In this document: positions 1 through 64,000 of the stretch, piece after piece | Layout: every line of letters begins with the position of its first letter | How positions within the stretch are numbered: the first letter of the stretch is position 1 | IMG/VR virus record: IMGVR_UViG_3300044624_003021 | Coordinates: 17,666 to 81,665 of that record | Origin: a virus | Reading direction: 5' to 3' (one strand) | Length of the DNA: 64,000 bases | Made by a program: the position numbers and the translations under genes | Notes under the pieces: model-generated | Database searches by the model: none | Seen by the model: only the letters and a program-made list of their open reading frames with translations | What the model was told of the DNA's origin: nothing

Positions 1-1962
1 TCGGTTTGTAGGTAATCCTCCACCTGGTAAATAAATGAATTGACCTGGAAGTAATGGACCTTGCCAAGAACCTGGAAAACCTCCATTTGCAGGCATAGGC
101 CAAGTTCTAGGTGCTTCAGGAATATTCACCCACATTCTGTCCCAAGTAAATGATGTAATTGGAACTGTACCTGTATTTGTAACCTTCCATTGGAAAGTAA
201 TTTGAGTTTGTGTTGGTGAAATTGTTGCAGTTGGTGTTGACGGGATAGTCAGAGCAACTGATAAGTCACCACCTGATACAACAGGTTGAGTAACATTGAA
301 ACTTGTTTGTCTTGTATTATCATTTGTATTAGTTTCAGATATAGTACCCATATAATTAACTCTACTTATAATATATCTGAGTCCTGTAATGTTACCAACA
401 TTATAAGTTATTGTCTCAACGTCAGTTGCAACTCCACCACCAAGATTGCCACTTGTTGTTCCTATAACAATATCATCAGAGTCACCCCAAGTTGTGTTGG
501 TTGATAATCTGTGTTGAGTCATTACATTCACCGATGGATATGTAGGATTTTGTGTCGCGACATTTGCAGTAATTGTAATATTAGAACCTACTGTAACCGC
601 CGCAGGACTTACAGTTAAAGTATTAATTACAAAGTTATGAATGAGCGTCGGAGGAGGTGGAGGAGGAATTACACCACCTGGGTTTGGTGTTAGATTAATC
701 GCATCTTTTAAATTAATTCTTCCATAACCAAGTTCATTACTTCTTGTTGATAACGGCCAAGTAGGATTGTTAGAGTAAACATATCCACCTACTTTTTCAG
801 CCGATTGAGCTAGTATCTGTAGTACTTGGTCGTCAGTAAGTTCCCAATTCTTGTAGAATACAAAAGCCGCAGCGGCTGCCGTAATAGGACAAGAGAATGA
901 GGTTCCGTTTATAGAAGTGTAGTCACCTGCGTTATAACCCGCAGCTCCCAATCTATCAGTAGTTCTAATACCAACACCAGGTGCCGATATGTCACAAATT
1001 TGACCGAAGTTAGAGAAACTTGCTCTAACATCTGATTGTGATGTTGCCCCAATTCCCCATACAGCTGGGTAATTAGCCGGATATTGATTTGCAGTACCTG
1101 AAGCTCCATTTCCTGATGATGCTACTACCACCATACCTTTTCCACCTCTTGCGGTTGTTCTTGCCGCCTGAAACGAAGCGTCAAGAGCCGCAGAGTATGA
1201 TGACCCACCATAAGACATTGCAATTGCAACACAAGTTGGATTAGCCATCGCAGCATTTACACCATTAATCTGAATTACGTCCGATGTTCGGAAACTACCT
1301 CCAGCAAAAACTTCGGACATAATGTTAACCGGCATTACCTTTACTTTGTTGTTACCAACACTACTAACACCAATACCATTATTTGTAACGGCCGCAATAG
1401 TTCCCGAACAAGTTGTTCCGTGTTTGTCCTCAGCGTTTACATAAGGAATATTTGTTGTGCTATTAACCGCATTGAATGGACTGTTTGTATTCCCAACGAG
1501 GTCAGGAATAGTTAAATCCAATCCTCCGTCGAACATTGCAACACTAACAAATGGATTGTTTGCCGGAACTAAGTCCCATGCTTCATCGGCATCAATATCT
1601 TTATCAGTAGACTGACGTAGATGCCAACAAGATGCAAATTCAGCGTCGTTTGGAAGATAGTCCAACTTCATTTCTCTTGTCTCATCCTTGTAAAGATTTT
1701 GTACGAAACTTAAACTTTTGTTTCGATTAATAAATTCGTCTTGGCTCGCACCATTCGGAATCAGGACAACATACCACCCAAGTTGGTCGAACTCGACAAC
1801 AACTTTTGTATCACCTTGGTTAAAGTGATTTTTTGCTTGTAGTTCCATTCCTTTTTTTGGAACCACAATAATTTGTCTTTCAATATTCTTGGATAAGTCA
1901 TATTGACCGTATCCGAGAATAAAGGATAGACAAAGTGTAAGTAATAAAACGATTTTTTTCAT
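1..1962 (-). CDS. Secreted subtilisin-like serine protease (S8) with CARDB-like domain, 3' end outside window
   Basis: The frame is open for 654 codons from the ATG at 1962 to the left edge, so the C-terminus is missing. Residues 1-20 form a signal peptide ending GYGQ. The subtilase triad is visible: Asp145 (VAMFDGG), His181 (KHGTTCSG) and Ser355 (NGTSFSCP). After a proline-rich linker near residue 440, a beta-rich segment resembles CARDB/Ig-like adhesion domains. The gene lies 26 bp downstream of a secreted nuclease and probably shares its transcript. Family knowledge says an extracellular endopeptidase; export by the host is inferred. Such a product is unusual for a phage and could act on the host envelope, on extracellular matrix or in virion release. 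Confidence 0.88.
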   Translation of the reverse strand, partial: MKKIVLLLTLCLSFILGYGQYDLSKNIERQIIVVPKKGMELQAKNHFNQGDTKVVVEFDQLGWYVVLIPNGASQDEFINRNKSLSFVQNLYKDETREMKLDYLPNDAEFASCWHLRQSTDKDIDADEAWDLVPANNPFVSVAMFDGGLDLTIPDLVGNTNSPFNAVNSTTNIPYVNAEDKHGTTCSGTIAAVTNNGIGVSSVGNNKVKVMPVNIMSEVFAGGSFRTSDVIQINGVNAAMANPTCVAIAMSYGGSSYSAALDASFQAARTTARGGKGMVVVASSGNGASGTANQYPANYPAVWGIGATSQSDVRASFSNFGQICDISAPGVGIRTTDRLGAAGYNAGDYTSINGTSFSCPITAAAAAFVFYKNWELTDDQVLQILAQSAEKVGGYVYSNNPTWPLSTRSNELGYGRINLKDAINLTPNPGGVIPPPPPPTLIHNFVINTLTVSPAAVTVGSNITITANVATQNPTYPSVNVMTQHRLSTNTTWGDSDDIVIGTTSGNLGGGVATDVETITYNVGNITGLRYIISRVNYMGTISETNTNDNTRQTSFNVTQPVVSGGDLSVALTIPSTPTATISPTQTQITFQWKVTNTGTVPITSFTWDRMWVNIPEAPRTWPMPANGGFPGSWQGPLLPGQFIYLPGGGLPTNR

Positions 1963-1988
1963 TTTTTTATTGGTTTAATTGTTTATTA

Positions 1989-2564
1989 TCATTTGACCTT
2001 GTAATTGTTGTAGTCAGACGATTTCGGCTCTTCATTTTTGAAGAAATATTTTTCTTTTTTATTTCCGTAAGTTATAATTTTTGTAAAAGAATCGGGTATA
2101 GTTGCTCCCGTAGGTAAGATTTTTGAATTTTTACTATAATTCATCCTGATTTCAACTGAAACTGTGTTAGTTTTTGCGAGTTCTCTCTCGTAAGCCTCAA
2201 GAAGTCTCCATGTGCCTCGATTTAGTTTCTCGTGTTGTAGTGTACAATTAAGATATGAGAAACTTTGTTTTAAATTTTCTTTGTCACAATTAAAGTCAGC
2301 TGCCGGAGCCAAATGACCTTTATCGTATATATTATTTTCATAGTCTTCCTCAGTTGAGGTGACAATTCCCTTTACAGGATAAAAATCAAGACCTTTACGG
2401 GATATTGTACCGTCAGTACATAACACCCTATATTCAACCCATTTTGGTTGTTGTAACTTTTCAGAATATACTACATTAAAAATAGAAGTTGTTACATAAA
2501 CCGAATCCCTAAGTTGTGCATTTGTTAGTAATGGTAGAAAAAACAATAAAAATAAAAACCTCAT
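1989..2564 (-). CDS. Secreted DNA/RNA non-specific endonuclease (NUC1 family)
   Basis: A 191-aa protein with an N-terminal signal peptide ending TNAQ. The signature of the Serratia-type nuclease family is present as DKGHLAPAADF (His84 catalytic; the usual DRGH has Lys for Arg), followed by the metal-site block N106-x3-Q110-x4-N115-R-G-x-W. The family cuts DNA and RNA with Mg2+. With a signal peptide it would act in the periplasm or outside, where it could scavenge nucleotides, degrade host DNA after lysis, or destroy incoming competitor DNA. An ATATTTAT-type motif lies upstream (minus strand about 2581-2590). Confidence 0.85.
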   Translation of the reverse strand: MRFLFLLFFLPLLTNAQLRDSVYVTTSIFNVVYSEKLQQPKWVEYRVLCTDGTISRKGLDFYPVKGIVTSTEEDYENNIYDKGHLAPAADFNCDKENLKQSFSYLNCTLQHEKLNRGTWRLLEAYERELAKTNTVSVEIRMNYSKNSKILPTGATIPDSFTKIITYGNKKEKYFFKNEEPKSSDYNNYKVK

Positions 2565-2671
2565 ATGTAAAAAACATTTACATATAAATATCGTTGTTTA
2601 AGTTTGATGCCTGTCCTATCAAACTAATTTATGTCGAATCATAATGAGGTTTCGTCTACATATTAAAATAA

Positions 2672-2740
2672 GATTAGAGTGAAACAATTCTAATCAATAA
2701 GGTGAGATGGAAGACGATTAAGATACAAGTCTCACCTTTA
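2672..2740 (-). other. Stem-loops in the capsid-nuclease intergenic region
   Basis: Between the capsid terminator and the nuclease gene two perfect 7-bp inverted repeats are visible: GATTAGA/TCTAATC around 2673-2696 and GGTGAGA/TCTCACC at 2701-2707 and 2730-2736. They may be part of a processed 3' or 5' UTR. No gene is seen here. Confidence 0.4.
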
Positions 2741-2746
2741 TAAAAT

Positions 2747-2775
2747 AAAAAAGGTCAGATTTCTCTGACCTTTTT
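2747..2775 (-). terminator. Intrinsic terminator after the major capsid gene
   Basis: GGTCAGA (2753-2759) pairs with TCTGACC (2764-2770), flanked by an A-run and a T-run, 20 bp past the capsid stop codon. Confidence 0.85.
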
Positions 2776-2794
2776 AATATTACTAAGATATTGA

Positions 2795-4660
2795 TTATCT
2801 CAATTCTCTTAAATCAAATGTACGAACACCATCAATTGTAATTCTGCCATAGAAGCGGTTGTTGACCATCTTCTTCGCGTAACGTGTCATGATACCTTTG
2901 ATTGGTGTGAAGTTGAATGGATTGTACATAGTTGGAGTTAATTGAAGTGGTACATACGGTGCGTAAATGTAACCAGTATCAAGTAACGATGTACCTTTGT
3001 GACCAATCAATATTTGGTTCGGTGGGAAGTATGGGTCACGATAAACCTGGTAACGACCAGCTAAAGTACCCACTCTTTCAATACCCATGTTGTATTGGTC
3101 TTGCTCAGGAGACGCATTTGAAACGTGGAAATATTCCAAGTCATCAAAGATTGCAGAAACCTCAGATGATACAACAATCCAGTTAGCACCACCACGAAGA
3201 GTTGACTTGTGGATTTGAGCTGACAATTGGTTGATTGCAGTAATCAATGTTTGGTTCCAATCTTTCTGAGTGTAAGAAGTAGTTTGAGAAATTCTTCTCC
3301 AACCGTTGTAGTCCCAACGTAAGTTCCAAGCGGCACCCTTACGAAGGTCACGAAGAATTTCACGGTCAATTTCCGCAGCTACTTGCTCTGACAATAAAGC
3401 CGTCAATTCAGCTTCAGCGTCAATGTTGTGGAATGCCGCAACGTCTTGAGCAAGTTCTGGAGACCACTGAGCTCTTAACTTTCTTTCAGTTACAGAAACA
3501 GTTACAGACTCAAGGTCGAAAGAAACTTCACCGATTTGGTCTTCGAATTCTAAGTTCTTATAACGTCTGAATACTGCACTTAAGTTAGTTAAACCTAAAG
3601 TATCAATAGTCGTACCTGTATAACCATCTAAAGTGGTACCTGAACAAGTTGCACAAACAGGACAAGAAAGGTCAACTTCCAAATAAATGTCACCTGTTGG
3701 GCTACAAATATCGTTGAATGAACCTCCGTTACCTTGTGCTGGCCATGGAACTGGAGTGCGAGTGTTTAATCCGCTAACGATACCTTGACCATATTGTTGA
3801 GTCACAACTCTAAACAATAATGAATTTGGGTCTCCAGCATCGTCAAATACTACTGAACAAGGACTTTCTGCGTCAACGAAATCATTTGTTGCAAATACTC
3901 TTAAATCAGACAAGAAAGTTTCTGAATCGTATTCATTACCATCAGGTCCAATTAATTTACCATTACCAACATTAGCAAAACCGCTAATTTTAACGATAAC
4001 TTTTCTAACGTTCAAACCATCAAATTCGCCACCATAGTTAACCAATGAACCATTTGACCAAACTTGAACGTCACCGGGTACAGTAACTGCAGACCACTGT
4101 CCTTTTGAATAGTCAAACAAACCTGGAGGGTCTAATTGACCTTCATTACCTTCATAAAACAAATCATAAAGGTTCTTTTGGAATTGGTTACCAGTTGTAT
4201 ACCCTGATGTCGGTGAACCAGGATAAGCACCTGGTGACCCAACTGGACTCAAGTGACCACCTGAAGAACCATCGTAGTTATTTGATGGTAATTGTGGGTC
4301 AAAGTATGGATTACCCGCATTGTAAGCCTGAATCTTTGGTACGAAGTAGAACAACTTACCGATTGGTAAGTTCATAGCTTGTACTGATACGATTTCATTA
4401 GCAAGTAACTTAGAGAATACACGTCTAACGATTGGGAATACAACAGTTTCAAATGAACCTGAAGAACCGTCAGAAGTAGCTTCGTTAATCAAATGTGACG
4501 CTTGGTTTTCATATAACTGCGCTACATTTTCTTTTAGGTGGCCTTTAAGACCTTCAAGGAACCCTAATTTGTCCCATTTGTTGATAGTATCTTCTTTGAT
4601 AACTTTAAGGTGCTTAAGACCGATGTTACCAACAAGACCTGATTCTAATAATGCTCCCAT
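2795..4660 (-). CDS. Major capsid protein, T4 gp23-like
   Basis: A 621-aa protein with a gp23-type N-terminus: an amphipathic start, then the ESGLVGNIG and FPIVRRVFSKL regions. At residues 58-61 the sequence is INE-A, which matches the T4 prohead protease consensus (L/I-x-E then A/G/S) at nearly the place where gp23 is cut (after residue 65). Maturation by the window's own gp21 homologue is therefore expected after Glu60. It is the last gene of the cassette that begins with the terminase, and it is followed by a strong terminator. T4 gp23 forms the hexamers of the head. Confidence 0.93.
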   Translation of the reverse strand: MGALLESGLVGNIGLKHLKVIKEDTINKWDKLGFLEGLKGHLKENVAQLYENQASHLINEATSDGSSGSFETVVFPIVRRVFSKLLANEIVSVQAMNLPIGKLFYFVPKIQAYNAGNPYFDPQLPSNNYDGSSGGHLSPVGSPGAYPGSPTSGYTTGNQFQKNLYDLFYEGNEGQLDPPGLFDYSKGQWSAVTVPGDVQVWSNGSLVNYGGEFDGLNVRKVIVKISGFANVGNGKLIGPDGNEYDSETFLSDLRVFATNDFVDAESPCSVVFDDAGDPNSLLFRVVTQQYGQGIVSGLNTRTPVPWPAQGNGGSFNDICSPTGDIYLEVDLSCPVCATCSGTTLDGYTGTTIDTLGLTNLSAVFRRYKNLEFEDQIGEVSFDLESVTVSVTERKLRAQWSPELAQDVAAFHNIDAEAELTALLSEQVAAEIDREILRDLRKGAAWNLRWDYNGWRRISQTTSYTQKDWNQTLITAINQLSAQIHKSTLRGGANWIVVSSEVSAIFDDLEYFHVSNASPEQDQYNMGIERVGTLAGRYQVYRDPYFPPNQILIGHKGTSLLDTGYIYAPYVPLQLTPTMYNPFNFTPIKGIMTRYAKKMVNNRFYGRITIDGVRTFDLRELR

Positions 4661-4688
4661 TTTTTTTGGTTTTTTATTAATTTTAAGT

Positions 4689-6158
4689 TTATTTTAATTT
4701 TGCCATTAAATCTTTCATTCTAAGGAATTGAGGATTTTCATAAGTTTTTGATTCAATTAAGTTAACCGCAGAACCTGTAGCCGGAACTGATTCAATTTTA
4801 CGTTCGATTGACTCGTTCATTGGTTGACTTTGTACCGTTGAAAGCTCATCCTTGATTGATTTATACAAATTCTTCGATTCTTTAAGAGTTTCAACACCAT
4901 CAAATCTTTTCAAGATGTTAATTTTTTCTTGTTTAGATGTTGAATGTTCAGTAAACAAACGTGTTGCGTATGCCAAGTTTGAATTGAATACCGCTACCTC
5001 GTTTAATTTATTTCTGAACACGTTAAGTGCCTTTCTATACTCTTCGTTTTTCTCTCTAAGAATTTGTAACTCGTTTGAATCCACACCTTCAAAAGTTAGG
5101 TTTCTATTAGGAGTAATCCCTTTTCTTAGACCACGACCTGATTTAGAACCATTACCATATGTACGTGCGGCTTCTTTTGTTTCCGTTTTCTTAGCGCCTT
5201 TTGGTTTAATTTTGAATTCGCCATCAAGAGTTTCCTTATCTTTGTATACATTAACTTTTTTAGCGTTACCTGTACCCATAGTTTTGTTAGCACTCTTTTT
5301 AACAACTTTAAACCCTTCACCTTGATTTGGATTTTTATTATATGAGAATTTTGGTTTACCCATGTTCTTACCTTTTGCTTTGAACGTCTTTTTAGACTCT
5401 TCTAAAGATTCATTGTATTCTTCCTCTTCTTCGTCTTCATCAGGCGTTTCAATTTCGTACACCATACCTTCAGTTTCCTCTTCCTCCTCTTCTTCATCGG
5501 AGTCGTCAGACATTTCGATTTCGTACATAATTTCGTCACCTTCTGAATATTCATCGCTAAATTCCATGTCTTCTTCAGAATCCATTTCTTCTTCGTCTGA
5601 TTCTTCATCATCAAACATTTTAGAAACGATGTCTTCAATTGATTCGTCAGTAGAATATGATTTCTCCATTTCCATAGATTCTTCCATTTCTTCTGACTCA
5701 TAGAATTCTTCTTCCATTTCTTCGTCAGATTCACCTACAATCATGTATTCATTTTCTTCATCTTTGATATTGATGTTTCCAGCATCGTCTTTTGTTACGA
5801 TAATGTTATCATCAGGTCCCATAAGTTGAAATACACGAAGTACTTCTTCATCTGACTTGTCGGTAAGGTCGATAGGTTCTTCCATATCTTCCATTTCGTC
5901 ATCAGTATCCATTTCCATACCCATGTCCATTTCATCAGAGTCCATTTCGTCGTCTGTTTCCATTTCAGGTCCTTCCATGTCTACATCAGTCATTTCAATC
6001 TCATCTTCTTCTTGTTCAGATAGAGATTCCTTTACTAGCTCTTTGATTTCTTCCTTCATAGTAGAAGCAAGTATTCCTTTTGCATTTTCAGCAACCGCTT
6101 CTTCCAAATTTCTCATTTGGATGATTGCCTCTTCAACAATTGATTTTTCTTTTGCCAT
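4689..6158 (-). CDS. Prohead core scaffold-like protein (gp22 position), very acidic
   Basis: A 489-aa protein with three parts: a long Glu/Asp/Ser/Met-rich region (about residues 40-250), a basic stretch (about 255-345), and a helical C-terminus (about 355-489) with a coiled-coil look (LREKNEEYRKALNVF). It sits between the prohead protease and the capsid gene, the place of scaffold gp22 in T4. Several (L/I)-x-E sites near the ends fit protease digestion during maturation. The fold and position support a scaffold; sequence similarity to T4 gp22 itself cannot be judged by eye. Confidence 0.72.
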   Translation of the reverse strand: MAKEKSIVEEAIIQMRNLEEAVAENAKGILASTMKEEIKELVKESLSEQEEDEIEMTDVDMEGPEMETDDEMDSDEMDMGMEMDTDDEMEDMEEPIDLTDKSDEEVLRVFQLMGPDDNIIVTKDDAGNINIKDEENEYMIVGESDEEMEEEFYESEEMEESMEMEKSYSTDESIEDIVSKMFDDEESDEEEMDSEEDMEFSDEYSEGDEIMYEIEMSDDSDEEEEEEETEGMVYEIETPDEDEEEEEYNESLEESKKTFKAKGKNMGKPKFSYNKNPNQGEGFKVVKKSANKTMGTGNAKKVNVYKDKETLDGEFKIKPKGAKKTETKEAARTYGNGSKSGRGLRKGITPNRNLTFEGVDSNELQILREKNEEYRKALNVFRNKLNEVAVFNSNLAYATRLFTEHSTSKQEKINILKRFDGVETLKESKNLYKSIKDELSTVQSQPMNESIERKIESVPATGSAVNLIESKTYENPQFLRMKDLMAKLK

Positions 6159-6240
6159 TTTTGGTTTTAATTTTTTATATAAATATTATCGAGTTTTAAA
6201 AAATTTATTTATATTGACAAATCAAACCAAAATAAAATAA

Positions 6241-6265
6241 AAAAGGAGGTATAAAACCTCCTTTA
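6241..6265 (-). terminator. Intrinsic terminator between the small head gene and the scaffold gene
   Basis: AAAGGAGGT and ACCTCCTTT form a 9-bp hairpin with a 5-nt loop. T-rich sequence follows on the minus strand, and an ATATTTAT motif for the next gene comes right after it. Confidence 0.75.
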
Positions 6266-6286
6266 ATTTAATCATTGATATATAGA

Positions 6287-6496
6287 TTATTCTATCACCT
6301 CATCTATTTTACTTTCAACAATTGCGGTTATTCTCCAATCTTCAGAATAATTTTCAAAAACTTTAGTCACTTTTGCTTCTACATCTGTTGGTGAATAACC
6401 TTTAACTAATTTTTCTTGTCTTAGTTTTTTAATTTTACCTGTCTCGGGGTCAGGCATGTCTGTTGTAATTTTTGCTACAAAATATTTTTCGTCCAT
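6287..6496 (-). CDS. Small conserved protein between protease and scaffold genes (DUF4494-like)
   Basis: A 69-aa acidic/basic protein with no signal peptide or membrane segment. The pattern of an N-terminal beta strand, a kinked (KLVKGYSPTDVEAKV) middle and a C-terminal strand resembles DUF4494 proteins of Bacteroidota and their phages. This is a recollection, not a search result. Its place inside the head cassette suggests a head-assembly role, which is inference. Confidence 0.6.
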   Translation of the reverse strand: MDEKYFVAKITTDMPDPETGKIKKLRQEKLVKGYSPTDVEAKVTKVFENYSEDWRITAIVESKIDEVIE

Positions 6497-6507
6497 TTTA
6501 ATTATTT

Positions 6508-7233
6508 TTAGTACTTCAAATAATCGTTCAATTTTTTCATTAAGTCAAGCGATTTGTTTGAACTTTCACCTGAAACTCTTTGTGCTTTCATTTTGTTCTC
6601 CTCCTCCAAGTTTTCTTCAAAGTTAAATCTGTCATTTGGCTCCAAGAATAGATAAGCACCAGGTGTTGATGGTGACCATACAAGGTCAAAACAAATTAAT
6701 TCAAAATCGTCCTGTACTTCGTTTTGTTCTCCAATTTTTTTAAGTGACCCCACACCACGAGATGAGATACCAAGTGTTACACCTTGTCTTAAAAGATTTG
6801 CCGCTTGGTCTCCTTTTGTAGAAACAATTCCTCTTTCATGAAAACCTGGCGAAGTGAGTAATTTTAATTTACCCATCAAAACAGGACCTTCCCACCATAT
6901 ATCGGTAATTGCATGAGAAACTCTATCTAAATCGACAAGTGATGACTCAGGGTGATTTAATTCAGACAAAGCAATACCTTTACCAATCATTTTTTTATAA
7001 TTGTCGGCTTCTCTTTTTAATACTTTTTCAGGATATATTCTACCGTTTCTATTTGGAGTATTGTATTTTTGTAGTACCGCATAAAACTCAAATGGTTTTG
7101 AGTGGTCCAACATTCCTTTAGACTCACGGATTAAATTGGCGTTACGTTGTTCCGTAGGTGAAATATAACCCGCATCGTGTTCAACAAGTAATCCCTTACC
7201 TATTTGACCGGGTTGTATAATTTGATGATTCAT
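6508..7233 (-). CDS. Prohead core protease, T4 gp21-like (S80 family)
   Basis: A 241-aa protein with the features of the gp21 family: NRNGRIYPEKVL near residue 62, the catalytic His region ELNHP (His94), and the Ser region GISSRGVGS (Ser157 or Ser158). Lengths around 210-240 aa are usual for the family. It would cleave scaffold, capsid and internal head proteins after (L/I)-x-E. Matching sites occur in the capsid protein and at the N-termini of many small proteins of this window. The preceding ATATTTATAAA motif lies about 15 nt upstream of the ATG. Confidence 0.92.
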   Translation of the reverse strand: MNHQIIQPGQIGKGLLVEHDAGYISPTEQRNANLIRESKGMLDHSKPFEFYAVLQKYNTPNRNGRIYPEKVLKREADNYKKMIGKGIALSELNHPESSLVDLDRVSHAITDIWWEGPVLMGKLKLLTSPGFHERGIVSTKGDQAANLLRQGVTLGISSRGVGSLKKIGEQNEVQDDFELICFDLVWSPSTPGAYLFLEPNDRFNFEENLEEENKMKAQRVSGESSNKSLDLMKKLNDYLKY

Positions 7234-7254
7234 CTTTAATTTTCTTTATAAATA

Positions 7255-7725
7255 TTAAAGATTGTCGGTTTCTATTTTCTCTACCTTAGTTTTTTTGGTT
7301 TTTGTAAGTTGGAACTTGAAGTATTCGTTGTTTGTGAAGTTTTCCTGAAATAATTGTTTGCATATTTTTTTAAGTGACTCTTTGAGTCGTCTTGATTTAA
7401 AATCACCCTCATCTCCTGTCAAATAAAAATTTATTTCCAAATTTAAAAATGACTTTTTACCTTTTTGTAATCCGCTTGAACGTAAATCTAAATCAACAAT
7501 AAATTTATTATCAAATAATGTTTTGTCTAAAGAATCTAAGACCGAATGTTTTATAAACCGACTTAAGTTTAAAACTATTCTATTCCAATTTTCAGAATTT
7601 ATCTTGGGTTCGACCCATGTTTGAATGTTTAAATACAATGACTTGAAATTAACTGAATCTACCGTGCCATAAACTACTTTGGCCGTTTTAAACCCCTGAA
7701 TCTGTGAGGTCTTTCCTTTTTTCAT
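7255..7725 (-). CDS. Unknown head-cassette protein
   Basis: A 156-aa protein when started at the ATG at 7725; an in-frame TTG just before it is less likely. Basic and beta-rich, without signal peptide or membrane segment. It lies between the portal-side gene and the prohead protease, where T4 has gp67/gp68, but no similarity to those is evident. It runs divergently from the bS21 homologue. Confidence 0.75.
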   Translation of the reverse strand: MKKGKTSQIQGFKTAKVVYGTVDSVNFKSLYLNIQTWVEPKINSENWNRIVLNLSRFIKHSVLDSLDKTLFDNKFIVDLDLRSSGLQKGKKSFLNLEINFYLTGDEGDFKSRRLKESLKKICKQLFQENFTNNEYFKFQLTKTKKTKVEKIETDNL

Positions 7726-7767
7726 CAACTTTCCATATTATACAAGTTTATTTTTAAAAAAAATAAG

Positions 7768-7775
7768 TATATTTG
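7768..7775 (+). promoter_or_regulatory. Host-type -7 box (TATATTTG) upstream of the bS21 homologue
   Basis: TATATTTG fits the Bacteroidota -7 consensus TAnnTTTG; the -33 element is poor. A second, partial copy (GATATTTGTAAT) lies just before the start codon. Confidence 0.5.
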
Positions 7776-7820
7776 TACCGATAGTCAAAAAAAAACTTAT
7801 TTTAAAGATATTTGTAATAT

Positions 7821-8012
7821 ATGTTAATCGTTAAATTAGATAAAAATATTAATATTGAGAAGGCACTTAAAATTCTTAAGAGCAAAGTTATTAAAACAAA
7901 ACAAACCTCTGAGTTGGTTAATAGAAAAGAATATACCAAAAAATCTATTAGAAAAAGAGATATTCTTAAAAAAGCCAAATACGTTCAAAAAAGAAAAGAC
8001 TCTGAGGATTAA
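7821..8012 (+). CDS. rpsU: Ribosomal protein bS21 homologue
   Basis: A 63-aa, highly basic protein. It follows the bS21 pattern: an N-terminal beta strand (MLIVKLDKN), a helix with IEKALKILKSK, a break near TSELVNRKEYTK, then a second basic helix (SIRKRDILKKAKYVQKRK). Length equals that of bacterial bS21. It is the only plus-strand gene in the virion cassette and overlaps the convergent neighbour by 4 nt. bS21 sits by the anti-Shine-Dalgarno of 16S rRNA; in Bacteroidota it is part of the group that hides the anti-SD. Incorporation into host ribosomes is inferred from reported viral bS21 genes. Confidence 0.82.
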   Translation: MLIVKLDKNINIEKALKILKSKVIKTKQTSELVNRKEYTKKSIRKRDILKKAKYVQKRKDSED

Positions 8013-8731
8013 AGACTTTCGTTCAAGTTCTTTAATCTGAAGTATGACAATTTATTATACGTCTCAGAATCAACTTTTGTTATTGTTTCTTCAACTCTGT
8101 CTAAAGTGTCATTATCTTGTGTGCCTTCCTTCAAAGAAGTTAATTTTGTTTTAACCTCATTTTTAATTGACTCAAACTGAGGTTCCAATTCAGAGTCTTC
8201 GGTCTTTAAAAATTTAATTAAATCTTGTCTGTCAGACTCATTTAAATTTTCAACGTAATTTGAGAAAGTTTTATTTGCAATATTAATCATAGTTGAAATC
8301 GGCAAATTAACTGTTTCTGTTTTTTTGGTTTCAGTAGACTTAATTAAGTTTTCAGAAATAACCTTTTTACTTTTTAAACGAGACTCAATTGTTAAAACGT
8401 CAGTTGAAAACAAATTATCAATGTTCTCGTACTTATTATCACATTTAACATCAGAAACCCATTTCTTTAGATTGTTGATTGTTGATTCATCAATTTTATT
8501 TACGGTGTTCTCATAAATTGTAACACATTCATAGATGTAATCATTAACCAAAGATTCGTTTAAACCTTTATTTGAACTCATTTCATCGTATAGATAAAAC
8601 AACTTACTAATATTCTTATTACCCAAAACTAAAGACTTAAAATTCCTCATTTCAGATTTAAAAGTATTCTTAGAATAAGATTCAAGTAATTTTTCTTCAA
8701 TCTTTGATTTAATATTTCCGAACTTAATCAT
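8009..8731 (-). CDS. Unknown head-cassette protein
   Basis: A 240-aa, largely helical protein with many Lys, Glu and Asn residues, located directly after the portal gene. It ends in LNESL, a motif like the prohead protease sites, so it may be an internal or scaffold component. An ATATTTATA motif lies upstream of the ATG. Confidence 0.78.
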   Translation of the reverse strand: MIKFGNIKSKIEEKLLESYSKNTFKSEMRNFKSLVLGNKNISKLFYLYDEMSSNKGLNESLVNDYIYECVTIYENTVNKIDESTINNLKKWVSDVKCDNKYENIDNLFSTDVLTIESRLKSKKVISENLIKSTETKKTETVNLPISTMINIANKTFSNYVENLNESDRQDLIKFLKTEDSELEPQFESIKNEVKTKLTSLKEGTQDNDTLDRVEETITKVDSETYNKLSYFRLKNLNESL

Positions 8732-8752
8732 TTTCTTTTTTTATTATAAATA

Positions 8753-10594
8753 TCAATCTCTCAGAAGTTTTTCTAGTTGAGACTCCATTTGACCTAATGA
8801 ATTTTTAGCTTTAGATAAATCGATATAAGAATCCTCTTCAAATAATGAGTCCGATTCTAATAAAATATTTAAATTATCTCTATTAAACGATTCAGGAGTT
8901 ATTCCACCCTCTTCACCACCTGGTGGAGGTGGTGGAGGAGGTAATTCAGCTCCTCCAGGTTCAGGACCCAAACCTCCCATTTCACCTCCCATATCACCTC
9001 CTGGAGGTGGTGGAGGAGTTGCAGCGGATGAAGCGGTTGCTCCTGAACCAGGTCCTCCATATAATTTATCCACATTATCAAATATACCTGTGTGAGCAAT
9101 AATTGTGGCGGTGTTTGTTAACTCAGCTCCAACGGCCTTTTCAATACGTTGTTGTTGTAAATCAAGTTTAATTTCTTCATCACTGAATCCAAGAATATGT
9201 TTTTTAGCCCAAGACACAGACACTGGAGCAATACCTTCAATAGCCCCAACCGCATCTTTGTATAATAACATCTTTTCTTTCCAAACATCGATTTTAAGTA
9301 AGTCAGCTTGGGTCGATGGGTTAGTTAATCCTAAAGTAAAATTAGTTAACTCATCCTCAAAACCTAATAAGAAAAGGTGAATAATAGCAATTTTGTTCAA
9401 TTCGGCAATCATACACTTTTGGATTCTGTTTATTGTACGAGCAAAACGAATATCTTGTAAAGATAAATTTTTACCTTCCCCTACAACTTCCTCAAAGCCT
9501 AAAAACGCTTTTGGAACACGAAGTGCAGTTAAAAGTTTCTTTTGGATATATTCAATGTCAGCTATTTCCGATAAGTTTTTAGCCCCGTCTAATGTTTCAA
9601 TTGGTGACGCTTGAGCCGGGTCACGAACAGGAATAAAGTAATCTTGGTCAACCGCCATTTGATTGAATCTCAAATCGACATTACCTGTTTGGCTGTCAAC
9701 AACCTGACTACGTTTAAATTTATTTGCAACACGTTGTACATACGCCTCAACATCTTTATCGTCCATATTACCAACAAACACTTTAAACACACGTCTTTCA
9801 GGTGCTCTTGATGTTCTATATATCAACATCGCATCCTCTGATAACAATAATTGTTTCCAAATACGACGAGCTTTTTCCAACATAGAAGTACCGTAAGGAA
9901 GTTTTCTATCATCACCCATTAATCTAAAGTGAGCAATCTCCCATGAATTGAATTCCATGTCTTTTGCCTTCCACTTAAATCTTAAACCTCTATTTTCTTT
10001 TGGTTCCTCTACGTTTTGAGATTTTGCCGGCATACCTCGTTCCAAACGTTCAATCTCAATGTTTGGGAGTTGCATACAACCGACAACACCCTTGTCCGAA
10101 TCCAATTTTAAATAAACAAAATTATCACCATACTTACAAGTGTTTCTTGTCCACATTGGTAAGTTAGTATTTACGTCTAATGCGTTATTGAACAAATCCG
10201 CAAGTATTCCTTTTATTCTTTTTGACTCAGAATAAATCTGTAACATATAACCATATTGGTCAACAGTAGTTGATTCTTCCCCATAAATGTCCAAAGCTGC
10301 CGATATCTCAGGAGTATATTCCATAGATTCGTAATCGTAAAATGAAGCCAATCTTGTTGGTTCATAATATACCGCTTGAGTATAAAGATTACTTTCAATT
10401 TTTGTCCATTGGTTGGCAAGGTAGTATGTTTGTTGAGCTTGTAATAACTCTTTTTCATATTCCTGCTTGGACGTAGTTTTTAATAATTCTTCTTTATCAA
10501 ACTTATAGGTTGGATAGTCTTGGTTTAATAGTGCGTTTGGTCCAAACGCTCTTGTGAGTCTTTGCCAAACCGTAAATTGTTTATTATTTTCCAT
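8753..10594 (-). CDS. Portal vertex protein, T4 gp20-like
   Basis: A 613-aa protein, longer than T4 gp20 (524 aa). The gp20 core is recognisable: early WTKIESNLYTQA, then AALDIYGEES, the stem/wing blocks, IEYIQKKLLTALRVPKAFLGF and GKNLSLQDIRFARTI. Residues about 510-565 form a Pro/Gly/Met-rich low-complexity tail with two runs of prolines. This is unusual for a portal and may be an added or disordered extension. The protein forms the dodecameric DNA channel and terminase docking site. The gene follows the terminase directly, as in T4 once gp18/gp19 are removed. Confidence 0.92.
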   Translation of the reverse strand: MENNKQFTVWQRLTRAFGPNALLNQDYPTYKFDKEELLKTTSKQEYEKELLQAQQTYYLANQWTKIESNLYTQAVYYEPTRLASFYDYESMEYTPEISAALDIYGEESTTVDQYGYMLQIYSESKRIKGILADLFNNALDVNTNLPMWTRNTCKYGDNFVYLKLDSDKGVVGCMQLPNIEIERLERGMPAKSQNVEEPKENRGLRFKWKAKDMEFNSWEIAHFRLMGDDRKLPYGTSMLEKARRIWKQLLLSEDAMLIYRTSRAPERRVFKVFVGNMDDKDVEAYVQRVANKFKRSQVVDSQTGNVDLRFNQMAVDQDYFIPVRDPAQASPIETLDGAKNLSEIADIEYIQKKLLTALRVPKAFLGFEEVVGEGKNLSLQDIRFARTINRIQKCMIAELNKIAIIHLFLLGFEDELTNFTLGLTNPSTQADLLKIDVWKEKMLLYKDAVGAIEGIAPVSVSWAKKHILGFSDEEIKLDLQQQRIEKAVGAELTNTATIIAHTGIFDNVDKLYGGPGSGATASSAATPPPPPGGDMGGEMGGLGPEPGGAELPPPPPPPGGEEGGITPESFNRDNLNILLESDSLFEEDSYIDLSKAKNSLGQMESQLEKLLRD

Positions 10595-10630
10595 TAAGAT
10601 AATTTAATCACTTTATCAATAATATAAATA

Positions 10631-12391
10631 TTACCTACCTCCGAATAACCAATTATATTTCATATAATCGTCTCTGGTGACATTCTGTTGACCATATTGA
10701 TTGATTTTTTCATTGATATTTGGTAATACCGGATTAAACGCAAGTTGGTTAGTTACATTATCATTATTACTTACAGACCACGAATCAATCATGGCCTTTG
10801 TTTGTTCTGTAACTTTGGTTAATTGACTGAAAGATGACTCAGCAACATATGTTGCCATGGCGATTGACATAATTAAGTCATCGTGATGACCCTTTTGGTG
10901 GTCAGGTCTTCCGTTAATGTAAACAAATGTATTCATCTCATTAAACAAACGACTACTATAAATTTTAAAATCATGTCTCATGACTTCCTCAAACGAGGCT
11001 ATGATTTGAACTCTTTTGTTATTAAAATTAATACCCGGTATTTTTTCAGCGGCCTTTGGGTCCCACTTCCATTTGTTTGCAACATCAACACCATCAACAT
11101 ATAGATTTTTAAATCCAATCTCTTGCATTTTTCTTGCTGTTGATACCCCCATTCCTCCGGTTATATCTATTACGACAAAACAAGAATACATATTGGCCCA
11201 TTTATAACAAATCTCAGCCATTGTATCAGGAGGTAACTTACCAACGTACTCGGCAACTTGTTCTCTCTCATCAAAATCTATAATTTGAAATGAACTAAAG
11301 TCTTCACTATCTCCTCTACTAACGTCAACCCCCATAACATATTTGTGACCAACAACTGGTTCTTTCCAAATCCAAAGAGCGTTACCCATCATCTTATTTT
11401 GAGGTTCTCTTATATAATTTTCTCTAACTCTTTGTAACAAATTAGAATCAAATACGTTATCACCCGAACCCAAAAAGTTACATTCTAACTCTTGAGATAC
11501 TTTACGTTTATCGTATTTAAGTTTCTTAACCATACCCTCAAACCAAGCCGAACAAGGTTTATAACCTGTATCCATAATAAGTTTAAGTTCTTCGTAGTTT
11601 CTATCGTCAAAGGGTATACTCTCCCAACTTATAACATCGTCCTTACTATACTCTTCTTTGTTTAGTAAGTAATGAATAATATCTTTAGTTTTAACCAAAT
11701 ATAAATCTCTGGTATATCTTGGGTCTCTAAACCAATACATCTCAGAAATTTTGAAATCATTCATATTTCTTAATGCTTGGTCATAAATCTCATAATAGAT
11801 TGGGTCATATCCATTAGGTGTTGAAACTACAATTACTTTACCACCCGTAGATAGGGACGCCATACAAGCCGCCCAAAAATCAGAATCTGCGTCGATAAAC
11901 GCGGCCTCGTCAAATATAAGTATCGTTGGGGTGAATCCACGAAGTGCATCCTTTGATGTCGCAACCGCCTTTACTTCACATCCATTATTTAATTTATAGT
12001 GTTTTTGAGAGTCTTTCTCGACGGAAAATCCAACACCAACCCACTCAGGCCATTGTGTTATAAACGCTCTTATTTTATTTGCCATTTCTTGAGATGTGTC
12101 AAGTTTGTTGGCGATAATTAGAATTTTTTCAGGTTTGTTTTTCTTTGCGAAGGCTAACTTTTTTGATACCCAAGCAGCGGTAACCGTAGAAACTCCTGCC
12201 TGTCTATATTTTAATGCAATATTTTCGTTAAAGTTTTCATAGTCATCAAGTAACGAAATTTGGTCAGGAAATAGTTCTAATGGAACATACTTCGAAACGG
12301 TATTGTCATAAGTTTGTAAATAGGTACGTAGTGCGTATGGAGTATCCTTCATGCACTTTACGTACTCAAGCATTAATTGTTCTTTTGTCAT
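10631..12391 (-). CDS. Terminase large subunit, T4 gp17-like
   Basis: A 586-aa ATPase-nuclease. The adenine-binding/Walker A segment is RQAGVST (63-69), a variant of the gp17 type. Walker B is ILIFDE with Asp161-Glu162. Nuclease acids are Asp356 (GVDVSRG), Asp409 (VVIDITG) and Asp504/Asp505 (GHHDDLIMS), typical of the RNase H-like nuclease fold. It packages DNA into proheads through the portal. A terminator and then an AATATTTATA motif (12407-12416) precede the gene, so it likely starts its own transcript. Confidence 0.95.
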   Translation of the reverse strand: MTKEQLMLEYVKCMKDTPYALRTYLQTYDNTVSKYVPLELFPDQISLLDDYENFNENIALKYRQAGVSTVTAAWVSKKLAFAKKNKPEKILIIANKLDTSQEMANKIRAFITQWPEWVGVGFSVEKDSQKHYKLNNGCEVKAVATSKDALRGFTPTILIFDEAAFIDADSDFWAACMASLSTGGKVIVVSTPNGYDPIYYEIYDQALRNMNDFKISEMYWFRDPRYTRDLYLVKTKDIIHYLLNKEEYSKDDVISWESIPFDDRNYEELKLIMDTGYKPCSAWFEGMVKKLKYDKRKVSQELECNFLGSGDNVFDSNLLQRVRENYIREPQNKMMGNALWIWKEPVVGHKYVMGVDVSRGDSEDFSSFQIIDFDEREQVAEYVGKLPPDTMAEICYKWANMYSCFVVIDITGGMGVSTARKMQEIGFKNLYVDGVDVANKWKWDPKAAEKIPGINFNNKRVQIIASFEEVMRHDFKIYSSRLFNEMNTFVYINGRPDHQKGHHDDLIMSIAMATYVAESSFSQLTKVTEQTKAMIDSWSVSNNDNVTNQLAFNPVLPNINEKINQYGQQNVTRDDYMKYNWLFGGR

Positions 12392-12406
12392 AAGACTATA
12401 TTTGTA

Positions 12407-12416
12407 TATAAATATT
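12407..12416 (-). promoter_or_regulatory. AATATTTATA motif upstream of terminase (putative phage promoter)
   Basis: On the coding strand AATATTTATA lies 15 nt before the ATG. The same sense-oriented motif precedes most virion genes of this window (see findings). Confidence 0.55.
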
Positions 12417-12417
12417 A

Positions 12418-12440
12418 AACCCCCAACTAAGTGGGGGTTT
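12418..12440 (-). terminator. Intrinsic terminator before terminase
   Basis: Runs of five C and five G form a hairpin flanked by A and T runs. It ends the transcript of the upstream gene. Confidence 0.75.
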
Positions 12441-12443
12441 TTA

Positions 12444-13769
12444 TTATAGACCTAAACTTGAAAGGTCAACATCGTCGATATCATCGTCTTCCCATTTGGA
12501 AGACTCTTGTTCATATTCTTGTTTCTTTAAATCTGAAACAATCTCATCAACCATTCTTTGCATGGCCTTTGCTCCTGATGGGTCTCCGTTTAACACCGCT
12601 TTAGCGAATTTGAAGAAATCCTCGGCCGGTAATTTAGAAAATCTCATGAACAAATAATGTTGAATATGTTTCTTATCTTCATCAAATAACTCAATTGGGT
12701 ATGCTTCAGTGAATTTTTCCCAAAATATTGGACCTAATCTCATGTCCCATATTTCTGCGGGTAGAGTATCCTCAGACCCCATAACCATTTCGGCCTGACG
12801 TGGGTCATCTGGAAGTCCGTGAGTACCAAATATTTCATAAATACCCTTAATCAATTCGTGGATAAGAAGTGGGAATGTTGCGGCTCTTGCTTTTACAGTT
12901 GGTGGGTCGGTTTCAGGGTCAACACTTGTTTGTCCCATTTGACCTCCGCCACTTGCTGCCATACCTTCCATATCAGGCATTACCCAATAAAGGTGGTCCA
13001 TAAGTGATTGGTTAACACCGTATAGATTTACCAAATTAGGGTCAAGACGGTTTAGTTCATCTCTAACTAACTCAAACATATAGTGTCCTTTTTTAGACGC
13101 CCCTTGTATGAGTGAATTAATAAATCTTCTTTTTGATTTTTCTAAATTGAATTTCTCAAACTCATCAGCAAAATCCTCAAGTTCTTCTTTATGTTTAAAG
13201 GCCTGTTTAACTTCCTCTTTACTTGGTTTCTGAGGCGTGGACCTCATTCCTTCTGCAGATGACATCGGTCCTTGGACCAATTTTGCATCAAACTGCATTG
13301 CCCCGTCAGGAATTCCCATTTCTTTTTTAACCAAATCAACCGCCAATCTTTCGAGGTATTCTTTATTTTGAAATTCAATTCTCATTACTTGTTGTAACGA
13401 CTGCATTGCCATTCCCATAAGTTGCATGAGGGGATTACCTCCCTGTAAAGGTGCGGTAGTACCCAAATATCGTCTTACAGTGTCAACAGAATCTTTGAAT
13501 CTTTTTGACGAAACTAACTCAACAAAGTCTCGGTCACCCTTTGGTAATGCCGGATTTTCAGAATATGGAGTTTCTTTACTAGTTATTTTTCTCTCGATGT
13601 CACGACCCATCCTTTCAGGACCTTCGTAATCAATCGGAGCCTCGTTCAATTTTGATTTAAGGTTTTTCAATGTTTGTTTTTCTTTTGTCGTTAGACCCTC
13701 AGAAACCAATTTTTTTTCTAAATTGTTCCTTTCTGTAATAACTTTTTTCATATTAGGATTGAAACTCAT
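12444..13769 (-). CDS. Unknown large virion-cassette protein
   Basis: A 441-aa protein with no recognised domain. It has a helical N-terminus with (L/I)-x-E sites (VITERNN, KLNEAPID), a Met-rich segment near residues 115-130 (LMGMAMQSLQQVM), and an acidic C-terminus (EDDDIDDVD). It lies immediately upstream of the terminase, so a packaging or head role is plausible but unproven. Confidence 0.8.
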   Translation of the reverse strand: MSFNPNMKKVITERNNLEKKLVSEGLTTKEKQTLKNLKSKLNEAPIDYEGPERMGRDIERKITSKETPYSENPALPKGDRDFVELVSSKRFKDSVDTVRRYLGTTAPLQGGNPLMQLMGMAMQSLQQVMRIEFQNKEYLERLAVDLVKKEMGIPDGAMQFDAKLVQGPMSSAEGMRSTPQKPSKEEVKQAFKHKEELEDFADEFEKFNLEKSKRRFINSLIQGASKKGHYMFELVRDELNRLDPNLVNLYGVNQSLMDHLYWVMPDMEGMAASGGGQMGQTSVDPETDPPTVKARAATFPLLIHELIKGIYEIFGTHGLPDDPRQAEMVMGSEDTLPAEIWDMRLGPIFWEKFTEAYPIELFDEDKKHIQHYLFMRFSKLPAEDFFKFAKAVLNGDPSGAKAMQRMVDEIVSDLKKQEYEQESSKWEDDDIDDVDLSSLGL

Positions 13770-13770
13770 T

Positions 13771-14781
13771 TTATTTCAAATTAATACCAATGGACCCAAA
13801 TGTTAACCATTGTGGAACATCCTCGGCCTTTGGAGCTGGTTTATGTTTTGGTTGATATGGAGTTTGTGGTTTTGGTCTTTCAGGTTTAACGTCAGGTTTG
13901 ACAGGGGTTTCTACTTCTCTCTCACCGGCCTTTGGAGCTGGTTTATGTTTTGGTTGATATGGGGTTTGAGGCTTTGGTCTTTCAGGTTTAACATCCGGTT
14001 TAACAGGGGTCTCAACTTCTTTTCCGGCCTCATTAATCATATTTACTAAATCTTTTTTGCTCATCTTAGGTGGTAAATGTTTTTCTACTAAATTACTAAT
14101 TTTCTTTTCTAAAACACTTTCGCCAAATTTAACATCAGGTTTCATATTATACGCAGCTTTTTCTAAATTATTTGCTAACACTGATGATAATTTTTTTGTG
14201 TAATCACCCATTCCAAATTCTTCTTTTGTTTCTTTTTTCTTTTTTTCAGGTAATTTACTAAAATTTTTAGTAGAATCAGAAAATTCTTTTGCCATCTTAC
14301 ACCACTTTTTCTGTTCTTTTGTTTTACCATCACCACACTTGTACCAAAAATATTTTTGTTGTTTTTTTGATTCAAATTTTTCTCCTAAATCTTGAGCACC
14401 AAATGTAACCGCAATTTCAGGGTCATTCATTGCTAATAAAATATCACCATCATTAGATTCTTGTTCATTGGTTTCTTTAGATTGTAAAGCCAATGCAATG
14501 TCAGTATCATCATCCTCATTCATTTCGCTCTCAGCTTTAATTGCCATACCTGCGGAAGTTGGAGTCATAGTGACAGGTTTTCCCCCGATTGTAGTTGTTC
14601 CTCCTTTGGGTCCAACAATTTGAACCGTGGTTGCACTTGTTGTTATTTGTTCCTTATTTTCTTTTTTTGACTCTTCAAGTCTCTGATGTAAAGAATCAAT
14701 TTGTCTCTCATTAAGATTAGAAAGCAAAGAATTACTAAACCCGTGATTTAATAACTCCATTATTTTTTTATTGGCTTTCAT
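13771..14781 (-). CDS. Unknown virion-cassette protein with a Pro/Lys tandem repeat
   Basis: About 336 aa from the ATG at 14781. An ATG at 14760 that avoids overlap with the previous gene is also possible; a TTG at 14799 is less likely. The middle carries WYKCGDGKTKEQKKWC, a Cys-containing motif. Near the C-terminus a 34-aa Pro/Lys-rich unit (beginning EVETPVKPDVKPERPKPQ) occurs twice in tandem. The short spacing to both neighbours fits an operon. Confidence 0.75.
   Translation of the reverse strand: MKANKKIMELLNHGFSNSLLSNLNERQIDSLHQRLEESKKENKEQITTSATTVQIVGPKGGTTTIGGKPVTMTPTSAGMAIKAESEMNEDDDTDIALALQSKETNEQESNDGDILLAMNDPEIAVTFGAQDLGEKFESKKQQKYFWYKCGDGKTKEQKKWCKMAKEFSDSTKNFSKLPEKKKKETKEEFGMGDYTKKLSSVLANNLEKAAYNMKPDVKFGESVLEKKISNLVEKHLPPKMSKKDLVNMINEAGKEVETPVKPDVKPERPKPQTPYQPKHKPAPKAGEREVETPVKPDVKPERPKPQTPYQPKHKPAPKAEDVPQWLTFGSIGINLK
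13824..14027 (-). repeat. Tandem repeat, two units of 102 bp
   Basis: Two near-identical copies begin at 13824 and 13926 and differ at a handful of positions, mostly silent. They encode the Pro/Lys repeat of the surrounding gene. Confidence 0.85.
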
Positions 14782-15181
14782 AGAATATTTTTTTTTCAAA
14801 TTCTAATACGATGTCTCTTTCGTATAGTTTATTTTTTACAGTTTCTTCAGGTTCACCGAATCTAAAAACCAAACGCTTGTTTCTGTCAAAATCAATCGTT
14901 TCACTTTCATTTTCCCAACACAAAGCTATCACACCATCAACCGCATCAACCATTGAAAAATAATCAGAGTTTTGAATCACAGACATTGTTATTATGTCGT
15001 TTTTCAAAACTCCAACCTTTTTTATATGTTCTAAGTCAGGTGGGAGGGGGTATCCGTTTGATGGTTTTGATTCCCATGAATCCCCCCACACACCTTCCAA
15101 ATCGTCAGAAAAAATAAACTCGTATATGTTATCTCCCTTATAATTTGGTCCTAATTCATTTACAAATATCAAATAGCTCAT
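14768..15181 (-). CDS. Unknown virion-cassette protein
   Basis: A 137-aa acidic protein with several aromatic residues in its N-terminal half (YEFIFSDDLEGVWGDSWE). It starts inside the stop codon of the upstream gene (ATGA overlap at 15178-15181), so the two are probably translationally coupled. Confidence 0.75.
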   Translation of the reverse strand: MSYLIFVNELGPNYKGDNIYEFIFSDDLEGVWGDSWESKPSNGYPLPPDLEHIKKVGVLKNDIITMSVIQNSDYFSMVDAVDGVIALCWENESETIDFDRNKRLVFRFGEPEETVKNKLYERDIVLEFEKKIFYESQ

Positions 15182-16467
15182 ATAACATCACCCTTTGGAG
15201 TAATCTTAATTTTAGACTCATTTACTTGGAAAACCAAATTTTTGTTCTTTGTTTTTCCTAACAATTTAGCATCAGGGTATTGGCTAATAAGTTTCTTTGA
15301 TTTCAAATACTGAGTTTCACTTTCAGAAACATATTGAACTCTCTTAACTAATTTTTTACGTTCAACTTCTTCTGAAACCACTTTTGGTTTTTTATTTTGT
15401 ATTTCTCTTTTTTCCGCTTCATCAATTTGGAAGTATTTGGTTAAAATTTTGTCAATTTTAGATTCAGAGAAAATACCCTCAATCATTTCTTCCATTTTGT
15501 ATGCACGGTCATCACTGATTCTTCTATCTTTAATTTTCCTATGTCTTGGTTCAGAAGGATAATCAAAATCATCAGACTCTTCATCATCAAACATTGAACT
15601 AATATCATCCATTGACATTCCCATATCTCCCTCAGCCATTTCACCTTCAGGTGCTGGTGGCATAGGTTCTTCCGAAGTGTCAGGTTCCATACCCATGTCT
15701 TCACCACCCATATCAGGTTCCATACCCATATCTTCACCACCTTCAAACTTGGACATAATTTCTTCCTTGTCTTCGGGAGCTAAACCGTTTAAATCTAAAG
15801 CCGAAAGAATCGAATTTATAACATATTTTGTGTCATCAGATGTCATTTTTGTTTCTTCATCAGCATTCAGTGTTCTTAATTTTTGACCTAATTTTCCTGT
15901 CAATTTTTGAATTACTTTAAAAGTAACAACTTCATCATCAGGAGCCTCATCCGCCATGTCATCCATAGGGGGCATTTCCGCTTCAGGCTCAGCTGATGGT
16001 ACAGGAATGTCCGCCTCGGGTGCGGGTGCAGGTGCCGGAGCAGGTGCGGGAGCTGGTGCTGGTGCGGCCTGTTCGTTGGTATTCAATTTCAAATAATATT
16101 TCTTTTCAGATTCTTCACTCTCAGTAAACAAAGAAATATTTTTGTCTTGACCTTCATTGATATTAACTTCTTTAGCAATTAAATTAAGTCTTTTAAAGGC
16201 CGCAGAATATGAAGAATAATATTTTCTATTTTTCATTGGTTCAAGATAATCAATTGACTCATTAAGTCCTTTTTTAATTACATAACCATTCTTTTCTTTA
16301 ACTATTTGGTAATTAATACCATCAGCTAAAGTGATTTTATATTCATTTGATGAATCTTCATTTATTGGTTGTGGGATATGTTCGTTATAACGAGCAATCT
16401 CCATAATACGGTTAATTTTATCCATACCATCTAATTTTTCACTACCAATTGGTCTTAAGTTTCCCAT
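15178..16467 (-). CDS. Unknown virion-cassette protein with (Ala-Pro)n stretch
   Basis: A 429-aa protein. Residues about 134-150 are alternating Ala-Pro, followed by an acidic Met/Asp/Glu region containing a short duplicated block (GGEDMGMEPD twice). The C-terminal 100 residues are basic and helical. Motifs such as PINE, LFTES and VNES look like prohead protease sites. It resembles a scaffold or internal head protein in composition; no family is recognised. Confidence 0.75.
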   Translation of the reverse strand: MGNLRPIGSEKLDGMDKINRIMEIARYNEHIPQPINEDSSNEYKITLADGINYQIVKEKNGYVIKKGLNESIDYLEPMKNRKYYSSYSAAFKRLNLIAKEVNINEGQDKNISLFTESEESEKKYYLKLNTNEQAAPAPAPAPAPAPAPAPEADIPVPSAEPEAEMPPMDDMADEAPDDEVVTFKVIQKLTGKLGQKLRTLNADEETKMTSDDTKYVINSILSALDLNGLAPEDKEEIMSKFEGGEDMGMEPDMGGEDMGMEPDTSEEPMPPAPEGEMAEGDMGMSMDDISSMFDDEESDDFDYPSEPRHRKIKDRRISDDRAYKMEEMIEGIFSESKIDKILTKYFQIDEAEKREIQNKKPKVVSEEVERKKLVKRVQYVSESETQYLKSKKLISQYPDAKLLGKTKNKNLVFQVNESKIKITPKGDVI

Positions 16468-16537
16468 TTTTTTTTCTTTTTAAAAAATTAATTTTTTTAT
16501 ATAAATATACGGCGAAATATAAATATTTCATTTTAAA

Positions 16538-18214
16538 TTACGCAGCATTAATTCCAAGAACGTCATCTATCTTTCTTCCGCTCTTAGCAATCAAACTATT
16601 ACCACTATCAACTCTACTTCTTATTGCCTTTTTGGACAATACATCAGTATTAAGTTCCCCATTTTCAACCGCTTTATTAATAACTTTAGCAAATTTTCTA
16701 AACCATCCTGGTCCGTTCCAAACCGCATAAGCAAAATGGAAGGTCAATCTTGAATCACTATCAACTAATTTCTTTGCCGTTGGAGACAAGTATCTATTTT
16801 TAAATTCGTTATAAAAAGGTTGAATAATATCAACAACTAAATCTGTGAGTTCTCCTTCAAGTTGTCCTCCTCTGTAGTTATATTTCCAAACCTGTTGACT
16901 TTTATTTTTGTCTATAATACCCCAAAACTTAATACCTGCAGGACTTGTATTATAGTTACCTCCATGTCTTCTATCAATTCCAAACATAGTCTCACCTGAC
17001 CTACCCATTCCTTTTGTATTGTGCCATTTTGGATTGTAATAACCTCCTTCCAAATTATTAATGACACTTCTTGTGATTTGTCTAAAATCAACTGAACCTG
17101 ATGGTGATATAATTTTCGGTTCTTTTTTAACGATTAATTCAGTTTCTTTTGATTTTATTGGTTCTAAAGTTTTAACAGGTCTTCTTTTAAAAATAACTTC
17201 TGACATTTTTTTGAAGTCTTTAGAATCAACTTTACCATCGACAGTTAACCCATTTTCAGATTCGAAGGACTCAACTGCGGTTTGTGTTTCTTTTCCAAAT
17301 TTACCATCAACACCAAATTTAGGTAAAGGATAACCCATAAGTGTCAAAGCTGTTTGTAAAATTTCAGTATTTGGATTAAAGATTTTTTGACCTTTAGGTT
17401 TTGGTTCATTGATTAATGTCAGATTTTTATTTGATAATTCGGTTAAACTATCGACAATATTTGAGTATTCATCACTTTCAGCCTGCTCCTTGAGTGATAA
17501 TTGTTTATCAATGTGCTTGTCTTCAAAATTAAAAAGTTTTTCAATATACCCGTTTCTTCTAAGAACTTTAAATACCAAATTTTCATCTGAATATTCTCCA
17601 TCTTTTTCAAGACCACAAGTACGATATTTTTTTAACTTATCTTTGTATTTTTTAATTATTTTCTTAGCACTTTCAATTGGTTCATCTGAAGCATTTTCTA
17701 TAACACTATCAATAATGTCCATCCATTGTTGAGACTTGGTTTTGATTAATTCCTTATCAATTTTGACAGTTTCTTTTTCAGGTTTGTTACTCCATTCATC
17801 AAATAACACAGAATAAACACCACTACTAAAATGAATTTCGGTTTCGTTTTGGACGTATAATTCAACGTCATAACCAAAAATCTTTATATTGTGTTTGTCG
17901 TTATATAAAGTTTTTTTGAGTTTGAATAACTCTTCGTATAGTGGTAATTGTTCTTCTGAAAACTGAGAAAAATTCGCAACAATATGTAAATCAATGTCTG
18001 AAAATTTTGACCAATTGTAGTTGGCAAGTGAACCTGTCATTATTACATCAGTAACAATAACGTCAACACCCAAAAATTCTATAAAATCATTGGTTATCTC
18101 CAATAGTCTCTCACGGACCTTTGGATTCATTTTTTGTCCGTCTTTGGACCAAATTTTTGGGTTCAGTTCATCTTGTAGATGAAAACTCGAAAGAATATCT
18201 TTTAAACTACTCAT
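16538..18214 (-). CDS. Three-domain protein: nucleotidyltransferase, peptidoglycan-binding, muralytic domain
   Basis: A 558-aa protein with an unusual architecture. Residues 1-125 resemble a minimal nucleotidyltransferase: Gly61-Ser62, then Asp73-x-Asp75 (SDIDLHIV) and a possible third acid Glu118. Residues about 282-340 match the PG_binding_1 pattern (LQTALTLMGYPL, GVDGKFGKETQTAVESFE). Residues about 376-540 look like a lysozyme/transglycosylase-type domain, with Glu389 in NNLEGGYYNP and a GETMFGID block as in GH108-like enzymes. It lies at the upstream end of the head cassette and is probably a virion protein acting on the cell wall at entry. The substrate of the transferase is unknown. Confidence 0.78.
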   Translation of the reverse strand: MSSLKDILSSFHLQDELNPKIWSKDGQKMNPKVRERLLEITNDFIEFLGVDVIVTDVIMTGSLANYNWSKFSDIDLHIVANFSQFSEEQLPLYEELFKLKKTLYNDKHNIKIFGYDVELYVQNETEIHFSSGVYSVLFDEWSNKPEKETVKIDKELIKTKSQQWMDIIDSVIENASDEPIESAKKIIKKYKDKLKKYRTCGLEKDGEYSDENLVFKVLRRNGYIEKLFNFEDKHIDKQLSLKEQAESDEYSNIVDSLTELSNKNLTLINEPKPKGQKIFNPNTEILQTALTLMGYPLPKFGVDGKFGKETQTAVESFESENGLTVDGKVDSKDFKKMSEVIFKRRPVKTLEPIKSKETELIVKKEPKIISPSGSVDFRQITRSVINNLEGGYYNPKWHNTKGMGRSGETMFGIDRRHGGNYNTSPAGIKFWGIIDKNKSQQVWKYNYRGGQLEGELTDLVVDIIQPFYNEFKNRYLSPTAKKLVDSDSRLTFHFAYAVWNGPGWFRKFAKVINKAVENGELNTDVLSKKAIRSRVDSGNSLIAKSGRKIDDVLGINAA

Positions 18215-18244
18215 CAGAGATAAATATTTGAGTAGTGTTAATTG

Positions 18245-18487
18245 TTAAACTTTTCTATATTTATAAGTCTTTGAAATTTTTGTATTGAAAAATTTACCTT
18301 GAGACTCTGACATTCTAAATTGAGTATATAGTTGGTGGGGGACCTCACTATACTCATATTTTGCACCATTATTAAATTCAACCAACATTTTTTTGGTCTC
18401 AGTATCATATTCAGTTTTTTTCAAATTACTTGACTGAATTTCATTAATAATTTTTGTTCCAACAATTTCTTCTTTGATTATTCCCAT
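18245..18487 (-). CDS. KTSC-domain protein
   Basis: An 80-aa protein matching the KTSC pattern: SSNLKKTEYD, an LVEFNNGAKYEYSEVP strand-turn block, then a helix and GKFFNTKI. KTSC domains occur alone or fused in phages and bacteria; their function is unclear. The gene is divergent from the Clp ATPase, 47 bp away. Confidence 0.75.
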   Translation of the reverse strand: MGIIKEEIVGTKIINEIQSSNLKKTEYDTETKKMLVEFNNGAKYEYSEVPHQLYTQFRMSESQGKFFNTKISKTYKYRKV

Positions 18488-18534
18488 AACTTTTTTTTTT
18501 AAAAATAATTGTTATTATTAAAAAAAAAACAGTT

Positions 18535-20583
18535 ATGACTGAACCAATGGATAATGACGGAAAAAGCAAAAGCAAACCAAAAGGAGATTCGTCAACTCCA
18601 GTCCTTGATAATTTTAGTAGAGATTTGATAAAGTTGGCTGAAGAAGGTAAACTTGACCCTGTTATAGGTAGAGAAAGAGAAATAACAAGAATTGCCCAAA
18701 TTTTATCTAGAAGAAAGAAAAATAACCCAATTATTATTGGCGAACCTGGTTGTGGTAAAACCGCAATTGTTGAGGGTCTTGCCATTAAAATTTTTGAGGG
18801 AGATTGTCCAAGAAATTTGATGGACAAAAGAATTGTGTCTTTAGACATGACATCAATTGTTGCCGGTACAAAATACCGTGGTCAATTTGAAGAGAGAATG
18901 AAAGTTATTATTGAAGAACTACAATCCTCTCCAAACATTATTGTCTTTATCGATGAGATTCATACAATAGTTGGGGCCGGAAATTCATCGGGTTCTTTGG
19001 ATGCGTCCAATATCTTTAAGCCAGCACTTGCTAGAGGAGAAATTCAATGTGTTGGAGCAACAACATTGGATGAATATAGAAAGAATTTTGAAAAGGATGG
19101 TGCCCTCGAACGAAGATTCCAAAAAGTTGTTGTTGATTCGGCAACAAAAAAAGAAACATTTTTGATTCTTAAGAATGCTAAGGATAAGTATGAAACTTAC
19201 CATAAAGTGAAATACTCTGATGAAATTCTTAATCTTTGTGTTGATTTGGCAGAACGATATATAACCGACCGTGAGTTTCCTGATAAAGCTTTCGACATTA
19301 TTGATGAAGTAGGAGCTCGTAGTCAAGTTGAGATTAAGGTTCCTGAAATTATCGACCAATTGAAACAACAAGCAACCGATATTAAACAACAAAAAATTGA
19401 GGTTGTTAAAAAACAGAACTATGAAGAGGCTGCAAACTTACGAGATAAGGAAAAGAAAATTATTAGTAAGTTGGAAGATGAGAAAAAGAAATTCGAGGAA
19501 GAATTAATCTCACAGAAAAGAGAAATCACAACAGAATTGGTTTATGAAACCGTTTCTAACATGACCAAAATTCCAATTTCTAAATTAGATTCTGACGAAA
19601 CTAAGTTGTTAACTAAACTTGAGGAAAATTTATCCGGTAGGGTTATCGGTCAGGCACCGGCTGTTGCAAAAATTGCAAAATCTATCAGAAGAAATAGATT
19701 GGGTATCAAGGACCCAAACAAACCAATTGGTTCATTTATATTCTTAGGTTCAACAGGCATCGGAAAAACATTACTAGCCAAAGAACTTGCAAAACAAATT
19801 TTTGGTAGTGAGGATAACCTTATCAGAATTGATATGTCAGAGTTTCAAGAAAAACATACAATATCTCGTTTGATTGGAGCTCCTCCAGGATATGTTGGGT
19901 ATGATGAAGGTGGTCAGTTGACAGAACAAGTTAAAAACAAACCATATTCTGTGATTCTATTTGATGAAATTGAAAAGGCAAACAAAGACATTTTCTCAAC
20001 TCTATTACAGGTATTGGATGACGGTCACGTTACAGATGGTTTGGGTCGTAAAATTAATTTCAAAAATTGTGTGATTATTATGACATCGAATATTGGGGCG
20101 AAAAAATTACAAGATTTTGGCGCTGGTATCGGATTTAAGAGTGTTAACACTTACGTTGAGGAGGAGTATAAAAGAGACGTTTTGAAAAAAGAACTTCAGA
20201 AGTTTTTTGCTCCAGAATTCTTAAACCGTATTGATGAAGTTATTGTCTTCAATAGTTTGAAAAAAGAAGATATTCAACAAATTGTTAAACTTGAGCTTGA
20301 TAAACTTTGTAATAGATTAGTTGGTCTGAAATACAACATCACATATGAACAGAGTGTAACCGATTTAATTTCTGAGGTTGGTTTCGATGAACAATTCGGG
20401 GCTCGTCCTTTAAAGAGAGCAATCCAAGACAAGATTGAGGACTATATTTCTGAAGAAGTATTAAAAGGTAACATTGTAGAAAATGGTGATTACCAATTGT
20501 ATGTAGAAACCAAAGAAATTAAAATTAAACAGGTTACCACAATAAGTCCTGTGAAAAAGACAAGAAAGAAAAAAGGGGAGTAA
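18535..20583 (+). CDS. ClpC/ClpA-type AAA+ unfoldase without N-domain
   Basis: A 682-aa ATPase with two AAA+ modules: Walker A GEPGCGKT (69-76) with Walker B VFIDE, and Walker A GSTGIGKT (405-412) with Walker B LFDEIE. A short UVR-like middle segment (NYEEAANLRDKEKKI) places it with ClpC. The protein starts directly at module D1; the substrate/adaptor N-domain of about 140 residues is absent. An IGF tripeptide (532-534) lies where ClpA/ClpC carry the ClpP-docking loop, so pairing with host ClpP is likely. No ClpP gene is in the window. Confidence 0.92.
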   Translation: MTEPMDNDGKSKSKPKGDSSTPVLDNFSRDLIKLAEEGKLDPVIGREREITRIAQILSRRKKNNPIIIGEPGCGKTAIVEGLAIKIFEGDCPRNLMDKRIVSLDMTSIVAGTKYRGQFEERMKVIIEELQSSPNIIVFIDEIHTIVGAGNSSGSLDASNIFKPALARGEIQCVGATTLDEYRKNFEKDGALERRFQKVVVDSATKKETFLILKNAKDKYETYHKVKYSDEILNLCVDLAERYITDREFPDKAFDIIDEVGARSQVEIKVPEIIDQLKQQATDIKQQKIEVVKKQNYEEAANLRDKEKKIISKLEDEKKKFEEELISQKREITTELVYETVSNMTKIPISKLDSDETKLLTKLEENLSGRVIGQAPAVAKIAKSIRRNRLGIKDPNKPIGSFIFLGSTGIGKTLLAKELAKQIFGSEDNLIRIDMSEFQEKHTISRLIGAPPGYVGYDEGGQLTEQVKNKPYSVILFDEIEKANKDIFSTLLQVLDDGHVTDGLGRKINFKNCVIIMTSNIGAKKLQDFGAGIGFKSVNTYVEEEYKRDVLKKELQKFFAPEFLNRIDEVIVFNSLKKEDIQQIVKLELDKLCNRLVGLKYNITYEQSVTDLISEVGFDEQFGARPLKRAIQDKIEDYISEEVLKGNIVENGDYQLYVETKEIKIKQVTTISPVKKTRKKKGE

Positions 20584-20598
20584 AATCCCCTTTTTTTT
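20572..20598. terminator. Bidirectional terminator between Clp ATPase and a convergent gene
   Basis: GGGGA/TCCCC with loop GTAAAA, A-rich on one side and eight T on the other; it overlaps the Clp stop codon. Confidence 0.85.
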
Positions 20599-20974
20599 AT
20601 TTTAGTGTTTGTGAAGTTAATTTTTCGATTTTGTCAATCGCATTTGCATATGACGTAAAATAATTTACCGCATCGTCTATTTCATTTTCTAAGTCGAACT
20701 TACTTTGTGCGGGCATTTTCGAGGCCTGAACCTTACCTTTTAAATCGGAAAGTTGGGTCATTATTCTTGTATTCGGCTCGTCTAATTTTTTTAGTTTACG
20801 AGTAAGATTTCTTAAATTACTTGTGTATTTGTAGTAATCATAACCATATCCTCTCCATACACCTTTCAATCCTTGATACACGTCACTTATACCTTCTTGA
20901 GTTTCTTGTTCTTCAATAACTCTCTTAACTATTTTTTCTAAATCGGATTCTGTTAATCTTATAACTTTTCCCAT
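20597..20974 (-). CDS. Small protein with IRLTESDL N-terminus (possible capsid-targeted protein)
   Basis: A 125-aa, mostly helical protein. The first 20 residues (MGKVIRLTESDLEKIVKRVI) closely match those of the gene at 46653-47057 and contain L-T-E-S, a prohead protease-type site. The rest has no known domain. An ATATTTATA motif precedes the ATG. Confidence 0.78.
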   Translation of the reverse strand: MGKVIRLTESDLEKIVKRVIEEQETQEGISDVYQGLKGVWRGYGYDYYKYTSNLRNLTRKLKKLDEPNTRIMTQLSDLKGKVQASKMPAQSKFDLENEIDDAVNYFTSYANAIDKIEKLTSQTLK

Positions 20975-20996
20975 GATATTTTTTTTTATAAATATC

Positions 20997-21821
20997 TTAA
21001 AAAAGTAAAAACTGAGAATCTTTACGAGGGGTCAAATAATATTTTTTGTAACCCAATTCCTCAATCATTTTTTTACCAGTCTCAATCCCATTAAAGGTAT
21101 CCTCAATTACAACATATTCTTCGGGAGTATGATAATTGTAATACCCAATTGAAATGTTTATACAAGAGAAGTCAAATTTATTCTTTAATGCATAAACATC
21201 AGTATAAGGATGTGACCCATACTTTTGTCGTCCTTGGAAAGATTCATTTAGAACATTATCACATGTTTTAAAGAATTCGTCAGATTTTTCAAACAATTTA
21301 ACACCCATGCAATATTCAGAAACCATCCAATTAAACGGAGCATCGAACTGAATCACATAACCAACATCATAAAAGAAATTTGGGTCGGCCTTTCGTGACC
21401 CATGACAACCTGTTTCTTCTGAGACAAAAAACGCGGCTTTCAAAACCGGTAGTTCTTTAAGAAGTTCCAAACAAGCAAACACACCACATTTGTTATCACC
21501 ACCAATGCCGGTTGGTCTACCAAAATCATTGTAGGCTTTGAGTGATTGTTTTAATTCTCCTTGAAAGTTTTCCAGTTCCTCTTCTCTAATGTTAATAACA
21601 TCGATATCATGTACGGTATCGGTGTGAGCGACAACACATGGGTAAAATGAGTTTTCACTTATTTCACCCTTTGTTGCATAAACATTCCAATGTTCATCAA
21701 CAGAATATTCAATGTTATTTTTGGTTAACCAATCAATCAAAAACTCAATCATCAAATCTTCTTGATAAGTTTTTGTTGGTACGGATAAAACAGATTTAAG
21801 TAAATTTAGGTCTCTTTGCAT
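20997..21821 (-). CDS. M20/M28-type zinc aminopeptidase (PepT-like)
   Basis: A 274-aa protein with the metal-ligand order of the M20/M28 clan: His66-x-Asp68 (VAHTDTVHD), Asp109 (GIGGDNKCG), Glu135-Glu136 (SEETG), and a C-terminal His (YNYHTPEE). It is shorter than PepT (about 410 aa) because the dimerisation domain appears to be missing. It would hydrolyse short peptides in the cytoplasm. The -7 box TATCTTTG lies 5 nt before the ATG, suggesting a leaderless mRNA. Confidence 0.85.
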   Translation of the reverse strand: MQRDLNLLKSVLSVPTKTYQEDLMIEFLIDWLTKNNIEYSVDEHWNVYATKGEISENSFYPCVVAHTDTVHDIDVINIREEELENFQGELKQSLKAYNDFGRPTGIGGDNKCGVFACLELLKELPVLKAAFFVSEETGCHGSRKADPNFFYDVGYVIQFDAPFNWMVSEYCMGVKLFEKSDEFFKTCDNVLNESFQGRQKYGSHPYTDVYALKNKFDFSCINISIGYYNYHTPEEYVVIEDTFNGIETGKKMIEELGYKKYYLTPRKDSQFLLF

Positions 21822-21863
21822 ATTGACAAAGATAGGTCAAGTTTGTGAATAAATAAAATTAAT

Positions 21864-22928
21864 TTAAAATAATTCAGGGTGATACAAAAAGTTATAGAAA
21901 TCATCAACTTCTACATACATTTTTTCGACACCGTAATAATTGTTTTTGTCAGGTTTATGTAAGATTTTAATTTTTCCATCTTCAAACCCTTCAATTCTGA
22001 ATATTTTATTTTCGTTTTTCTTTCCAAAAGTTTTTTGTACTGGGAAATTATTCCACTGACCCGAACTGTAATTAAGTTTATCTAATAATTTGTAGAATTT
22101 TTGCATTTTTTCAAGTTCTTCAGGGTCAATATCTTCAACTAACCTATTATATAACCTATCCAAAATTCTGTTAACCTCTCTATTGAACCCATCTCCATCC
22201 CAATTCTCGTTGCTCCAATAATTGTAATAATCCTCATATAAATTTTCGTCAAACTCTAAATTATTTTGTCCAACGAAATTCTTAAACATGTCAATCAAAC
22301 TATCCTCGTGAGGAGTTTTGGTTTTGTCCCAAAAATAAATTAAACTACTTACAGTTGTAAGGTATACTTCTTTACACTCTTTTTCAATAATTCCAAAATT
22401 ATCAAATTTACCACATAAATTTTTATTGACATATTCTAAACAACCCGCCTTTAACGTTTCGTCATAATAATCAGCATAATAACCTCCAATTTCACTAGCC
22501 TCATTACTAAAATTCTGATAGAAAAATTCACCAACACCTTCATTATAACCAATTTGGAAATTAGCCAAAGGAGGATTAACCAATTTTATAATATTTTTAA
22601 ATAAAGTTAAATTTTCTTCATTAAAATAATGAATCGGATAACCACCTCTCATCTCATCATCACCCCAATAACTGTCAACAAATAAGTTACCCGAATATCT
22701 ACTCTCACAAGCGGCGATTATTGAAGCATTATTATTGTAATTGTCTTTGTCATCTATGAATATATTCATATATTCTTCCTCAGTAAATCTTAATTCAACC
22801 AAAGACTTTCCTCTATTTTTTTCATTTACTCTTGTAACCTTTACAATTCTATCATCATCGGCCTCTTTAACAAATATAGGGTTTAAATTTGAATCACGAA
22901 ATTGTAAAAGCGATTTATATAGTTCCAT
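21864..22928 (-). CDS. Unknown 354-aa protein
   Basis: A soluble protein rich in Asn, Tyr, Asp and Glu without known motifs, signal peptide or membrane segments. A GTATTTATAT motif lies upstream of the ATG. It is divergent from the tmRNA gene. Confidence 0.8.
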   Translation of the reverse strand: MELYKSLLQFRDSNLNPIFVKEADDDRIVKVTRVNEKNRGKSLVELRFTEEEYMNIFIDDKDNYNNNASIIAACESRYSGNLFVDSYWGDDEMRGGYPIHYFNEENLTLFKNIIKLVNPPLANFQIGYNEGVGEFFYQNFSNEASEIGGYYADYYDETLKAGCLEYVNKNLCGKFDNFGIIEKECKEVYLTTVSSLIYFWDKTKTPHEDSLIDMFKNFVGQNNLEFDENLYEDYYNYWSNENWDGDGFNREVNRILDRLYNRLVEDIDPEELEKMQKFYKLLDKLNYSSGQWNNFPVQKTFGKKNENKIFRIEGFEDGKIKILHKPDKNNYYGVEKMYVEVDDFYNFLYHPELF

Positions 22929-22950
22929 TAAAAAACTTTTTATATAAATA

Positions 22951-22982
22951 CTTGGAATACCGATAAACTATTTATATCTTTG
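22951..22982 (+). promoter_or_regulatory. Host-type promoter of the tmRNA gene
   Basis: CTTG (22951-22954), 20 nt, then TATCTTTG (22975-22982): the Bacteroidota -33/-7 pattern. Confidence 0.65.
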
Positions 22983-23002
22983 TATCACGTTATTTGATAT
23001 AT

Positions 23003-23379
23003 GGGGGTAACTTGGAATTGACTAGCATGGTTGATTACTCGGAGCATGTCGAGGCTGAACTAACCTTGTAAAACTGGTTCACACGATAAACGGCAACGTT
23101 ATCAACAAACTCTCTGCAGTTGGTCTTATCCGTACTGAGGAGAACATTTCAGTAGCCTAATCTAGGATTAGCCTACAAAACGGGTCGGTAAGCATACAAC
23201 CTTGGAACAGAAGCTCGTACTGTGGTGTGGTTTCTACCCGAAAAGAAGCACAACTCGTTTGTGGTTTTGAGAGCTCAAAAACCAATATTTCGGAACATTG
23301 AGAAGCGATGTTGACCTAAACATGTAGGGCTTAGTAGTTAAAATGAGTAGGAAGGGGTTCGACTCCCCATACCTCCACC
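23003..23379 (+). ncRNA. ssrA: tmRNA
   Basis: About 377 nt. The 5' end GGGGGTA pairs with TACCTCC at the 3' end, with the G-U pair at position 3 typical of tmRNA. GAGCATGTCGAGG and the T-arm GGTTCGACTCC are characteristic. The open tag frame that ends at TAA (23158-23160) finishes in EENISVA; the resume codon is not certain. That stop lies in a hairpin, as in helix 5 of other tmRNAs. The usual Bacteroidota tag ends in ALAA, so this tag end is unusual. The final CCA is not fully encoded (CC then G). Strong terminator follows. Confidence 0.9.
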
Positions 23380-23383
23380 GTAA

Positions 23384-23414
23384 ACAAAAATCCCCTCCGA
23401 AGAGGGGATTTTTA
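23384..23414. terminator. Terminator after tmRNA
   Basis: AAAAATCCCCTC and GAGGGGATTTTT form a 12-bp hairpin with a CGAA loop; it can serve both strands. Confidence 0.9.
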
Positions 23415-23429
23415 ATTTAATTTTATTAA

Positions 23430-23864
23430 TTATACTTTCTGTTTACAAAGATTAATAATTTCTCTAATCAAAGGAATTAATTTATCAGTTGGAAAGGATG
23501 TGTATGGGTTCAAATATAACCCACTATGGGTACCCATTTTTTTAACCGGAAAACCATATTTCTGAGTAAGGTCAAAAACTAATTTACCCTTTTGAGGGTC
23601 GTCACTTTGGAAACTGAATGTTCCTACTTTTGATATTGACATTCCCCAATCATTTCCTGGCCCTGAGTGTGAACCCCAATTTAAACTATGGTCCCCGTCT
23701 TTCATTTTGATTTGTTTAGGACTTGTAGTCACTAAAGAAGAAACAATTTTAGACCAATTTTCATCCATTGATTGTTCTTCTTCATTTATCAATGGTTTAG
23801 CGTCACCCATTGTTGATTCCATCAAATTATAAAATCTTTTTTTGTATTGTTCTATATTGTTCAT
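23430..23864 (-). CDS. Unknown phage protein with protease-site-like N-terminus
   Basis: A 144-aa protein. The first 35 residues contain NLMESTMGD and LINEEEQ, both matching (L/I)-x-E sites. The rest is Gly/Ser-rich (LNWGSHSGPGNDWG) with a helical C-terminus. ATATTTATAT lies upstream. It may be an internal virion protein; no domain is recognised. Confidence 0.75.
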   Translation of the reverse strand: MNNIEQYKKRFYNLMESTMGDAKPLINEEEQSMDENWSKIVSSLVTTSPKQIKMKDGDHSLNWGSHSGPGNDWGMSISKVGTFSFQSDDPQKGKLVFDLTQKYGFPVKKMGTHSGLYLNPYTSFPTDKLIPLIREIINLCKQKV

Positions 23865-23928
23865 TGTACTATTTTTTTATATAAATATATGAAAAATAAA
23901 AAAGGTGGGTTTCCCCACCTGTGATTTG

Positions 23929-24001
23929 TTGCAACTGAAGGATTCGAACCTCCGACCTTCAGGTTATGAGCCTGACGAGCTGGCCTCTGCTCTAAGTTGC
24001 G
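23929..24001 (-). tRNA. tRNA-fMet(CAT), initiator-like
   Basis: A 73-nt cloverleaf with acceptor CGCAACT/AGTTGCA, giving the C1 x A72 mismatch that marks bacterial initiator tRNAs. The D-stem is GAGC/GCTC and the anticodon arm TCAGG-CTCATAA-CCTGA-AGGTC is nearly that of E. coli tRNA-fMet. The anticodon stem has two G-C pairs at its base rather than the usual three. CCA is not encoded. It forms the 3' end of the transcript carrying the large structured RNA. Confidence 0.88.
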
Positions 24002-24892
24002 ATGTAATAGTTGAACTAAGCCTGAGATTACAGCTTTGAGTGAGAACCTTTTGAAGGATTATTGTTTCCCTTCTTATCCACTTCCTTTTGAGAAGTATTT
24101 CTCAGTCACGGTCTTTTAGGTTTACCACTCCTTGAGGTTTAAGTTACTCTCTTATTACTTAACTCTTTCCGAGGTTGCCACCCCAGTTCATCCTTGCGGG
24201 ATTAAAGGTTTTTCGTAAAACTACAGTTAGACTTGGGGTCTTTCTGTGCCACGGACAACCCGTGACTGTGTAGTGACCTTTCACTCAAACCTGATGGACA
24301 CTTTTCCTTTAATTATTGTTCATAATTTTAGATTTGTGTCGTGGATGTGTCAGAGTAGTGGTCCACCGTAAGCTCCGTCTCCTTTTGGGTGACGAAATAC
24401 TAAACTACTCCGTGAGATATCCCTATCTCCATACTTTCAGATTACTTCATAAAGAGACCTTGGTAGGTCATCTTTAGGGGTAGTAGCGACACCACTCGTT
24501 CTCTACCTTACCTTTCGGTTTTAAATCCCCTTCGGTATTGGAATCCGCAATTGTGTAGTTGGAGCTACGTTTCTTACTTGATTCCTATGGGTTATTCTTG
24601 TTGGTGTTCCCACCTCAACTTGACAATCCACTTTGCCAAGTCACCTGACCACTTTCCCTACAGTGTTACCCTCGGTACTAAAGGTCTTGTGATATCCCAC
24701 TTGTGTACTCGAGTTCCTTTCGAAACCGCAACCTCCTCAACACGGGGGAGGTCACTTTATCCTACTTTCGTAGTTTATTTAAGGACCATACACGGCCCAT
24801 TATCTTTTATCAGTTGTCATCACCCGAAGGTTACTTTCACTGAATGGATAATCTTACTTTTCAAAGAACTTCTTCGGTCATTCCCGAATTGT
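24002..24892 (-). ncRNA. Large structured non-coding RNA (about 0.9 kb), GOLLD/ROOL-like candidate
   Basis: No plausible gene lies here, GC is visibly higher than in neighbours, and the minus strand folds into a long series of short perfect hairpins. Examples (minus strand): TTCGG/CCGAA near 24873-24888, CTAC-GAAA-GTAG, ACCTCC/GGAGGT, GTTTC-GAAA-GGAAC, GGTG-GGAA-CACC, GAGATA/TATCTC, CACGG/CCGTG and TGTAAT/ATTACA near the 3' end. It begins at a TTTG-N20-TAAATTTG promoter, has a boxA-like sequence right after it and ends at the tRNA. Giant ornate RNAs of the GOLLD and ROOL classes are known from phages next to tRNAs; membership is inferred from size and context only. Confidence 0.75.
24858..24872 (-). 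promoter_or_regulatory. boxA-like antitermination element in RNA leader
   Basis: GAAGTTCTTTGAAAA on the minus strand, about 25 nt after the promoter. It resembles the boxA of Bacteroidota rRNA leaders. Related sequences follow two other stable-RNA promoters of the window. Confidence 0.5.
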
Positions 24893-24896
24893 TTTA

Positions 24897-24928
24897 CAAA
24901 TTTAAGTCAAATTTTTCGTTCTGTCAAA
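24897..24928 (-). promoter_or_regulatory. Host-type promoter of the large RNA-tRNA operon
   Basis: TTTG (24925-24928), 20-nt spacer, TAAATTTG (24897-24904) on the minus strand, an exact Bacteroidota promoter. Two more TATATTTG boxes lie upstream at 24995-25002 and 25097-25104, each followed by GTAAARGATTTGA, so promoters may be in tandem. Confidence 0.7.
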
Positions 24929-25143
24929 TTTTTCTTAAACTTTTTTTAAGATTCGAGACTTGTATCTTAATCGTTGTCCGTCTCAAATCCTTTACAAATA
25001 TATGGTGACTTTTTCAATCTACCAAATTTATTTGTATTTTTTTTTTGATTTAACTTTCCGAGTATCTTTCATCACCTGTAGGTGTCAAATCTTTTACAAA
25101 TATAAGGATAAATACTCACCAGACAAGCAAAATCGTAAAAAAA

Positions 25144-25827
25144 TTACAGATTCATCAAATTTTTAATTCTATCGACATCTTCTTTAACGATAGAATTCAT
25201 ACCAAATTGACCAAACGCCTTTTCAAACCCTTTCATTAAAGGGTCCAATTTTCCACCAAACACATCAAGACCTTTAGAGCCCGGAGTTAAAGTTTTAAGT
25301 GATTTAGATAATTCAGGGCTAATTTCTTCTGAATCATCATCAGGTGTTGGTAAATCTTCATCGTTGGTAGTTGTCGAATCTTTAGGAGGTTGTGTGGGTG
25401 ATACCCCTGACTTATTTGAAATATGAACATGATTATTATGATTTTTATAACCAAACCATAAAACAACTTTAGGATTACCTGATTCTTTAACATTCACCAA
25501 ATACCCCAAATTTTTCAATTCATCAACAAATCGTTTAATACTATCATAAATCCCTTTGGTTTTTGCAGAACTTTCATCGCTCCAACCTTTACCGTTAATC
25601 ATGGCAATATCAACAGCATTACCCGTTTGATGTCTAGTTCCTTTTCTATGTCCGGTCACTGCCGTAGTTACTGAAACTTGAACATTCGCCTTTTTAGCTG
25701 CAGTCTGAATGTCTGATAATAAAGAAATATTAATATTATCCTTAGATGGCGTTGAATTACCTACCACTCTATCTCTAAATTCAACATTTGAGTACGTATC
25801 AACTACCTCATTTAATTTTTTATTCAT
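25144..25827 (-). CDS. M15-type (VanY/D-Ala-D-Ala carboxypeptidase-like) peptidase, probable endolysin
   Basis: A 227-aa protein. Residues about 35-142 carry the M15/hedgehog-type zinc site: HQTGNAVDIA (His and Asp ligands) and NNHVHIS (final His). A Thr/Asp/Pro-rich linker and a helical C-terminus with DVDRIKNLM follow. It likely cleaves peptide stems of peptidoglycan. There is no signal peptide, so release by a holin is expected. The gene overlaps the stop codon of a membrane coiled-coil gene, as endolysin and spanin-like genes often do. Confidence 0.75.
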   Translation of the reverse strand: MNKKLNEVVDTYSNVEFRDRVVGNSTPSKDNINISLLSDIQTAAKKANVQVSVTTAVTGHRKGTRHQTGNAVDIAMINGKGWSDESSAKTKGIYDSIKRFVDELKNLGYLVNVKESGNPKVVLWFGYKNHNNHVHISNKSGVSPTQPPKDSTTTNDEDLPTPDDDSEEISPELSKSLKTLTPGSKGLDVFGGKLDPLMKGFEKAFGQFGMNSIVKEDVDRIKNLMNL

Positions 25828-26162
25828 TATCCTTTAGTTCTCAAAAATTGATTTTCCGCTCTTAACTTTTCGTTTTCTTTTCTTAAGAAATCCACCTCAA
25901 CTTCTAATCTTGAGAGTGAAGTGGTTAATACGATGATGTTTTCTCTCATCTTATCTTTTTCTTTGGATGATTCGTCAAGTAATGTTTCTAATTTAACAAT
26001 TCTTTCTCTTAAATCATCTCTATAAAGTTCCCCATCTTTGTGTTGATTCTCTTCTTGCCTTTGCTTCAACAACATTCTTTTCTCATAATATTTCCAAGCC
26101 GCGTTTGAAGTTAAAACCGTTATTAGTGTAACGAGAATTGTAACCAAGTGTTGCTCCATCAT
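25827..26162 (-). CDS. Membrane-anchored coiled-coil protein (spanin-like)
   Basis: A 111-aa protein with one N-terminal membrane segment (VTILVTLITVLTSNAAW) and a long Lys/Glu coiled coil from residue 30. Two ATG codons stand in tandem. The layout matches an inner-membrane spanin, and the gene is coupled to the peptidoglycan hydrolase downstream. The assignment is by topology only. Confidence 0.6.
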   Translation of the reverse strand: MMEQHLVTILVTLITVLTSNAAWKYYEKRMLLKQRQEENQHKDGELYRDDLRERIVKLETLLDESSKEKDKMRENIIVLTTSLSRLEVEVDFLRKENEKLRAENQFLRTKG

Positions 26163-26209
26163 CAGTTTTTATTAAGTCAGTTATTATATTAAGATAAATA
26201 TCAAAAACA

Positions 26210-26244
26210 AAAAAAAAGTATGACATAGAGTCATACTTTTTTAC
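26210..26244. terminator. Intrinsic terminator
   Basis: AAAAAGTATGAC and GTCATACTTTTT form a long hairpin between two minus-strand genes. Confidence 0.8.
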
Positions 26245-26262
26245 AAATATACGAATGTTTAA

Positions 26263-26715
26263 TTAAACCGTATGGTCAATATTAACCCTAATACAAGTTT
26301 GAGGTTTATTTTCATTCATCAAAAAATTATTAATATACCCCATAATATTTGCCGAGCCGATAGGATTGGCCGAGTGTACGACTACCAAAGGAAATTTAAT
26401 ACTACTAGCACCCTTTTTGGAACGGCTCATCTCAATCCTATCAGGATTCATTTCATAAAAATAATCTACAATCCATTTTGTACAATCATATCCGGTTTTT
26501 TCCTTAATATTATCGTAATCCAATTTGTAGTTTGGGGATACATTTGCAAAATACTCATTCACTGCGGTATCACCCAAATCATGGTCCAATGAGATTGTTT
26601 CAATTTCACCGAGACCAATCTCAGTTACTTTATTAACAAAATCGTCGTAATTTCTAACAACAATCCAATCGTTAGATAGAGGTGTACGAATGTCATCCAA
26701 ATAAATTCTTTTCAT
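26263..26715 (-). CDS. Cyclic-phosphate-processing receiver-domain (cREC) protein
   Basis: A 150-aa protein with MKRIYLDDIRTP at the N-terminus, ISLDHDLGD in the middle and VHSANPIGSANIMGYINNF near the C-terminus, the three marks of the stand-alone cREC receiver family linked to RNA-end repair systems. Known family members are predicted to process cyclic phosphates; a role in repairing cleaved tRNA is inference. TATCTTTG lies 4 nt upstream of the ATG, which implies a leaderless mRNA. Confidence 0.8.
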   Translation of the reverse strand: MKRIYLDDIRTPLSNDWIVVRNYDDFVNKVTEIGLGEIETISLDHDLGDTAVNEYFANVSPNYKLDYDNIKEKTGYDCTKWIVDYFYEMNPDRIEMSRSKKGASSIKFPLVVVHSANPIGSANIMGYINNFLMNENKPQTCIRVNIDHTV

Positions 26716-26733
26716 AGTACAAAGATAGGTGTT

Positions 26734-27858
26734 TTATCTAACTCTCACAAATTTTTTGTACTTATTATCTTTTCCCTTAATAACTCTCATTTGTAAATCA
26801 CTATTTGGTAAAATAGTTTGCCAATCAATTATCATTTCGGTACAAGGACCAAGATAATCTCCGTGATTTAGGTGTGCCTGAACCGCATTTTGATTCACAT
26901 AAATTGTATGATAAGAACCATTACCCGTTCCATGACAAATCGCAACTTTGTGACAATCATCGTCATCTTCATCATCTTCATCCTCATCTTCATCGTCCTC
27001 ATCTTCGTCCTCATCTTCATCGTCCTCATCTTCATCCTCATCTTCATCGTCCTCATCTTCATCGTCCTCATCTTCATCGTCATCGTCATCACCAGGTGGG
27101 ATAACAATATTGATTCCAATAATTTGTTCAAATGTTGACACATTACCACAAGCGTCAGTTGCGGTATAATTTCTTATAATGTTATTTGCTGAATATTCTA
27201 AATCGCTATAAATTAAATTTATTGATGAACAATTATCTGTCACAGTTACAAACGAAGTATCAATATTATCATCTTCATTAACCTCCAAATAAATTGGACC
27301 TGTAATAACCGGCGGTGTCATATCAATAGATGTTATTGTTTGTGACGAGATAGAAGTATTTCCACAAAAATCAACGGCCTCCCAAACCCTAGTATAGATT
27401 GTAGAACAACTATCAACATTTTGAATTATGTTATAATAAGTTAGTACAAAATCACTACAGTTGTCTGTGACTTGGGGGTCATCGAATATAATTGAGTCAC
27501 CACATTCCACTGTACGATTGACCAAAGGTACAAAAAGTGGCGAAGTTTCATCAACAACGTGAATTATTTGACTCTCCACTGATTGATTTCCAAAGTTATC
27601 AAAAGCTCGATATACTCTAAAAACATCATAATTGTTTTCACAAATACCGGTCGTAACTTCTTCATACCAAGCAATCTCAACACTATCATCACACTCATCA
27701 AGTGCTACAGGAAATACAACACTCAAATCAACATCACAAGAAATGGTAACTTCAGGTTCAAAGTTGATAAAATAAGGATTAATGGAATCATTTTCACACT
27801 GTGAAAATAAATTTATCGTTAAAAAAGATAAACTGAGAAGTAAAATTAGGTTTTTCAT
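26734..27858 (-). CDS. Secreted HYR/Ig-like repeat protein with Asp/Glu tract
   Basis: A 374-aa protein with a signal peptide ending LFSQ. Three repeats follow the HYR-like pattern (ending DNFGNQSVESQII, VDFCGNTSISSQTI and TDACGNVSTFEQII), each with paired Cys. Residues about 255-304 are almost only Asp and Glu. A C-terminal block with CHKVAICHGTGN and AVQAHLNHGDYLGPC is a known ending of secreted Bacteroidota proteins. It is probably exported and possibly calcium-binding; a cell-surface role is inferred. No T9SS sorting domain is obvious. Confidence 0.75.
   Translation of the reverse strand: MKNLILLLSLSFLTINLFSQCENDSINPYFINFEPEVTISCDVDLSVVFPVALDECDDSVEIAWYEEVTTGICENNYDVFRVYRAFDNFGNQSVESQIIHVVDETSPLFVPLVNRTVECGDSIIFDDPQVTDNCSDFVLTYYNIIQNVDSCSTIYTRVWEAVDFCGNTSISSQTITSIDMTPPVITGPIYLEVNEDDNIDTSFVTVTDNCSSINLIYSDLEYSANNIIRNYTATDACGNVSTFEQIIGINIVIPPGDDDDDEDEDDEDEDDEDEDEDEDDEDEDEDEDDEDEDEDDEDDDDCHKVAICHGTGNGSYHTIYVNQNAVQAHLNHGDYLGPCTEMIIDWQTILPNSDLQMRVIKGKDNKYKKFVRVR
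26955..27093 (-). repeat. Acidic microsatellite encoding Asp/Glu tract
   Basis: Irregular copies of a unit close to CATCTTCATCGTCCT on the plus strand, encoding the Asp/Glu tract. It is prone to slippage. Confidence 0.85.
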
Positions 27859-27943
27859 AGAATTTTAGTTTTAGAGTTAAATAATAATGTATAATTTGAG
27901 ATATATCAAACATACTCAAGATAAATATTTTTATAAAAAATAA

Positions 27944-27968
27944 AAACCACACCTATTGGTGTGGTTTA
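27944..27968. terminator. Intrinsic terminator
   Basis: AAACCACACC and GGTGTGGTTT form a 10-bp hairpin with a TATT loop; it follows the minus-strand secreted gene at 27990-28490. Confidence 0.85.
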
Positions 27969-27989
27969 ACTCCATCCCCGACCTTAAAT

Positions 27990-28490
27990 TTATTTTTTAC
28001 TCCCAAAGGTTTTAATGGTAAAATACCAACTTGGTTTTATATGTTTTGGGTCTTGTATGACCACATATATTCTACCATTTTCTAATCCCGTATAATCATC
28101 AGAAAACGCATCTTTACCAACAGTAACTGTCCAAATATATCCATCTTCATCCTTTACCATACTTTGAATATACATTGAGTATTTGCTGAACCACTTCTCA
28201 CCCATAAATCCATTATTGGGTAATCCTTCAGAACTTAACTTAACCTTATTTGGGTATTTGATTCCAATCAATGTTCCCTTTTTAGAGATGTCAACATATA
28301 TGGCATGTTTATTTGGCCTAACTTTTTTAATATCCCAAGTTATTGAGATAGTATCAGGAGCGACGAATGTGCCTTCCTCAAAAGTTTGAACAAGCCATAA
28401 ATCGGACTTAAAAGATACTGGGTCTTTAAAAGTTTGTGAAAAGGCATTGATACTCAAAATTGTACATAGTACAAAAAATACGTGTTTCAT
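27990..28490 (-). CDS. Unknown secreted protein
   Basis: A 166-aa protein with a signal peptide ending AFSQ. The mature part is beta-rich with many Lys and aromatic residues. No family recognised. It is followed by a strong terminator and preceded by the tRNA-Ile, so it forms its own unit. Confidence 0.75.
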   Translation of the reverse strand: MKHVFFVLCTILSINAFSQTFKDPVSFKSDLWLVQTFEEGTFVAPDTISITWDIKKVRPNKHAIYVDISKKGTLIGIKYPNKVKLSSEGLPNNGFMGEKWFSKYSMYIQSMVKDEDGYIWTVTVGKDAFSDDYTGLENGRIYVVIQDPKHIKPSWYFTIKTFGSKK

Positions 28491-28557
28491 TGTTAGGTTT
28501 TATAGTAAATATCTTGAACAAAACGCGAGTTAGATATGAACTATAGTTTTTCAGTTG

Positions 28558-28631
28558 TAGTCGGAGTGGGAGTTGAACCCACGACCATCACGGTATAAGC
28601 GTGCAACTCTAACCACCTGAGCTATCCGACT
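28558..28631 (-). tRNA. tRNA-Ile(TAT)
   Basis: A 74-nt cloverleaf with acceptor AGTCGGA/TCCGACT, anticodon loop CTTATAC (anticodon UAU) and T-arm GTGGG/CCCAC. The outermost anticodon-stem pair is G-A. It would read AUA, a codon favoured by this AT-rich genome. CCA is not encoded. Confidence 0.88.
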
Positions 28632-28843
28632 ATGTTTCCCCACCTTGAGATTATTGGTGAGTAGATTTATCGGTTTTCTATTTCTTAAAAACCTGCTGGT
28701 CTTACCCGTTAAAAACATCCAACACTACTGGGAGGGAATGTGTCTATCCCTTTATCCCACGATGTCCCACTCGCGCCGTAGACATTCTGCGGAATCATTC
28801 TTTAAGTCTTGATTCGAAGACTCTGAGTATCTCTTACTCATTG
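28632..28843 (-). other. Structured spacer between tRNA-Ile and a tRNA-like element
   Basis: No gene. Hairpins GAGTA/TACTC and AGTCTT/AAGACT and several G/C-rich helices are visible on the minus strand, suggesting a further stable RNA or a processed spacer. Confidence 0.45.
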
Positions 28844-28952
28844 TAGTCAGGACAAGAATCGAACTTGTATAGTCACCTCCTTGATTCACGTCCGATTGGG
28901 AGGATTACTGAACTCGTGATACAACTACTGGCGCCAATTCCGCCACCTGACT
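28844..28952 (-). tRNA. tRNA-like element without recognisable anticodon arm
   Basis: The acceptor AGTCAGG/CCTGACT and T-arm ACAAG-TTCGATT-CTTGT are perfect, and a D-like arm TGGCG/CGCCA is present. The span is 109 nt. Scanning the central 61 nt by eye finds no 5-bp stem with a 7-nt loop. Instead TCACG/CGTGA and CCTCC/GGAGG can pair in an interleaved (pseudoknot) order. It may be a tRNA-like stable RNA or a degenerate tRNA. Confidence 0.5.
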
Positions 28953-29050
28953 ATTGGGTTATTTAACGTCACTACTTTATTAAACCTCGGTATCATTGAG
29001 GTATCTACACCCCTCATTTAATAAATCGTCACCCATTTGACGAGCCTCTG

Positions 29051-29123
29051 TAGTCAGGACAGGAATCGAACCTGTATTCCCTAATTAAGCGTTAGGTACT
29101 TTACCAGTTAAGTACACCTGACT
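29051..29123 (-). tRNA. tRNA-like element, possible Lys(CTT), atypical
   Basis: Acceptor AGTCAGG/CCTGACT, D-arm with AACTGGTAA, T-arm ACAGG-TTCGATT-CCTGT. The best anticodon arm is CCTAA-CGCTTAA-TTAGG, with anticodon CTT but G at position 33 instead of the near-universal U. Either an odd tRNA or a tRNA-like RNA; its acceptor equals that of the element at 28844-28952. Confidence 0.5.
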
Positions 29124-29602
29124 ATGTTGGGTGGGTTAATGAGTGGTTTCCCCCACCTCTTTTTACTCTGTATCAATCTACTTGCGAAGTAGTATCAACC
29201 TGCGCCACTCTGTGAATTTTTAGGGTGAGAAACCCTATGTGTTGTAGTGATGACTCTAGTGTCACTAAGCTCTACTCCTTTCCTTTCTCAAGGGAACAAC
29301 ACATTAAGTTTAGGTAAGGGGAAGATGGTCGAGTGGACAACCCCTTTTACGATTGGCATTACTTCAGGTGAATACCTGCCAACTCCGATTATACCAGTCG
29401 GTATCCACTCTCAAACTATTGGTATAATCATTCCCCAATCAACCTATAATGTGGTCGGTGGGGGAGGAATAAGAGCGACTTATTCCCTTAAAGCTCTACT
29501 TGTCGTTTATCCATCGTGTTTTAAAAACACCGTAGCTACGTTTGACTTGGATATATCTAACTTTCGTCTGCCACCCCACCTTTTAAATATTTTTAAAGAA
29601 CT
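29124..29602 (-). ncRNA. Second structured non-coding RNA, about 0.5 kb
   Basis: No convincing gene. The minus strand shows GGTGGGG closing with CCCCACC over about 120 nt, GAGTGGA/TCCACTC, TTGGCA/TGCCAA with inner CAGGT/ACCTG, TGTGTTGT/ACAACACA, TAGGGT/ACCCTA and CTACTT/AAGTAG. It starts at a TATATTTG box (29607-29614) followed by a boxA-like sequence (29591-29604) and leads into three tRNA or tRNA-like elements, the same layout as the RNA at 24002-24892. Confidence 0.6.
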
Positions 29603-29606
29603 TCTA

Positions 29607-29614
29607 CAAATATA
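29607..29614 (-). promoter_or_regulatory. Host-type -7 box of the second RNA operon
   Basis: TATATTTG on the minus strand. GAAGTTCTTTAAAA at 29591-29604 follows directly and resembles boxA. No clear TTTG at -33. Confidence 0.5.
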
Positions 29615-29617
29615 CGA

Positions 29618-29950
29618 CTATTTTTCCAATTCACCTAATTCTTCTTTCAATCTTTTCAAAAAACTTTCTTCTCCATCATCGCCCGATAACAACCAATCAA
29701 TACGTTGAGCATAAACTGCGGCGACTCTAAGAACTTTCATACCCTCCTTGAATTTTTCAATTACCTCATCAGGATATTTGTAATGACTTAAATCTTCAGG
29801 ATATTTCTCATACCAATCATCCCCACGCCATCCTTCTTCTTTGAGTTCCTCTCGTGTTTTTTCACGACCATTTTTCTCAATCAGTTTCTCAACGTCATCG
29901 GCAATTTGTTCAATATGCCATTGTTTGTAGTCGAATGCTCCTCCTGACAT
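29618..29950 (-). CDS. Small conserved phage protein (MSGGAFDY family)
   Basis: A 110-aa acidic, helical protein. The start MSGGAFDYKQWHIEQIADDVE and the ending RIDWLLSGDDGEESFLKRL are typical of a widespread family of small phage proteins of unknown function. Confidence 0.75.
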   Translation of the reverse strand: MSGGAFDYKQWHIEQIADDVEKLIEKNGREKTREELKEEGWRGDDWYEKYPEDLSHYKYPDEVIEKFKEGMKVLRVAAVYAQRIDWLLSGDDGEESFLKRLKEELGELEK

Positions 29951-29951
29951 T

Positions 29952-30134
29952 TTATATTTCTTTTAATTGTGATTTAGAACATGCTTTACCGAAACTGAAT
30001 GCTCCTTGACTATCGTGACCACCAGGAATTTGATTATAGTATTTTCCATCGGTCATTGATAATTCAAGCCATACAGCCTTTGATGGGTTAAGTTTTTCAC
30101 CACATCTTTCACACCATATTGTTTCTTGTTTCAT
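29952..30134 (-). CDS. Small zinc-finger-like protein
   Basis: A 60-aa protein with CERCGEKL near the N-terminus and a later Cys. It could bind one metal ion. TAAATTTG lies 4 nt before the ATG, so the mRNA may be leaderless. Confidence 0.65.
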   Translation of the reverse strand: MKQETIWCERCGEKLNPSKAVWLELSMTDGKYYNQIPGGHDSQGAFSFGKACSKSQLKEI

Positions 30135-30157
30135 TGGACAAATTTAAGTATTTAATT

Positions 30158-30298
30158 TTAAACCACCAAATCTTTTTTTGAGAATTTCATAAACTCATAA
30201 CCTTCTTGAAACATTCTATCCAATAACTCAACGGTTATCTCGTCAAGGTCAATCATTCCAATCATTTTGTTTTTCTTGTATACTCCGATGTATTCCAT
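30158..30298 (-). CDS. Small unknown protein
   Basis: A 46-aa frame (MEYIGVYKKNKMIGMIDLDE...) with balanced composition, fed by a TATCTTTG box about 26 nt upstream of the ATG. It fills the gap between two genes. Confidence 0.55.
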   Translation of the reverse strand: MEYIGVYKKNKMIGMIDLDEITVELLDRMFQEGYEFMKFSKKDLVV

Positions 30299-30357
30299 AG
30301 TTTTTAGTTTTAAGTAGACAAAGATACAACAAATTAGGTTACGATAAGATTAAGTTA

Positions 30358-30840
30358 TTAACAAATTTTGAATGCGAAATTAATCACTCGTTTCTTCATT
30401 GTTGCGTCAGATGCGTTTCCAACGACTTGACCATCAATGATTGAAAATGCGTGACCACGAACAACCACAAGATACTTACCAACAGGATATTTCTTAATAA
30501 ACGTACTGGTGGTCATATTACGTTTAACCATTTGACCTTTGGACTTAACATCATATTTCATATGTCCGTACTGGTTACCCAAATTTGAGAATGATTTTCC
30601 ATTAATCAGAATTTTATTGTCAACCATATGACGCATACCACCGACAAAGTTTCTTGTTCCTTCAAAGTTTTTACGGAACCAAATCTTTGCAACAAACTTG
30701 TGAGCCTCATCATAATGCATTTCAAATGATGACGAGATGGCTCTTACGACACAATCATTTTTTTCGGTTTTGGCAATTGTTGAATCAGAGTATCCAATAA
30801 TCGCCTCTTTTGTGGGTATGTATTTGATTTCGTTATTCAT
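30358..30840 (-). CDS. Possible papain-like cysteine peptidase of phage type
   Basis: A 160-aa protein from the ATG at 30840; an upstream ATG at 30867 would place the promoter inside the gene. NDCVVRAISSSF provides a Cys at the start of a helix and VVVRGHAFSIIDG a His in a strand, the order of C39/papain-like folds common in phages. TATATTTG is 4 nt upstream of the chosen start. The catalytic assignment is tentative. Confidence 0.65.
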   Translation of the reverse strand: MNNEIKYIPTKEAIIGYSDSTIAKTEKNDCVVRAISSSFEMHYDEAHKFVAKIWFRKNFEGTRNFVGGMRHMVDNKILINGKSFSNLGNQYGHMKYDVKSKGQMVKRNMTTSTFIKKYPVGKYLVVVRGHAFSIIDGQVVGNASDATMKKRVINFAFKIC

Positions 30841-30892
30841 ACCACAAATATACGGCGAACAACTCATCCCACAAAATTAAGTTATTAACAAA

Positions 30893-30919
30893 AAAAATAC
30901 CACCCGAAGGTGGTATTTT
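30893..30919. terminator. Intrinsic terminator
   Basis: AAATACCACC and GGTGGTATTT with a CGAA loop, between two minus-strand genes. Confidence 0.85.
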
Positions 30920-30932
30920 CTTTTTTGGTCGA

Positions 30933-31961
30933 TTATTGGACCACAAATTTGTTTGTGGACGTTATTGTACCATTTCGGTCAACCGTGTTAAGAACGTAGA
31001 TTCCCGAAGAAAGTAATGATTTAACATCAATAACAACTTTACTTTGGTTTACATTTTCTTCATATACAATTTGACCTGACAAATTCATAATTCTTAGTTT
31101 TTGACCACTATAATCGTTCAGACCAGACAAATCAATATTAATAACATCTGTAGTTGGGTTGGGGAATACATCAATGTTTATAACTATGTTGGGGTTATCA
31201 GTATTAGTTGGGTTTTGGGAATTTGAATCTCTATAAAGTTTAAAAACTTCATCCTCATTCAAATCTCGATTCCACATTCCTACATCATCTAAATTACCTG
31301 ATAAAAATCTGTACATATTACCTTGGAAATTATCAGCTCCAAAAAATAAATTATTTTCAGATGGACAAATATCACCATATGTAGTTTGTTCACCGGTTAA
31401 TACTCCATTAACATACATTTTTCCACCATTTACAGGACTATGAGTAAAGACTAAGAAATGCCATTTATCATCAGCAGTACAAGTTCCACCATTAACATTA
31501 TTACCATTAATTGTATTCATATTAGTTGATGATATAAAGTTATTATCACCTATCAACATTGTATATGAATCAAAAGACCCTCCATTACATACATCAAAGT
31601 ATGAAAAAAACCATTTAGTAACAATTCCTTGGTAATCATCTACACTACTACCGACAGGTTTTTTTAACCATACAGAAATTGATAACGATGGGACGTTAGA
31701 AATACTTTCAGAATTATCGACCAAAATAAAATTATCAATTCCATTAAAATTATAGGCCATATCAGAATTACCAAATCTATCCATAGTTAAAGACGAACCA
31801 AAAACCTGTCCGTGGTTTTGATTTCCACTTTCATCATTGGCATTACCGTCAAACGGCCACCAACCGATAAGACCATTTGTTGGTAAATAATTTGGTACTT
31901 GAGATACAATCAAGTTGTAATAAAAAAGAGAAATTAATGTAAAAAAAATTGTTTTTTTCAT
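30933..31961 (-). CDS. Secreted LamG-domain protein with type IX secretion sorting domain
   Basis: A 342-aa protein: signal peptide ending IVSQ; residues about 30-245 are a LamG/concanavalin-like fold (GLIGWWPFDGNANDESGN, SISVWLKK, DDVGMWNRDLNEDE); residues about 262-342 form a type A Por/T9SS C-terminal domain (NIDVFPNPTTDVINID, LSSGIYVL, TNKFVVQ). In Bacteroidota this tail sends proteins through the type IX machinery to the cell surface. The ligand is unknown, perhaps a glycan. Presence in a phage implies use of the host's T9SS. Confidence 0.88.
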   Translation of the reverse strand: MKKTIFFTLISLFYYNLIVSQVPNYLPTNGLIGWWPFDGNANDESGNQNHGQVFGSSLTMDRFGNSDMAYNFNGIDNFILVDNSESISNVPSLSISVWLKKPVGSSVDDYQGIVTKWFFSYFDVCNGGSFDSYTMLIGDNNFISSTNMNTINGNNVNGGTCTADDKWHFLVFTHSPVNGGKMYVNGVLTGEQTTYGDICPSENNLFFGADNFQGNMYRFLSGNLDDVGMWNRDLNEDEVFKLYRDSNSQNPTNTDNPNIVINIDVFPNPTTDVINIDLSGLNDYSGQKLRIMNLSGQIVYEENVNQSKVVIDVKSLLSSGIYVLNTVDRNGTITSTNKFVVQ

Positions 31962-32130
31962 GTTATATATATTTTAAATTATTGAATACAAATTAAAGTC
32001 ATTTTTTTTAAACTGCCAAATTTTTTATGTGTTTGGTTAAATGTTGATTCCAAAGTAAGACGTAAATAAAATGGAATTATTCCATCTTTTCTTACATAAG
32101 TTGATATTACGATTGCTAATTTAATAATTA
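31962..32130. other. AT-rich intergenic region
   Basis: No gene, tRNA, terminator or clear promoter seen. Confidence 0.5.
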
Positions 32131-32916
32131 TTAATCTTGATTTTTTTTATAAAATCTATTTTCTTCAGGTTGATACCATTCATCTAATGAAGCCGGTACC
32201 CTTGAAGAATATCCCAGAAATTGTTGCATTTTAGGAGTAAAGGTGTTCATAATATCATACCCTAAAGCTCTTGGGTAATCAAGTAATTGTTTCATAAATG
32301 ACCTACTTATAGTTATTGGTATTGCTCGTCTATTTTTATTAGTTTTGTTAGGTGATGACGAATGCCATACATTAGAATTAAATATTAATATGTCTCCTCT
32401 ATTTCCTGTCGCCTGATATGAGTTTGAAAAAAATTCTGAATCGGATGGTTTTTCCTCACTTAAATGAGAACCTGATAGTAAAAAAGTTCCACCATTTTCT
32501 AAAGTAAAATCGTCAACCATAACTAAACAATTAATCATAATTGGGAAATCTCCCGAGTAAAACCTCAAATCTCTGTGGATAATTGATGAAAAATTTGGTT
32601 TAAATGGTAGGTTATTTAACGCACTAAATGAATTTAAGATACAGTTACTTTTAAAAAAATTATTTTGTAGTGAATCAATAAATCCATTGTCAAGTAATAC
32701 TTGTAAAAATTCAATGAAAATCTTACTGTCTAAAATAGCGTGGAGAGCAACTCCATCTGAGTTTATTTCATTATTATTACTTATTTGAATATTTCTATGT
32801 TTAACAAAAGATTTATCCATCTCTTCAGAAAGCATATCTAACCATTCTGTGCTAACTTGATTTTTAATTATAGTATGACCTTTCATACTTAATTCATTTA
32901 ATTGGTCAATTGTCAT
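32131..32916 (-). CDS. Phytanoyl-CoA dioxygenase-like Fe(II)/2-oxoglutarate oxygenase
   Basis: A 261-aa protein with the PhyH-family iron site: His114-x-Asp116 (IIHRDLRF), distal His185 (NVWHSSSPN), and a 2-oxoglutarate-binding Arg at 196-197. The segment TFLLSGSHLSEEKPS is also typical. It would hydroxylate a small molecule, a sugar or a protein. The start overlaps the end of the acetyltransferase gene by 4 nt, so it belongs to the three-gene sugar-type operon. Confidence 0.85.
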   Translation of the reverse strand: MTIDQLNELSMKGHTIIKNQVSTEWLDMLSEEMDKSFVKHRNIQISNNNEINSDGVALHAILDSKIFIEFLQVLLDNGFIDSLQNNFFKSNCILNSFSALNNLPFKPNFSSIIHRDLRFYSGDFPIMINCLVMVDDFTLENGGTFLLSGSHLSEEKPSDSEFFSNSYQATGNRGDILIFNSNVWHSSSPNKTNKNRRAIPITISRSFMKQLLDYPRALGYDIMNTFTPKMQQFLGYSSRVPASLDEWYQPEENRFYKKNQD

Positions 32917-33578
32917 TTTAAAAATTTTTCTCCTTTTATTCTTTTTCTAATTATTTTAGCCGGATTACCATACGCTAAAACATCGTCAGGTAAAGATTTA
33001 ATTACTAAACTTCCAGCACCAACAACAGTATTATCTCCTATTTCTAATCTATCTAAAACAGTGACTCCCAGAGTAATTGCCGAATATTTACCAATTTTTA
33101 CATAACCTCCAGTAATTGAACCCGCGGAAATACTTGCAAAGTCTGATATTATATTATCATGTTCAACCTGAGCCCCTGTTGCAAAAAAAGTAAAGTCACC
33201 AATTTTTGATTTTGGGTTAAATATACATCCGGCCATAGCCACAATCCCAACACCCATCTCAGTTGTATTACCAATGATTACTGATGGATGTATTGCGTTA
33301 ACAAATTTGAAATTAGGAACCATTGAAATTATTTTTTCATGTACGTAATACCTAGTCCAATTCTCACCTATTGATATTACACCTCCATAAACTTCATATT
33401 CATTTATTATTTGTTTTAAATTTTCTTCTCTTCCTAAAATTTTATATCCATATTTAATACTACCAATTTCATTTATCGAATCAATAATACCTACAATTTT
33501 ATATTTATTTTCTTTTTCAATAATGTCGATGGTATAATGAGATTGATTACCCCCACCAAATAAAACAATATTTTCCAT
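32913..33578 (-). CDS. NeuD/PglD-type sugar O/N-acetyltransferase
   Basis: A 221-aa protein with an N-terminal Rossmann-like part (ENIVLFGGGNQSHYTIDII) and a C-terminal left-handed beta-helix of hexapeptide repeats (SVIIGNTTEMGVGIVAMAG, ending VVGAGSLVIKSLPDDVLAYGNPAK). This architecture is that of NeuD/PglD acyltransferases acting on nucleotide-linked amino sugars. The upstream aminotransferase would supply the amino group. Confidence 0.87.
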   Translation of the reverse strand: MENIVLFGGGNQSHYTIDIIEKENKYKIVGIIDSINEIGSIKYGYKILGREENLKQIINEYEVYGGVISIGENWTRYYVHEKIISMVPNFKFVNAIHPSVIIGNTTEMGVGIVAMAGCIFNPKSKIGDFTFFATGAQVEHDNIISDFASISAGSITGGYVKIGKYSAITLGVTVLDRLEIGDNTVVGAGSLVIKSLPDDVLAYGNPAKIIRKRIKGEKFLK

Positions 33579-33580
33579 AA

Positions 33581-34225
33581 TTAATTAATTTTAGTGTAGA
33601 TTTTAAATTTAGATAAATCAGGATAAGGTAATTCTAAATCTTCGTTGATAATAGGAATTCCCTTCGAATCATAGAACTGACTAATTAAAAGTAATCCTCT
33701 TGCCGCAATTTCAGGCATCATGTAGAAATTCCATCCGATTACCGGATTTTTATCAAAATCATCATCATGATAACTACATTCATCACGACCGCTAAATCTA
33801 GCCTTTTTAAACCACTTGTAGGCATTTTCATCATCAGTTAAAATAGCACCACCTTTGCCCAATTTTAAATGTTTGTATGGTCCTGTGAAAGATACACACA
33901 TATGTGTGTTTGGAATGTACATGTTATGAGTAAATCTTAACGCACTATCCCAAACTTTAGTTGGATATAACTGATATGCCCCTTTAATCGTATCTCCTTC
34001 CACATTAAAGAATTTAACTTTACCTCCTGCGTGAATTATTTCACAAGGGACCGATGGATATGTCCTACAAGGAATTTCAATATCCATTCCCTTCACATTT
34101 TCATACATCAGAGATAAAAAAAGTGCATTACTTTGATTATCTACTGTAACTACAAACGGAGCTCCGGTATAGTCTGATAATTTTTTTTCAAATTCTTCAG
34201 TTATTTTATGAACGCCTTGTGCCAT
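33581..34225 (-). CDS. Short DegT/DnrJ/EryC1-type PLP aminotransferase
   Basis: A 214-aa protein. The PLP-site region SFTGPYKHLKLGKGGAI contains the expected Lys, and IEIPCRTYPSVPCEIIHAGG matches the family's N-terminal region. It is little more than half the usual 370-aa length; the C-terminal subdomain is missing although the frame is intact. It may be a compact phage form. It starts the operon aminotransferase, acetyltransferase, dioxygenase. Confidence 0.8.
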   Translation of the reverse strand: MAQGVHKITEEFEKKLSDYTGAPFVVTVDNQSNALFLSLMYENVKGMDIEIPCRTYPSVPCEIIHAGGKVKFFNVEGDTIKGAYQLYPTKVWDSALRFTHNMYIPNTHMCVSFTGPYKHLKLGKGGAILTDDENAYKWFKKARFSGRDECSYHDDDFDKNPVIGWNFYMMPEIAARGLLLISQFYDSKGIPIINEDLELPYPDLSKFKIYTKIN

Positions 34226-34310
34226 TTTTCTTATAAAAATCTTTTGTTATTAAGTACCCAAGTCCCATTCCGACCCAAATACCAATTAATAATAATTCTA
34301 ACCCATTCAT
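34206..34310 (-). CDS. Possible small membrane peptide
   Basis: A 34-aa frame with a single membrane segment (LLLIGIWVGMGLGYLI) and a basic tail. It overlaps the start of the aminotransferase by 20 nt. Confidence 0.4.
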   Translation of the reverse strand: MNGLELLLIGIWVGMGLGYLITKDFYKKNGTRRS

Positions 34311-34328
34311 AGTAAATTAAAAAAATTG

Positions 34329-34473
34329 TAGTCAAGGAAGGATTCGAACCTCCACGGGCTGCCATTATAGTGACCACACGCATTGTGCTTTTTTACCCCT
34401 AGTGCTATAACCATCTAGTACGTCTACCTTGAGAGTATGTTTCCGGAGACTCTCAATATTCCGCCACTTGACT
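34329..34473 (-). tRNA. tRNA-like element with inserted hairpin in the D-loop
   Basis: The acceptor AGTCAAG/CTTGACT and T-arm GGAGG-TTCGAAT-CCTTC are intact. The D-loop looks like a tRNA-Leu loop interrupted by a hairpin TGAGAGT/ACTCTCA (GAATAT...AGGTAGACG). The centre contains TTATAG/CTATAA and CACA/TGTG instead of a normal anticodon arm. Span 145 nt. No anticodon can be assigned. Confidence 0.45.
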
Positions 34474-34485
34474 ATGTTTAACTAG

Positions 34486-34559
34486 TGCACCCTGCAGGAT
34501 TCGAACCTGCCACCCAGTGATTATGAGTCACTTGCTCTAACCTAATGAGCTAAGGGTGC
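34486..34559 (-). tRNA. tRNA-Met(CAT), elongator (or Ile2 with modified CAT)
   Basis: A 74-nt cloverleaf: acceptor GCACCCT/AGGGTGC (G1-C72, so not initiator), D-stem GCTC/GAGC, anticodon arm AGTGA-CTCATAA-TCACT, T-arm GCAGG/CCTGC. The anticodon CAT also fits lysidine-modified tRNA-Ile2; bases alone do not settle it. Confidence 0.87.
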
Positions 34560-34564
34560 TTTGG

Positions 34565-34851
34565 TACTGGGTGTGGGACTCGAACCCACACGGACGCAAT
34601 GTCCACAGGATTTTCTTACCACTATAGTTTTCACTACCAACTAAAAGTTGTTTGTGGTCTGGACTATACCTTCACCATATCTTACGATTTAGGTGCTCCG
34701 TGTCTAGTCTCTACACCTTCCTTTTCAGGCTTGGCTCGGGGTTCCCACTTTCGGAGGGTTCACCGAATTTACGGAGTTCTACATTCTTGATTTCTCAAGA
34801 CGCACTCAAATAGTTAAAGTCCTGAATGTCTACCTATTCCATCAACCCAGC
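34565..34851 (-). tRNA. tRNA-Leu(TAA) interrupted by a group I intron
   Basis: Exon 1 is 34817-34851 (acceptor GCTGGGT, D-arm ATG/CAT with GAATAGGTAGA, CAGGA then CTT) and exon 2 is 34565-34614 (AAAATCCTG, variable arm GGAC/GTCC, T-arm GTGGG/CCCAC, ACCCAGT). Joined they give anticodon loop CTTAAAA, anticodon UAA, 85 nt. The split between U34 and A35 is the classic position of trnL group I introns. It is the first gene of its operon. Confidence 0.9.
34615..34816 (-). ncRNA. Group I intron in tRNA-Leu(UAA), trnL (IC3-like) type
   Basis: 202 nt. The exon ends in U and the intron ends in G, as group I splicing needs; ACTT of the exon can pair with GAGT in the intron (P1 with a U-G at the cut). 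CTTGA-GAAA-TCAAG forms a P2-like hairpin. Core segments AATTCGGTGAACCCTCCGAA, CCCCGAGCCAAGCC, AGGTGTAGAGACTAGAC and AAGGTATAGTCC correspond to those of cyanobacterial and plastid trnL introns. No homing endonuclease is encoded, so it is a minimal intron. Confidence 0.88.
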
Positions 34852-34852
34852 A

Positions 34853-34876
34853 TTTCAAATAACTTTTACAAATATA
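34853..34876 (-). promoter_or_regulatory. Promoter -7 box and boxA-like leader of the tRNA-Leu operon
   Basis: TATATTTG (34869-34876) on the minus strand with a GTTG about 20 nt upstream, followed by GTTATTTGAAA (34853-34863), which resembles the boxA-like leaders of the two large RNAs, directly before the tRNA. Confidence 0.5.
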
Positions 34877-34887
34877 CAGGTAAAACC

Positions 34888-35109
34888 TTAACCAATCAAC
34901 TTTAAAACCAAAATAATTAGATTTAAAGTAATCACAGTGATTCCAAAGACAACCGCAAAACGGTACATAAATTCTTCAAAAGGTGTATTGTTATTGTATC
35001 TCATTTTTGTAATTGGTTTTTTATTGGTGTTAAACATATCTCTAATTACCTGATTTCTTGTCTCATCAGTTTTATCGATATAAGGTTTTTTTAATTTGAT
35101 TTTTTTCAT
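34888..35109 (-). CDS. Small single-pass membrane protein
   Basis: 73 aa: basic N-terminal half and a C-terminal membrane helix (VVFGITVITLNLIILVLKL). Overlaps the upstream gene by 4 nt. Confidence 0.65.
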   Translation of the reverse strand: MKKIKLKKPYIDKTDETRNQVIRDMFNTNKKPITKMRYNNNTPFEEFMYRFAVVFGITVITLNLIILVLKLIG

Positions 35110-35474
35110 TGGAGTTCTATCTTCATACTCTCCAAAATCTCACTAATCATATTATCCATTTCATAAGTGCTCGGAGGCTCAACAAGACTTTCAATTTCAT
35201 CAGAAATACCAGTGGAATCAATTGAAGCAACGATTACATTGTCCTCAAGTTCTAATTGAACATAATCACTTGAAAATTCAATTCCAGAAATTGAGGAGTT
35301 TTGTAATTGAACAAAATTATCATACAGTGCGTCTGAAAATTCCTTGAGTTGTTGTTTCGTGAAGGAATAGGTTTGTTCACCCATAACTTCTTTCTTTAAT
35401 TGTTCTACTTGTTTTGCAATTAACATAGTTTGTTCATACAATGAATCAATAGAGTTCTTTTTTTCTTTAGACAT
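35106..35474 (-). CDS. Unknown coiled-coil acidic protein
   Basis: A 122-aa protein, helical at both ends, with no recognised family. A TACATTTG -7 box lies about 27 nt upstream of the ATG. It is coupled to the membrane protein downstream. Confidence 0.65.
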   Translation of the reverse strand: MSKEKKNSIDSLYEQTMLIAKQVEQLKKEVMGEQTYSFTKQQLKEFSDALYDNFVQLQNSSISGIEFSSDYVQLELEDNVIVASIDSTGISDEIESLVEPPSTYEMDNMISEILESMKIELQ

Positions 35475-35563
35475 ATTTTATCGTTTTAATTGTGATTACA
35501 AATGTAAGTGTGTTTTTCCGACTTTCAAAATATTTATAGTAAATAAATTTTAATTTTTAAACA

Positions 35564-35728
35564 ATGGTACAAAAAGAACAAATTTTGGGTTTAGTTAGAC
35601 ACGGACTTACTTTTTTAGGGGGAATTTTAGTTGCTAGGGGCTTAGCATCAGAAGGTCAAATTATGGACATAATTGGTATGACTGTAACTTTCGTTGGGAC
35701 CGTATGGTCAATTTTATCCAACAAATAA
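35564..35728 (+). CDS. Holin-like small membrane protein
   Basis: 54 aa with two hydrophobic segments separated by a short charged turn (GLTFLGGILVARGLASEG, MTVTFVGTVWSILSNK). The pattern matches a widespread family of small phage holin-like proteins. An AATATTTATA motif lies about 25 nt upstream and a terminator follows. Confidence 0.68.
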   Translation: MVQKEQILGLVRHGLTFLGGILVARGLASEGQIMDIIGMTVTFVGTVWSILSNK

Positions 35729-35749
35729 TATTTCAAATATTGGGAATTA

Positions 35750-35778
35750 AGGGGAGTTGTTAACTCCCCTTTTTTTGT
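35750..35778. terminator. Bidirectional terminator
   Basis: GGGGAGTT/AACTCCCC followed by seven T, between convergent genes; it includes the stop codon of the minus-strand gene. Confidence 0.85.
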
Positions 35779-35924
35779 ATATAGTCGTCGTAAACCTCCT
35801 CAACAGTGAAACACTTGGTCATTTCATCTGAATTTTTTGGATACCTATATTTCCAATCATGTTGGCCACATGGTTCATATACCGTCGGTATCCAATATGC
35901 AAAATCTTTAGCTTCTTTACTCAT
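35760..35924 (-). CDS. Small unknown protein
   Basis: A 54-aa frame (MSKEAKDFAYWIPTVYEPCG...) coupled by an ATGA overlap to the preceding gene. Aromatic-rich with two Cys. Confidence 0.6.
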   Translation of the reverse strand: MSKEAKDFAYWIPTVYEPCGQHDWKYRYPKNSDEMTKCFTVEEVYDDYIQKKGS

Positions 35925-36205
35925 AAATTAACTTTTAAAATTGGTTCATTATCGTATTTCTGAATTAAATCAGTGATTTCATGTTTGATTTGGTACCCTA
36001 AAACTTGGTCGGTTTCTTGAAGCATTATCATTTCTCCCATTCTGTCAAACACCGCAACTTCAAAAGTGTTAATACCATCTCCGTAAAAGAATTCATCTCC
36101 ACCAACTACTGAAATTTCGTATCCGTTGTTAAGGGTCATTAAAGCTTGAACTCCTCCTCTTAAATTGGGGTGGGGTTCAAATACCAAATCATTGAATGTT
36201 TTCAT
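35921..36205 (-). CDS. Small conserved phage protein, unknown function
   Basis: A 94-aa protein rich in Asp/Glu/Gly (SVVGGDEFFYGDGINTFEVAVF), typical of small phage accessory proteins. Overlaps the archaemetzincin gene by 17 nt and the next gene by 4 nt. Confidence 0.7.
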   Translation of the reverse strand: MKTFNDLVFEPHPNLRGGVQALMTLNNGYEISVVGGDEFFYGDGINTFEVAVFDRMGEMIMLQETDQVLGYQIKHEITDLIQKYDNEPILKVNL

Positions 36206-36860
36206 CTTGTTTCAATCTTTTTTTACATTTATCACAAAAATCCATAGTTACCTCGGCGTCATTATTAATGGCCATCAAACATTTTGGGTTATTACAGTGA
36301 ACAAGACCTAACGTATGACCAACTTCGTGTAAAACCGTAGTTTCATCGTAATCAGTATGTTCCACAATCACAGTATTACAACGTAAGAACGTACCCCCAC
36401 GAATTTGTTGACCTTTATTAACAACGTTTTCATTGGTCACATAAATTGTTTTAACTCCGTGACGATTAAGTTCAAATATACATTGGGAAACATCTAAGTT
36501 ATTTCCATTGTAATACATCTTACTTGTCGTTGGAACTCCTTCCTCAACTATACATCGATAACCAAAAAACTTGTTAACATATTCCGCAACTTTGTTAACA
36601 TCCTTTTGGTTGTAATTACCCAATCCTTTAATTCGGACCGCAGATTCAACTTTAGGTTGGACTTCGTCTAATTCTTTTTCTTTAAGAATTTTTACATAAT
36701 GCTGAGACAAAGTGTCGTCTATGTCAGGCATTTTTTCGAGTTTTCGACCAAGACTTTCAAGTTCAGGAATTCCACTTTCGGACCATGGAACGACTTTAGT
36801 TGGTTCGTTGTTACAAGAAAATAAAGAAATAATTGTGAGGGTTATAAGTATGTGTTTCAT
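36189..36860 (-). CDS. Lipoprotein archaemetzincin (M54 zinc protease)
   Basis: A 223-aa protein with a lipoprotein signal (LFSC, Cys16). Its zinc motif is HEVGHTLGLVH-C-x4-C-x-M: His178, Glu179, His182, His188, Cys189, Cys194, Met196, then CDKC (Cys209, Cys212), which matches the archaemetzincin signature including the structural-zinc cysteines. Family members are aminopeptidase-like zinc proteases; membrane anchoring is unusual. TATATTTG is 4 nt upstream of the ATG (probable leaderless mRNA). Confidence 0.87.
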   Translation of the reverse strand: MKHILITLTIISLFSCNNEPTKVVPWSESGIPELESLGRKLEKMPDIDDTLSQHYVKILKEKELDEVQPKVESAVRIKGLGNYNQKDVNKVAEYVNKFFGYRCIVEEGVPTTSKMYYNGNNLDVSQCIFELNRHGVKTIYVTNENVVNKGQQIRGGTFLRCNTVIVEHTDYDETTVLHEVGHTLGLVHCNNPKCLMAINNDAEVTMDFCDKCKKRLKQDENIQ

Positions 36861-36926
36861 GGTACAAATATACGGTAACTTTTTTGATTTTACAAAATTT
36901 ACTTATCAACATTGTCTTCAATCTTT

Positions 36927-37307
36927 TTAATATAAAACCTCATAAATTATACATACGTCATCATATTCAACCATAACAATGTCCCCACCTTTATAGTAAA
37001 GATAAACCTTGCATCTTTTCCTATCTTCGTCAACCGCATACCAATAAGAACCATTACCATCTTCGGTAAAATATTCAGGTTTAAGTGTCTGATAGAATTG
37101 AATATCTTCGGTGTATATTGTAATTTCCTGAGCGTCAAATTTGACAAGAATATCACCCGACAATTTTTTCGTTTCTCCCCACGTAAATTTGGAATAAGCA
37201 TCATCTCTAACACCAATTGTTAGACTGACGGCCCTTGCCCAAACTTGTGAGAATGAGATGATTGTCAAAAGTGATAGGACTAAAGTTAGGATTAGTTTTT
37301 TCATCAT
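36927..37307 (-). CDS. Unknown secreted protein
   Basis: A 126-aa protein with a signal peptide ending SFSQ and a beta-rich mature part with many Tyr and Asp residues. No family recognised. tRNA-Arg lies 11 bp upstream, so both may share one transcript. Confidence 0.75.
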   Translation of the reverse strand: MMKKLILTLVLSLLTIISFSQVWARAVSLTIGVRDDAYSKFTWGETKKLSGDILVKFDAQEITIYTEDIQFYQTLKPEYFTEDGNGSYWYAVDEDRKRCKVYLYYKGGDIVMVEYDDVCIIYEVLY

Positions 37308-37317
37308 AAAAAATTAG

Positions 37318-37391
37318 TACTCCCGAAGGGATTCGAACCCCTGGCCCACAGATTAGAAATCTGTTGCTCTATCCAACTGAGCTACGGGAGC
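37318..37391 (-). tRNA. tRNA-Arg(TCT)
   Basis: A 74-nt cloverleaf: acceptor GCTCCCG/CGGGAGT, D-stem GCTC/GAGC, anticodon loop TTTCTAA (anticodon UCU) on ACAGA/TCTGT, T-arm with GGTTCGAATCC. It would read AGA, the main Arg codon of AT-rich genomes. Confidence 0.92.
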
Positions 37392-37409
37392 ATTTGTTGT
37401 TTGTGATTA

Positions 37410-37440
37410 CAAATATAGGTAGAATTTTCGAATTGACAAA
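37410..37440 (-). promoter_or_regulatory. Host-type promoter of tRNA-Arg
   Basis: TTTG (37437-37440), 19 nt, TATATTTG (37410-37417) on the minus strand: an exact Bacteroidota promoter. Confidence 0.75.
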
Positions 37441-37498
37441 TAAATTATTTTTTTACAGGTTATTTTTTATGTGACTAAAATTTCGTATATTTGAATGG

Positions 37499-37990
37499 AT
37501 GGAGAAAGTTTTAGTTCTAAACTCAGATTTTACCCCCATTAATGTGACATCCGTTTATAAGGGGTTCAATTTGGTAAATAAAGGTAAGGCTGAGATATTA
37601 AAATCTCACGAAAAACCTATACTTGCTGGTTTACAAACATTTGTTAGACCTCTTATTATACGTCTTTTCAATTATGTCAAATTCAGATACCACAAATTAA
37701 AAATTAATCGTCATAGACTTTTTAGACGAGATGACTATCAATGTGTTTATTGTGGTAGTAAAAAAAATTTAACGGTTGACCATGTCATTCCTAAATCACG
37801 AGGTGGGGACAATACTTGGTTAAATCTTGTTACTTGTTGTTCGTCATGTAACCGTACAAAAGATAATTGTACACCTGAGGAAGCGGGTATGAAGTTTTTA
37901 AAAAAACCATACGAACCAACAATATTTTCAGATGTTGTTAACCCTCAGGTTGAGTTTGTGTGGGAGGAGTTCAGAAAATCCTTCATATAA
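37499..37990 (+). CDS. HNH endonuclease
   Basis: A 163-aa protein. Residues about 80-125 carry the HNH motif with zinc cysteines: CVYCGSKKNLTVDHVIPKS, then NLVTCCSSCNRTK. The N-terminal part (VLNSDFTPINVTSVYKGF) is that of stand-alone HNH proteins common in Bacteroidota and phages. Possible roles are DNA packaging help, homing or host attack. TATATTTG lies 5 nt before the ATG. Confidence 0.88.
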   Translation: MEKVLVLNSDFTPINVTSVYKGFNLVNKGKAEILKSHEKPILAGLQTFVRPLIIRLFNYVKFRYHKLKINRHRLFRRDDYQCVYCGSKKNLTVDHVIPKSRGGDNTWLNLVTCCSSCNRTKDNCTPEEAGMKFLKKPYEPTIFSDVVNPQVEFVWEEFRKSFI

Positions 37991-38022
37991 AACAAAAAGG
38001 TGTCTCTCGACACCTTTTTGTT
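37991..38022. terminator. Terminator after HNH gene
   Basis: AACAAAAAGGTGTC/GACACCTTTTTGTT, 14 bp with a TCTC loop, between convergent genes. Confidence 0.9.
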
Positions 38023-38087
38023 AGATTTGGAATACCCCCTTTCTTTTAGTGGTTTATCCCATTGCAGAAACTACTCTGCTAGGTTTC

Positions 38088-39770
38088 TTAAGAAAAAACT
38101 TTGTCCTTTAAACCTTGTTCTGTATCGGTAAATTTTTGTCTAACATCAGATAACATAGGACAAATTGAATTTGCTAATTTTTCTTCAACCGATTGGGCAA
38201 AATCACCCTTTTCAATCATATCAACTAAAGTGTTTGAAAGAATATCATAGAAACCTCCAGATACTCCAACACCTAATCTAACTTGGTTAACGGCTTCTTC
38301 AGCGATTGATTTTGACAATAATTTTGTTGTAAAACTACAATCGGTAAATACTTTAGGAATATCACTTAATGCCAAGTTACCAATAGTTGTTGATACTACA
38401 CCTCCAACCCAGCTATCAGGATTTACTCCCAAAATTGATAGGACCTTATCAACCAATTTTTCCTTAAAGAACTGACTCACACCTTCAGTTGAATGTCCTA
38501 AAACTCCACCTAAAAAGTCAAATAAACCTTCATTTAATATCGGAGAATTAAAACCTTGTGAACGAAGGTACATAACTTCCTCGAATAATTCTGAACCTAC
38601 CTTTTTTTGGTTCTCAACTGAATCTAAATTTATGTCTTCAGTTATGAATTTAATTCTATTTTTAATTATTTTGGTCTCGTTCTCGTTAACTTTTTTTTTT
38701 GACCCTTTATAATTCTTAAGCCCTTCTTTAATTGATTTTTTTAAATCAATCTCGTAACTATCAATGACTTCTTTTTGTTCGATACTTTCATTTTTTCCCT
38801 TAACCGGCATACATACTTTTAATTCGTTTAATTTGTATCCTGCCGGACATCTCAAACTATAAGAATTTCTATAAGGGTTCAAACCATATAATTCCTCATA
38901 TTTACTCTTGGCAAACATTGGAATCTTATCTTGAGCTGCACATCTTCTAACATAAATCTTCATGTTATTCTTCATAGTATCTTCCATCGCCTTATTTTGA
39001 GACATGTGAGTATATAAAGATTGAATATATTGTCTACATAAAGATTTTTCAACATCTTGACTTTGACTATCAATTTCAACTTGTTTAATGTCTTCGTCCG
39101 CAAGTTTTGTATCTTGGACTCTCTGATACATGAAAAATGGTGTTGAAAAATATTCTGAGTATTTACCATCTTCAGCGGTTCTTAAATTAATTGAGTTCCA
39201 AAATAAACTTTCGGTTGCAGGCGGTCTTTCAATTTGGTAACCTCTATCTTTATATGATTGTATAATTTGGTCTTGTTGTGGTTTATCAATATTAATTTCA
39301 CCTTTTTGTTTATAAACCATCGCAACTCCGACTTTAGGGAATAAAGTTGGGTTTTTAGAATTTAAATCTATAACTTCATATTTTCCTTGATTTGTTTCAT
39401 AATCAGATGGTTTTTCTCTAACAACACCTTCATACTTAACCAAATCTTCAATGTATTTTTGTTGGTCAGGAGTAAATTGTTCCATTGGTGCTTCAACACC
39501 AACTGTTTGTTCTAATGCCTGACATTTCCATTTTCCAGTTTTAGAAGGTTTATCTGTATCTTTGAACTTAACTTCTGCGGTCATATCCGCATAGAAGATA
39601 ACGGTATTTCCTTTATCGTTTGTGCCATACCAAACTTTTTTACCTTTATAGTTACCTAATCTTCCATTTTTTAACCATTTAGGATAACATCCATTTTCGG
39701 CAGCGGTTTTTAGTTTTGTTCTGTCATCCATGACAGCGGCTTGTTCCGTTATAATATTTCTTTTTTTCAT
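38088..39770 (-). CDS. Large virion-associated protein, unknown
   Basis: A 560-aa protein. The start MKKRNIITEQAA and later FITEDINLD and PILNEGLFDF contain (L/I)-x-E sites of prohead-protease type. The N-terminal third has paired Cys and Trp; the C-terminal third, after LNEG, is hydrophobic with Gly/Ser/Val (GGVVSTTIGNLALSDIP). Probably an internal head or ejected protein; no enzyme motif seen. It is followed by the glycine-zipper gene in the same block. Confidence 0.75.
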   Translation of the reverse strand: MKKRNIITEQAAVMDDRTKLKTAAENGCYPKWLKNGRLGNYKGKKVWYGTNDKGNTVIFYADMTAEVKFKDTDKPSKTGKWKCQALEQTVGVEAPMEQFTPDQQKYIEDLVKYEGVVREKPSDYETNQGKYEVIDLNSKNPTLFPKVGVAMVYKQKGEINIDKPQQDQIIQSYKDRGYQIERPPATESLFWNSINLRTAEDGKYSEYFSTPFFMYQRVQDTKLADEDIKQVEIDSQSQDVEKSLCRQYIQSLYTHMSQNKAMEDTMKNNMKIYVRRCAAQDKIPMFAKSKYEELYGLNPYRNSYSLRCPAGYKLNELKVCMPVKGKNESIEQKEVIDSYEIDLKKSIKEGLKNYKGSKKKVNENETKIIKNRIKFITEDINLDSVENQKKVGSELFEEVMYLRSQGFNSPILNEGLFDFLGGVLGHSTEGVSQFFKEKLVDKVLSILGVNPDSWVGGVVSTTIGNLALSDIPKVFTDCSFTTKLLSKSIAEEAVNQVRLGVGVSGGFYDILSNTLVDMIEKGDFAQSVEEKLANSICPMLSDVRQKFTDTEQGLKDKVFS

Positions 39771-39783
39771 TCGGTTAAATTTT

Positions 39784-40737
39784 TTAAATATTCAATGAAT
39801 CAATGTCATCTTCATCAGGTGTCGGTAAATCCATATCAGGTTCAGGCATTGTTTGAGTCTGACAAATTTTATCTACATCAGAATCTTTAAACCCTGAGCC
39901 AAATCCTGCCCCTTCTAAAGCTGCTTGTGTTTTAGGTCCATATTTACCATCCGGTACCAAATCTAAACATGTTTGAATTTGTTTGATAGCGTCTGAATAA
40001 CATCCTTGAGTGTAAGTACCTTCACACGCCTTATATTTACCAACAGAAGGTACGGGAACTACTTCTCCGCCTCCTGTAGTGTCTCCACCGTCAGTAGTTG
40101 TACTTGCCGATAATTTAGTTTCATCAATAACTTTAGTTCTTTTCATAACTTGTTTGAGAGGTGTATATATATATTCTTGCCAATCCCCTGGTAAATCAAA
40201 ATCACCATCCAACGCATCTACTAAAGTTTCATTATAATTATCTAAATAAATTTCAGACATCCTACAAAAATCAGGAAATGTATCACAAGATGAAATAGCG
40301 TTTTTGATAGCTTCCTCGTCAGTTCCAAGACCTTCTATTGCGGTATATATTTGATTTACAATTCCTTCTAATTCACTATCACTTTGTGAAGGGGAACCAA
40401 CACCACCAGATGTACAAGTTTTAATAATTTTTATTGTATTATCGGCAGAACCAGTGTTATTTGAGAGTGCTAGAACTATTCCAATGGTGGCCCCTACTGC
40501 GGCTCCAATCGCAGTACCTAATCCAGGTACGAATGAACCTGCGGTAGCTCCCGCTCCCATTGCTGTCGCTACAGCCCCTAAACCAACGGCGGTACCGGCT
40601 CCTGCAAGTCCCGCCCCTGTTAAATATCCTGTATCTACTTCATTTATATTTTCAGTTAATGTCTTTTTACTATCGTATTTCATCATAAGAAGGGCTCTTT
40701 TTAATTCCTCTTCTCCTATTTTTCTCTTATTATCCAT
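39784..40737 (-). CDS. Virion-type protein with glycine-zipper membrane segment, annexin-like repeat and PG-binding domain
   Basis: A 317-aa protein. N-terminal residues include TLTEN (protease-type site). Residues about 40-92 are Gly/Ala-rich and hydrophobic, as in membrane-inserting glycine zippers. Residues about 130-190 look like one annexin repeat (AIEGLGTDEEAIKNAISS, then YLDNYNETLVDALDGDF). Residues about 240-295 match PG_binding_1 (IKQIQTCLDLVPDGKYGPKTQAAL). This combination suggests a protein ejected to cross the cell envelope. The annexin match is by eye. Confidence 0.68.
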   Translation of the reverse strand: MDNKRKIGEEELKRALLMMKYDSKKTLTENINEVDTGYLTGAGLAGAGTAVGLGAVATAMGAGATAGSFVPGLGTAIGAAVGATIGIVLALSNNTGSADNTIKIIKTCTSGGVGSPSQSDSELEGIVNQIYTAIEGLGTDEEAIKNAISSCDTFPDFCRMSEIYLDNYNETLVDALDGDFDLPGDWQEYIYTPLKQVMKRTKVIDETKLSASTTTDGGDTTGGGEVVPVPSVGKYKACEGTYTQGCYSDAIKQIQTCLDLVPDGKYGPKTQAALEGAGFGSGFKDSDVDKICQTQTMPEPDMDLPTPDEDDIDSLNI

Positions 40738-40777
40738 AATTTAGTTTTTTAATAAATATATCTTAGTTATATTAAAT

Positions 40778-41026
40778 TCATAATAAAGTATTAGCTTTAC
40801 CTCTTGTTAATTTAACAATTTCACTCCACTTCGTAAGACCTATTTGATTAGCGGGTCCTGTTCTTGCAACACCACTTTCCCATTTTGTGACTGTGGGATA
40901 TGCGGGTTTTGCTCCTCCACCTCCAGAGGCAGGAGCTGCTGCGTCCTGTTCTCCCATTTCTTCTTTATCTGATGACGGAGTAAACGATTTCATCAGAGAA
41001 ATGATTGAATCAATGTCGTTTTTCAT
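40778..41026 (-). CDS. Small unknown virion-type protein
   Basis: An 82-aa protein with a short helical start, an Ala/Gly/Pro linker and a polar C-terminus. AATATTTATTT lies before the ATG; the gene precedes the two larger virion-type genes in one direction. Confidence 0.65.
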   Translation of the reverse strand: MKNDIDSIISLMKSFTPSSDKEEMGEQDAAAPASGGGGAKPAYPTVTKWESGVARTGPANQIGLTKWSEIVKLTRGKANTLL

Positions 41027-41082
41027 ATAAAATAAATATTTTGTTATTCAAAAATTTCCTATATTTGTAAAATATTACTATT

Positions 41083-41589
41083 ATGAGAAACATATTTTTG
41101 ATTTTTATATTATCAAGTGTATTAGTATCTTGTTATAGATACGAAGAACCTTCATTGGTTAGTCTAAGTGGTGAATACATCATCGATAAAATAGTTGTTA
41201 ATATTACTGAGGGTCCTAACACTGGGTCTGATACTACATACCTGCCTGGTGATGTTTTTGTAAACGAAACCGATAGTTTTCCTCTCAATTACATACATGT
41301 TGGTTATACCAAATGGCATTTTGACTATAGTGTGGTTTCTTTTTTACCTTATGTTAATCCTGTGGGTCAATTAGAATGGTCCGAACAATATTTTTATAGT
41401 TTGGTGCCAGCATATAATCAATATGACTTGGGTTATATTGATATTAATTTGATGGAACGAAAATTGGTTCTAAAAGTTGTGGACGATTCCGCAGAAAGTT
41501 TAACATTCAGAACCACAGGTCAATGGGTGTTTCCAAATATTTGGCAACAATCATCAATGACAATACATATGACAAGGGTTGGACCTTAA
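41083..41589 (+). CDS. Lipoprotein, unknown
   Basis: A 168-aa protein with a lipoprotein signal (VLVSC). The mature part is beta-rich with many Tyr and Trp, like small lipocalin-type lipoproteins of Bacteroidota. TATATTTG is about 15 nt upstream of the ATG. It converges with, and overlaps by 4 nt, the next gene. Confidence 0.72.
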   Translation: MRNIFLIFILSSVLVSCYRYEEPSLVSLSGEYIIDKIVVNITEGPNTGSDTTYLPGDVFVNETDSFPLNYIHVGYTKWHFDYSVVSFLPYVNPVGQLEWSEQYFYSLVPAYNQYDLGYIDINLMERKLVLKVVDDSAESLTFRTTGQWVFPNIWQQSSMTIHMTRVGP

Positions 41590-41924
41590 TAAATTTCAGA
41601 TTTTGGTAATCTAGAATTATAAATCAGATAGTATTCATTTAAGAATGAGACAATCTCGTGTTCATCGATTTCTGAGTCAGAAAATATATCTTCAAAAATA
41701 TCTGAATCAAACTCTTCTTCATCTTCGAAAGACTCATCTTCAAAAAGAGTTTTATATACATCTATTTTGTCGTCCAAAAAGTTATACCCAAAACCTTTAA
41801 TTTCATCAAACCCAATTTGGTCGGTTCTTACTTCATCATCTCTATCTGAATCTAATCTAAACGTAACATCTAGTGTGTGAGTAGATTCATTCACATAAAA
41901 TGAAACTAAATCTTTGATTTCCAT
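41586..41924 (-). CDS. Acidic unknown protein
   Basis: 112 aa from the ATG at 41924, which follows the preceding stop by 4 nt; longer upstream starts lie inside the neighbour. Very acidic (FEDEEEFDSDIFEDIFSDSE). Confidence 0.65.
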   Translation of the reverse strand: MEIKDLVSFYVNESTHTLDVTFRLDSDRDDEVRTDQIGFDEIKGFGYNFLDDKIDVYKTLFEDESFEDEEEFDSDIFEDIFSDSEIDEHEIVSFLNEYYLIYNSRLPKSEIY

Positions 41925-41928
41925 AAAT

Positions 41929-42480
41929 TTATAAATTCTTAAATCTCTTGAACATATCAAGAGTTTTATTAATCTGTTCTTGTAGTGGCTCGATTTTTTC
42001 TTCTTCAATTTCTTCAAACATTGAGGTTATATCAATCTCATCAAAATCATCTTTATCATTATCTACAAACATTTCCATTTTACCTTCGGGACTTACCAAC
42101 ATCTCCGTTTCATCATCCTCAAATGTTCCATGGTCTAAATCATCAGAACCGTCTCCAATCATATCTAATTGTTCACCTACACTAACCATGAATTCTTCAT
42201 CTTCAAATGTTTCATCAGGGCCACCAAAATCGAAAGTTCGTTCGGGGGTTCCCATCGAACCGGTAAAAACATCTTCATTAATATTCATATTTGTGTATCC
42301 CTTAACATTACCTTTATTACTTACAGTAATTCCGTTTTTGTCATTGGCAAAATCTTGAGTATATAATGGTTGTTCTTTTGGTTGACCATATTGTGTTGCA
42401 AACCCATCATAAATTGTTTTATGTTGGTCAAGAATATTATTTTTCTCGGCTTGGGTCATTTTGAAAAAATATGAATTCAT
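41929..42480 (-). CDS. Acidic unknown virion-type protein
   Basis: A 183-aa protein. The N-terminus (MTQAEKNNILDQHKTIYDG, QPLYTQDFANDKNGITV) looks like a conserved module of phage small proteins; the rest is strongly acidic. An ATATTTATTT motif precedes the gene. Confidence 0.7.
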   Translation of the reverse strand: MNSYFFKMTQAEKNNILDQHKTIYDGFATQYGQPKEQPLYTQDFANDKNGITVSNKGNVKGYTNMNINEDVFTGSMGTPERTFDFGGPDETFEDEEFMVSVGEQLDMIGDGSDDLDHGTFEDDETEMLVSPEGKMEMFVDNDKDDFDEIDITSMFEEIEEEKIEPLQEQINKTLDMFKRFKNL

Positions 42481-42540
42481 AGTTTTGTTTTTCTAAATAA
42501 ATATATTGATTGATGGGAAATTATTTTTTATATTTCGAAT

Positions 42541-43038
42541 ATGAAAACTCCAAAAAAATTCAATATTTCTGTTTTTAAAGATAATCGAGGTTCATTTACG
42601 CCAATTCAAATTGAAGACCGTTGGGTTCAATCAAATTTAAGTATTAATGATAACCCATTTACTTGGAGAGGACTTCACTTTCAAACAGAACCAAGAAAAC
42701 AATCCAAATATGTTTCAGTAATAAAAGGACGAATAGTTGATATTATAGTATGTTTAAAAGGTGAAAATATAGGTGAAGTTGAAGTGTATGAATTAAAAGA
42801 AGGTGAAGGCGTATTTGTTCCTAAAGGATATGCTCACGGGTTCTTAACTTTGGAGTCAGGAACTATCGTTAGTTATTTTGTTGATGAGATTTATTCAAAG
42901 GAACATGAGGTATCGATTCATTGGATGAGTATACCTGGAGTTAGAAAAAGAATTGAGTCACTACTTGGTAGTCACCAATTAATTATTAGTGACAAAGATG
43001 ATACTGCTATAGATTTTAACGAATATATTAAAAAATGA
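42541..43038 (+). CDS. dTDP-4-dehydrorhamnose 3,5-epimerase-like protein (RmlC family)
   Basis: A 165-aa cupin with the RmlC signature: FKDNRGSFTP, RGLHFQTEPRKQSK (His46), KGRIVDIIVCLK and VPKGYAHGFLTL. Length is near the usual 180 aa. It would epimerise a nucleotide-linked 4-keto sugar. With the distant aminotransferase and acetyltransferase it points to synthesis of a modified sugar. TATATTTC is just upstream of the ATG. Confidence 0.85.
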   Translation: MKTPKKFNISVFKDNRGSFTPIQIEDRWVQSNLSINDNPFTWRGLHFQTEPRKQSKYVSVIKGRIVDIIVCLKGENIGEVEVYELKEGEGVFVPKGYAHGFLTLESGTIVSYFVDEIYSKEHEVSIHWMSIPGVRKRIESLLGSHQLIISDKDDTAIDFNEYIKK

Positions 43039-43340
43039 CAATAGATATTAACGAATACGCCGAAGGTGCGGTAATACTTTCAGATTTAGATACCGCTATT
43101 ATTGGTATTGTTGAAGATTTTAACGGAAGAAGAATTTTATATTCAAAAGAAAAAATTTTGAATATTTTAATGGTCAGAGATGGTATGACTATGGATGAAG
43201 CCGAAGAATATTATGATTATAATATTTTGGGACTTTATGCCGGAGACCAAAATCCCGTTTTTTTGGATTTAAATATAACCCCTATTCCTGATAATGATAA
43301 AATAATTTATTACTCAGAATATATGCATGTAAACATCTAA
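43035..43340 (+). CDS. Small conserved phage protein, unknown
   Basis: A 101-aa acidic protein with GRRILYSKEKILNILMVRDG and EAEEYYDYNILGLYAG, a pattern common to many phages. ATGA overlap with the epimerase gene. Confidence 0.75.
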   Translation: MTIDINEYAEGAVILSDLDTAIIGIVEDFNGRRILYSKEKILNILMVRDGMTMDEAEEYYDYNILGLYAGDQNPVFLDLNITPIPDNDKIIYYSEYMHVNI

Positions 43341-43916
43341 AACTTTTTGAGAGTATCTTTGGAGATATCTGTTAATTTTATTTAACTCAACCTCTTTTCC
43401 TTCGCTTTCTAAAACCTTAATAACCCCTGATACCATTTCATGTTGTGCCATGTTTGCCATATCCAAAACTTCTTCACAAATATCACTTTCAATATCCTGA
43501 TAACGAAACATATGTTCCATTCGGTCTCTTCCCATGTAAAGAAAATGAGCCGCGGTAAACATATTTACGGCACCACACTCTCTAACTTTTTTTAAATACT
43601 CTTGTAAGTACCTCATTTTAAAATTGGTAAACACATCCATATTGCCATACAAGGCATTATGTCTTTCAATTTCACCCTGCTCAGTTATTTTTTTCTTTTT
43701 GAATTTACCTCTATTTTCTTCGGTGTCCCAAACATCGGAGGTTGATAAAATGTTTAAAGTTTTACCATTATCCCATTTAACACCATAAATGTCTTCGTCC
43801 ATTACATTAGAAACTCTTTCTACTATTCCCCATGTTCCCATAGGAATTATATCCATCTCATCCTCCATATGTAATATCTGGACCCTATCTCCGACCTTTA
43901 ATTTTGGATTTATCAT
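43314..43916 (-). CDS. Unknown protein with SH3-like N-terminus
   Basis: A 200-aa protein. Residues 5-60 look like a small beta barrel (KVGDRVQILHMEDEM, GTWGIVERV, YGVKWDNGK). The rest is helical. It converges with the preceding gene and overlaps it by 27 nt. ATATATTTATTG lies upstream. Confidence 0.72.
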   Translation of the reverse strand: MINPKLKVGDRVQILHMEDEMDIIPMGTWGIVERVSNVMDEDIYGVKWDNGKTLNILSTSDVWDTEENRGKFKKKKITEQGEIERHNALYGNMDVFTNFKMRYLQEYLKKVRECGAVNMFTAAHFLYMGRDRMEHMFRYQDIESDICEEVLDMANMAQHEMVSGVIKVLESEGKEVELNKINRYLQRYSQKVLDVYMHIF

Positions 43917-43960
43917 ATTTTGACTTTAACAATAAATATATTTCAAGTATTTATTATTGT

Positions 43961-44590
43961 ATGAAATTAACTGTAGTAATAAACGAAAGTCAAAAAAAAG
44001 TTTTAATCACTGAATCAATCGTTGATGAATTGATTGGTGTTTTAAAAACTAACTACGAAACTGTTAAAAATATTATTGAGGAAACCTCTAAGGAATTTGG
44101 GGGTCATTTTAATATTTTGATATCGTGGGGGGCGACTATTGGTGGTTTAATTGAGCCATTATCAAGATTTATACGTGGTAACTATTCAGGGCTATCTGAC
44201 ACAGAGTTGAGTATAGTATTACTTGGGGTTATTGCAATATACTTCCAAGACAATAAATCAAAAGTTAAAGAAGTTCTTAATGTTATTAAAGAAAAAGGTT
44301 TAGAAGAACCATTCAAAATGGCATTATATAAAAGTCAGGAATTTAAAACCGCTTTTATGGATTTCATGGGAAGTTTAAATTTACATTTATATAAAGTGAC
44401 AAACTTGATGTCATATGCGTTTTTAGCCCCGATTTTATTCTATTTGGCCCAATACGCCACAAGTGGTGAAATTGATAGTTCTACTGTTAAGGAAATTTCA
44501 GATAGATTGTTAACTTCAGGACTACTAACTGTATCATCAATAGGTCTTAGAAATTCAATTAGTAAAATAATTAAGAGATTTTCTTCTTAG
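43961..44590 (+). CDS. Unknown protein with INES N-terminus
   Basis: 209 aa from the ATG at 43961, chosen because GTATTTATTATTGT precedes it; an upstream in-frame start is unlikely. The N-terminus MKLTVVINESQKKVLITES holds two (L/I)-x-E-S sites. The middle and C-terminus have amphipathic or membrane helices (YAFLAPILFYLAQYA). It may be a head-internal or ejected protein. Confidence 0.7.
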   Translation: MKLTVVINESQKKVLITESIVDELIGVLKTNYETVKNIIEETSKEFGGHFNILISWGATIGGLIEPLSRFIRGNYSGLSDTELSIVLLGVIAIYFQDNKSKVKEVLNVIKEKGLEEPFKMALYKSQEFKTAFMDFMGSLNLHLYKVTNLMSYAFLAPILFYLAQYATSGEIDSSTVKEISDRLLTSGLLTVSSIGLRNSISKIIKRFSS

Positions 44591-45581
44591 GATAGTTCAT
44601 AATAGCGGATTTTATCTTTGCAACGTCCTTATCAGATAACCTAAATCTTTTTGCATTATTTTCAAACCAATCATCAACAACATCAATCATAGGTAATCCC
44701 ATAATCTTCGATTTTCTTTTGAGTCCTCTATATTGAGCCTCAATTTCATCTGGTTGTAAAAAATATCCAACATTTGACCCTTTATAATCGGTAATATCGA
44801 GTCTACCTTCAACATCCTGTCTCAAATGTTGTAGTTCGTGTGCAATATCGTCATTAAGATTTCCAACTATAGAATGTAATGATTTTTGTAGTCTCTCAGG
44901 TACATACTGAATTAAAATTTGTAATTGTTGCCCCTCAGACACATAACCTGACTGTATTAAAAAGTCAGCACCTGATTTAATCTCTTCAAAATCAACCTGT
45001 CTAACATCCAAAAAAACGTCAAACTCAGGAAAATTCATTATCTCATAACTTTCTTGACCATTTAAGTCATAAGGTAACATAATTTCATCAGTTTTACCTG
45101 ATTTTAAAACCGTTACAATATCTCTAATTACAGTTCTAACTGCCAAAGTGGGTACTTTTTGTTCCCTTAAATCCCTTACAAGTTCATCCTCGTCAATATC
45201 ATAATCAAAAACAAATTCATCAATAACAACATTTTCATAATTTTCTGTGTCGAAGAATTGGAGTACCGAAGATAAGTAATTTTGAACTCCACGTTTGAAC
45301 GTCCACATATTTCTATCTAAATGACGTAATATATCTTCCTTTTCTACTTTTTTAAGTTGTAAAAGAACAAGTCTACTAACTCTATCTTTGATATCGGTAA
45401 TAGTTATTTTTACCCTCATGTATGGGTATGGCTCACCAACTCTTATCATATTTCTATAACCCAATAACTCAATCTTGAAATTAATATTACCGTTTAAATT
45501 TTGTATAAGTTCCCCGGTATAATTGAAAGTATTATCTTTTAATAGACCATTAATCCTATCTATCGCTTTTTCACTTAACAT
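44571..45581 (-). CDS. Putative zinc metalloprotease (HExxH)
   Basis: A 336-aa protein with IAHELQHLRQ (His248, Glu249, His252) and a downstream Glu in QPDEIEAQYRG (279 or 281), as in gluzincin-type sites. The first residues MLSEKAIDRI carry a protease-type LSE. Two further genes (51178-52218 and 60006-60395) have similar sites. Substrate unknown; entry or processing roles are possible. It overlaps the convergent gene by 20 nt. Confidence 0.72.
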   Translation of the reverse strand: MLSEKAIDRINGLLKDNTFNYTGELIQNLNGNINFKIELLGYRNMIRVGEPYPYMRVKITITDIKDRVSRLVLLQLKKVEKEDILRHLDRNMWTFKRGVQNYLSSVLQFFDTENYENVVIDEFVFDYDIDEDELVRDLREQKVPTLAVRTVIRDIVTVLKSGKTDEIMLPYDLNGQESYEIMNFPEFDVFLDVRQVDFEEIKSGADFLIQSGYVSEGQQLQILIQYVPERLQKSLHSIVGNLNDDIAHELQHLRQDVEGRLDITDYKGSNVGYFLQPDEIEAQYRGLKRKSKIMGLPMIDVVDDWFENNAKRFRLSDKDVAKIKSAIMNYPKKKIS

Positions 45582-45644
45582 ATCAATAAATACTCTTTGA
45601 CCGATAATAATTTTTCACTTATATTTTAGTGTTAAACAAATAAT

Positions 45645-46652
45645 ATGGATAAAAAGTTCGATTTCAAAGATATCACATTGGTTCCTGAAACCATATCATC
45701 AATTTCGTCTCGTAGTGAAATTGATATTTTGACTGATTCGCGTCATTTACCCCTTATGGTATCACCAATGGATACTGTCATTGATTATACAAGTTCTATC
45801 GATTTTTGGCAAGAAAACATGGTTCTATGTTACCCAAGAGGTTTGGAACCAACTTATACAGGTTTCAAATCAATATCATTAGATGAATTTGAGAAATTGG
45901 TAAATACCAAGTGTTCGGTACTACCAAAAATACTGGTTGATATTGCCAACGGTCATATGGAAAAACTATACAATTTATCCAAAAAGTTTATGGAACAATA
46001 CCCATATGGTGAATTAATGATTGGAAATATTGCCAACCCAAAAACATATGAAAAATTTGCCGAGATTGGTGTTAAGTATGTTCGTGTTGGTATTGGTGGT
46101 GGTAGTGGTTGTTTAACATCGGCAAATACTGGTGTCCATTACCCAATGGCGTCTTTAATTAAGGAATGTTTTGAAATTAAAAAACAGTGGGGGTATAATT
46201 CTAAAATTGTTGCAGATGGAGGCTTCAGAAATTACGATGACATTATTAAAGCTCTCGCTTTGGGTGCTGACTATGTAATGTTAGGAGGTATGTTGAATAA
46301 AACTTTGGAGTCATGTTCAGACACTCTGTTGTTTGGTAAGTTTAAATTATCCAAAGAACGAGCAATTAAAATTTGGGAAAAGTATCCGTTTATGAGAAAG
46401 TATTTCTACAAAAAGTTTAGAGGTATGAGTACAAAAGAAGTTCAGAAAAAATGGGGCCGAGGTAAAATTAAAACATCCGAAGGTGTCCATCGGATGAATA
46501 AAGTCGAATACACATTAACGGGTTGGACTGAAAACTTTAAGGATTATTTGAGGTCGGCAATGTCTTATACCAATTCAAAAAATCTTGAGTCATTCAAATA
46601 CTCTGATTTTGTGTTCATAACAGAAAACGCCCGTAAAAGATACGATAAGTAA
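45645..46652 (+). CDS. IMP dehydrogenase / GMP reductase family protein
   Basis: A 335-aa TIM-barrel enzyme: DFKDITLVPETISSI and PMDTV at the start, the catalytic loop GIGGGSGCLTS with Cys156, phosphate-binding VADGGFRNYDDIIKALALGADYVMLGG, and the flap region FRGMSTKEVQKKWG. No CBS insertion. Length agrees with GMP reductase (about 345 aa) better than IMPDH (about 490 aa). It would shift purine pools during infection; the direction of the reaction cannot be decided here. Confidence 0.88.
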   Translation: MDKKFDFKDITLVPETISSISSRSEIDILTDSRHLPLMVSPMDTVIDYTSSIDFWQENMVLCYPRGLEPTYTGFKSISLDEFEKLVNTKCSVLPKILVDIANGHMEKLYNLSKKFMEQYPYGELMIGNIANPKTYEKFAEIGVKYVRVGIGGGSGCLTSANTGVHYPMASLIKECFEIKKQWGYNSKIVADGGFRNYDDIIKALALGADYVMLGGMLNKTLESCSDTLLFGKFKLSKERAIKIWEKYPFMRKYFYKKFRGMSTKEVQKKWGRGKIKTSEGVHRMNKVEYTLTGWTENFKDYLRSAMSYTNSKNLESFKYSDFVFITENARKRYDK

Positions 46653-47057
46653 TTACCAAGTACGACACGCCCAATATCTTGGTTTCCATCTTGGTCCAGG
46701 ATTGTCACAATTGTGTCTCGCTCTAAAAGATTTTCTTCTTTCAGGATTATTTTTCTTGATTGTCATTCTTTTTCCTTTTGCGGACTTACCACCAAAACCA
46801 AAGTTTACCTTAACAACTTTACCATTTTCATTCTTAACATAAACTTTAAACTTTTTAATATCACCTTGCATGATTTTACCAAGCTGTACTTTTCTACCCT
46901 TATACTCCGCTTCATTTAAAACGTCAGTTGATTCGAAATCAGTTTCAACAACACTTCCATATTCATCTTCATATATGATACCTTCATTCATCTGAGCGGT
47001 AACCATCTCAATAATTCTTTTCAAATCTGATTCTGTCAATCTTATAATTTTACTCAT
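46653..47057 (-). CDS. Small protein with IRLTESDL N-terminus and basic C-terminus
   Basis: A 134-aa protein starting MSKIIRLTESDLKRIIEMV, almost the same as the gene at 20597-20974. DVLNEAE is a second protease-type site. The C-terminal half is strongly basic (KRMTIKKNNPERRKSFRARH) and ends with CDNPGPRWKPRYWACRTW, a pattern known from phage proteins of unknown role. A DNA-binding internal head protein is plausible. Confidence 0.75.
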   Translation of the reverse strand: MSKIIRLTESDLKRIIEMVTAQMNEGIIYEDEYGSVVETDFESTDVLNEAEYKGRKVQLGKIMQGDIKKFKVYVKNENGKVVKVNFGFGGKSAKGKRMTIKKNNPERRKSFRARHNCDNPGPRWKPRYWACRTW

Positions 47058-47109
47058 GTGGTATGTTTTTTAAATAAATATCCCTATATTTGTATCAAAT
47101 AAATTTCCT

Positions 47110-47322
47110 ATGAAAAAATTTTTGATGGTATTTTTAGTTGTAATTAGATTATACGTATGTTATAGAGTAGTTGGTGGTTTAATTATGAACTCAATAAACC
47201 CCCAACAACACCCATTAGACAATATCACATGGTGGATTTATTATTTGATTTTTGACATTTGGTTACAGCAAATCATACCAAATAATGTTTCCGAATCTAA
47301 TGATGAATCAGAAAATAGTTAA
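47110..47322 (+). CDS. Small membrane protein
   Basis: 70 aa with an N-terminal membrane helix (FLMVFLVVIRLYVCYRVV) and a second aromatic-rich hydrophobic part. TATATTTG lies about 20 nt upstream of the ATG. Confidence 0.6.
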   Translation: MKKFLMVFLVVIRLYVCYRVVGGLIMNSINPQQHPLDNITWWIYYLIFDIWLQQIIPNNVSESNDESENS

Positions 47323-47323
47323 T

Positions 47324-47545
47324 TTATTTAGATGAATATTTTTGAGATAAAAAAGATAGACCAAAGAAAAAGGCCGAAATAAAATACAAAACCAAATTTG
47401 CGTTCCACAAACTTCCTGTTAGTAAAATAAGTTGATATTGAACCAAATCGAAACCGAAAGGGTTGAAGAACATCCCTAACTTCAAAAACTTTACCGACAG
47501 GTTTCCCACAAAAATTTTCCTCCAGGTTGATTTTGTTATCGCCAT
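47324..47545 (-). CDS. Small membrane protein
   Basis: 73 aa from the ATG at 47545, with two membrane segments (FDLVQYQLILLTGSLW, LYFISAFFFGLSFLS). It is preferred to an overlapping frame from 47552, whose product is less protein-like. AATATTTATAT lies upstream. Confidence 0.6.
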   Translation of the reverse strand: MAITKSTWRKIFVGNLSVKFLKLGMFFNPFGFDLVQYQLILLTGSLWNANLVLYFISAFFFGLSFLSQKYSSK

Positions 47546-47635
47546 CACTCATGTTTTGTAATTTACTTTTTATAGAACGAGTCTAAAATACTTTTAATAT
47601 AAATATTGGTATCGAAGAATAATTCACAGTCAAAT

Positions 47636-47645
47636 AATATTTATA
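47636..47645 (+). promoter_or_regulatory. AATATTTATA motif (putative phage promoter), plus-strand example
   Basis: AATATTTATA in sense orientation, 12 nt before the ATG at 47658. The same motif is found before 48313 and 35564. Confidence 0.55.
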
Positions 47646-47657
47646 AATAAAATTGTC

Positions 47658-48188
47658 ATGAAAAGAATTACGATAAACGAGGGTGAACTTAGAAAAATAA
47701 TTAGACAACACCTGAAAGAGGAAATGGGAATGGATTCTAAAGAAACTCAAGAATCTAAACCAAAATGTATGACCACCAATTCTATCCCATTGACTGAACT
47801 TGTTGGTGAGGCCGGTGATTATGATTTATATTCTCCAGGTGTGACAAAAAGAAAAAGAGGAGTAAACTCAATGGTGGACACTTTAGGTATTTTAAATAAC
47901 CTAAGATTATTTAAAGACGTTAATGACGGTGGTGCCCATCTTTCTTATGAAATGATGAATCATTTGAATAAATTTAAAAACAAAAACTACTACGATGAAA
48001 CATCAGGAGAATGTCATAAAGCCATGGATAAAGTAATCGAACTATATAAAGAAAATGAACACGGGACAGAACTAGTTAAAGACATTGAAAGGGTACTCGC
48101 TCTTCAAACTAAAGATGACGAGTATACCCCATCTCCAAGAGCGAAAGAATATTTAAAAAGATGTTTAATGTTAGTTAAAGAAAAATAA
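47658..48188 (+). CDS. Unknown protein with INEGEL N-terminus
   Basis: A 176-aa helical protein starting MKRITINEGELRKIIRQHL, the same kind of N-terminal module as the other (L/I)-x-E proteins of the window. No other motif. A structured segment and terminator follow. Confidence 0.75.
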   Translation: MKRITINEGELRKIIRQHLKEEMGMDSKETQESKPKCMTTNSIPLTELVGEAGDYDLYSPGVTKRKRGVNSMVDTLGILNNLRLFKDVNDGGAHLSYEMMNHLNKFKNKNYYDETSGECHKAMDKVIELYKENEHGTELVKDIERVLALQTKDDEYTPSPRAKEYLKRCLMLVKEK

Positions 48189-48189
48189 A

Positions 48190-48264
48190 CCTCGAAAGAG
48201 GAGTCTTAGGACCGTTATGTTACATAACAGGAAAAGGGGAAGTTCGCTACTGTCCCCTTTTTTG
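48190..48264 (+). terminator. Three-hairpin 3' region ending in an intrinsic terminator
   Basis: CCTC-GAAA-GAGG (48190-48201), GTTATG-TTA-CATAAC (48214-48228), then GGGGA/TCCCC with a T-run (48236-48263). It is more folded than a simple terminator and may release a small RNA. Confidence 0.7.
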
Positions 48265-48312
48265 TTGCCCTAATATTTATATAATAAATAAATTATCTAA
48301 AAAATAAAAATT

Positions 48313-48441
48313 ATGGCAAAATCAGGTAGCGCTGTTGGGTCTAAAGAAACTTTTGGTACACGTAAAAAAGGAAAGTCTAAAAGAAAGTACGGACCAAAAG
48401 AAGAAAAACCCAAAGCTTACAGAGGTCAAGGAAAAAAATAA
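48313..48441 (+). CDS. Small basic protein
   Basis: A 42-aa very basic protein (MAKSGSAVGSKETFGTRKKG..., ending KPKAYRGQGKK) of a type seen in Bacteroidota phages; possibly DNA-binding. AATATTTATAT lies about 40 nt upstream. Confidence 0.65.
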   Translation: MAKSGSAVGSKETFGTRKKGKSKRKYGPKEEKPKAYRGQGKK

Positions 48442-48462
48442 ACTCAAACTAAAACTGAAAAA

Positions 48463-48750
48463 ATGAAAAAAATTGTTGCTCTTTTTGGAGAAGCCCTTCT
48501 TTGGTTAAAAGGTATTTTTAACGACGAGAAAGGTAATCCCTCATCAAAAAGAATTGTGGGTATGGGTTGTGCCATAGCACTATGTTTAACCATGTATCAC
48601 AATAGCTTTTCCAATGTTGATGTTGCACCTGCAGAATACTTAGTTGACGCGGTTGCATTATTGGCGTTTGGTTGTCTAGGTCTTGCAAGTTTTGACAAGT
48701 TCACAGACAGAAGAGGTAGAAAGAAAAAGGATGAAGAAGAACCTAATTAA
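48463..48750 (+). CDS. Holin-like protein
   Basis: 95 aa with two membrane segments (IVGMGCAIALCLTMY, LVDAVALLAFGCLGLAS) and a charged C-terminus (KFTDRRGRKKKDEEE), the topology of small phage holins. It is the second holin candidate in the window. A terminator follows. Confidence 0.65.
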   Translation: MKKIVALFGEALLWLKGIFNDEKGNPSSKRIVGMGCAIALCLTMYHNSFSNVDVAPAEYLVDAVALLAFGCLGLASFDKFTDRRGRKKKDEEEPN

Positions 48751-48752
48751 AA

Positions 48753-48779
48753 TAACCCCCTTTTATAGGGGGTTTTTTA
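48753..48779. terminator. Intrinsic terminator
   Basis: AACCCCC/GGGGGTT with six T, between convergent genes. Confidence 0.85.
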
Positions 48780-48917
48780 TTTTCGTTTTTTCTTAACAGG
48801 TTCTGGTTTCTTATCAATTGTTTCAACTGATATTGGACCGTTCTTAAATTTGTCCAAGTCGTAAGTCCAAATTGAGATTGTGTCCTCGGTTTCGTATTTT
48901 CTTGTTATTTTACTCAT
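48777..48917 (-). CDS. Small unknown protein
   Basis: A 46-aa frame (MSKITRKYETEDTISIWTYD..., basic end KPEPVKKKRK) filling the gap between holin and the next membrane gene. Confidence 0.55.
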   Translation of the reverse strand: MSKITRKYETEDTISIWTYDLDKFKNGPISVETIDKKPEPVKKKRK

Positions 48918-48919
48918 TA

Positions 48920-49099
48920 TTACAATAAAAAATTAATTACTAAATTTGTTACTAACATTAAAGGAATACTCCAAAGGAATATATTTAATAGTTTTTTTAA
49001 TTCATCCCACAAAGATACAAATTTTTCATCTTCCAAGTAATACATTCCAAATCTTCTTGAAAAAGTAAAAATTAAACATTGTATGATGAAATAAATCAT
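48920..49099 (-). CDS. Small membrane protein
   Basis: 59 aa from the ATG at 49099, chosen because TATATTTG lies exactly 4 nt upstream; a GTG at 49126 would fall in the dnaK terminator. Two hydrophobic segments. Confidence 0.55.
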   Translation of the reverse strand: MIYFIIQCLIFTFSRRFGMYYLEDEKFVSLWDELKKLLNIFLWSIPLMLVTNLVINFLL

Positions 49100-49114
49100 T
49101 TGACAAATATAAAC

Positions 49115-49141
49115 AAAAATCCCCACCGAAGTGGGGATTTT
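49115..49141. terminator. Terminator after dnaK
   Basis: AAAATCCCCAC/GTGGGGATTTT with a CGAA loop, 16 bp past the dnaK stop codon. Confidence 0.9.
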
Positions 49142-49156
49142 AACATTTTTTTACGA

Positions 49157-51034
49157 TTACTTAGGTTGTACTTCTTCAAAATCTACGTCTGAAACTTCTT
49201 CATCCATAGTTTGACCGCCTTCACCTTCAGAACCAGACTGACTATAAATTCCTTGGGTAATTGTTTGAGATGTGATTGCAACTTTTGCAGTTGCGTCTCT
49301 AACCTTTTCAACTTCCTTCTCTTGTAGGGCTGTTTTTAATTCAGCCAAAGCATCGGTTAATTGAGTTTTTTGTTCATCGGTCATTTTTTCTTCTAAATCC
49401 TTTAGAGTTTTTTCAGCTTGGAACGCCATAGAATCTCCTTGATTTATTATGTCAGCATTTTCACGAGCTTTAGCGTCCGCTTCGGCATTTAACTCAGCAT
49501 CACGTTTCATTTGTTCAATTTCCTCTTTAGAAAGTCCTGTCGAACTTTCAATACGGATTGATTGCTCTTTGTCAGTGGCTTTGTCTTTTGCTGAAACATT
49601 GATAATACCGTTAGCATCGATGTCAAAAGTTACTTCGATTTGTGGAACTCCTCTCATTGCCGTTGGAAGACCATCAAGGAAGAAACGACCAATTGTTCTA
49701 TTGTCTTGAGCCATTGCTCTTTCTCCCTGTAGAACGTGAATTTCTACTGATGGTTGATTGTCAACTGCGGTTGAGAAAACTTGTGACTTTTTTGTCGGAA
49801 TTGTTGTGTTTGACTCAATAAGTTTTGTGAATACTCCACCCATCGTTTCAATACCGAGTGAAAGTGGTGTTACATCCAACAACAATACGTCTTTAACGTC
49901 ACCTGCGAGTACTCCTCCTTGAATTGCAGCACCAAGTGCTACAACTTCATCAGGGTTAACTCCTTTTGATGGTTCTTTACCGAAGAACTTTTTAACTGCC
50001 TCTTGGATTGCAGGAATTCTAGTTGAACCTCCAACCAAGATAACTTCATCGATGTCTTTTGGTTTCAAACCTGCGTTTTTCAAGGCCGATTTACATGGTG
50101 CAATTGTACGTTGTACCAAACTGTCAACCAACTGCTCGAACTTTGCCTTTGTCATTGTACGAACCAAGTGTTTTGGCATACCATCTACCGGCATAATGTA
50201 AGGAAGATTGATTTCCGTTGATGGTGAAGATGAAAGTTCAATCTTTGCTTTTTCAGCTCCTTCACGAAGACGCTGAAGTGCCATTGGGTCTTGATTCAAA
50301 TCCAAACCATTTTCATCTTTGAACTCTTGAACGAGCCAGTCGATAATTGCTTGGTCAAAGTCATCACCACCTAGGTGTGTATCACCGTCAGTTGACAAAA
50401 CTTCAAATACCCCATCACCAAGTTCAAGAACCGATACGTCGTGAGTACCACCACCACAGTCAAACACAACAACTTTCATATCCTGACCTTTTTTGTCAAG
50501 ACCATAGGCAAGTGCCGCCGCGGTTGGTTCGTTAATAATACGTTTAACAGTTAGACCTGCAATTTCACCGGCTTCTTTTGTTGCCTGACGTTGAGCATCA
50601 TTGAAATATGCTGGTACTGTAATAACCGCATCAGTTACTGTTTCACCCAAATAGTCTTCGGCAGTTTGCTTCATTTTCTGAAGAACCATCGCCGAAATTT
50701 CCTGAGCTGAAAACTTCTTGTCCTCAATTTGAACACGAGGAGTGTTACCCTCACCTTTAACCACTTTATAAGGAACACGCTTGATTTCTTTTTTACTTTC
50801 ATCGAAACTTGCTCCCATAAAACGCTTAATGGAGTAAACTGTTTTATCAGGATTTGTAACCGCTTGACGTTTTGCCGGGTCACCAATCTTTCTATCACCA
50901 CCATTTGCAAAACCAACAATCGAAGGGGTGGTTCTTTTTCCTTCACTGTTTGTAATCACAACAGGTTCGCCATTTTCCATAACGGCAACACATGAATTTG
51001 TTGTTCCTAAATCAATACCTATAATTTTACCCAT
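49157..51034 (-). CDS. dnaK: Chaperone DnaK (Hsp70)
   Basis: A 625-aa full-length Hsp70: [17 protein letters not shown] at the N-terminus, [18 protein letters not shown], phosphate and adenosine motifs ([12 protein letters not shown]), substrate domain ([16 protein letters not shown]) and a lid ending in an acidic tail ([14 protein letters not shown]). No DnaJ or GrpE gene lies in the window, so it would use host co-chaperones. Phages with a complete dnaK are uncommon. Confidence 0.96.
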
Positions 51035-51129
51035 AGTTTAAAAAATTATTTTTATTTTTTTAAAGTATATTAAAAAACTTTTATGGAGTCAACTCCAAAT
51101 CTACATTATTAACTAATGTGCCAAAACAA

Positions 51130-51158
51130 AAAAACTGACAAAATGTCAGTTTTTTATA
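51130..51158. terminator. Intrinsic terminator
   Basis: AAAAACTGACA/TGTCAGTTTTT with an AAA loop; follows the metalloprotease gene at 51178-52218. Confidence 0.85.
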
Positions 51159-51177
51159 AAAATATATGACAAATATA

Positions 51178-52218
51178 TTATTTTTCGAGTTCTAAAGTAT
51201 ATAATCTCATGAAATTTCTTTGCAGTTTGTCACCGGCCTTATTGATTCTTGGTTGGAAATTATTAATCAAATCTAACAAACCTTCAGTTTTTTCTATATA
51301 CCGTGCCGGTTTTTCACCGTAAACTCTCATCCATTTGTAATAATCGGTCATAAACCATTTATATAAATTGTTCAAAATAGACAGTAGTTTATCGGGGTTC
51401 ACTTCTTGAATTTTATTTGTCAACTTATCAAAAAACGTATCGGCATCAAAGTTTTTCATGACTGATGCGTTGGACCAAAGTTTAGTTTTTTTGAATTCTT
51501 CAAAGGGTAATATTGATGTTTGGCTAACCGCCTCTTGTGATTTTGCATTTACTTCATATGGTTCTGAATAGTATATCATATCCAAAAATTCTTGCCAAAC
51601 TTTGTAAATTTCTTTGTTTACGTTATAGTTTTTACCTCCAACCCAACTCAAGGTGGTATTAAATTGTTTTGCTCCTGATTCAGCCCTTCGATAACTCTCT
51701 AACATGTGATTACATTCGTGAATTATCGTATCTCTAAGGTCATATAGTGCTTTGTCTTTCAATTCTTCATTGAACTCAATCCCTATTTTAAAACTTATAA
51801 ATAATTTTACATACAAAGTTTGAGTAATCTCCTCCAAAATATACTTAGGTAACTCAAGTGTGGGTGATTTTAAATATGACCCACCAAATGATTTTTTGTC
51901 TATTGATTGAAATCCTCCTCCTGACGTGAATCTGTTTTCTTTTGTATTTTTTGGAATTTTCAAACAAGAAAAATCAATTTCAATTTTTTCCACGGGTAAC
52001 TCAATATAATCATCCATACTTGATTGAAAAATTTGTGAAATATCTTTCAAGTCTATAATGATTTTTTGTTTGGATGGAATTCTTGATTCCATAAATTCAA
52101 GGACCTTAGGTTCGAGTTTTTGGTATATCAAATTACTGTAGGACAAGGAAACCCGGGAGACTCCCAAATCTTCTTTAATAAGTGTTTTCAATTGGTTCTC
52201 AGATAACAAAACTTTCAT
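51178..52218 (-). CDS. Putative zinc metalloprotease (HExxH) with LSE N-terminus
   Basis: A 346-aa protein with DTIIHECNHMLESYRR (His167, Glu168, His171); a third ligand may be Glu180 or the later NAKSQEAVSQ Glu. The N-terminus MKVLLSENQLKTLIKEDLG belongs to the (L/I)-x-E group. AATATTTATA lies a few nt before the ATG. Probably packaged in the head; substrate unknown. Confidence 0.72.
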   Translation of the reverse strand: MKVLLSENQLKTLIKEDLGVSRVSLSYSNLIYQKLEPKVLEFMESRIPSKQKIIIDLKDISQIFQSSMDDYIELPVEKIEIDFSCLKIPKNTKENRFTSGGGFQSIDKKSFGGSYLKSPTLELPKYILEEITQTLYVKLFISFKIGIEFNEELKDKALYDLRDTIIHECNHMLESYRRAESGAKQFNTTLSWVGGKNYNVNKEIYKVWQEFLDMIYYSEPYEVNAKSQEAVSQTSILPFEEFKKTKLWSNASVMKNFDADTFFDKLTNKIQEVNPDKLLSILNNLYKWFMTDYYKWMRVYGEKPARYIEKTEGLLDLINNFQPRINKAGDKLQRNFMRLYTLELEK

Positions 52219-52289
52219 ATCTATAAATATTACAAAAAAAAATTAAAAAATATATTTAGTTTTCAACTTTATCTCGTATTTATTTCAAA

Positions 52290-52319
52290 ATGAACAAGAA
52301 TTTAATAAATAATAAATAA
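52290..52319 (+). CDS. Possible Asn-rich leader peptide MNKNLINNK
   Basis: A 9-codon frame with four Asn codons, ending 8 bp before a terminator hairpin that itself lies just upstream of a class II synthetase-like gene. This is the layout of an amino-acid attenuator. AT-rich DNA favours AAT codons by chance, so this is tentative. Confidence 0.35.
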   Translation: MNKNLINNK

Positions 52320-52323
52320 ACGC

Positions 52324-52350
52324 AAACCTCCTTCGGGAGGTTTTTTTTTA
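52324..52350 (+). terminator. Terminator hairpin in the leader of the synthetase-like gene
   Basis: AACCTCC-TTCG-GGAGGTT followed by a long T-run, on the plus strand, ending 13 bp before the start codon. No plus-strand gene precedes it for over 3 kb, so it is likely a regulatory terminator. Confidence 0.8.
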
Positions 52351-52362
52351 CCCTAAAGTAAT

Positions 52363-53220
52363 ATGAAAAACACAAAAATTTATCACGAGTTGGTCCAAAA
52401 GATGAGGACCTTTTTCCTAAACAAAGGTTTTCTTGAGGTTCCGACCCAATCAAGATTATCAATTCTCGCAGCATGTGAGAATCCACACTCAATCACAACG
52501 TTTGAGTATCAAGGTCAAATTTGGCCATTACCACAAACAGGTCAAATGTGGTTAGAGTATGAATTGTTACAAAATTCCGAATGGCCAGGTGTGTTCTGTA
52601 TCTCAACATCATACAGACAAGAAAAAGACCCAATCCCAGGTCGTCACGAATTAATCTTCCCAATGTTTGAATTCGAGTCAAAGGGTGGTATGAAAGAATT
52701 ACTTAAATTAGAATCTGAATTACTTGCGTTTTTAGGTTTTGATTCTCCTGTTGAAGTGAATTATGACGATGTTTGTGAAGAATATGGCGGAGTTCCGATT
52801 TTGGAAAACGAACACGAAACTAAAATGTGGAAAGAAAAAGGTGATGTGGTGTCATTACAAAATTTCCCTGTTAGAACTAACCCATTTTGGAACATGAAGT
52901 CAGGTGAAGGTGACAAATTCAATAAAGTAGACGTTATTCTTTACGGTCAAGAAACAATTGGTTCTGCTGAAAGAAGTTGTGATGTTGATGAAATGAGACA
53001 AATGTTCTATACTATAGAAAACGGTGGTTATTCTGCCAAATTGTTTGAATTGTTTGGTAAAGAAAGAGTTGAAAAAGAACTTGAAGAGTTTTTATCTCAC
53101 AAATTCTTTAAAAGATTTGGTGGAGGTATTGGTTTAACTCGTCTTGCCAGAGCATATCAAATGATGAAAGACTCTCACGATGAATTACACATGAATTATG
53201 GTGATGTAAACAAATTTTGA
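52363..53220 (+). CDS. Class II aminoacyl-tRNA synthetase catalytic core (Asn/Asp type)
   Basis: A 285-aa protein with class II motifs: GFLEVPTQSRL near residue 22, motif 2 as STSYRQEKDPIPGRHELIFPM (81-101) and motif 3 as GGGIGLTRLARA (253-264). GQETIGSAERS matches the AsnRS/AspRS active-site strand. The N-terminal anticodon-binding domain of AsnRS/AspRS is absent. Such cores include asparagine synthetase-like and tRNA- or protein-modifying paralogues, so true tRNA charging is uncertain. The terminator upstream suggests attenuation. Confidence 0.82.
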   Translation: MKNTKIYHELVQKMRTFFLNKGFLEVPTQSRLSILAACENPHSITTFEYQGQIWPLPQTGQMWLEYELLQNSEWPGVFCISTSYRQEKDPIPGRHELIFPMFEFESKGGMKELLKLESELLAFLGFDSPVEVNYDDVCEEYGGVPILENEHETKMWKEKGDVVSLQNFPVRTNPFWNMKSGEGDKFNKVDVILYGQETIGSAERSCDVDEMRQMFYTIENGGYSAKLFELFGKERVEKELEEFLSHKFFKRFGGGIGLTRLARAYQMMKDSHDELHMNYGDVNKF

Positions 53221-53388
53221 ATGAAAAATTTTAAGGTTAAAAATAGATATACCAAAGAAATGTCAGATAAATTTTTATCCGACTACAAATCTTCTGGTGA
53301 ATGTTCTGTTGAAAATCCCGACTTTTACGGTAATTGGAACTGGAAAAAATACGGAACCGAAGAATATAAAAATTCTTTCAAAAAATAA
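53221..53388 (+). CDS. Small unknown protein
   Basis: A 55-aa frame that starts immediately after the synthetase stop codon, with protein-like composition (MKNFKVKNRYTKEMSDK...). Probably co-transcribed. Confidence 0.6.
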   Translation: MKNFKVKNRYTKEMSDKFLSDYKSSGECSVENPDFYGNWNWKKYGTEEYKNSFKK

Positions 53389-53391
53389 AAA

Positions 53392-53631
53392 TTACTGAAT
53401 TTGACTCAAAGACATAATGGTGTCATTCGAAAGGGTGACACCATTTTTTGTTTCATAGGAAACATAACTTACCGATAAAACTTTATCTTCAGTTGGTATA
53501 AAAACTTCACCATCTAAGTTAGAAAAATACACACCCTGATTAGTTTCAACTTTAACACCTGTCAAAGTTTCATCTGTTTGTGAATCTAAAAAAATGATTC
53601 TAAAAAATACTGTAATAAGAATTGTCTTCAT
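53392..53631 (-). CDS. CarboxypepD_reg-like small protein
   Basis: 79 aa with a hydrophobic start and a beta-sandwich pattern (DETLTGVKVETNQGVYFSNLDGEV, SVSYVSYETK) typical of carboxypeptidase-regulatory-like domains in exported Bacteroidota proteins. The signal peptide is weak. Confidence 0.6.
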   Translation of the reverse strand: MKTILITVFFRIIFLDSQTDETLTGVKVETNQGVYFSNLDGEVFIPTEDKVLSVSYVSYETKNGVTLSNDTIMSLSQIQ

Positions 53632-53722
53632 ATTGCAATATGTATGTTAAATTTTTCAATTGTCAAAATTGATAATATTACTTAACATTTCCTTAATGTA
53701 TTTATAATATATCCTTAATACT

Positions 53723-54073
53723 ATGAAGCAGATTATATTTTTGGTGTTTATGTTCTTACAGGTTGTAGGACATTCACAAGTAGAAGAAGTTGTGTTTAAA
53801 AATGACAAAGGTCAAATCGAACAACGTGGTCATTTATCAAATAATCTAAAAACTGGTGAGTGGATTGCTTATTATGAAAATGGAAGCATATTTTCTGTAG
53901 GTTATTATGATAAAGGTAGAAAAGATGGAATCTGGACTACATATTCACCAGTTGGAATTAGAGTATCTCAAGTCAAATATTTTAAGGGTAAAAAATATGA
54001 AGGTTGGATGTATGATATGGAAGGAAATTTAGTTGAGAAAAGAATTTTTAAGGATTATATCACAAATGATTAA
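53723..54073 (+). CDS. Secreted MORN-repeat protein (YwqK-like)
   Basis: 116 aa: signal peptide ending GHSQ, then at least three MORN-type repeats (GHLSNNLKTGEWIAYYENG, GYYDKGRKDGIWTTYSP, KGKKYEGWMYD). Such proteins occur in the Bacteroidota envelope. TATTTATAAT lies upstream. Confidence 0.75.
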   Translation: MKQIIFLVFMFLQVVGHSQVEEVVFKNDKGQIEQRGHLSNNLKTGEWIAYYENGSIFSVGYYDKGRKDGIWTTYSPVGIRVSQVKYFKGKKYEGWMYDMEGNLVEKRIFKDYITND

Positions 54074-54753
54074 TTCTTCTTTGGTTTTTCTGACGCATAC
54101 TTAACACCCATTATAGTTCCGACAATACTGAATGCATTTGTTAATAATATACCAAACATATTACTCCAAGTTGAGCCAATTATTTGGGTATCTTGACCTG
54201 TGAACAATGCCACAGAATATAATGCCGTAGTAACTATTCCAACTCCAATAATTACAATTAAAGCAACTCTTACAATTGTATTTATTAACTCAAATTGAGT
54301 TTTCTTTTGTAACACATCCAAATCATTTTCGGCATGTTGTTTTGCCTTTTCAGCATCAACCCTTGCTTGTTCGGATTTAACCATCTCCACCGTTAATTCT
54401 TCCGTCAACCTCAAATTATCCAATTTCCACTCGTTTAATTCTCTGTTTTGGACTTCAAATGTTAATTTAGATTCTTCAACTTCATTTAATGTTGTTTGAA
54501 GTTCGTCTAATATCTTTTGATTTTGGGCGTTTAAGTCGGATAGTTCTTTGTTTTGGGTTTGAATTTGTTTGGTAATGTCAAGTCTCTTCTTTCTATTTGC
54601 AACATCTCTTTCACCACACTTTTTAAGGTATTCTTTAAAATATTCATCCCCATCAGAATTAATTACCTTAACTATATTTCCTTCCAAAAATAAGTTTTTG
54701 GTTTCTGATAAGATAATTAATTCTTGTTTTATTTCAGGGGTGAATTTTATCAT
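54070..54753 (-). CDS. Coiled-coil membrane protein of the two-component operon
   Basis: 227 aa: a long Gln/Asn/Glu coiled coil (about 60-150) followed by two membrane helices (NTIVRVALIVIIGVGIVTTA, MFGILLTNAFSIVGTI). It overlaps the response-regulator gene by 4 nt and may be the output or a partner of the signalling pair. Confidence 0.7.
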   Translation of the reverse strand: MIKFTPEIKQELIILSETKNLFLEGNIVKVINSDGDEYFKEYLKKCGERDVANRKKRLDITKQIQTQNKELSDLNAQNQKILDELQTTLNEVEESKLTFEVQNRELNEWKLDNLRLTEELTVEMVKSEQARVDAEKAKQHAENDLDVLQKKTQFELINTIVRVALIVIIGVGIVTTALYSVALFTGQDTQIIGSTWSNMFGILLTNAFSIVGTIMGVKYASEKPKKN

Positions 54754-55181
54754 TTGTAAATTTTAAACGGAGCGGTTCTGTTTTTGTAACCTTCATAATC
54801 TTTCTTAAACTCCTCCAATCTTGGTTCAATCTCATCTGATTTTATAATCCAAAATTGAGCACCTGACTGAATTGCCTTTGCCTGTTCTTCGGGTTCGTTT
54901 GAAGATGAAATAATTCCGATTACAACATTATTACCGTATTCAAAGTTAATCTTTCTAATTAACTCAATACCATCAAAGGAAGACCCAATGATATTCAAAT
55001 CAACAAACACACATTCAGGCTTATCAGAGCTATTTGATTGCCATTTTTCAAATAATTTGGCGGCCTCATCTGAACTATTCAAACTTTTTAAAGATAATGT
55101 TATATCAAGAAGCGAACAGCTATCTTCAAATACTAAATGGAATAAATCCTCGTCATCTACAAGTAAAATTGAATCAATCAT
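54750..55181 (-). CDS. Stand-alone response regulator receiver protein
   Basis: 143 aa with a complete receiver site: Asp9-Asp10, phospho-acceptor Asp61 (VDLNI), Ser92/Ser93 and Lys114 (WIIKSD). No output domain follows, so it acts by protein contact, as CheY does. It lies between the kinase gene (8 bp) and the membrane coiled-coil gene (overlap 4 nt). Confidence 0.88.
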   Translation of the reverse strand: MIDSILLVDDEDLFHLVFEDSCSLLDITLSLKSLNSSDEAAKLFEKWQSNSSDKPECVFVDLNIIGSSFDGIELIRKINFEYGNNVVIGIISSSNEPEEQAKAIQSGAQFWIIKSDEIEPRLEEFKKDYEGYKNRTAPFKIYK

Positions 55182-55189
55182 AGTTTTTT

Positions 55190-56443
55190 TTATTTTATTT
55201 TTATTTTCAGTTTAGTTCCTATCTCATTTTTCTCACATCTTACCAAAAACTTGTGTTCTTGTAATATCGCAACACATATGTTTAATCCGAGTCCAGTTCC
55301 TGACTCTTTTTGCCCTTCTTTTCTTGTGTATGGTTTTGATAAATGGTCAAAATCTTTTTGGTCAATACCTCGTCCATTATCCTGAACCATTAACTCATCA
55401 CCTTCCATATATATTTTTACAAATTTTGTTTCAGAATCATTATACTTCAATCCATTCCTAATTAAGTTGTCTATTGCCGTACAGAATAGAGCTTCATTAA
55501 CTTCTATGGTTGGTAGTTCCTCAATAATTACCTGACTATGATAAGCAGTTGATGATAAATAATCATTTAGTATCGCTCTTAAATCACATTCAGCTTTATT
55601 TAATACCACATCTTTTTTAACCAAATTGGTAAATTCATAAACACCTTTATAAACTTTTTGTGAGTGTCTTAATCCCTCCTTAATCATTTTAAGGGGAGCC
55701 TCAATCTTTAAAGTTTCTATGTCCTCAGGTTTTAATCTTCTTTCCAAAGAACTTATACCTCTCGGGATATAAGTATTAATTCCAGAGTGCATGTCGTGTC
55801 TCAATATTTTAGCCGCGTGCTCGAGATAAGTGTTTTGTTTTTCAATTTCTTTTGACTTTTCAACAATTTCAGATATGTCTCTTGCAATTTTTAATACTCG
55901 ATAGGTTTCTCCTGTTTCATTTATAATTGGATTGTAGGTGGCACTTAAATAAATCTTGTTACCGTCCTTTTTCTTTCTGATAATGTCCCCACTAAAATAA
56001 ACACCTGATTTAAGTTTGTTCCAAAAATTAATATACCCATTTGAATTTTTTTCATCATCAAAAACAAAAATACTATGATGTTTTCCTATAACCTCTTCTG
56101 ATTTATACCCCATTGCATCCAAAAATGAATCATTGGCAAAACAAACTATACCATTAGTATCAAATTCAATCACAGGACTTGAACGATTAATCGCATCCAT
56201 TCTATTTGCTAACGCTCTTTCTTTTTGTGTGATTTTTTCAGTAAGTTTTTTATTTTCCCTTTCATTCTTAATATATTGTCTGATAAAGGAATATAAAAAA
56301 TATGTTATTGTCAAAAATAGAATATATTCCGACCCCCTCGTAACTGGTGATGAAGGAGTGATATCAAGTAATACTGTAGTTTTCAGGATTAAGAAAACAA
56401 CTACTATTAATGAAATTAAGTTTAATTTTAATTTTAACGACAT
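55190..56443 (-). CDS. Membrane PAS-sensor histidine kinase
   Basis: 417 aa: two membrane helices (about 8-27 and 40-56), a PAS domain (about 82-195, GIVCFANDSFLDAMGYKSEEVIG), an H-box with His216 (ILRHDMHSGIN), and an ATPase domain with Asn326/Asn330, DNGRG (355-359) and GTGLGL (382-387). All catalytic boxes are intact. With the next gene it forms a full two-component pair. A GATATTTATTG motif precedes it. Confidence 0.92.
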   Translation of the reverse strand: MSLKLKLNLISLIVVVFLILKTTVLLDITPSSPVTRGSEYILFLTITYFLYSFIRQYIKNERENKKLTEKITQKERALANRMDAINRSSPVIEFDTNGIVCFANDSFLDAMGYKSEEVIGKHHSIFVFDDEKNSNGYINFWNKLKSGVYFSGDIIRKKKDGNKIYLSATYNPIINETGETYRVLKIARDISEIVEKSKEIEKQNTYLEHAAKILRHDMHSGINTYIPRGISSLERRLKPEDIETLKIEAPLKMIKEGLRHSQKVYKGVYEFTNLVKKDVVLNKAECDLRAILNDYLSSTAYHSQVIIEELPTIEVNEALFCTAIDNLIRNGLKYNDSETKFVKIYMEGDELMVQDNGRGIDQKDFDHLSKPYTRKEGQKESGTGLGLNICVAILQEHKFLVRCEKNEIGTKLKIKIK

Positions 56444-56511
56444 TCATCAATAAATATCAATATACTCTTTAAGTTAAAAAAAATATTACTATAATTAAGG
56501 TTTTTTTAAAA

Positions 56512-56538
56512 TAAAAAACCCGTCGGTTAGACGGGTTT
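56512..56538. terminator. Intrinsic terminator
   Basis: AAACCCGTC/GACGGGTTT with a GGTTA loop, after the metallophosphoesterase gene. Confidence 0.88.
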
Positions 56539-56542
56539 CAAA

Positions 56543-57232
56543 TTAAATAAACTCCAATTTATTCGTTACAGGGTCCCATTCTACCGTTAGTGGTTTTTGG
56601 GTGTATTGATACTGTTCGTCTAATACCGAGGCATTGATGAAGTGAGTATCTCCGTCAAAAACATAACCATACCCTGAATGTATGTGCCCGCAGACATGAA
56701 TTTTAGGTTTAATTGTTTTAATTCTTTTTGTCAGTAATTCACATCCAAGATTATCATACTGACCCATAATTGTATCCAAATAACCAAATGCCGGTCCGTG
56801 AGTAATTAATATGTCAGTATCATCAGGAATGTCATTCCACTTCTGTGTAAGTTTATGACCATTCTTTGGTAGATTAAACGCCCAATTATAGAACTCGGGC
56901 TGCCATGGACTACCATAAATCTTTACATAATTTTCCGTATCAACTCCGTAACCAAGAAAACTATCTTGAAGATAAACAATGTCATTATAAAAACCGACAA
57001 CCTCTTTGGCCATTTCGGGTTCCTTTTCAAACCCAAAGTCGTGATTACCGGCAATGAATGTCTTTACAGTATAATTTTCCAAACTGTCAAACCACTTGCA
57101 GAATTTTTGGATTTCATACTTATAACCCATTGATGAGATATCACCAGCGTGAATCAGTAAGTCACCTCCTGGCAAATCTTCAGTAATTTGCTTGTGTTTG
57201 TTGTGAGTATCTGATATAAAAGTTATTTTCAT
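56543..57232 (-). CDS. Calcineurin-like metallophosphoesterase
   Basis: 229 aa with the metal sites ISDTHNK (Asp8, His10), HAGDISSMG, AGNHDFGF, ITHGP and CGHIHSGYG. It would hydrolyse a phosphodiester or phosphomonoester; substrate unknown. Its start overlaps the end of the NusG-like gene by 4 nt. Confidence 0.9.
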   Translation of the reverse strand: MKITFISDTHNKHKQITEDLPGGDLLIHAGDISSMGYKYEIQKFCKWFDSLENYTVKTFIAGNHDFGFEKEPEMAKEVVGFYNDIVYLQDSFLGYGVDTENYVKIYGSPWQPEFYNWAFNLPKNGHKLTQKWNDIPDDTDILITHGPAFGYLDTIMGQYDNLGCELLTKRIKTIKPKIHVCGHIHSGYGYVFDGDTHFINASVLDEQYQYTQKPLTVEWDPVTNKLEFI

Positions 57233-57750
57233 TTTTTTACTTGGGTTTCCTCCAATTCAACAGATGTTGGTCTGCCAAAGATAAGAACATTTACTTTAAG
57301 TTTACCTTTCTCTTTATCAATAAATTCAATGTTTCCCTTAAAGGATGTAAATGGACCTTCAGTTACAGTAACTTCATCTCCAACACTGAATATGTCTGAA
57401 AAACTTTTTGTTTTGTTTTCTTCGTGAATTCCAATCATTCGGTTTACTTCTTGGTCTGATACAATTTGGATATTTCCAGCTCTGTCAGACAACAATCCCG
57501 TTGCTCCATCAATTTTTTTAACAACTTGTTTTAATTCCCCAATTGCGGATGTTTCAACAAAAACATAACCAGGAAACAAAACTTTTTCACGTTGTGTTTT
57601 TTTACCATCTTTCGTGGCAAATACTTTTTCCATTGGAACTACAACTCTTCCGATTACCCCATTGAGTTCCCCTTTGTCGGCTTCTTTTAAAATTCTTTCT
57701 GAGACTTTTCTCTCACGATTTGCTTGTGCTCTTACAATGTACCATTCCAT
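57229..57750 (-). CDS. NusG-family transcription elongation factor
   Basis: 173 aa: NGN domain with WYIVRAQANRERKVSERI and KVLFPGYVFVE, then a C-terminal KOW domain (FSVGDEVTVTEGPFTSFKGNIEFI). Length is that of NusG. It could change host RNA polymerase to favour phage transcripts and act with boxA-like leaders found before three RNA operons here. Confidence 0.92.
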   Translation of the reverse strand: MEWYIVRAQANRERKVSERILKEADKGELNGVIGRVVVPMEKVFATKDGKKTQREKVLFPGYVFVETSAIGELKQVVKKIDGATGLLSDRAGNIQIVSDQEVNRMIGIHEENKTKSFSDIFSVGDEVTVTEGPFTSFKGNIEFIDKEKGKLKVNVLIFGRPTSVELEETQVKK

Positions 57751-57762
57751 AATTTTAATTTT

Positions 57763-58308
57763 TTAGTCCCACCAACCATCAATATGTTTGGCGATAAATT
57801 TATATGCTTCTTTTTTATCTTTCATGTATTCCTTACGGGCGGCTTTCATTGCCGCTCTGAAATCCTCAGAATATTGTTCTTTATCTTCAGGAGTTTTAAC
57901 CTTCTCGGTTTTTGAAACCATTTCACTAACATTTGGTCGGTCTTCAAGTGGTATAAATTCAAAAGTTGTCTTACCCCACTTCTCTTCAATTATGTCGTGA
58001 GCCGGTTCTTCATAAAACTCCCAACTATCACGGGTCATGTGAAGACGGTCAATCGCTTCTTGGATTTCCTCAGCAACTTCTTTAGCGGAAGTTATGTGAG
58101 TCCTATCAGACAAGAAGAAATCTCGGGTATGTTCGAGTTTTTTGATTAATATTTCGTTAATGAAGTGACTATCATAGTCCTCATCCTTCCAAATTGTGGG
58201 AAGCCATCGAAAAACGTTCTTAATTTTTCGAATAAATCGCTTAACAGCGTATTTTATGTCTTTAAAGCTTTCCCCAACCATCTTTGTACTGTGTTTTATC
58301 GATACCAT
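57763..58308 (-). CDS. Unknown conserved phage protein
   Basis: 181 aa, helical, with Trp/Asp/Glu-rich segments (RWLPTIWKDEDYDSHFINEIL, EFYEEPAHDIIEEKW). An alternative ATG is at residue 10. No function recognised. It is 12 bp upstream of nusG. Confidence 0.72.
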   Translation of the reverse strand: MVSIKHSTKMVGESFKDIKYAVKRFIRKIKNVFRWLPTIWKDEDYDSHFINEILIKKLEHTRDFFLSDRTHITSAKEVAEEIQEAIDRLHMTRDSWEFYEEPAHDIIEEKWGKTTFEFIPLEDRPNVSEMVSKTEKVKTPEDKEQYSEDFRAAMKAARKEYMKDKKEAYKFIAKHIDGWWD

Positions 58309-58357
58309 CTGATACTGTTTTAAAAAATTTAACTAATTTATTCCAAAATTTTCTCAT
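58262..58357 (-). CDS. Possible small protein
   Basis: A 31-aa frame (MRKFWNKLVKFFKTVSDG...) whose ATG overlaps the upstream stop as ATGA, but it also overlaps the start of the next gene by about 46 nt. Uncertain. Confidence 0.35.
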   Translation of the reverse strand: MRKFWNKLVKFFKTVSDGIDKTQYKDGWGKL

Positions 58358-58593
58358 CGTATTAAATTATGAGGATTTATGTCGTGTTCTTCCATCAATT
58401 CACGTAGTTTTTCATAAACTGCGTCAACTCCTTTGTGATAACCGTCTTCTTCATCATATCCGTTGGTCAAACCGCGGTATGAGTTGGTCATTATCTCCCA
58501 AAGTACAAGTGCCATGTCGGTTGCCTTCACGCAACGCTCGTGAGCCATCTTATCATCGATGTCATCCAAATCAAATGTTAGTTTTGCTTTCAT
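58354..58593 (-). CDS. Small conserved phage protein
   Basis: 79 aa from the ATG at 58593, chosen because TATCTTTG lies 4 nt upstream. The pattern MKAKLTFDLDDIDDKMAHERC and MALVLWEI is common in small phage proteins of unknown role. Confidence 0.72.
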   Translation of the reverse strand: MKAKLTFDLDDIDDKMAHERCVKATDMALVLWEIMTNSYRGLTNGYDEEDGYHKGVDAVYEKLRELMEEHDINPHNLIR

Positions 58594-58621
58594 GGTACAA
58601 AGATAAGGCAAGTTTTTTAAT

Positions 58622-58658
58622 GAAAAAAGGGACTTAACAAAAATTAAGTCCCTTTTTC
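58622..58658. terminator. Intrinsic terminator
   Basis: AAAAAGGGACTTAA/TTAAGTCCCTTTTT, 14 bp with a CAAAAA loop. Confidence 0.9.
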
Positions 58659-58748
58659 TATATATAGGCTCTCTGATGAGAGTGATAGTTTTGATAAATA
58701 TACCTAAAAATCAAAAATATGTCAATTTTATGGTCAAAAATAGTGATT

Positions 58749-58961
58749 TTATTCGTTTTTACCTGAAACTATCTTACAAATTTGGTCTTTTTTTGAATCC
58801 TCAAATTTATTTATGTATTTTAACTTAATTTCTTCAGAAATTTCGTAATCCCACTTGTTTATAAACTGTTCAAACAGTCTTAATGAAGAATTCACCTGTT
58901 TTCTAGTCTCACAGGACTCTAAAACCGACAATACCCATTGAAACTCTATCAAAATATCCAT
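58749..58961 (-). CDS. Small unknown protein
   Basis: 70 aa, helical and charged, no known family. It is divergent from the next gene, which shares a 36-bp promoter region. Confidence 0.65.
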   Translation of the reverse strand: MDILIEFQWVLSVLESCETRKQVNSSLRLFEQFINKWDYEISEEIKLKYINKFEDSKKDQICKIVSGKNE

Positions 58962-58997
58962 ACTTTTAGTAAAATTAGGTTTATATTTATAAAATAT

Positions 58998-59279
58998 ATG
59001 AAAACTTGTCTTTCTGTTCTCTTAAATTATGTCTTTTCCAAAGATTTAGAGGCTTTATACGGTAAAGACAGTTATATTATCATAAATCATGTTAAATTTT
59101 GCACGGTTAACAAACATTATTTGATTGATTGTAAACTTTTTATGACCGATATCTCTCTTTTTGAAGAAAGTCGGTTGGATGGACTAAATTTTTTAATCGA
59201 GGAAAGTTTAAAATGGTCAAATTTTGACCACGATAAGTTCGCATTAGTTGCAACTTATGATTTGGTCAGTCAGTCTTGA
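58998..59279 (+). CDS. Small unknown protein
   Basis: 93 aa from the ATG at 58998, which follows ATATTTATAAA by about 7 nt; longer upstream starts would include the promoter. No motif recognised. Confidence 0.62.
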   Translation: MKTCLSVLLNYVFSKDLEALYGKDSYIIINHVKFCTVNKHYLIDCKLFMTDISLFEESRLDGLNFLIEESLKWSNFDHDKFALVATYDLVSQS

Positions 59280-59446
59280 ATCAAACCCCTATTTTTAAAG
59301 TCGTAGTACACTTGTGGAGCCGCGTCGTGAGTCGTGATACTCGCTCCTGACTTAATTTTCGAATCAATTTCTTCCATAAATTGACTAAAAACCCCGCTTC
59401 TGTGTGCGGAGTATAGTATTTCCTCTAAAAATTTTTCGTTTGACAT
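59270..59446 (-). CDS. Small unknown protein
   Basis: A 58-aa frame (MSNEKFLEEILYSAHRSG...) converging with the preceding gene by a 10-nt overlap; TATATTTG about 55 nt upstream. Composition is protein-like. Confidence 0.6.
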   Translation of the reverse strand: MSNEKFLEEILYSAHRSGVFSQFMEEIDSKIKSGASITTHDAAPQVYYDFKNRGLIQD

Positions 59447-59579
59447 TTTTACCTTAAAATTTAATGATATAGTAATAATAACTATACAAATATAGTAAAA
59501 AAATGATTAAAAAATTTTTTTTACAAAAAATATTTGATGAGTTATGGTTTTTCACTTATAATTAGTAAAAACATATAAA

Positions 59580-60005
59580 ATGAAAATAGTACAAAACGGT
59601 GACTCCGTAAAAGTTAACTACACAGGACGTTTAGAGGACGGTTCTGTATTCGATTCTTCACTAACTGAAGGTCGTGAACCATTGGCTGCGGTATTAGGAC
59701 AAGGTCAATTGATTAAAGGTTTTGAATCAGGATTGATGGGAATGTCAGTCGGAGATAAAAAGACAGTGGAAATTGACCCATCAGAAGCTTATGGTGATGT
59801 TGTTGAGGGTATGGTAAGTGAAGTACCTCTCGGGAATCTTCCTGAAAATGTTAAAGTTGGTGACCAACTACAGGGTATGACCGAACGTGGTCCAGTAATG
59901 GTAGTTGTTAAAGAAGTGAATGAAACCTCAGCTATGGTTGATGCAAATCATCCTTTGGCAGGTAAAAAACTTATCTTTGATTTGGAGTTGGTTAGTATCG
60001 ACTAA
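59580..60005 (+). CDS. FKBP-type peptidyl-prolyl isomerase (SlyD-like)
   Basis: 141 aa: FKBP core NYTGRLEDGSVFDSS, LGQGQLIKGFESGLMGM and GDKKTVEIDPSEAYG, with an inserted-flap segment and the C-terminal strand ANHPLAGKKLIFDLELV, as in SlyD. It lacks the His-rich metal tail of SlyD. It would assist folding of phage proteins in the cytoplasm. Phage FKBPs are rare. Confidence 0.92.
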   Translation: MKIVQNGDSVKVNYTGRLEDGSVFDSSLTEGREPLAAVLGQGQLIKGFESGLMGMSVGDKKTVEIDPSEAYGDVVEGMVSEVPLGNLPENVKVGDQLQGMTERGPVMVVVKEVNETSAMVDANHPLAGKKLIFDLELVSID

Positions 60006-60395
60006 TCACTCATACATCTTATCTTCGAGGTCGGGGTATATTTTCTCAAACATTTTCATGAGAGCCCCGGCCTCGCTATTTGCCATATCCTCATTTCTCC
60101 CCCCAATATCGGAACCGTGTTTCCATTTTAACACATCTCTTTGATACTCATGAACCCATTCATGAGACAAGGTCCTCAAAATATCCCGGTATATTCTACC
60201 TTTAGTTAAAACTTTTATTTCATTTTCTTCAGTACGACTACCAGTAGTCATATTACCAGTTCTTTCTGAAATAAAGAATATCTTTAAGTTGTTTTTTAAC
60301 GGATATTGTTTTTGTAAAAACCTCAAAAACAAATCAATCAATTTATAATCTTTTTGAGGTATTCCTGAATTCCTGTGCGTAATTATAACCTTCAT
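60006..60395 (-). CDS. Small HExxH zinc metallopeptidase
   Basis: 129 aa with LRTLSHEWVHEYQRD (His78, Glu79, His82) and a third-ligand candidate in NSEAGALM (Glu108). The start is preceded by AATATTTATA. Convergent with, and directly abutting, the FKBP gene. Confidence 0.75.
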   Translation of the reverse strand: MKVIITHRNSGIPQKDYKLIDLFLRFLQKQYPLKNNLKIFFISERTGNMTTGSRTEENEIKVLTKGRIYRDILRTLSHEWVHEYQRDVLKWKHGSDIGGRNEDMANSEAGALMKMFEKIYPDLEDKMYE

Positions 60396-60511
60396 TCTAA
60401 GTATAAATATTATCTAAACTTATTAGTGAGTTTTTTACAATAAAAAATTACTGTGAAAGGAATGTGGAATGATAAAAAGCTGAGTTTGTTTAATAACTTT
60501 TTCATGTTAAT

Positions 60512-60542
60512 AAAAAAAGGGACCCTTTCGAGTCCCTGTTTT
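60512..60542. terminator. Intrinsic terminator
   Basis: GGGAC/GTCCC hairpin with an A-rich left and T-rich right side, after the outer-membrane protein gene. Confidence 0.75.
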
Positions 60543-60560
60543 GTTAAAATTTATTTTTTA

Positions 60561-61346
60561 TTAGAATGTAATTTCTAAATTAGCAGTAATAGGTCTGTTA
60601 GCCAAACTTGGATTTGTAACAATAACAGTCTTATACATTGGATTAACCATAATTGTCAAACGAGAATTGGCGTCAGTTCCCTTAGAGAATGATAAAGTTC
60701 TCTTTAATACAACACCCACATTAGTAAATCCGTTTTCTTTTTGGAAGTTTACTTGTGATTCACCGGTTACGTACCCAACAAATATGTCAGCATTGTAATC
60801 CAAATGGTAAGTAGCTTCAAAATAAATTGAACCTCTCTTATATGATTCATTTTGATAAAACACATAACTTGTTAAGAAATCAATTCTTGATTTTGCATCA
60901 CCTTTATATTTCAATACCGCTTCCAAAAAGTGATTGGTAGTAGCCTTATTATAATGGAAATAATTTGTGTCAATCTGAGTTGGAGTGTTTTGACTAAAAT
61001 AAATGTCCTGAACTCCAATTGATGTGTTAAAGACATTAAACAAAGCTGAATTTTTCACAGTGTTTGCATATCCTTCTCTAAATTGGTTGTAAACAGCGTT
61101 AACCTCAGAGTTCAGTGTGAACCAACTTACTGGTTGATAATCCGCAGTCATTTTTATTACAGGTTGTTTTCCTACGTCAACACCTCTCCACAAATTAGAG
61201 GTTGAAAGTCCAAAGTCACTTGTAAACGGGCTCTCTTTTTTTGCCGGTCTAAAGAATAGTCCTTTAGTTTTTACAGTATCTGCTTGGGAGAATGATGTTA
61301 ATGTTGTTAAAACCCCAAGTAGAAAAAGAAATAATAATTTTTTCAT
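60561..61346 (-). CDS. Putative outer-membrane beta-barrel protein
   Basis: 261 aa: signal peptide ending SFSQ; the mature part has alternating beta strands with repeated aromatic ends (GLSTSNLWRGVDVGKQPVIKM, GSIYFEATYHLDYNAD) and ends in Phe (ANLEITF), as outer-membrane barrels do. The LWRG element is like TorF-type porins. It may alter the host surface, for instance to block superinfection; this is inference. Confidence 0.75.
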   Translation of the reverse strand: MKKLLFLFLLGVLTTLTSFSQADTVKTKGLFFRPAKKESPFTSDFGLSTSNLWRGVDVGKQPVIKMTADYQPVSWFTLNSEVNAVYNQFREGYANTVKNSALFNVFNTSIGVQDIYFSQNTPTQIDTNYFHYNKATTNHFLEAVLKYKGDAKSRIDFLTSYVFYQNESYKRGSIYFEATYHLDYNADIFVGYVTGESQVNFQKENGFTNVGVVLKRTLSFSKGTDANSRLTIMVNPMYKTVIVTNPSLANRPITANLEITF

Positions 61347-61401
61347 TTTAAAAATTTATAAGTTTATTATAAAGGTAAATATCTAGAAAAAGACATAAAA
61401 G

Positions 61402-61923
61402 TCAATTCAAATAGTATGTTAACCCTTTGCTCCAATAATCCCCATACTCTTTGAAAAAGGATAAATCTGTTTCGTTGTAAGTAAAATTCGTAATAATTTC
61501 AACCCTTTCCCCAATTTCAGTAACTATCGGTTTTAGTTTTTTTGAGTCGAATTCTTCATCTAATTCTATATCATATTGAAAAAATTGACCTTTGGTGTAG
61601 TCTTCGATTATTAAAGATTTGTCATCCTCAAAAATATATTCGAAATCATAATCCTCAAATTCATGGTCATTTTTAGATTCCCAAATTAAGTCGTCATTTT
61701 CGTTGTAAACCTGAATCATAAAATGTTCAGGGTTATTAAAAGGACCCAAAAAAATATCATCAGTTTCAAATATGTCATTTTTATTAACTATTTCACTAAT
61801 GACATCAGGTTCACAATCACCATTTTCAACTTCTGATTCAAATAATTTCTGTCTTTGTTCATCTTCTAATAAATGAACGTAACATTCTGCACCACGACCA
61901 CTTACAACTACCTTATACCTCAT
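61402..61923 (-). CDS. Unknown acidic protein
   Basis: 173 aa, rich in Asp, Glu and aromatic residues; no motif recognised. Overlaps the upstream gene by 4 nt. Confidence 0.7.
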   Translation of the reverse strand: MRYKVVVSGRGAECYVHLLEDEQRQKLFESEVENGDCEPDVISEIVNKNDIFETDDIFLGPFNNPEHFMIQVYNENDDLIWESKNDHEFEDYDFEYIFEDDKSLIIEDYTKGQFFQYDIELDEEFDSKKLKPIVTEIGERVEIITNFTYNETDLSFFKEYGDYWSKGLTYYLN

Positions 61924-62150
61924 TTCTCAATAATCATATTGGTGTTAGAAATTGGAAATCTTGCCACAGGAACTGATGAATACCCTGATGGTGCGGACTC
62001 ACTCGATAGTTTTTGCATTACTTCGTAGTAATCTTGTAATGGTTTTACCGTTGGTACATCTTCGAATTTGTAAATTAAGTTTGAGACCTCAGCCGTACCG
62101 TCATACACCCAAACTTTTTTTTCTGTTGTGTTAAAAACTAGTGTTTGCAT
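61920..62150 (-). CDS. Small unknown protein
   Basis: 76 aa beginning MQTLVFNTTEKKVWVYDG, with a short conserved-looking N-terminal beta hairpin and ending in PISNTNMIIEK. Coupled to the next gene. Confidence 0.7.
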   Translation of the reverse strand: MQTLVFNTTEKKVWVYDGTAEVSNLIYKFEDVPTVKPLQDYYEVMQKLSSESAPSGYSSVPVARFPISNTNMIIEK

Positions 62151-62195
62151 AAATTGTTAATATTTTTTAAATTATAATTATTATTTTTTGAATTG

Positions 62196-62648
62196 TCAAA
62201 TTTCTGAGCCAATTCTAAATTTTTCTTCAGGGGTTAGGAGACCCTTTCCAAATTTTTCTCTTCTATCCCAGTATCTTTCTTTAACATGCTGATGAATCGG
62301 TCTGGGTTTCCCGTCTTCATCAATTCTAACAAACACAATTTTTGTTTGGGTTACAATGTCTTGCTCACCTGTATAAACATTGTGTTTTCTAACTTCAATA
62401 TAAAGTGTAACAGAGGTGTTTCCAAATGAAACAACTTCACCATAAACTTTCAAAATGTTTCCAACCTTCACCGCTCGTTTAAATAACAACTCATCAATTT
62501 TAAGTGTTACAATTTTTTGGGTGTCACAGATTTGTGAAGCATATGAAGCCGCAGCATCATCAATAAGTCCGAGTATCAAACCTCCGAACATATTTCCGTG
62601 AACACCCTCGTCACCTTTCTTACAAATGTAGGTTGTTATTAATTCCAT
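62196..62648 (-). CDS. Hotdog-fold acyl-CoA thioesterase-like protein
   Basis: 150 aa with the YciA-type hotdog signature: GVHGNMFGGLILGLIDDAAASYA and VKVGNILKVYGEVVSFGNTSVTLYIEV. It would hydrolyse acyl-CoA or a related thioester; why a phage carries it is unclear, possibly membrane lipid change. Confidence 0.85.
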   Translation of the reverse strand: MELITTYICKKGDEGVHGNMFGGLILGLIDDAAASYASQICDTQKIVTLKIDELLFKRAVKVGNILKVYGEVVSFGNTSVTLYIEVRKHNVYTGEQDIVTQTKIVFVRIDEDGKPRPIHQHVKERYWDRREKFGKGLLTPEEKFRIGSEI

Positions 62649-62649
62649 T

Positions 62650-62850
62650 TTAGTTATTAAACTGACCGATGTTCATCAGATAATTTATATAATCTCTTTT
62701 GGATGCGAGTTTTTGAAGGCTCTGATTAACTTGAATGATATAATCATCCGTGTTCATTCTTCCTTTTCTAAATCTTTCCGTAATTAATTCAATTCTTTTA
62801 ATTGACTCTTGTTTGTCAACATAACTAACAGTTCCAGTATTATTTTCCAT
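62650..62850 (-). CDS. Small unknown protein
   Basis: 66 aa from the ATG at 62850, which starts 4 nt after the preceding stop. Helical, no motif. Confidence 0.65.
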   Translation of the reverse strand: MENNTGTVSYVDKQESIKRIELITERFRKGRMNTDDYIIQVNQSLQKLASKRDYINYLMNIGQFNN

Positions 62851-62854
62851 TGTA

Positions 62855-63202
62855 TTACTTATTTTCATCATTAAATTCTTCATCGTCAAGTCCATCCATT
62901 AATGTATTATCCCAATCTTCCATATCATCAGTGTATTCAAACGCACCATCTGGTCCAATCTGAAAATCATCTGATACATAAGGTTCAATATTTTCTTCGG
63001 CACATTCTTCTGCCATTTTCATCGCATAATCTTTTTTTCTTGCGAATGGTTTCTCGGGACATAGTTCTTCTTTTCCTCTATAAACCGCCCACCACCATTG
63101 TTGCTCCTCCATCTTTTCAACTCGGAGCCTCATATCACGATACTTGGCAACATAATCGTCCTCGTCAATTTGTTCCCACTTATGTTTTAAATCTTCCATC
63201 AT
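62855..63202 (-). CDS. Small acidic unknown protein
   Basis: 115 aa (two tandem ATG codons). Trp-rich middle (EEQQWWWAVYRGKEE) and acidic C-terminus. Confidence 0.68.
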   Translation of the reverse strand: MMEDLKHKWEQIDEDDYVAKYRDMRLRVEKMEEQQWWWAVYRGKEELCPEKPFARKKDYAMKMAEECAEENIEPYVSDDFQIGPDGAFEYTDDMEDWDNTLMDGLDDEEFNDENK

Positions 63203-63223
63203 ATTTTAGTTAACGTGTTTTTT

Positions 63224-63847
63224 TTAAGAATTACTTTCAACCTCTTCAAAAATACCTCTAACCATAACACCTTTTTCACCTTTGACTTGGTAATTTTCAG
63301 GATTATCCAAAATTTTATCTAAAGTTTCGTGAAGTTGTTTTCTTAATTGTTGTTCGTAAGTGTCTTCTATGTCATTAATCATACTCGGATTTCCATAGGC
63401 ATAGATTGTTTTGTCTTGTGATATTTCGGGTGAGAATTCCAAAACAATTTTCTTTTTTGGTTCAAACGTTTCAGGGTTATAAATTGTTGGAGTAATGCAA
63501 GCTCCATCTAAAACTGGTTCGTGAATTTTTTTAGGGTCAAACATTTCGGGAGTTAGTGCTAAAGATAGTAAATAACATTTTCCCTTAAATTTTTGATTTG
63601 GTACAACTTTATAAATTTTAGGTTGTATGGTGTTGTTATTTTCATCAAGTGTAACTGGATGTTTCATAACAAAAATTTCATCACAGTCAGAAAATTCTTC
63701 ACATTGTTTAATTCTTTCCAAATATGGTTCAAGTTCTTCACCATAAATCATGTTATCAGTAAGTCCTTGAACATTTACTAAATAACCTTTTTTATTTTCC
63801 AGTTCTCCCGAACTTAAAATTTCATTAATTAATTCTTGTAGTTTCAT
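63224..63847 (-). CDS. Unknown protein
   Basis: 207 aa from the ATG at 63847, which follows the previous stop directly; an upstream start would overlap that gene. A mixed alpha/beta protein with no recognised family. Confidence 0.68.
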   Translation of the reverse strand: MKLQELINEILSSGELENKKGYLVNVQGLTDNMIYGEELEPYLERIKQCEEFSDCDEIFVMKHPVTLDENNNTIQPKIYKVVPNQKFKGKCYLLSLALTPEMFDPKKIHEPVLDGACITPTIYNPETFEPKKKIVLEFSPEISQDKTIYAYGNPSMINDIEDTYEQQLRKQLHETLDKILDNPENYQVKGEKGVMVRGIFEEVESNS

Positions 63848-63851
63848 AATT

Positions 63852-64000
63852 TTATATTTTTTTCCACTTATTATCTGAATCCAATTCAAATGTTCCAATG
63901 TGTTCTTGTCTCCACTCGGTTGGTTTTATTAATGATAAGAAATATTCTCCACTTTTTCTACGATACAAATAATATTCTTGTCCAATAATTGGTTGAAAAT
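63852..64000 (-). CDS. Unknown protein, 5' end outside window
   Basis: An open frame of 48 codons enters from the right edge and ends at 63852 (FQPIIGQEYYLYRRKSGEYF..., ending DSDNKWKKI). The N-terminus is not visible. Confidence 0.6.
   Translation of the reverse strand, partial: FQPIIGQEYYLYRRKSGEYFLSLIKPTEWRQEHIGTFELDSDNKWKKI

Follow-up and report, generated by a model that had tools for sequence, protein, structure and literature searches.

The window analysed here, a stretch of 64,000 nucleotides corresponding to positions 17666-81665 of a linear virus record that is 81,665 bases long, contains a T4-like capsid cassette and, antisense to the rest of it, a small gene for a homologue of ribosomal protein bS21. 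The features that bear on this gene are as follows:

2795..4660, minus strand: major capsid protein (MCP, Gp23), by family match
4689..6158, minus strand: putative scaffold/prohead core protein, acidic, 489 aa, assigned by position
6508..7233, minus strand: prohead protease (Peptidase_S77), by family match
7255..7725, minus strand: divergent conserved hypothetical protein, 156 aa, MKKGKTS start
7726..7820, no strand assigned: intergenic region of the divergent genes, shared by bS21 and the leftward gene
7796..7820, plus strand: 25-nt leader without a Shine-Dalgarno (SD) sequence, -1.3 kcal/mol against the 16S tail
7808..7815, plus strand: promoter-like box ATATTTGT, ending 5 nt before the bS21 ATG and differing at one base from the phage motif ATATTTAT
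7821..8012, plus strand: phage bS21 (rpsU-like), 63 aa, ATG start
8009..8731, minus strand: convergent conserved hypothetical protein, 240 aa, whose stop overlaps the bS21 stop
8753..10594, minus strand: T4-like portal (Gp20), by family match
10631..12391, minus strand: terminase large subunit (TerL), by family match
23003-23380, plus strand, and 24019-24412, minus strand: phage tmRNA (RF00023, 93 bits) and GOLLD RNA (RF02032, 320.6 bits), in opposite orientation
23928..24001, minus strand: initiator-type tRNA-Met, with C1xA72 and A11:U24

The cassette runs in the order TerL, portal, 240-aa hypothetical, bS21, 156-aa hypothetical, S77 protease, a 69-aa hypothetical, putative scaffold and MCP. 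The matches to gp23, the S77 protease, the T4 portal and TerL bear out the first-pass annotation, which had placed a bS21 gene at 7821-8012 within a capsid cassette; the 489-aa gene between the MCP and protease genes has no family match and is called a scaffold by its position. The bS21 product matches Pfam PF01165 (Ribosomal_S21) with 29.9 bits against a gathering score of 27 (E=4.6e-7; residues 4-56 on profile positions 2-54 of 55) and PHROG 21469, 'ribosomal protein S21' (E=0.0018). Its top PDB chain is the bS21 of Flavobacterium johnsoniae, 7jil, found with E=3.3e-6 from the single sequence and with E=2.6e-15 when the family profile is used, and the alignment to bS21 extends over residues 1-61, including the Bacteroidota C-terminus. 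The equivalog cut-off of NCBIfam TIGR00030 (S21p) is not reached (21.4 versus 28.95 bits, E=1.6e-4). By these comparisons the protein is a divergent homologue within the family, a claim that stops short of equivalent function.

The AF2 model has two helices (residues 12-36 and 41-62; pLDDT 83.8, pTM 0.43). A Foldseek search with this model found just 11 PDB chains up to E=10. All come from ribosome structures and fit bS21, yet with a best E of 0.4 none is individually significant; VIA-align against bS21-type chains gave Z up to 5.3. The structural check that had been proposed thus gave two helices and S21-type chains but no significant fold match, and the identification rests mainly on sequence. 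In viral sequences, 193 relatives lie within the tblastn limit, and 80/80 of those fetched retain the order of the cassette together with the antisense bS21, losses at fragment ends aside. The phage genes are also under purifying selection, with dN well below dS (NG86; e.g. 0.061 versus 0.446 against the relative L016), which together with the relatives and the kept gene order argues that this open reading frame is not a chance one. With the Pfam score, the 7jil match and the conserved relatives, 7821-8012 is confirmed at the sequence level as a phage-encoded version of bS21, the ribosomal protein of Bacteroidota. A deeper lineage, whose bS21 is about 45-54% identical to that in the window, shares this layout and carries additional sequence behind bS21.

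The arrangement itself has been described before. Chen et al. reported an antisense bS21 in 47 Bacteroidetes phages, together with late transcription and a ribosome-takeover hypothesis (PMC9723584); takeover had also been raised by Mizuno et al. in 2019, who found that the bS21 of pelagiphage HTVC008M enters E. coli 70S ribosomes (PMC6375957). The pelagiphage protein is likewise phage-encoded, but it belongs to another phage and host phylum, and it is likened to the present one without a sequence comparison. In the phages of Chen et al. (clades a-e), bS21 is encoded antisense to TerL, portal, protease and MCP, with conserved hypothetical genes on both sides; judged by layout, the window is the same. 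An aromatic residue at position 54, N-terminal divergence and low GC are also held in common; R21, F23 and T28 of Chen et al. correspond to S21, V23 and Q28 in the window's bS21, and the related record G011 measures 322 kb compared with 293-331 kb for the phages of Chen et al. There is no demonstrated difference in kind from these phages, and the window's phage is a further example of a published arrangement. The text of Chen et al. mentions neither the lack of an SD, nor a promoter box next to the start codon, nor an initiator tRNA, three features of the window's phage; relative to the literature searched, the SD absence and the box are new here.

The leftward 156-aa protein is possibly the bS21_CN of Chen et al. 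It has no family match, and no fold was assigned to its AF2 model (pTM 0.81). Its gene adjoins bS21 in 77/78 loci where the neighbour could be tested; the exception, L314, has the cassette and the divergent gene without bS21, so that at least one phage can do without this protein. (In L314, the gap where bS21 is absent, at about 2370-2500, holds a terminator-like hairpin.) Given the presence of the protein in L314, and given that it has neither a family nor an assigned fold, a role as a factor for bS21 exchange was set aside.

In Bacteroidia, the anti-SD of 16S rRNA is sequestered by bS21, bS18 and bS6 (McNutt 2023, PMC9976891), and a contact between Tyr54 and A1534 has been reported. Phage bS21 aligns with the Flavobacteriales protein (7jil) over its full length and is of the same family, and its Tyr54 corresponds to the residue that, in F. 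johnsoniae, stacks on A1534 of the 16S 3' tail, giving it the aromatic residue that marks the anti-SD-sequestering, Bacteroidota-type bS21. The residue for anti-SD hiding, a role of bS21 raised in the first-pass annotation, is retained. Position 54 is Tyr in 16/22 and His in 6/22 phage variants, compared with Tyr in 70/72 and His in 2/72 host variants. With Tyr54 retained, the anti-SD would be expected to stay hidden, and the protein should support the SD-less mode of initiation that the host normally uses.

There are 15 phage-specific positions, 13/15 of which fall within residues 4-37, and in a tree that has few columns and leaves out the deeper lineage, the phage copies form a single clade with support of 100/99 on a long branch (length 1.26). 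The clustering of changes in the N-terminal half with position 54 conserved, as Chen et al. report for their phages, is what would be expected if the divergent half shifts mRNA preference towards phage late transcripts, as proposed by Chen et al. (2022), and late co-expression in related phages (PMC9723584) fits this as well. A simpler proposal is that the phage merely supplies a late-joining, exchangeable protein so that more 30S subunits are complete, leaving selectivity and host feedback unchanged. Tyr54 and an apparently conserved fold, and dN well below dS, agree with such a supply, as does the finding that initiation on SD-less mRNAs is poor when ribosomes lack bS21 or the C-terminus of that protein (PMC9976891). 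However, supply alone leaves unexplained the long branch with its strong support and the N-terminal changes across the clade, and we consider this proposal unlikely.

The leader of the phage gene separates it from its host counterpart. The host gene rpsU is subject to autoregulation: its extended SD is read by ribosomes that lack bS21 (PMC9976891). Pairing energies were computed for 25-nt leaders against the 16S tail GAACACCUCCUUUCU; the corresponding tail DNA GGAACACCTCCTTTCT was matched in 2/4 Flavobacterium genomes searched, and an alternative tail pattern, GGATCACC, had no match in the genome search. Among the 80 loci nearest F. johnsoniae, which constitute the Flavobacterium set, all 80 host rpsU leaders pair at -19.0 to -21.6 kcal/mol (median -21.5), whereas the bS21 leader of the window's phage, whose putative host is assigned solely from Bacteroidota-type features, has no extended SD, defined as pairing below -13 kcal/mol. 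The 22 distinct phage bS21 leaders, which are related rather than independent, have a median of -1.8 and a strongest value of -6.6 kcal/mol (-7.3 with a slightly different tail), and those of the deeper lineage, in the same cassette, are SD-less as well (-0.3 to -0.8 kcal/mol). A huge phage of 735 kb has an SD-like bS21 leader (-12.1 kcal/mol). Among a broader Bacteroidota host set, the 30 best matches in 148 genomes, 23/30 rpsU leaders fall below -13 kcal/mol and 7/30 have no SD, so that the feedback loop may be absent in some hosts. In several Bacteroidota genomes a second chromosomal rpsU copy (L212-L217) pairs at -1.4 to -9.8 kcal/mol and so lacks the strong SD that the primary copy has, and loss of the SD may thus be ordinary for extra copies.

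The phage's genes are also SD-less overall (median -1.3 kcal/mol; in a separate calculation the median equals that of shuffled leaders, although 9.6% of leaders versus 3.4% of shuffles lie below -6). A search that covered SD pairing and position-wise A content found the leaders to be A-rich and SD-less, which speaks against a changed mRNA preference, and so does the mixture of leaderless and short-leader initiation geometries described next; we therefore regard the selective proposal of Chen et al. as rather unlikely. Nor is it established that the phage changes how the host's ribosomes choose starts, as the first-pass annotation had suggested, since the phage genes are SD-less overall and Tyr54 predicts the normal mode of the host.

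The geometry comes from promoter-like boxes, with gene starts taken from our own calls. The motif ATATTTAT is enriched 35-fold ahead of phage genes, with 23 copies within 45 nt of starts. In record G000 it ends 4-7 nt before the ATG in five genes (0.09 expected over 3-7 nt) and lies at 10-25 nt in 13; in 7 genes, the end of the Bacteroidota -7 box TANNTTTG lies 4-5 nt ahead of the ATG, where 0.44 would be expected over 3-7 nt. In the part of G011 examined, 3 and 4 genes have ATATTTAT and TANNTTTG, respectively, in those close positions. Ahead of bS21, the PWM score of ATATTTGT is reached at 62/163,300 positions in the genome, which for a scan of 20 positions gives p~0.008, and the 5-nt spacing from box to ATG is common to most distinct relatives. 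A box of this late type ahead of bS21 also agrees with the simple supply considered above. Some boxes do stand in a leaderless position, so the leaderless-type mRNAs claimed earlier are plausible at the level of promoter geometry. Leaderless bS21 as a universal trait was rejected: the leaders of L020, L022 and L073 in the near clade score no better than background, several of the L027/L040/L046 groups score weakly, and in the deeper lineage ATATTTAT stands some 17 nt upstream. Elsewhere in the intergenic region, GTCAAA at 7784-7789 (TTTGAC on the leftward strand, -33-like) and TATATTTG at 7768-7775(+) may be promoter elements of the divergent genes. Upstream of bS21 in L227-L232 and L236-L244, the inverted repeat AGTCAAAACTTGACT or a close variant, a possible operator, lies between the divergent genes; the window has only GTCAAA.

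The initiator tRNA reported in the same genome was found again; two G:C pairs adjoin its anticodon loop, but it has A29:U41. It lies beside the GOLLD RNA, where other relatives carry other tRNAs. Such a tRNA was found in 4/25 bS21-phage records (G000, G001 and G003 by pattern, G004 by ARAGORN beside GOLLD), many of the 25 being fragments, and the 322-kb G011 has no match to the pattern; a general partnership with bS21 was accordingly rejected. The tmRNA, missed by ARAGORN, is separated from GOLLD by about 640 nt, and both RNAs occur in the same 14/25 records, a co-occurrence to be expected in part, given the fragmentary records and the closeness of the two genes. The window also encodes a Clp-type AAA+ ATPase (18535-20583, plus strand), an Hsp70 (49157-51034, minus strand), a class II tRNA synthetase-like protein (52363-53220, plus strand) and a LamG-like protein (30933-31961, minus strand) with, by eye, an apparent T9SS C-terminal sorting domain that fits a Bacteroidota host.

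GOLLD is also present in phages not known for bS21. Its occurrence in these 14 records invites an extraribosomal role, in which phage bS21 might bind an RNA such as GOLLD by analogy with Halalkalibacterium, where bS21 binds an SD/anti-SD-like helix of OLE RNA (PMC12054373); ribosome binding by GOLLD has been reported in pull-downs (PMC12286853), and an ACCUCC/GGAGGU hairpin at 24731-24752(-), in the presumed GOLLD 5' region, resembles an SD/anti-SD helix. However, the hairpin is limited to the window's record and a near-identical relative and is absent from other GOLLD loci. Partnership through anti-SD mimicry was rejected for this reason, and an extraribosomal role is highly improbable.

Taken together, these observations are compatible with a scheme, to which we give about an even chance, in which phage bS21 is made outside host feedback, fills host 30S subunits, retains anti-SD hiding and displaces host bS21. 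The protein would most likely be made late in infection and would join 30S subunits at the normal bS21 site. Its Tyr54 would keep the anti-SD tail tucked away, allowing fully assembled ribosomes to translate the SD-less phage mRNAs. Because its own mRNA lacks an extended SD, its synthesis should not drop as ribosomes fill; since bS21-free ribosomes preferentially translate host rpsU, the filling of those subunits should lower host bS21 synthesis and switch rpsU off, and the ribosome pool would gradually come to carry the phage version. Incorporation of this protein, rpsU repression and a benefit to the phage are inferred. In its strongest form, which is possible but doubtful, the SD-less gene would break the host loop so that host bS21 synthesis collapses and the pool is converted, the opposite of the speculation of McNutt et al. 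that rpsU autoregulation helps the host to recover (PMC9976891).

Among Bacteroidota, the autoregulation of rpsU provides a well-defined example of ribosome specialisation. A phage copy without the host control sequence suggests a way in which host S21 may be displaced, and the absence of this control element from every related phage leader tested would allow hijacking of the loop to be tested directly in the tractable F. johnsoniae.

Follow-up and report, generated by a model that had tools for sequence, protein, structure and literature searches.

The phage gene analysed here encodes a lectin-type protein that, as judged from its sequence, very probably bears an address for the type IX secretion system (T9SS) of the host: a Sec signal peptide at one end and a full type A sorting domain at the other. 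Since a lectin-type protein carries both of these host surface-address labels, infection probably puts a viral lectin on the cell surface. We consider it likely that the gene is a phage moron whose product is exported by the host Sec system and T9SS and then either stays on the infected cell or is released from it. The gene lies in a window of 64,000 nucleotides (positions 17,666 to 81,665 of the IMG/VR record IMGVR_UViG_3300044624_003021), and the features of its locus are collected in Table 1.

The open reading frame (ORF) is intact, running from ATG to TAA without internal stops. A heuristic prediction places the signal peptide at MKKTIFFTLISLFYYNLIVS, directly followed by Q, with K-K, a hydrophobic core and VS before the cleavage site; a preliminary description of this DNA had claimed such a peptide, and the LIVS-Q junction is of the Bacteroidota type. 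The LamG fold which that description proposed was recovered as Laminin_G_3 (PF13385, 63.1 bits against a Pfam cut-off of 27.6), and the lectin fold as a whole extends over about residues 29-245. The description had also read the motifs VFPNPTTDVINID and GIYVL, both present in the translation, as a C-terminal sorting domain, and had asked for a profile search. Both families exceed their curated cut-offs: TIGR04183 (type A; 40.5 bits, NCBIfam cut-off 23) at the extreme C-terminus, residues 265-342 of 342, and PF18962 Por_Secre_tail (45.2 bits, Pfam cut-off 27) over residues 265-341. When all 81,665 bases of the record were searched in six frames, the lectin ORF was the sole match to TIGR04183 (43.1 bits, E 2.7e-12). 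When the single protein was used as the query against the PDB, its C-terminus matched 8glk_D, a solved T9SS sorting domain (2.6e-4), and a profile built from the protein and its relatives retrieved the T9SS sorting domains 8glk_D (2.9e-12), 8glj_D and the mirolase C-terminal domain (CTD) 8qb1. Profile scores, six-frame match and solved structures together indicate that the motif reading was correct and not a chance resemblance.

Table 1. Features of the lectin gene and its surroundings (window coordinates).
Feature	Position	Strand	Remarks
Secreted LamG lectin gene with T9SS type A sorting domain	30933..31961	-	342 aa
Sec signal peptide, Q-rule cleavage between VS and Q	31902..31961	-	residues 1-20; heuristic; Q and VPNY kept in cellular relatives
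Laminin_G_3 / ConA-like lectin domain	31245..31721	-	residues 81-239 by Pfam
T9SS type A C-terminal sorting domain	30936..31169	-	residues 265-342; profile matches and PDB matches
Intrinsic terminator	30890..30923	-	15-pair hairpin, UUCG loop, U-rich 3' arm; -18.8 kcal/mol, z -5.3 against shuffles
PhyH-like oxygenase, upstream of lectin	32131-32916	-	
NeuD-type sugar acetyltransferase, upstream of lectin	32913-33578	-	
Short DegT-type aminotransferase, upstream of lectin	33581-34225	-	
Accessory island	23430..37391	.	five tRNA genes, exported proteins, sugar-modifying enzymes; few genes common with relatives

The first AF2 model of the lectin was too weak for use (58.5 pLDDT) and was remade with nine rows, which gave a jelly roll with a mean pLDDT of 68.9; the VIA list covered residues 24-256, the CTD lying outside it. 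The best structural match was the glycan-binding domain 4 of the arabinanase AbnA (Z 19.6, rmsd 2.8 over 192 residues), and glycan binding by the protein fits its predicted ConA-like lectin fold. Matches to the binding domains of botulinum and tetanus toxins were also considered, but they reflect a common ConA-like jelly roll and score lower than the arabinan-binding domain; no sign of a toxin was seen in the lectin beyond this shared fold. The match to a domain of an extracellular arabinanase, together with an architecture that is that of cellular secreted proteins, agrees with a lectin acting beyond the infected cell, where, shed through the T9SS, it would bind polysaccharide in the medium or biofilm and keep virions or host near new hosts or food. 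The protein has no catalytic domain, however, and no foraging genes are indicated in the locus, so that we regard this role as rather unlikely.

The carrier is a real tailed-phage genome: the window encodes a major capsid protein (MCP), a portal, a T4-like terminase and an endolysin. The identical lectin gene is also present in another IMG/VR contig, 107,982 bases long, which agrees with the record at 99.98-100% identity over 54 kb; the two contigs overlap and belong to one virus, whose genome must then measure at least about 135 kb. The bacterial look of the lectin gene might suggest contamination by bacterial DNA or a chimeric assembly, but this is hardly credible, since the contig also carries phage hallmark genes and the second contig has the same gene and flanks. 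Relatives of the large terminase (TerL) include the Flavobacterium phage immuto and uncultured phages 484 and 595 kb in size, along with many contigs from IMG/VR that are 83-97% identical.

These phage relatives point toward Bacteroidota as producer cells, as do the signal peptides. In Bacteroidetes, a Q directly follows the signal-peptide cleavage site (the Q-rule; PMC5837995), and Q-rule signal peptides are known from proteins of Porphyromonas gingivalis phages (PMC10367356). A heuristic scan of the 81.7 kb record found Q immediately after an [ASG] cleavage site in all eight cleavable signal peptides, against a background of 4/119 other N-termini and 9.7% of shuffled signal regions, and the extension contig added one further case. 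The exported proteins of this phage thus all look Bacteroidota-like, in agreement with the T9SS address proposed earlier. The host probably belongs to the Bacteroidota, and we infer that it possesses a T9SS.

Several other genes in the window were recorded. Adjoining the major capsid gene, the minus-strand region 1-2564 encodes two exported Q-rule proteins, a subtilase (774 aa including the part outside the window) and a DNA/RNA non-specific endonuclease (1989-2564). Further exported or membrane-associated products are an HYR_4C protein in which Asp/Glu repeats form a long stretch close to the end (26734-27858, minus strand), a predicted lipoprotein whose zinc-binding region is metzincin-like and whose best match is Peptidase_M54 (36189-36860, minus), a histidine-kinase-like PAS protein that has a membrane helix at its N-terminus (55190-57750, minus; a NusG-like protein is encoded downstream), and a protein of 261 aa that ends in ITANLEITF and is possibly an outer-membrane barrel (60561-61346, minus), a homologue of which lies near the capsid gene in the record G007. 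A ClpA/ClpB-like ATPase is encoded at 18535-20583 (plus), and a full-length phage DnaK at 49157-51034 (minus; 996 bits to NF001413), the latter common to the 484-735 kb phages and the Lak phages.

Blocks around 2.8-22 kb and around 37.5-60 kb are conserved in relatives, and the segment between 23.4 and 37.4 kb is poorly shared. The lectin gene, which belongs to this accessory segment, was found in none of the related phages examined, including relatives with the same head genes; it is a moron in the sense of an accessory gene that is missing from relatives with a common core. In one related record (G022), a type B T9SS cargo gene stands at the start of the equivalent island. The position of the lectin gene also bears on the possibility that its product is part of the virion, as a tail or capsid decoration with an Ig-like C-terminus that merely resembles a sorting domain. 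ConA-like folds are known in phage tailspikes (9vyh), but a Sec signal peptide joined to a full type A family match, a location in the accessory island away from the structural genes and the absence from relatives with the same head genes make a virion role very improbable.

A strong predicted terminator directly follows the lectin gene, and a gap of 169 bases precedes it, with no upstream promoter signal above shuffles. The three upstream neighbours on the same strand possibly form a surface-glycan module. A connection of the DegT and NeuD genes with the Wbp sugar that serves as linker in T9SS anchors (PMC7468200) was considered but found no support: the matches are to NeuD and weakly to LegC/PseC, and homologues are also present in relatives without the lectin.

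Cellular proteins of Bacteroidota share the beginning of the phage protein (signal peptide, Q, VPNYVPTNGLxGWWPFDGN) as well as the lectin, at 30-37% overall identity, and two of them (L004 and L007) also have the C-terminus in common with it. L004, from a Bacteroidetes MAG, resembles the phage lectin in its signal peptide, QVPNYVPTNGLVGWWPFDGN start, LamG domain and type A C-terminus, but is only 37% identical, has an additional domain between lectin and CTD, and is chromosomal; its gene is flanked by chromosomal genes, and the genome encodes many T9SS cargo proteins. In the four genomes identified first and some 300 of the phylum, the best local cellular matches reached 36-40% identity, which suggests that the capture was not recent among the sampled genomes. 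A tblastn search of 50,697 phage records with the full lectin protein gave no match, and the CTD alone gave weak matches only. An architecture so typical of cellular Bacteroidota proteins would suit a captured host gene in transit, useless to the phage. The distance from the nearest cellular relatives found, an intact ORF with its own terminator and the recurrence of the pattern with other passengers in related phages argue against this, and we consider it improbable.

This recurrence is seen in both classes of T9SS signal. Type A domains were found in G012, G031 and G044 and in 634-735 kb phages known only as uncultured, on a subtilase with SprB repeats, on SprB repeats and on proteins without known domain; type B domains were found in G009, G022, G023, G033, G044 and two megaphages. 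When records chosen for the lectin or the CTD are left out, at least one T9SS signal is present in five of the six TerL/MCP relatives of at least 98 kb (G012, G022, G031, G033 and G044, not G032), and in 7/45 such relatives overall, most of the others being fragments of 20-90 kb. G012 and G031 carry near-identical cargo, and G022 and G023 are alike too, so that there were fewer events than records. The five non-Bacteroidota phages examined (T4, phiKZ, Aeromonas 65, S-CAM9, Microcystis Mel-JY01) gave no type A domain, and neither did Lak-A1/B4, crAss001 or five cultured Flavobacterium and Cellulophaga phages; type A signals are thus a habit of some Bacteroidota phages and not of all. The type B family had no match in 18 named phage records, which is no proof of its absence. 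Two side observations concern the same relatives. In G044, the subtilase in the slot beside the capsid gene is the bearer of a type A domain, and several exported proteins in L191 (G044:55000-74999) and in G032 (80621-82714) have a short terminal tail of the kind KYINITGQEI..GVYFKVYDDGSMKRVYKQ, which resembles the last half of the T9SS domain without its PNP half.

A cultured phage provides a further example. In the Flavobacterium phage immuto_13-6C, gp15 (QQO92171.1) combines a cohesin domain with a type A sorting domain (46.5 bits). Like the lectin, it has a Q-rule signal peptide and belongs to a related phage, but its passenger is a cohesin and it sits in a row of Q-rule secreted genes, namely the nuclease gp12, the C-type lectin gp13, gp14 and gp15 itself. 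The gp12 nuclease is 53% identical to the product of 1989-2564 in the window.

Phage-encoded T9SS cargo is already known, and the lectin is a further case. In Cryophage, such cargo was described together with the proposal that it changes the surface or excludes superinfection (Bellas et al., 2020, PMC7468147). As here, a Bacteroidota phage encodes type A sorting-domain proteins in genome modules that vary, but its cargo consists of endoglucanase, glycoside hydrolase 39 and PA14 proteins, whereas the present phage, which belongs to a T4-like large-phage lineage, has a LamG lectin. T9SS sorting-domain proteins were also reported in Bacteroidota phage contigs as crAss-BACON cluster 2 (2019, PMC6949934); unlike the lectin, these have BACON domains, lie near head genes and belong to crAss-like phages. 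The P. gingivalis phages share the Q-rule signal peptides on phage proteins with the present phage, but a T9SS sorting domain was not reported there (PMC10367356). What is new is the recurrence of type A and type B signals over a clade with different passengers, plus the cultured example immuto_13-6C gp15, neither of which was found in the open-licence papers searched.

The sequence shows the intact ORF with its domains, the phage context, the accessory status of the gene and its terminator; we infer from this that the protein is exported, loses its sorting domain and acts at the infected cell surface. During infection, the host Sec system would take the lectin out of the cytoplasm, the signal peptide would be cut off between VS and Q, and the type A CTD would direct the protein across the outer membrane via the host T9SS. 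Type A cargo is known to cross the outer membrane by this route with removal of the CTD (PMC11205867), and in P. gingivalis it is tied to glycolipid (PMC11205867, PMC7468200); the ConA-like lectin would end attached to the infected cell or shed from it. Species-specific CTDs may fail in some hosts (PMC11285876), which counts against this reading. The most likely role would be to cover or cross-link surface glycans, with less adsorption of further phages, or to alter the adhesion of the infected cell; superinfection exclusion in particular is plausible but rather unlikely. Of the roles proposed in the preliminary description, receptor masking is plausible on logical grounds, and receptor blocking or altered gliding adhesins may, by logic only, be others.

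On a wider scale, we only tentatively suggest that the large Bacteroidota phages of a whole clade send an exoproteome of their own out through the host Sec system and T9SS, swapping its passengers (lectins, SprB-repeat proteins, a subtilase, a nuclease and type B proteins), remodelling the surface of the infected cell and excluding rivals. The presence of a type A signal in a cultured phage with a Flavobacterium host makes T9SS display by phages testable, and together with the recurrence in the clade it opens the 2020 proposal to bench testing. If this proves true, phages would change the adhesion, gliding and phage resistance of Bacteroidota before lysis by means of T9SS-displayed lectins and proteases.

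Follow-up and report, generated by a model that had tools for sequence, protein, structure and literature searches.

A minimal, probably working group I intron in the tRNA-Leu(UAA) gene of a phage and its relatives in phages and Sediminibacterium

The tRNA-Leu(UAA) gene described here lies in a stretch of 64,000 nucleotides (positions 17,666 to 81,665 of the IMG/VR virus record IMGVR_UViG_3300044624_003021; hereafter the window), and it is interrupted within its anticodon by a minimal group I intron, which most likely works. Judging from sequence kinship, the intron belongs to a lineage that is found mostly in phages but also in chromosomes of the freshwater Bacteroidota genus Sediminibacterium, a lineage that probably spreads by homing and of which the window would carry a nuclease-free copy; we hold this account as a whole with considerable confidence.

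With introns allowed (option -i), ARAGORN predicted a tRNA-Leu(taa) gene with encoded CCA at complement(34562..34851), interrupted after the first anticodon base. The 5' exon (34817..34851, minus strand) extends up to U34 and ends in CAGGACUU, the 202-nt intron (34615..34816, minus strand) starts with UAACUAUUUGAGU and ends in GGUAAG, the last letter being the terminal G, and the 3' exon (34562..34614, minus strand) begins at A35 with AAAAUCCUG and ends in CCA. The insertion is thus located between U34 and A35, flanked by CUU and AAAA, and the joined exons adopt the standard 88-nt tRNA-Leu(UAA) fold with its CCA end. Neither ARAGORN run without introns nor Rfam at the gathering threshold recovered this gene. 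The first-pass annotation, made from the sequence alone, had described a tRNA-Leu(UAA) gene at 34565-34851 that is split at U34/A35 by a 202-nt intron; ARAGORN agrees on the split and on the intron (34816..34615), and its prediction differs only by the encoded CCA. The locus is also present with 99.97% identity over 9,328 bp in an independent contig of 107,982 bp (L046), so the split locus is no assembly accident, and the split gene and its insertion site are real. The phage has reason to carry this tRNA, because UUA is the commonest leucine codon in its sampled genes (43% of Leu codons). A tRNA-Met(CAU) gene (34485..34559, minus strand; found by ARAGORN, Rfam 69 bits), which is given for context only, lies directly downstream. 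A further tRNA-Leu-like gene at 34330-34476 (minus strand) has an 8-bp hairpin inserted in its D loop, odd anticodon and variable arms, and an Rfam tRNA score of only 16 bits; in phage L026, the D loop of a similar neighbouring gene, which is tRNA-Leu(CAA)-like, is normal.

Introns of trnL genes belong to subgroup IC3 of the group I introns. Under lax thresholds the Rfam model RF00028 matched the window intron over its entire length (model positions 1-253 of 253) with 49.5 bits and an E value of 1.4e-11, which is 0.5 bit below the curated cut-off of 50 bits. A search of the phage's own genome with this model gave no match, probably since the match sits just under the cut-off and the initial look is a loose one, and the related intron of L107 scores above it. 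In an alignment of 38 related introns, each with 8 nt of both exons, the helices P1, P2, P3, P4, P5, P6, P7, P8, P9, P9.2 and P10 could be named. Standard pairs occupy 98.1% of the cells from P1 to P10, and 24 of the 48 pairs show compensatory changes on both sides. When the pairing partners were slid by one to three columns, pairing fell to 33-42% and the covariation score to 0.04-0.09 (compared with 0.437 for the true partners); pairing and covariation are therefore far above chance. The P3-P9 core with the conserved P7 and the P3/P7 pseudoknot is present, with paired cells at 100% in P3, P4, P6 and P8 and at 99.5% in P7, again with compensatory changes. The P1 U-G pair at the 5' cut occurs in all 38 sequences, the intron carries its terminal G, the splice sites are invariant across the 38 relatives, and in P10 the exon AAA pairs with a UUU adjoining the P1 guide. 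The designation as a group I intron is hence upheld by the RF00028 match and by the covariation from P1 to P10; all core segments listed in the first-pass annotation were found in the intron, its U-G pair at the cut proved to be invariant, and the covariance scan it had proposed as a check did return a full-length hit.

Because the helices, the U-G pair, P10 and the terminal G have been kept, the intron is built like a working group I intron, and we infer that the transcript splices. It would fold into P1-P10, guanosine would attack after U34 at the P1 U-G pair, the freed 5' exon would then attack behind the terminal G, and joining of the exons would yield a tRNA-Leu(UAA) decoding UUA.

The virus record is a contig of 81.7 kb, possibly a fragment, which encodes a T4-like head protein, a portal, a protease and a terminase. 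Flavobacterium phages and uncultured huge phages are among its nearest named relatives, and one of its genes has a T9SS C-terminal sorting domain typical of Bacteroidota. The earlier description of a Bacteroidota-type phage fits these T4-like genes, the Flavobacterium phages among the nearest isolates, and the sorting domain. Elsewhere in the window, a GOLLD RNA (24019-24412, minus strand; 320.6 bits), a large structured RNA found here in a T4-like phage of an apparent Bacteroidota host, adjoins a tRNA-Met(CAU) gene (23928-24001), and the phage encodes a tmRNA (23003-23380, plus strand; 93 bits). Genes for a T9SS-sorted lectin-like protein, a PhyH dioxygenase, a hexapeptide acyltransferase and a DegT aminotransferase at 30933-34225 (minus strand) suggest surface sugar modification.

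Introns at this site are widespread in viruses. Viral contigs (virus status being the IMG/VR assignment) were scanned with tRNA-anchored patterns, and matches were checked by core and exons. At a spacing of 180-210 nt, 86 virus contigs matched, about 68 of them with group I features; about 17-18 were dropped for want of a group I core. With longer spacing ranges included, a total of 79 virus contigs with 56 distinct introns was obtained. In the cultured Agrobacterium phage Atu_ph07, the same trnL site holds an intron of 278 nt, and the huge phage LR756501 matched 94% of the query at 72% identity. A scan of bacterial genomes gave at least 119 stretches, at least 118 of which contain a recognisable trnL intron, distributed over Alpha-, Beta- and Gammaproteobacteria, Bacteroidota, Cyanobacteria, Acidobacteriota, Planctomycetota, Clostridia and one Bdellovibrionota genome. 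With introns in so many phyla, the trnL position is no special sign of cyanobacteria. Lateral transfer among cyanobacteria and a trnL intron of a gamma-proteobacterium were reportedly described in 2002, in work by Rudi and by Vepritskiy.

Several individual loci deserve mention in their own right. On a contig from a Bacteroidota MAG (L107:770-2622) a trnL intron lies beside serine recombinase and mutS genes and pairs in the tree with the intron of huge phage LR756501, and the trnL intron of a Tatlockia MAG (L145) falls inside the cyanobacterial group, through either contamination or transfer. Two group I introns apparently interrupt the tRNA-Leu of Prevotella phage Lak-C1 (L004:878-1612); the first lies in the D arm (between GGTA and GACACG), the second at U34/A35, and each has its own core motif. 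In Microcoleus phage My-WqHQDG (L006:1313-1598) a 213-nt intron interrupts tRNA-Arg(CCU), resembling the intron known from this tRNA gene in bacteria.

In a maximum-likelihood tree of 175 introns, which is based on a short alignment and includes cyanobacterial but not plastid introns, the window intron, those of phages L026 and L045, and 15 introns from the genus Sediminibacterium form one clade (99/96), and most other viral introns adjoin it. The cyanobacterial introns group by themselves (100/100), with a long stem of 1.06 changes per site. A trnL intron tree had been proposed in the first-pass annotation, which pointed to the site shared with cyanobacterial and plastid trnL introns; the window intron falls far from the cyanobacteria, and a special tie to the cyanobacterial and plastid intron is not borne out. 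A nesting of the Sediminibacterium introns inside the viral ones was considered as well, but the AU test does not reject a tree in which the viral introns form one group apart from the cellular ones (p 0.41), and we therefore claim joint kinship only. Between the window and Sediminibacterium the introns are 86-89% identical and the exons 79-84%, which points to movement of the intron separate from that of the tRNA. The notion of an old intron travelling on phages can thus be retained in part: exchange of the trnL intron between phages and bacteria is supported in general, whereas the special link to cyanobacteria is not.

Among 121 genomes sampled from the genus Sediminibacterium, 14 have the intron and 77 an intact trnL; in a sample of 200 genomes from the family, the intron was found only in the starting genome, and 177 genomes have an intact trnL. 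Two additional pattern matches in Chitinophagaceae were discarded, as they represent intact tRNAs followed by another AAAATCC. Occupied and empty trnL alleles coexist within the genus. For example, the loci L218 and L233 are 92.6% identical over 1.5 kb upstream to the insertion point, and the match resumes past the 218-nt intron. Occupied and empty alleles with matching flanks mean that the intron is patchily present in one gene and at one place, and the neighbouring genes for a trypsin/PDZ protease, LuxC and a D-Ala-D-Ala ligase identify this locus as chromosomal.

The HNH endonucleases associated with trnL introns belong to one, phrog_10822-like family. The gene lies inside the 700-nt trnL intron of huge phage LR756511 (L003) and inside the trnL(UAA) introns of L410, L412, L413, L419, L421 and L423 (the last two near-identical), and it is located 157 bp downstream of the intron in the sister phage L045. 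In Sediminibacterium it was found 101-223 bp downstream of the intron at 7 of 14 occupied loci and at none of 6 empty ones. In viruses it lies less than 1 kb from 8 of 56 distinct trnL introns, compared with 0 of 119 intronless trnL loci (Fisher p 8e-5), the queries for this comparison having come from intron-bearing loci. Among the at least 118 intron loci listed in the cellular scan, only two had the HNH gene, both in the genus Sediminibacterium. A search with the HNH protein only, and hence blind to tRNAs, yielded 64 virus loci, about 16 of which have the gene inside (six) or directly downstream of (about ten) a trnL intron, two ambiguous loci (L404, L427) being left out of this count. Moreover, 54 of the 64 lie less than 500 bp from a tRNA, mostly a tRNA-Leu and in many cases an intact one; since the same family also adjoins intact tRNA-Leu genes, its tie is to tRNA-Leu and not to the intron alone. 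HNH genes are thus co-located with trnL introns, which look like mobile elements common to phages and bacteria.

The window intron itself has no endonuclease gene inside or directly beside it, and the statement in the first-pass annotation that it lacks a homing nuclease is matched by the absence of a nuclease ORF in its 202 nt. The free HNH gene mentioned there at a distance of 2.6 kb is real (37499..37990, plus strand; Pfam HNH_5, 2.8e-15; 2.65 kb from the tRNA), and it is probably not part of the intron element. As a mobility partner it was rejected, its best PHROG being 16726 instead of 10822, with no significant match to the trnL-associated HNH. The latter family is absent from the 81.7-kb record of this phage, which may be a fragment.

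The simplest reading of these patterns is that the HNH protein is a homing endonuclease which is directed at tRNA-Leu genes and takes the intron with it, alone or by collaborative homing. Cutting, homing and any direction of movement are likewise inferred: an HNH endonuclease encoded in the intron or just beside the tRNA would cut intronless tRNA-Leu genes, and repair of the cut would copy the intron in. The window copy would then be a nuclease-free derivative, dependent on phage descent or on the nuclease of another phage.

Alternatively, the phage might have taken a whole intron-bearing tRNA-Leu gene from its host and simply inherit it, the intron not itself being mobile here. Phages frequently capture tRNAs, close introns are carried by Sediminibacterium, the window intron lacks a nuclease, and no member of the associated HNH family occurs in the record. 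We nevertheless regard this scenario as rather unlikely, because the introns are more alike than the exons, whereas joint descent with a conserved tRNA would lead one to expect the opposite, and because relatives of the intron carry HNH genes inside or adjoining it. That the intron has decayed and no longer splices, leaving a dead tRNA gene, could be suspected from an RF00028 score just short of the cut-off; the retention of the core helices, the splice-site U-G pair, P10, the terminal G and intact exons makes this very improbable.

As to its origin, the intron could have jumped into the tRNA from group I introns in phage protein genes and have reached the trnL position by convergence. A stretch between two capsid ORFs of Pelagibacter phage HTVC120P is 76% identical to half of the query, and shorter matches occur at DnaB-type helicase genes of crAss-like phages. 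These protein-gene matches span the core only, whereas full-length relatives with the same exon boundaries are located in trnL(UAA), where the searches were anchored, and we consider such a jump improbable. Even less credence, close to none, is given to direct descent from the cyanobacterial or plastid trnL intron via cyanophages. The insertion site is identical and some viral introns begin with AAUUGAGCC like the cyanobacterial ones, but the cyanobacteria stand apart on their long stem, the window intron being placed with introns of Bacteroidota and other phages. The reading we prefer remains a working intron of a phage and Sediminibacterium lineage with probable homing.

The window intron shares its gene, its position at U34/A35, its group I core and its lack of an ORF with the cyanobacterial trnL intron (cited in PMC3984707 and PMC11878797). 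In contrast to the latter, it belongs to a separate group in the tree, resides in a phage genome, and has relatives that carry an HNH gene within the intron or next to it. The chromosomal introns of Sediminibacterium (L099, L129, L140, L157, L209, L216-L229) occupy the same gene and site, but they have an extra 5' hairpin (217-219 nt in total length), and half of them are followed about 100 bp downstream by an HNH gene that the window lacks. The introns of LR756511, L410, L412, L413, L419 and L421 agree with the window in gene, site and splice boundaries, yet measure 700-993 nt with HNH inside. Collaborative homing, in which an intron is paired with a free-standing endonuclease, has been described for cyanophage F-CphI/psbA and for T7-like phages (PMC10448857, PMC6083498). 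As in those systems, intron and endonuclease gene are neighbours at one target gene, although the targets there are protein genes, whereas here the target is a tRNA gene, cutting is only presumed, and the window is without a partner. The cyanobacterial trnfMet intron (Bonocora and Shub 2001, as cited in PMC3984707) is likewise a homing-type intron in a tRNA anticodon; it differs in that it is cellular, interrupts tRNA-fMet and harbours its nuclease within the intron.

The phage trnL introns, some of them with endonuclease genes, extend a known intron type. Set against the part of the literature that was searched, the present sequences contribute many phage trnL introns, empty and occupied alleles within one genus, and HNH genes inside or beside the intron. 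Tentatively, and as a proposition that we ourselves consider unlikely, a mobile trnL intron might have its main reservoir in viruses, home with its HNH endonuclease into tRNA-Leu(UAA), seed chromosomes such as those of Sediminibacterium and later lose the nuclease. If this were true, such invasions would have left the old trnL introns of bacteria, which lack a nuclease, as their fossils. How trnL introns spread is a long-standing question, for which the HNH endonuclease offers a testable agent.

Follow-up and report, generated by a model that had tools for sequence, protein, structure and literature searches.

Candidate capsid-targeting leaders on unrelated proteins of a T4-like phage genome fragment

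The protein encoded at 46653-47057 (minus strand) begins with a short peptide that is found also at the start of unrelated proteins and that holds a Glu-terminated site of the T4 prohead protease type, which raises the question whether such leaders address proteins to the phage head and are removed there. The window analysed is a stretch of 64,000 nucleotides (bases 17,666-81,665 of an 81,665-base IMG/VR virus record) and belongs to a genome fragment of a T4-like phage. In T4, the cleavage rule is L/I-x-E and CTS leaders of 10-19 residues direct proteins to the core before being cut (PMC9026906); Alt is cut at ITE-6 and LTE-619, and the portal is not processed (PMC5694885). We put at roughly 0.83 the probability that the tags represent an enlarged and diversified version of the T4 capsid-targeting propeptides, which would be removed by a gp21-type protease. 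The window contains a T4-type head cluster with gp23 (PF07068), a scaffold-like protein, a gp21-type protease (PF03420), the portal and the terminase, with the following features (a hyphen after Glu marks a candidate cut):

6508-7233, minus strand: gp21-type prohead protease (PF03420, E 1e-24; phrog_207, E 1e-43)
4481-4660, minus strand: propeptide of the gp23-like capsid protein (PF07068), residues 1-60, ending INE60-A, the site being aligned with relatives
4689-6158, minus strand: acidic scaffold-like protein, encoded between protease and capsid, assigned by position and by homologues in the compared Bacteroidota-type T4-like genomes

When gp23 was compared with sequenced phages, Flavobacterium phage immuto was among the best matches, with 41% identity. 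The INE-A that an earlier note on this DNA had reported at capsid residue 60 is present and aligns with LTE65-A of T4, a [LI][NT]E-[AS] motif occupying this position in 7/7 fetched IMG/VR relatives. The scaffold-like protein has a C-terminal LIE-SKTYENPQFLRMKDLMAKLK, and [LI]xE was absent from the first 100 residues of the portal in all ten genomes compared. The window also carries five tRNA genes (Met, Ile, Lys, Met and Arg), all on the minus strand, at 23928-24001, 28557-28631, 29050-29123, 34485-34559 and 37317-37391.

The motif strings quoted in the earlier note were all found in the genes named, namely IRLTE9-S (20597 and 46653), INE8-G (47658), INE9-S (43961), LSE7-N (51178), LSE4-K (44571), ITE9-Q (38088), LTE29-N (39784) and LME16-S (23430). 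However, [LI]xE is short: it occurs within residues 2-20 of 26 of the 73 record proteins, where internal windows of these proteins would predict 14.6 (P ~0.001), so that about half of the N-terminal sites are attributable to chance and the motif alone is no proof of a site. Across eight related T4-like genomes, [LI]xE was about 2 times, and [LI][TSNK]E about 3.5 times, more common in residues 2-10 than internally, [LI]xD and [VF]xE showing no N-terminal enrichment in these eight genomes; a crAss-like control genome showed no N-terminal enrichment of the motif. The expectation of 14.6 in 73 proteins, together with the loss of the motif in homologues of 44571, would suit a reading in which single N-terminal [LI]xE sites are accidents of a proteome rich in E and in L/I and part of the earlier list is noise. 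This reading is highly improbable in our judgement, the tag families and conserved junctions described below being far in excess of chance. As a whole explanation, chance was ruled out for the tag by the reversed pattern and the N-terminal sharing (see below), and was retained for single sites.

Two metalloproteases had been proposed to carry a tag. For 51178 this stands, the orthologue in G026, MKVVITEEQYKRLLNE-DLG, retaining both sites and ending LLNE-DLG, while 44571 was rejected as a tagged protein because LSE4 is not conserved, LSE4-K being replaced in homologues (SNE, FTE). In 23430 the proposed LME16-S exists as a string, but INE28-E is the better candidate site.

We compared all N-termini within each genome, pairs with homology elsewhere being omitted. 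In immuto and in seven related IMG/VR genomes, unrelated proteins resembled each other at the N-terminus far more than in internal windows. The resemblance was modest in T4, where recovery of the CTS of IPII and IPIII served as positive control; in the crAss-like control it was almost nil and no such tags were seen. In place of the one common tag previously envisaged, the N-terminal clusters, grouped by eye, gave several leader types on unrelated genes: I (IRLTESDL..), II (MKIIITESQ.., MKYLITESQ..), III (MNLQEQIRKILKEE..), IV (..EEK..IL..H..) and V (..EEI..IK.L..Y..VISEQ), most of them terminating in [IL]xE. The tagged products of immuto form MENFDLKKFLVENK, MKKSQLR and MKKQILSEQF groups. Besides that of 46653, the leaders in the window are:

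20909-20974, minus strand: type I tag of gene 20597-20974, ending VIEE22-Q (PWM score 49.6); homologues in G016 and G031 have different leaders
47658-47720, plus strand: type I-like tag of gene 47658-48188, ending HLKE21-E, clustering N-terminally with 20597 and 46653; KIME21-Q in the G016 orthologue
43961-44014, plus strand: type II-like leader of gene 43961-44590, with INE9-S and ITE18-S; related leaders in the G016, G003 and G026 orthologues
52171-52218, minus strand: type II-like leader of gene 51178-52218 (HExxH protein), with LSE7-N and IKE16-D; orthologue in G026
40651-40737, minus strand: type V-like leader of gene 39784-40737, ending TLTE29-N; KTLTE-N also in the G016 homologue
40949-41026, minus strand: type V-like leader of gene 40778-41026, ending MGE26-Q, an addition to the earlier list; ELGE-Q in the G016 and G003 homologues
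23781-23864, minus strand: possible leader of gene 23430-23864, ending LINE28-E, by likeness to type V
39744-39770, minus strand: possible short leader of gene 38088-39770, MKKRNIITE9-Q, a weak case by motif only, the N-terminus of the G016 homologue being different
13641-13769, minus strand: leader of head-cluster gene 12444-13769, ending LNE43-APIDYEGPERM, the junction being conserved in relatives
16357-16467, minus strand: leader of gene 15178-16467, ending INE37-D; INE37 conserved in G016, G003 and G026

In the 12444 family, [LI]xE-A is kept in five genomes (the window, G004, G003, G026 and G016) behind leaders of 19-43 residues, and the homologues in G036 and G031 have INE-M and LNE-G, respectively. 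Relatives of 51178 were sought in IMG/VR and none was confirmed; 23430 had no homologue among the compared genomes. A survey of homology boundaries, taking in all cross-genome homology pairs, gave [LI]xE at 8% of them versus 2.4%, an excess that is modest but specific for Glu. N-termini of another kind, Bacteroidota-style signal peptides (MKK..LLLLS..FSQ), were seen on the proteins of 26734-27858, 36927-37307, 60561-61346 and 1989-2564, the last being a DNA/RNA non-specific endonuclease.

The type I tag was followed across IMG/VR with a DNA pattern for IRLTESDLxxI(V/I)K, which matched at least 120 stretches; the reversed pattern gave 0 matches. The tag, IRLTESDLxxIVKRVIxE, lies at residues 4-9 of unrelated ORFs, as found for 131/132 matches. 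BLAST of the tag against isolate phages returned no match, so that type I is undetected in cultured phages. In a set of 99 non-redundant downstream sequences, the information content drops to background immediately past [ILVM]xE. This motif is in register in 93/99 (69/74 short forms, KRVIxE, and 24/25 long forms, KESVNRILxE), compared to only 6-10/99 in downstream windows of equal size, and P2 is free, with many residues occurring there. Within the tag, its end, VIxE, would be at least as likely a cut as LTE-S.

A second junction lies further downstream in the 46653 protein, which divides as follows:

46911-47057, minus strand: leader, residues 1-49, made of the type I tag MSKIIRLTESDLKRIIEMVTAQMNE and a linker; the tag matches are N-terminal on unrelated ORFs, and the junction is found in 77/77 homologues
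46653-46910, minus strand: predicted mature cargo, the 85-residue basic module phrog_7595, residues 50-134 plus stop (34 aligned homologues)

The leader has three candidate cuts, LTE9-S, MNE25-G and LNE49-A. In 77/77 homologues, [LIMV]xE followed by A or S directly precedes the module, with Glu at P1 in all 77, L49 I13 M8 V7 at P3, A75 S2 at P1' and eleven residue types at P2, behind leaders of 37-493 residues that are unrelated in sequence. With P3, P1 and P1' fixed and P2 free, the junction has the look of a protease site. The main cut in 46653 is probably VLNE49-A50 and not LTE9-S; as sole cut, LTE9-S, which had been put forward before, is not favoured over LNE49-A and the tag end.

The leaders proved interchangeable, homologous cargo bearing different tags in different phages, some of them T4-CTS-like. 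The 20597 domain, which in the window follows a type I tag, stands behind unrelated leaders in its G016 and G031 homologues, three different leaders in all, and the 46653 module was found behind type I, II, III and T4-like leaders. The window's own type I tag is unlike the T4 CTS (MKTYQEFIAE); T4-CTS-like leaders stand on the same module at locus L244 (MKTFQEYLKE) and in isolate C48C1 (MKKFKQYIDE).

Could the tags be directed to the prohead core and stay on, the conserved Glu being part of the binding helix? Types I and II both conserve the LTE near the tag start, and in T4 IPIII targeting and processing use different leader residues (PMC9026906), as such a reading would have it. Yet the tag end combines fixed P1 and P3 with a free P2, and the junction beside the 46653 module is conserved regardless of the leader. 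Both fit better with cutting, and an uncut tag seems to us very unlikely.

Tags and protease also occur together. PF03420 was found in 27/42 tagged records, including all ten above 240 kb, and in 25/25 of those that bear gp23, a count made on tagged records only and with completeness unstated. The 15 tagged records without the protease are all without gp23 too, a joint absence expected of fragments. Among isolates, the module begins at the initiator Met in 8/9 phages lacking PF03420 (Kolga, Aegir, HTVC026P, HTVC111P, HTVC202P, HTVC106P, CRP-902 and CRP-3), with starts such as MAKYQGR.., MATYKGK.., MAIDKSK.. and MAVDKSK.., from which Met removal would yield the identical N-terminal Ala. In the ninth, Roseobacter phage CRP-6 (gp55, L324:733-1422), a short leader is present and the module is fused to a Peptidase_S78_2 head maturation protease; the fusion is a second link of phrog_7595 to capsid maturation. 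All five protease-positive isolates have leaders, C48C1, HTVC008M, Melnitz-3 and pT24 with PF03420 and immuto with an annotated prohead protease, giving 5/5 PF03420-positive versus 1/9 negative isolates (Fisher P 0.003, with few isolates and lineages that are not fully independent).

These data bear on a further reading, that tagged proteins dock not on the core but on another phage partner (polymerase, tail, membrane or compartment) and that [LI]xE is a mere helix end. Tagged genes are often located outside the head cluster, and the tag is predicted as a helix at residues 9-22, the only interpretable part of a low-confidence AlphaFold model (mean pLDDT 53) built for the 46653 protein from 34 sequences. 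Bacterial chromosomes also have tagged orphans: Prevotella/Segatella assemblies without PF03420 carry single type I tagged genes. One such orphan is L302 1104-1367. In two other assemblies without PF03420, the tagged ORF adjoins or stands beside an IS1595 (ISXO2-like) transposase, with ORF 5795-6823 next to transposase 4808-5794 in L307 and ORF 1342-1776 next to 1773-2747 in L290. Such orphans may have come from phages or may reflect another use of the tag; together with the modest excess at homology boundaries, they count against capsid targeting. Against docking elsewhere, the module starts keep P1 Glu and an aliphatic P3 with P2 free, the leader is missing in 8/9 isolates without the T4-type protease, and a T4-CTS-like leader sits on the same 46653 module in a Kyanoviridae phage. 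We consider docking on a non-core partner unlikely.

What is established here is that the tags exist, that they are interchangeable, that the junctions are conserved and that there is a link to the protease. The core idea of the earlier note, N-terminal head-targeting tags with gp21-type sites, is upheld by the comparative evidence, with details that differ. Core binding, cutting and presence in virions are inferred, targeting and cutting by T4 precedent. For capsid-targeting propeptides, a tagged protein would become enclosed during prohead assembly through binding of its N-terminal helix to the core (scaffold). Cleavage by the gp21-type protease after the Glu of [LI]xE, at sites both inside the leader and at its end, would next liberate the mature cargo within the head. 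In 46653, the cut at VLNE49-A50 would release the 85-residue basic module. Ejection of cargo into the host with the DNA would follow, again by T4 precedent, and is the least certain step. The scaffold C-terminus RMKDLMAKLK (4689-6158) and the protease C-terminus LDLMKKLNDYL (6508-7233) are like type V leaders. The C-terminus VDRIKNLMNL of window gene 25144-25827 is also like those of scaffold and protease, and the immuto scaffold (125626-126867) ends in RWQKLAGIIK, similar to the immuto tag RRMQKLAGIITES. The leaders may mimic a core-binding helix.

We found also that longer 46653 homologues carry two further modules, the second (-DLRRWFKEKW) having P1 Glu in 21/21 and the third (-KCWxGYxQxGMK) in 8/10. 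Such Glu-bounded extra modules suggest precursors cut into pieces, and with several modules behind one leader in some relatives, one precursor could give several head proteins. The tagged proteins are mostly without known domain (127 proteins scanned). A Fe/Mn superoxide dismutase in G026 (L172:9309-10814), with a copy in G003 (L159), has the tag-like leader MKSLNLVSESLVSRILGEE..FINE-M directly before the enzyme domain and is possibly a head-borne antioxidant. In its widest form, the proposal would be that T4-like phages of Bacteroidota and of marine bacteria have a general zip-code system, with interchangeable leader families and dozens of head-addressed proteins per genome, some cargos being polyproteins of small modules bounded by prohead-protease sites from which one gene gives several head proteins; to this we would give even odds.

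Large phages have many proteins of unknown function. Should the leaders prove to be head addresses, proteins entering the cell together with the DNA, among which anti-defence and takeover factors are expected, could be recognised in uncultured genomes by a short sequence profile, and head-loading tags, along with protease sites, would become available for phages outside the T4 group. A literature search, with most subscription papers outside its reach, found neither the tag string nor proteomics of this phage or of immuto, and turned up no capsid-targeting leaders beyond those of T4, P1 and the phiKZ group.

Among known systems, phage P1 is like the present one in that the N-terminus of DarB directs the protein to the head, 30 residues being sufficient (PMC9024508), whereas for the P1 Dar proteins no common signal was found and there is no gp21/gp22-type core. 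Phages phiKZ and SPN3US, with a diverged gp21-like protease, share leaders that have several Glu-terminated sites and stand on ejected or inner-head proteins, but follow an S/A-x-E or A-x-E rule with leaders often longer than 100 residues (PMC9026906, PMC5694885), in contrast to the [LI]xE and short helical tags found here. The T4 proteins IPI-III and Alt share with the window a short N-terminal leader common to unrelated proteins, [LI]xE sites, the same protease family (gp21) and the same head gene set. Unlike in T4, leaders here fall into several families and are often longer, candidate cargos number dozens per genome, there are multiple candidate cut sites and modular precursors, and the phage group is different. 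The system would work like the internal-protein system of T4, which is defined by virion location and processing and whose genetic parts are present.
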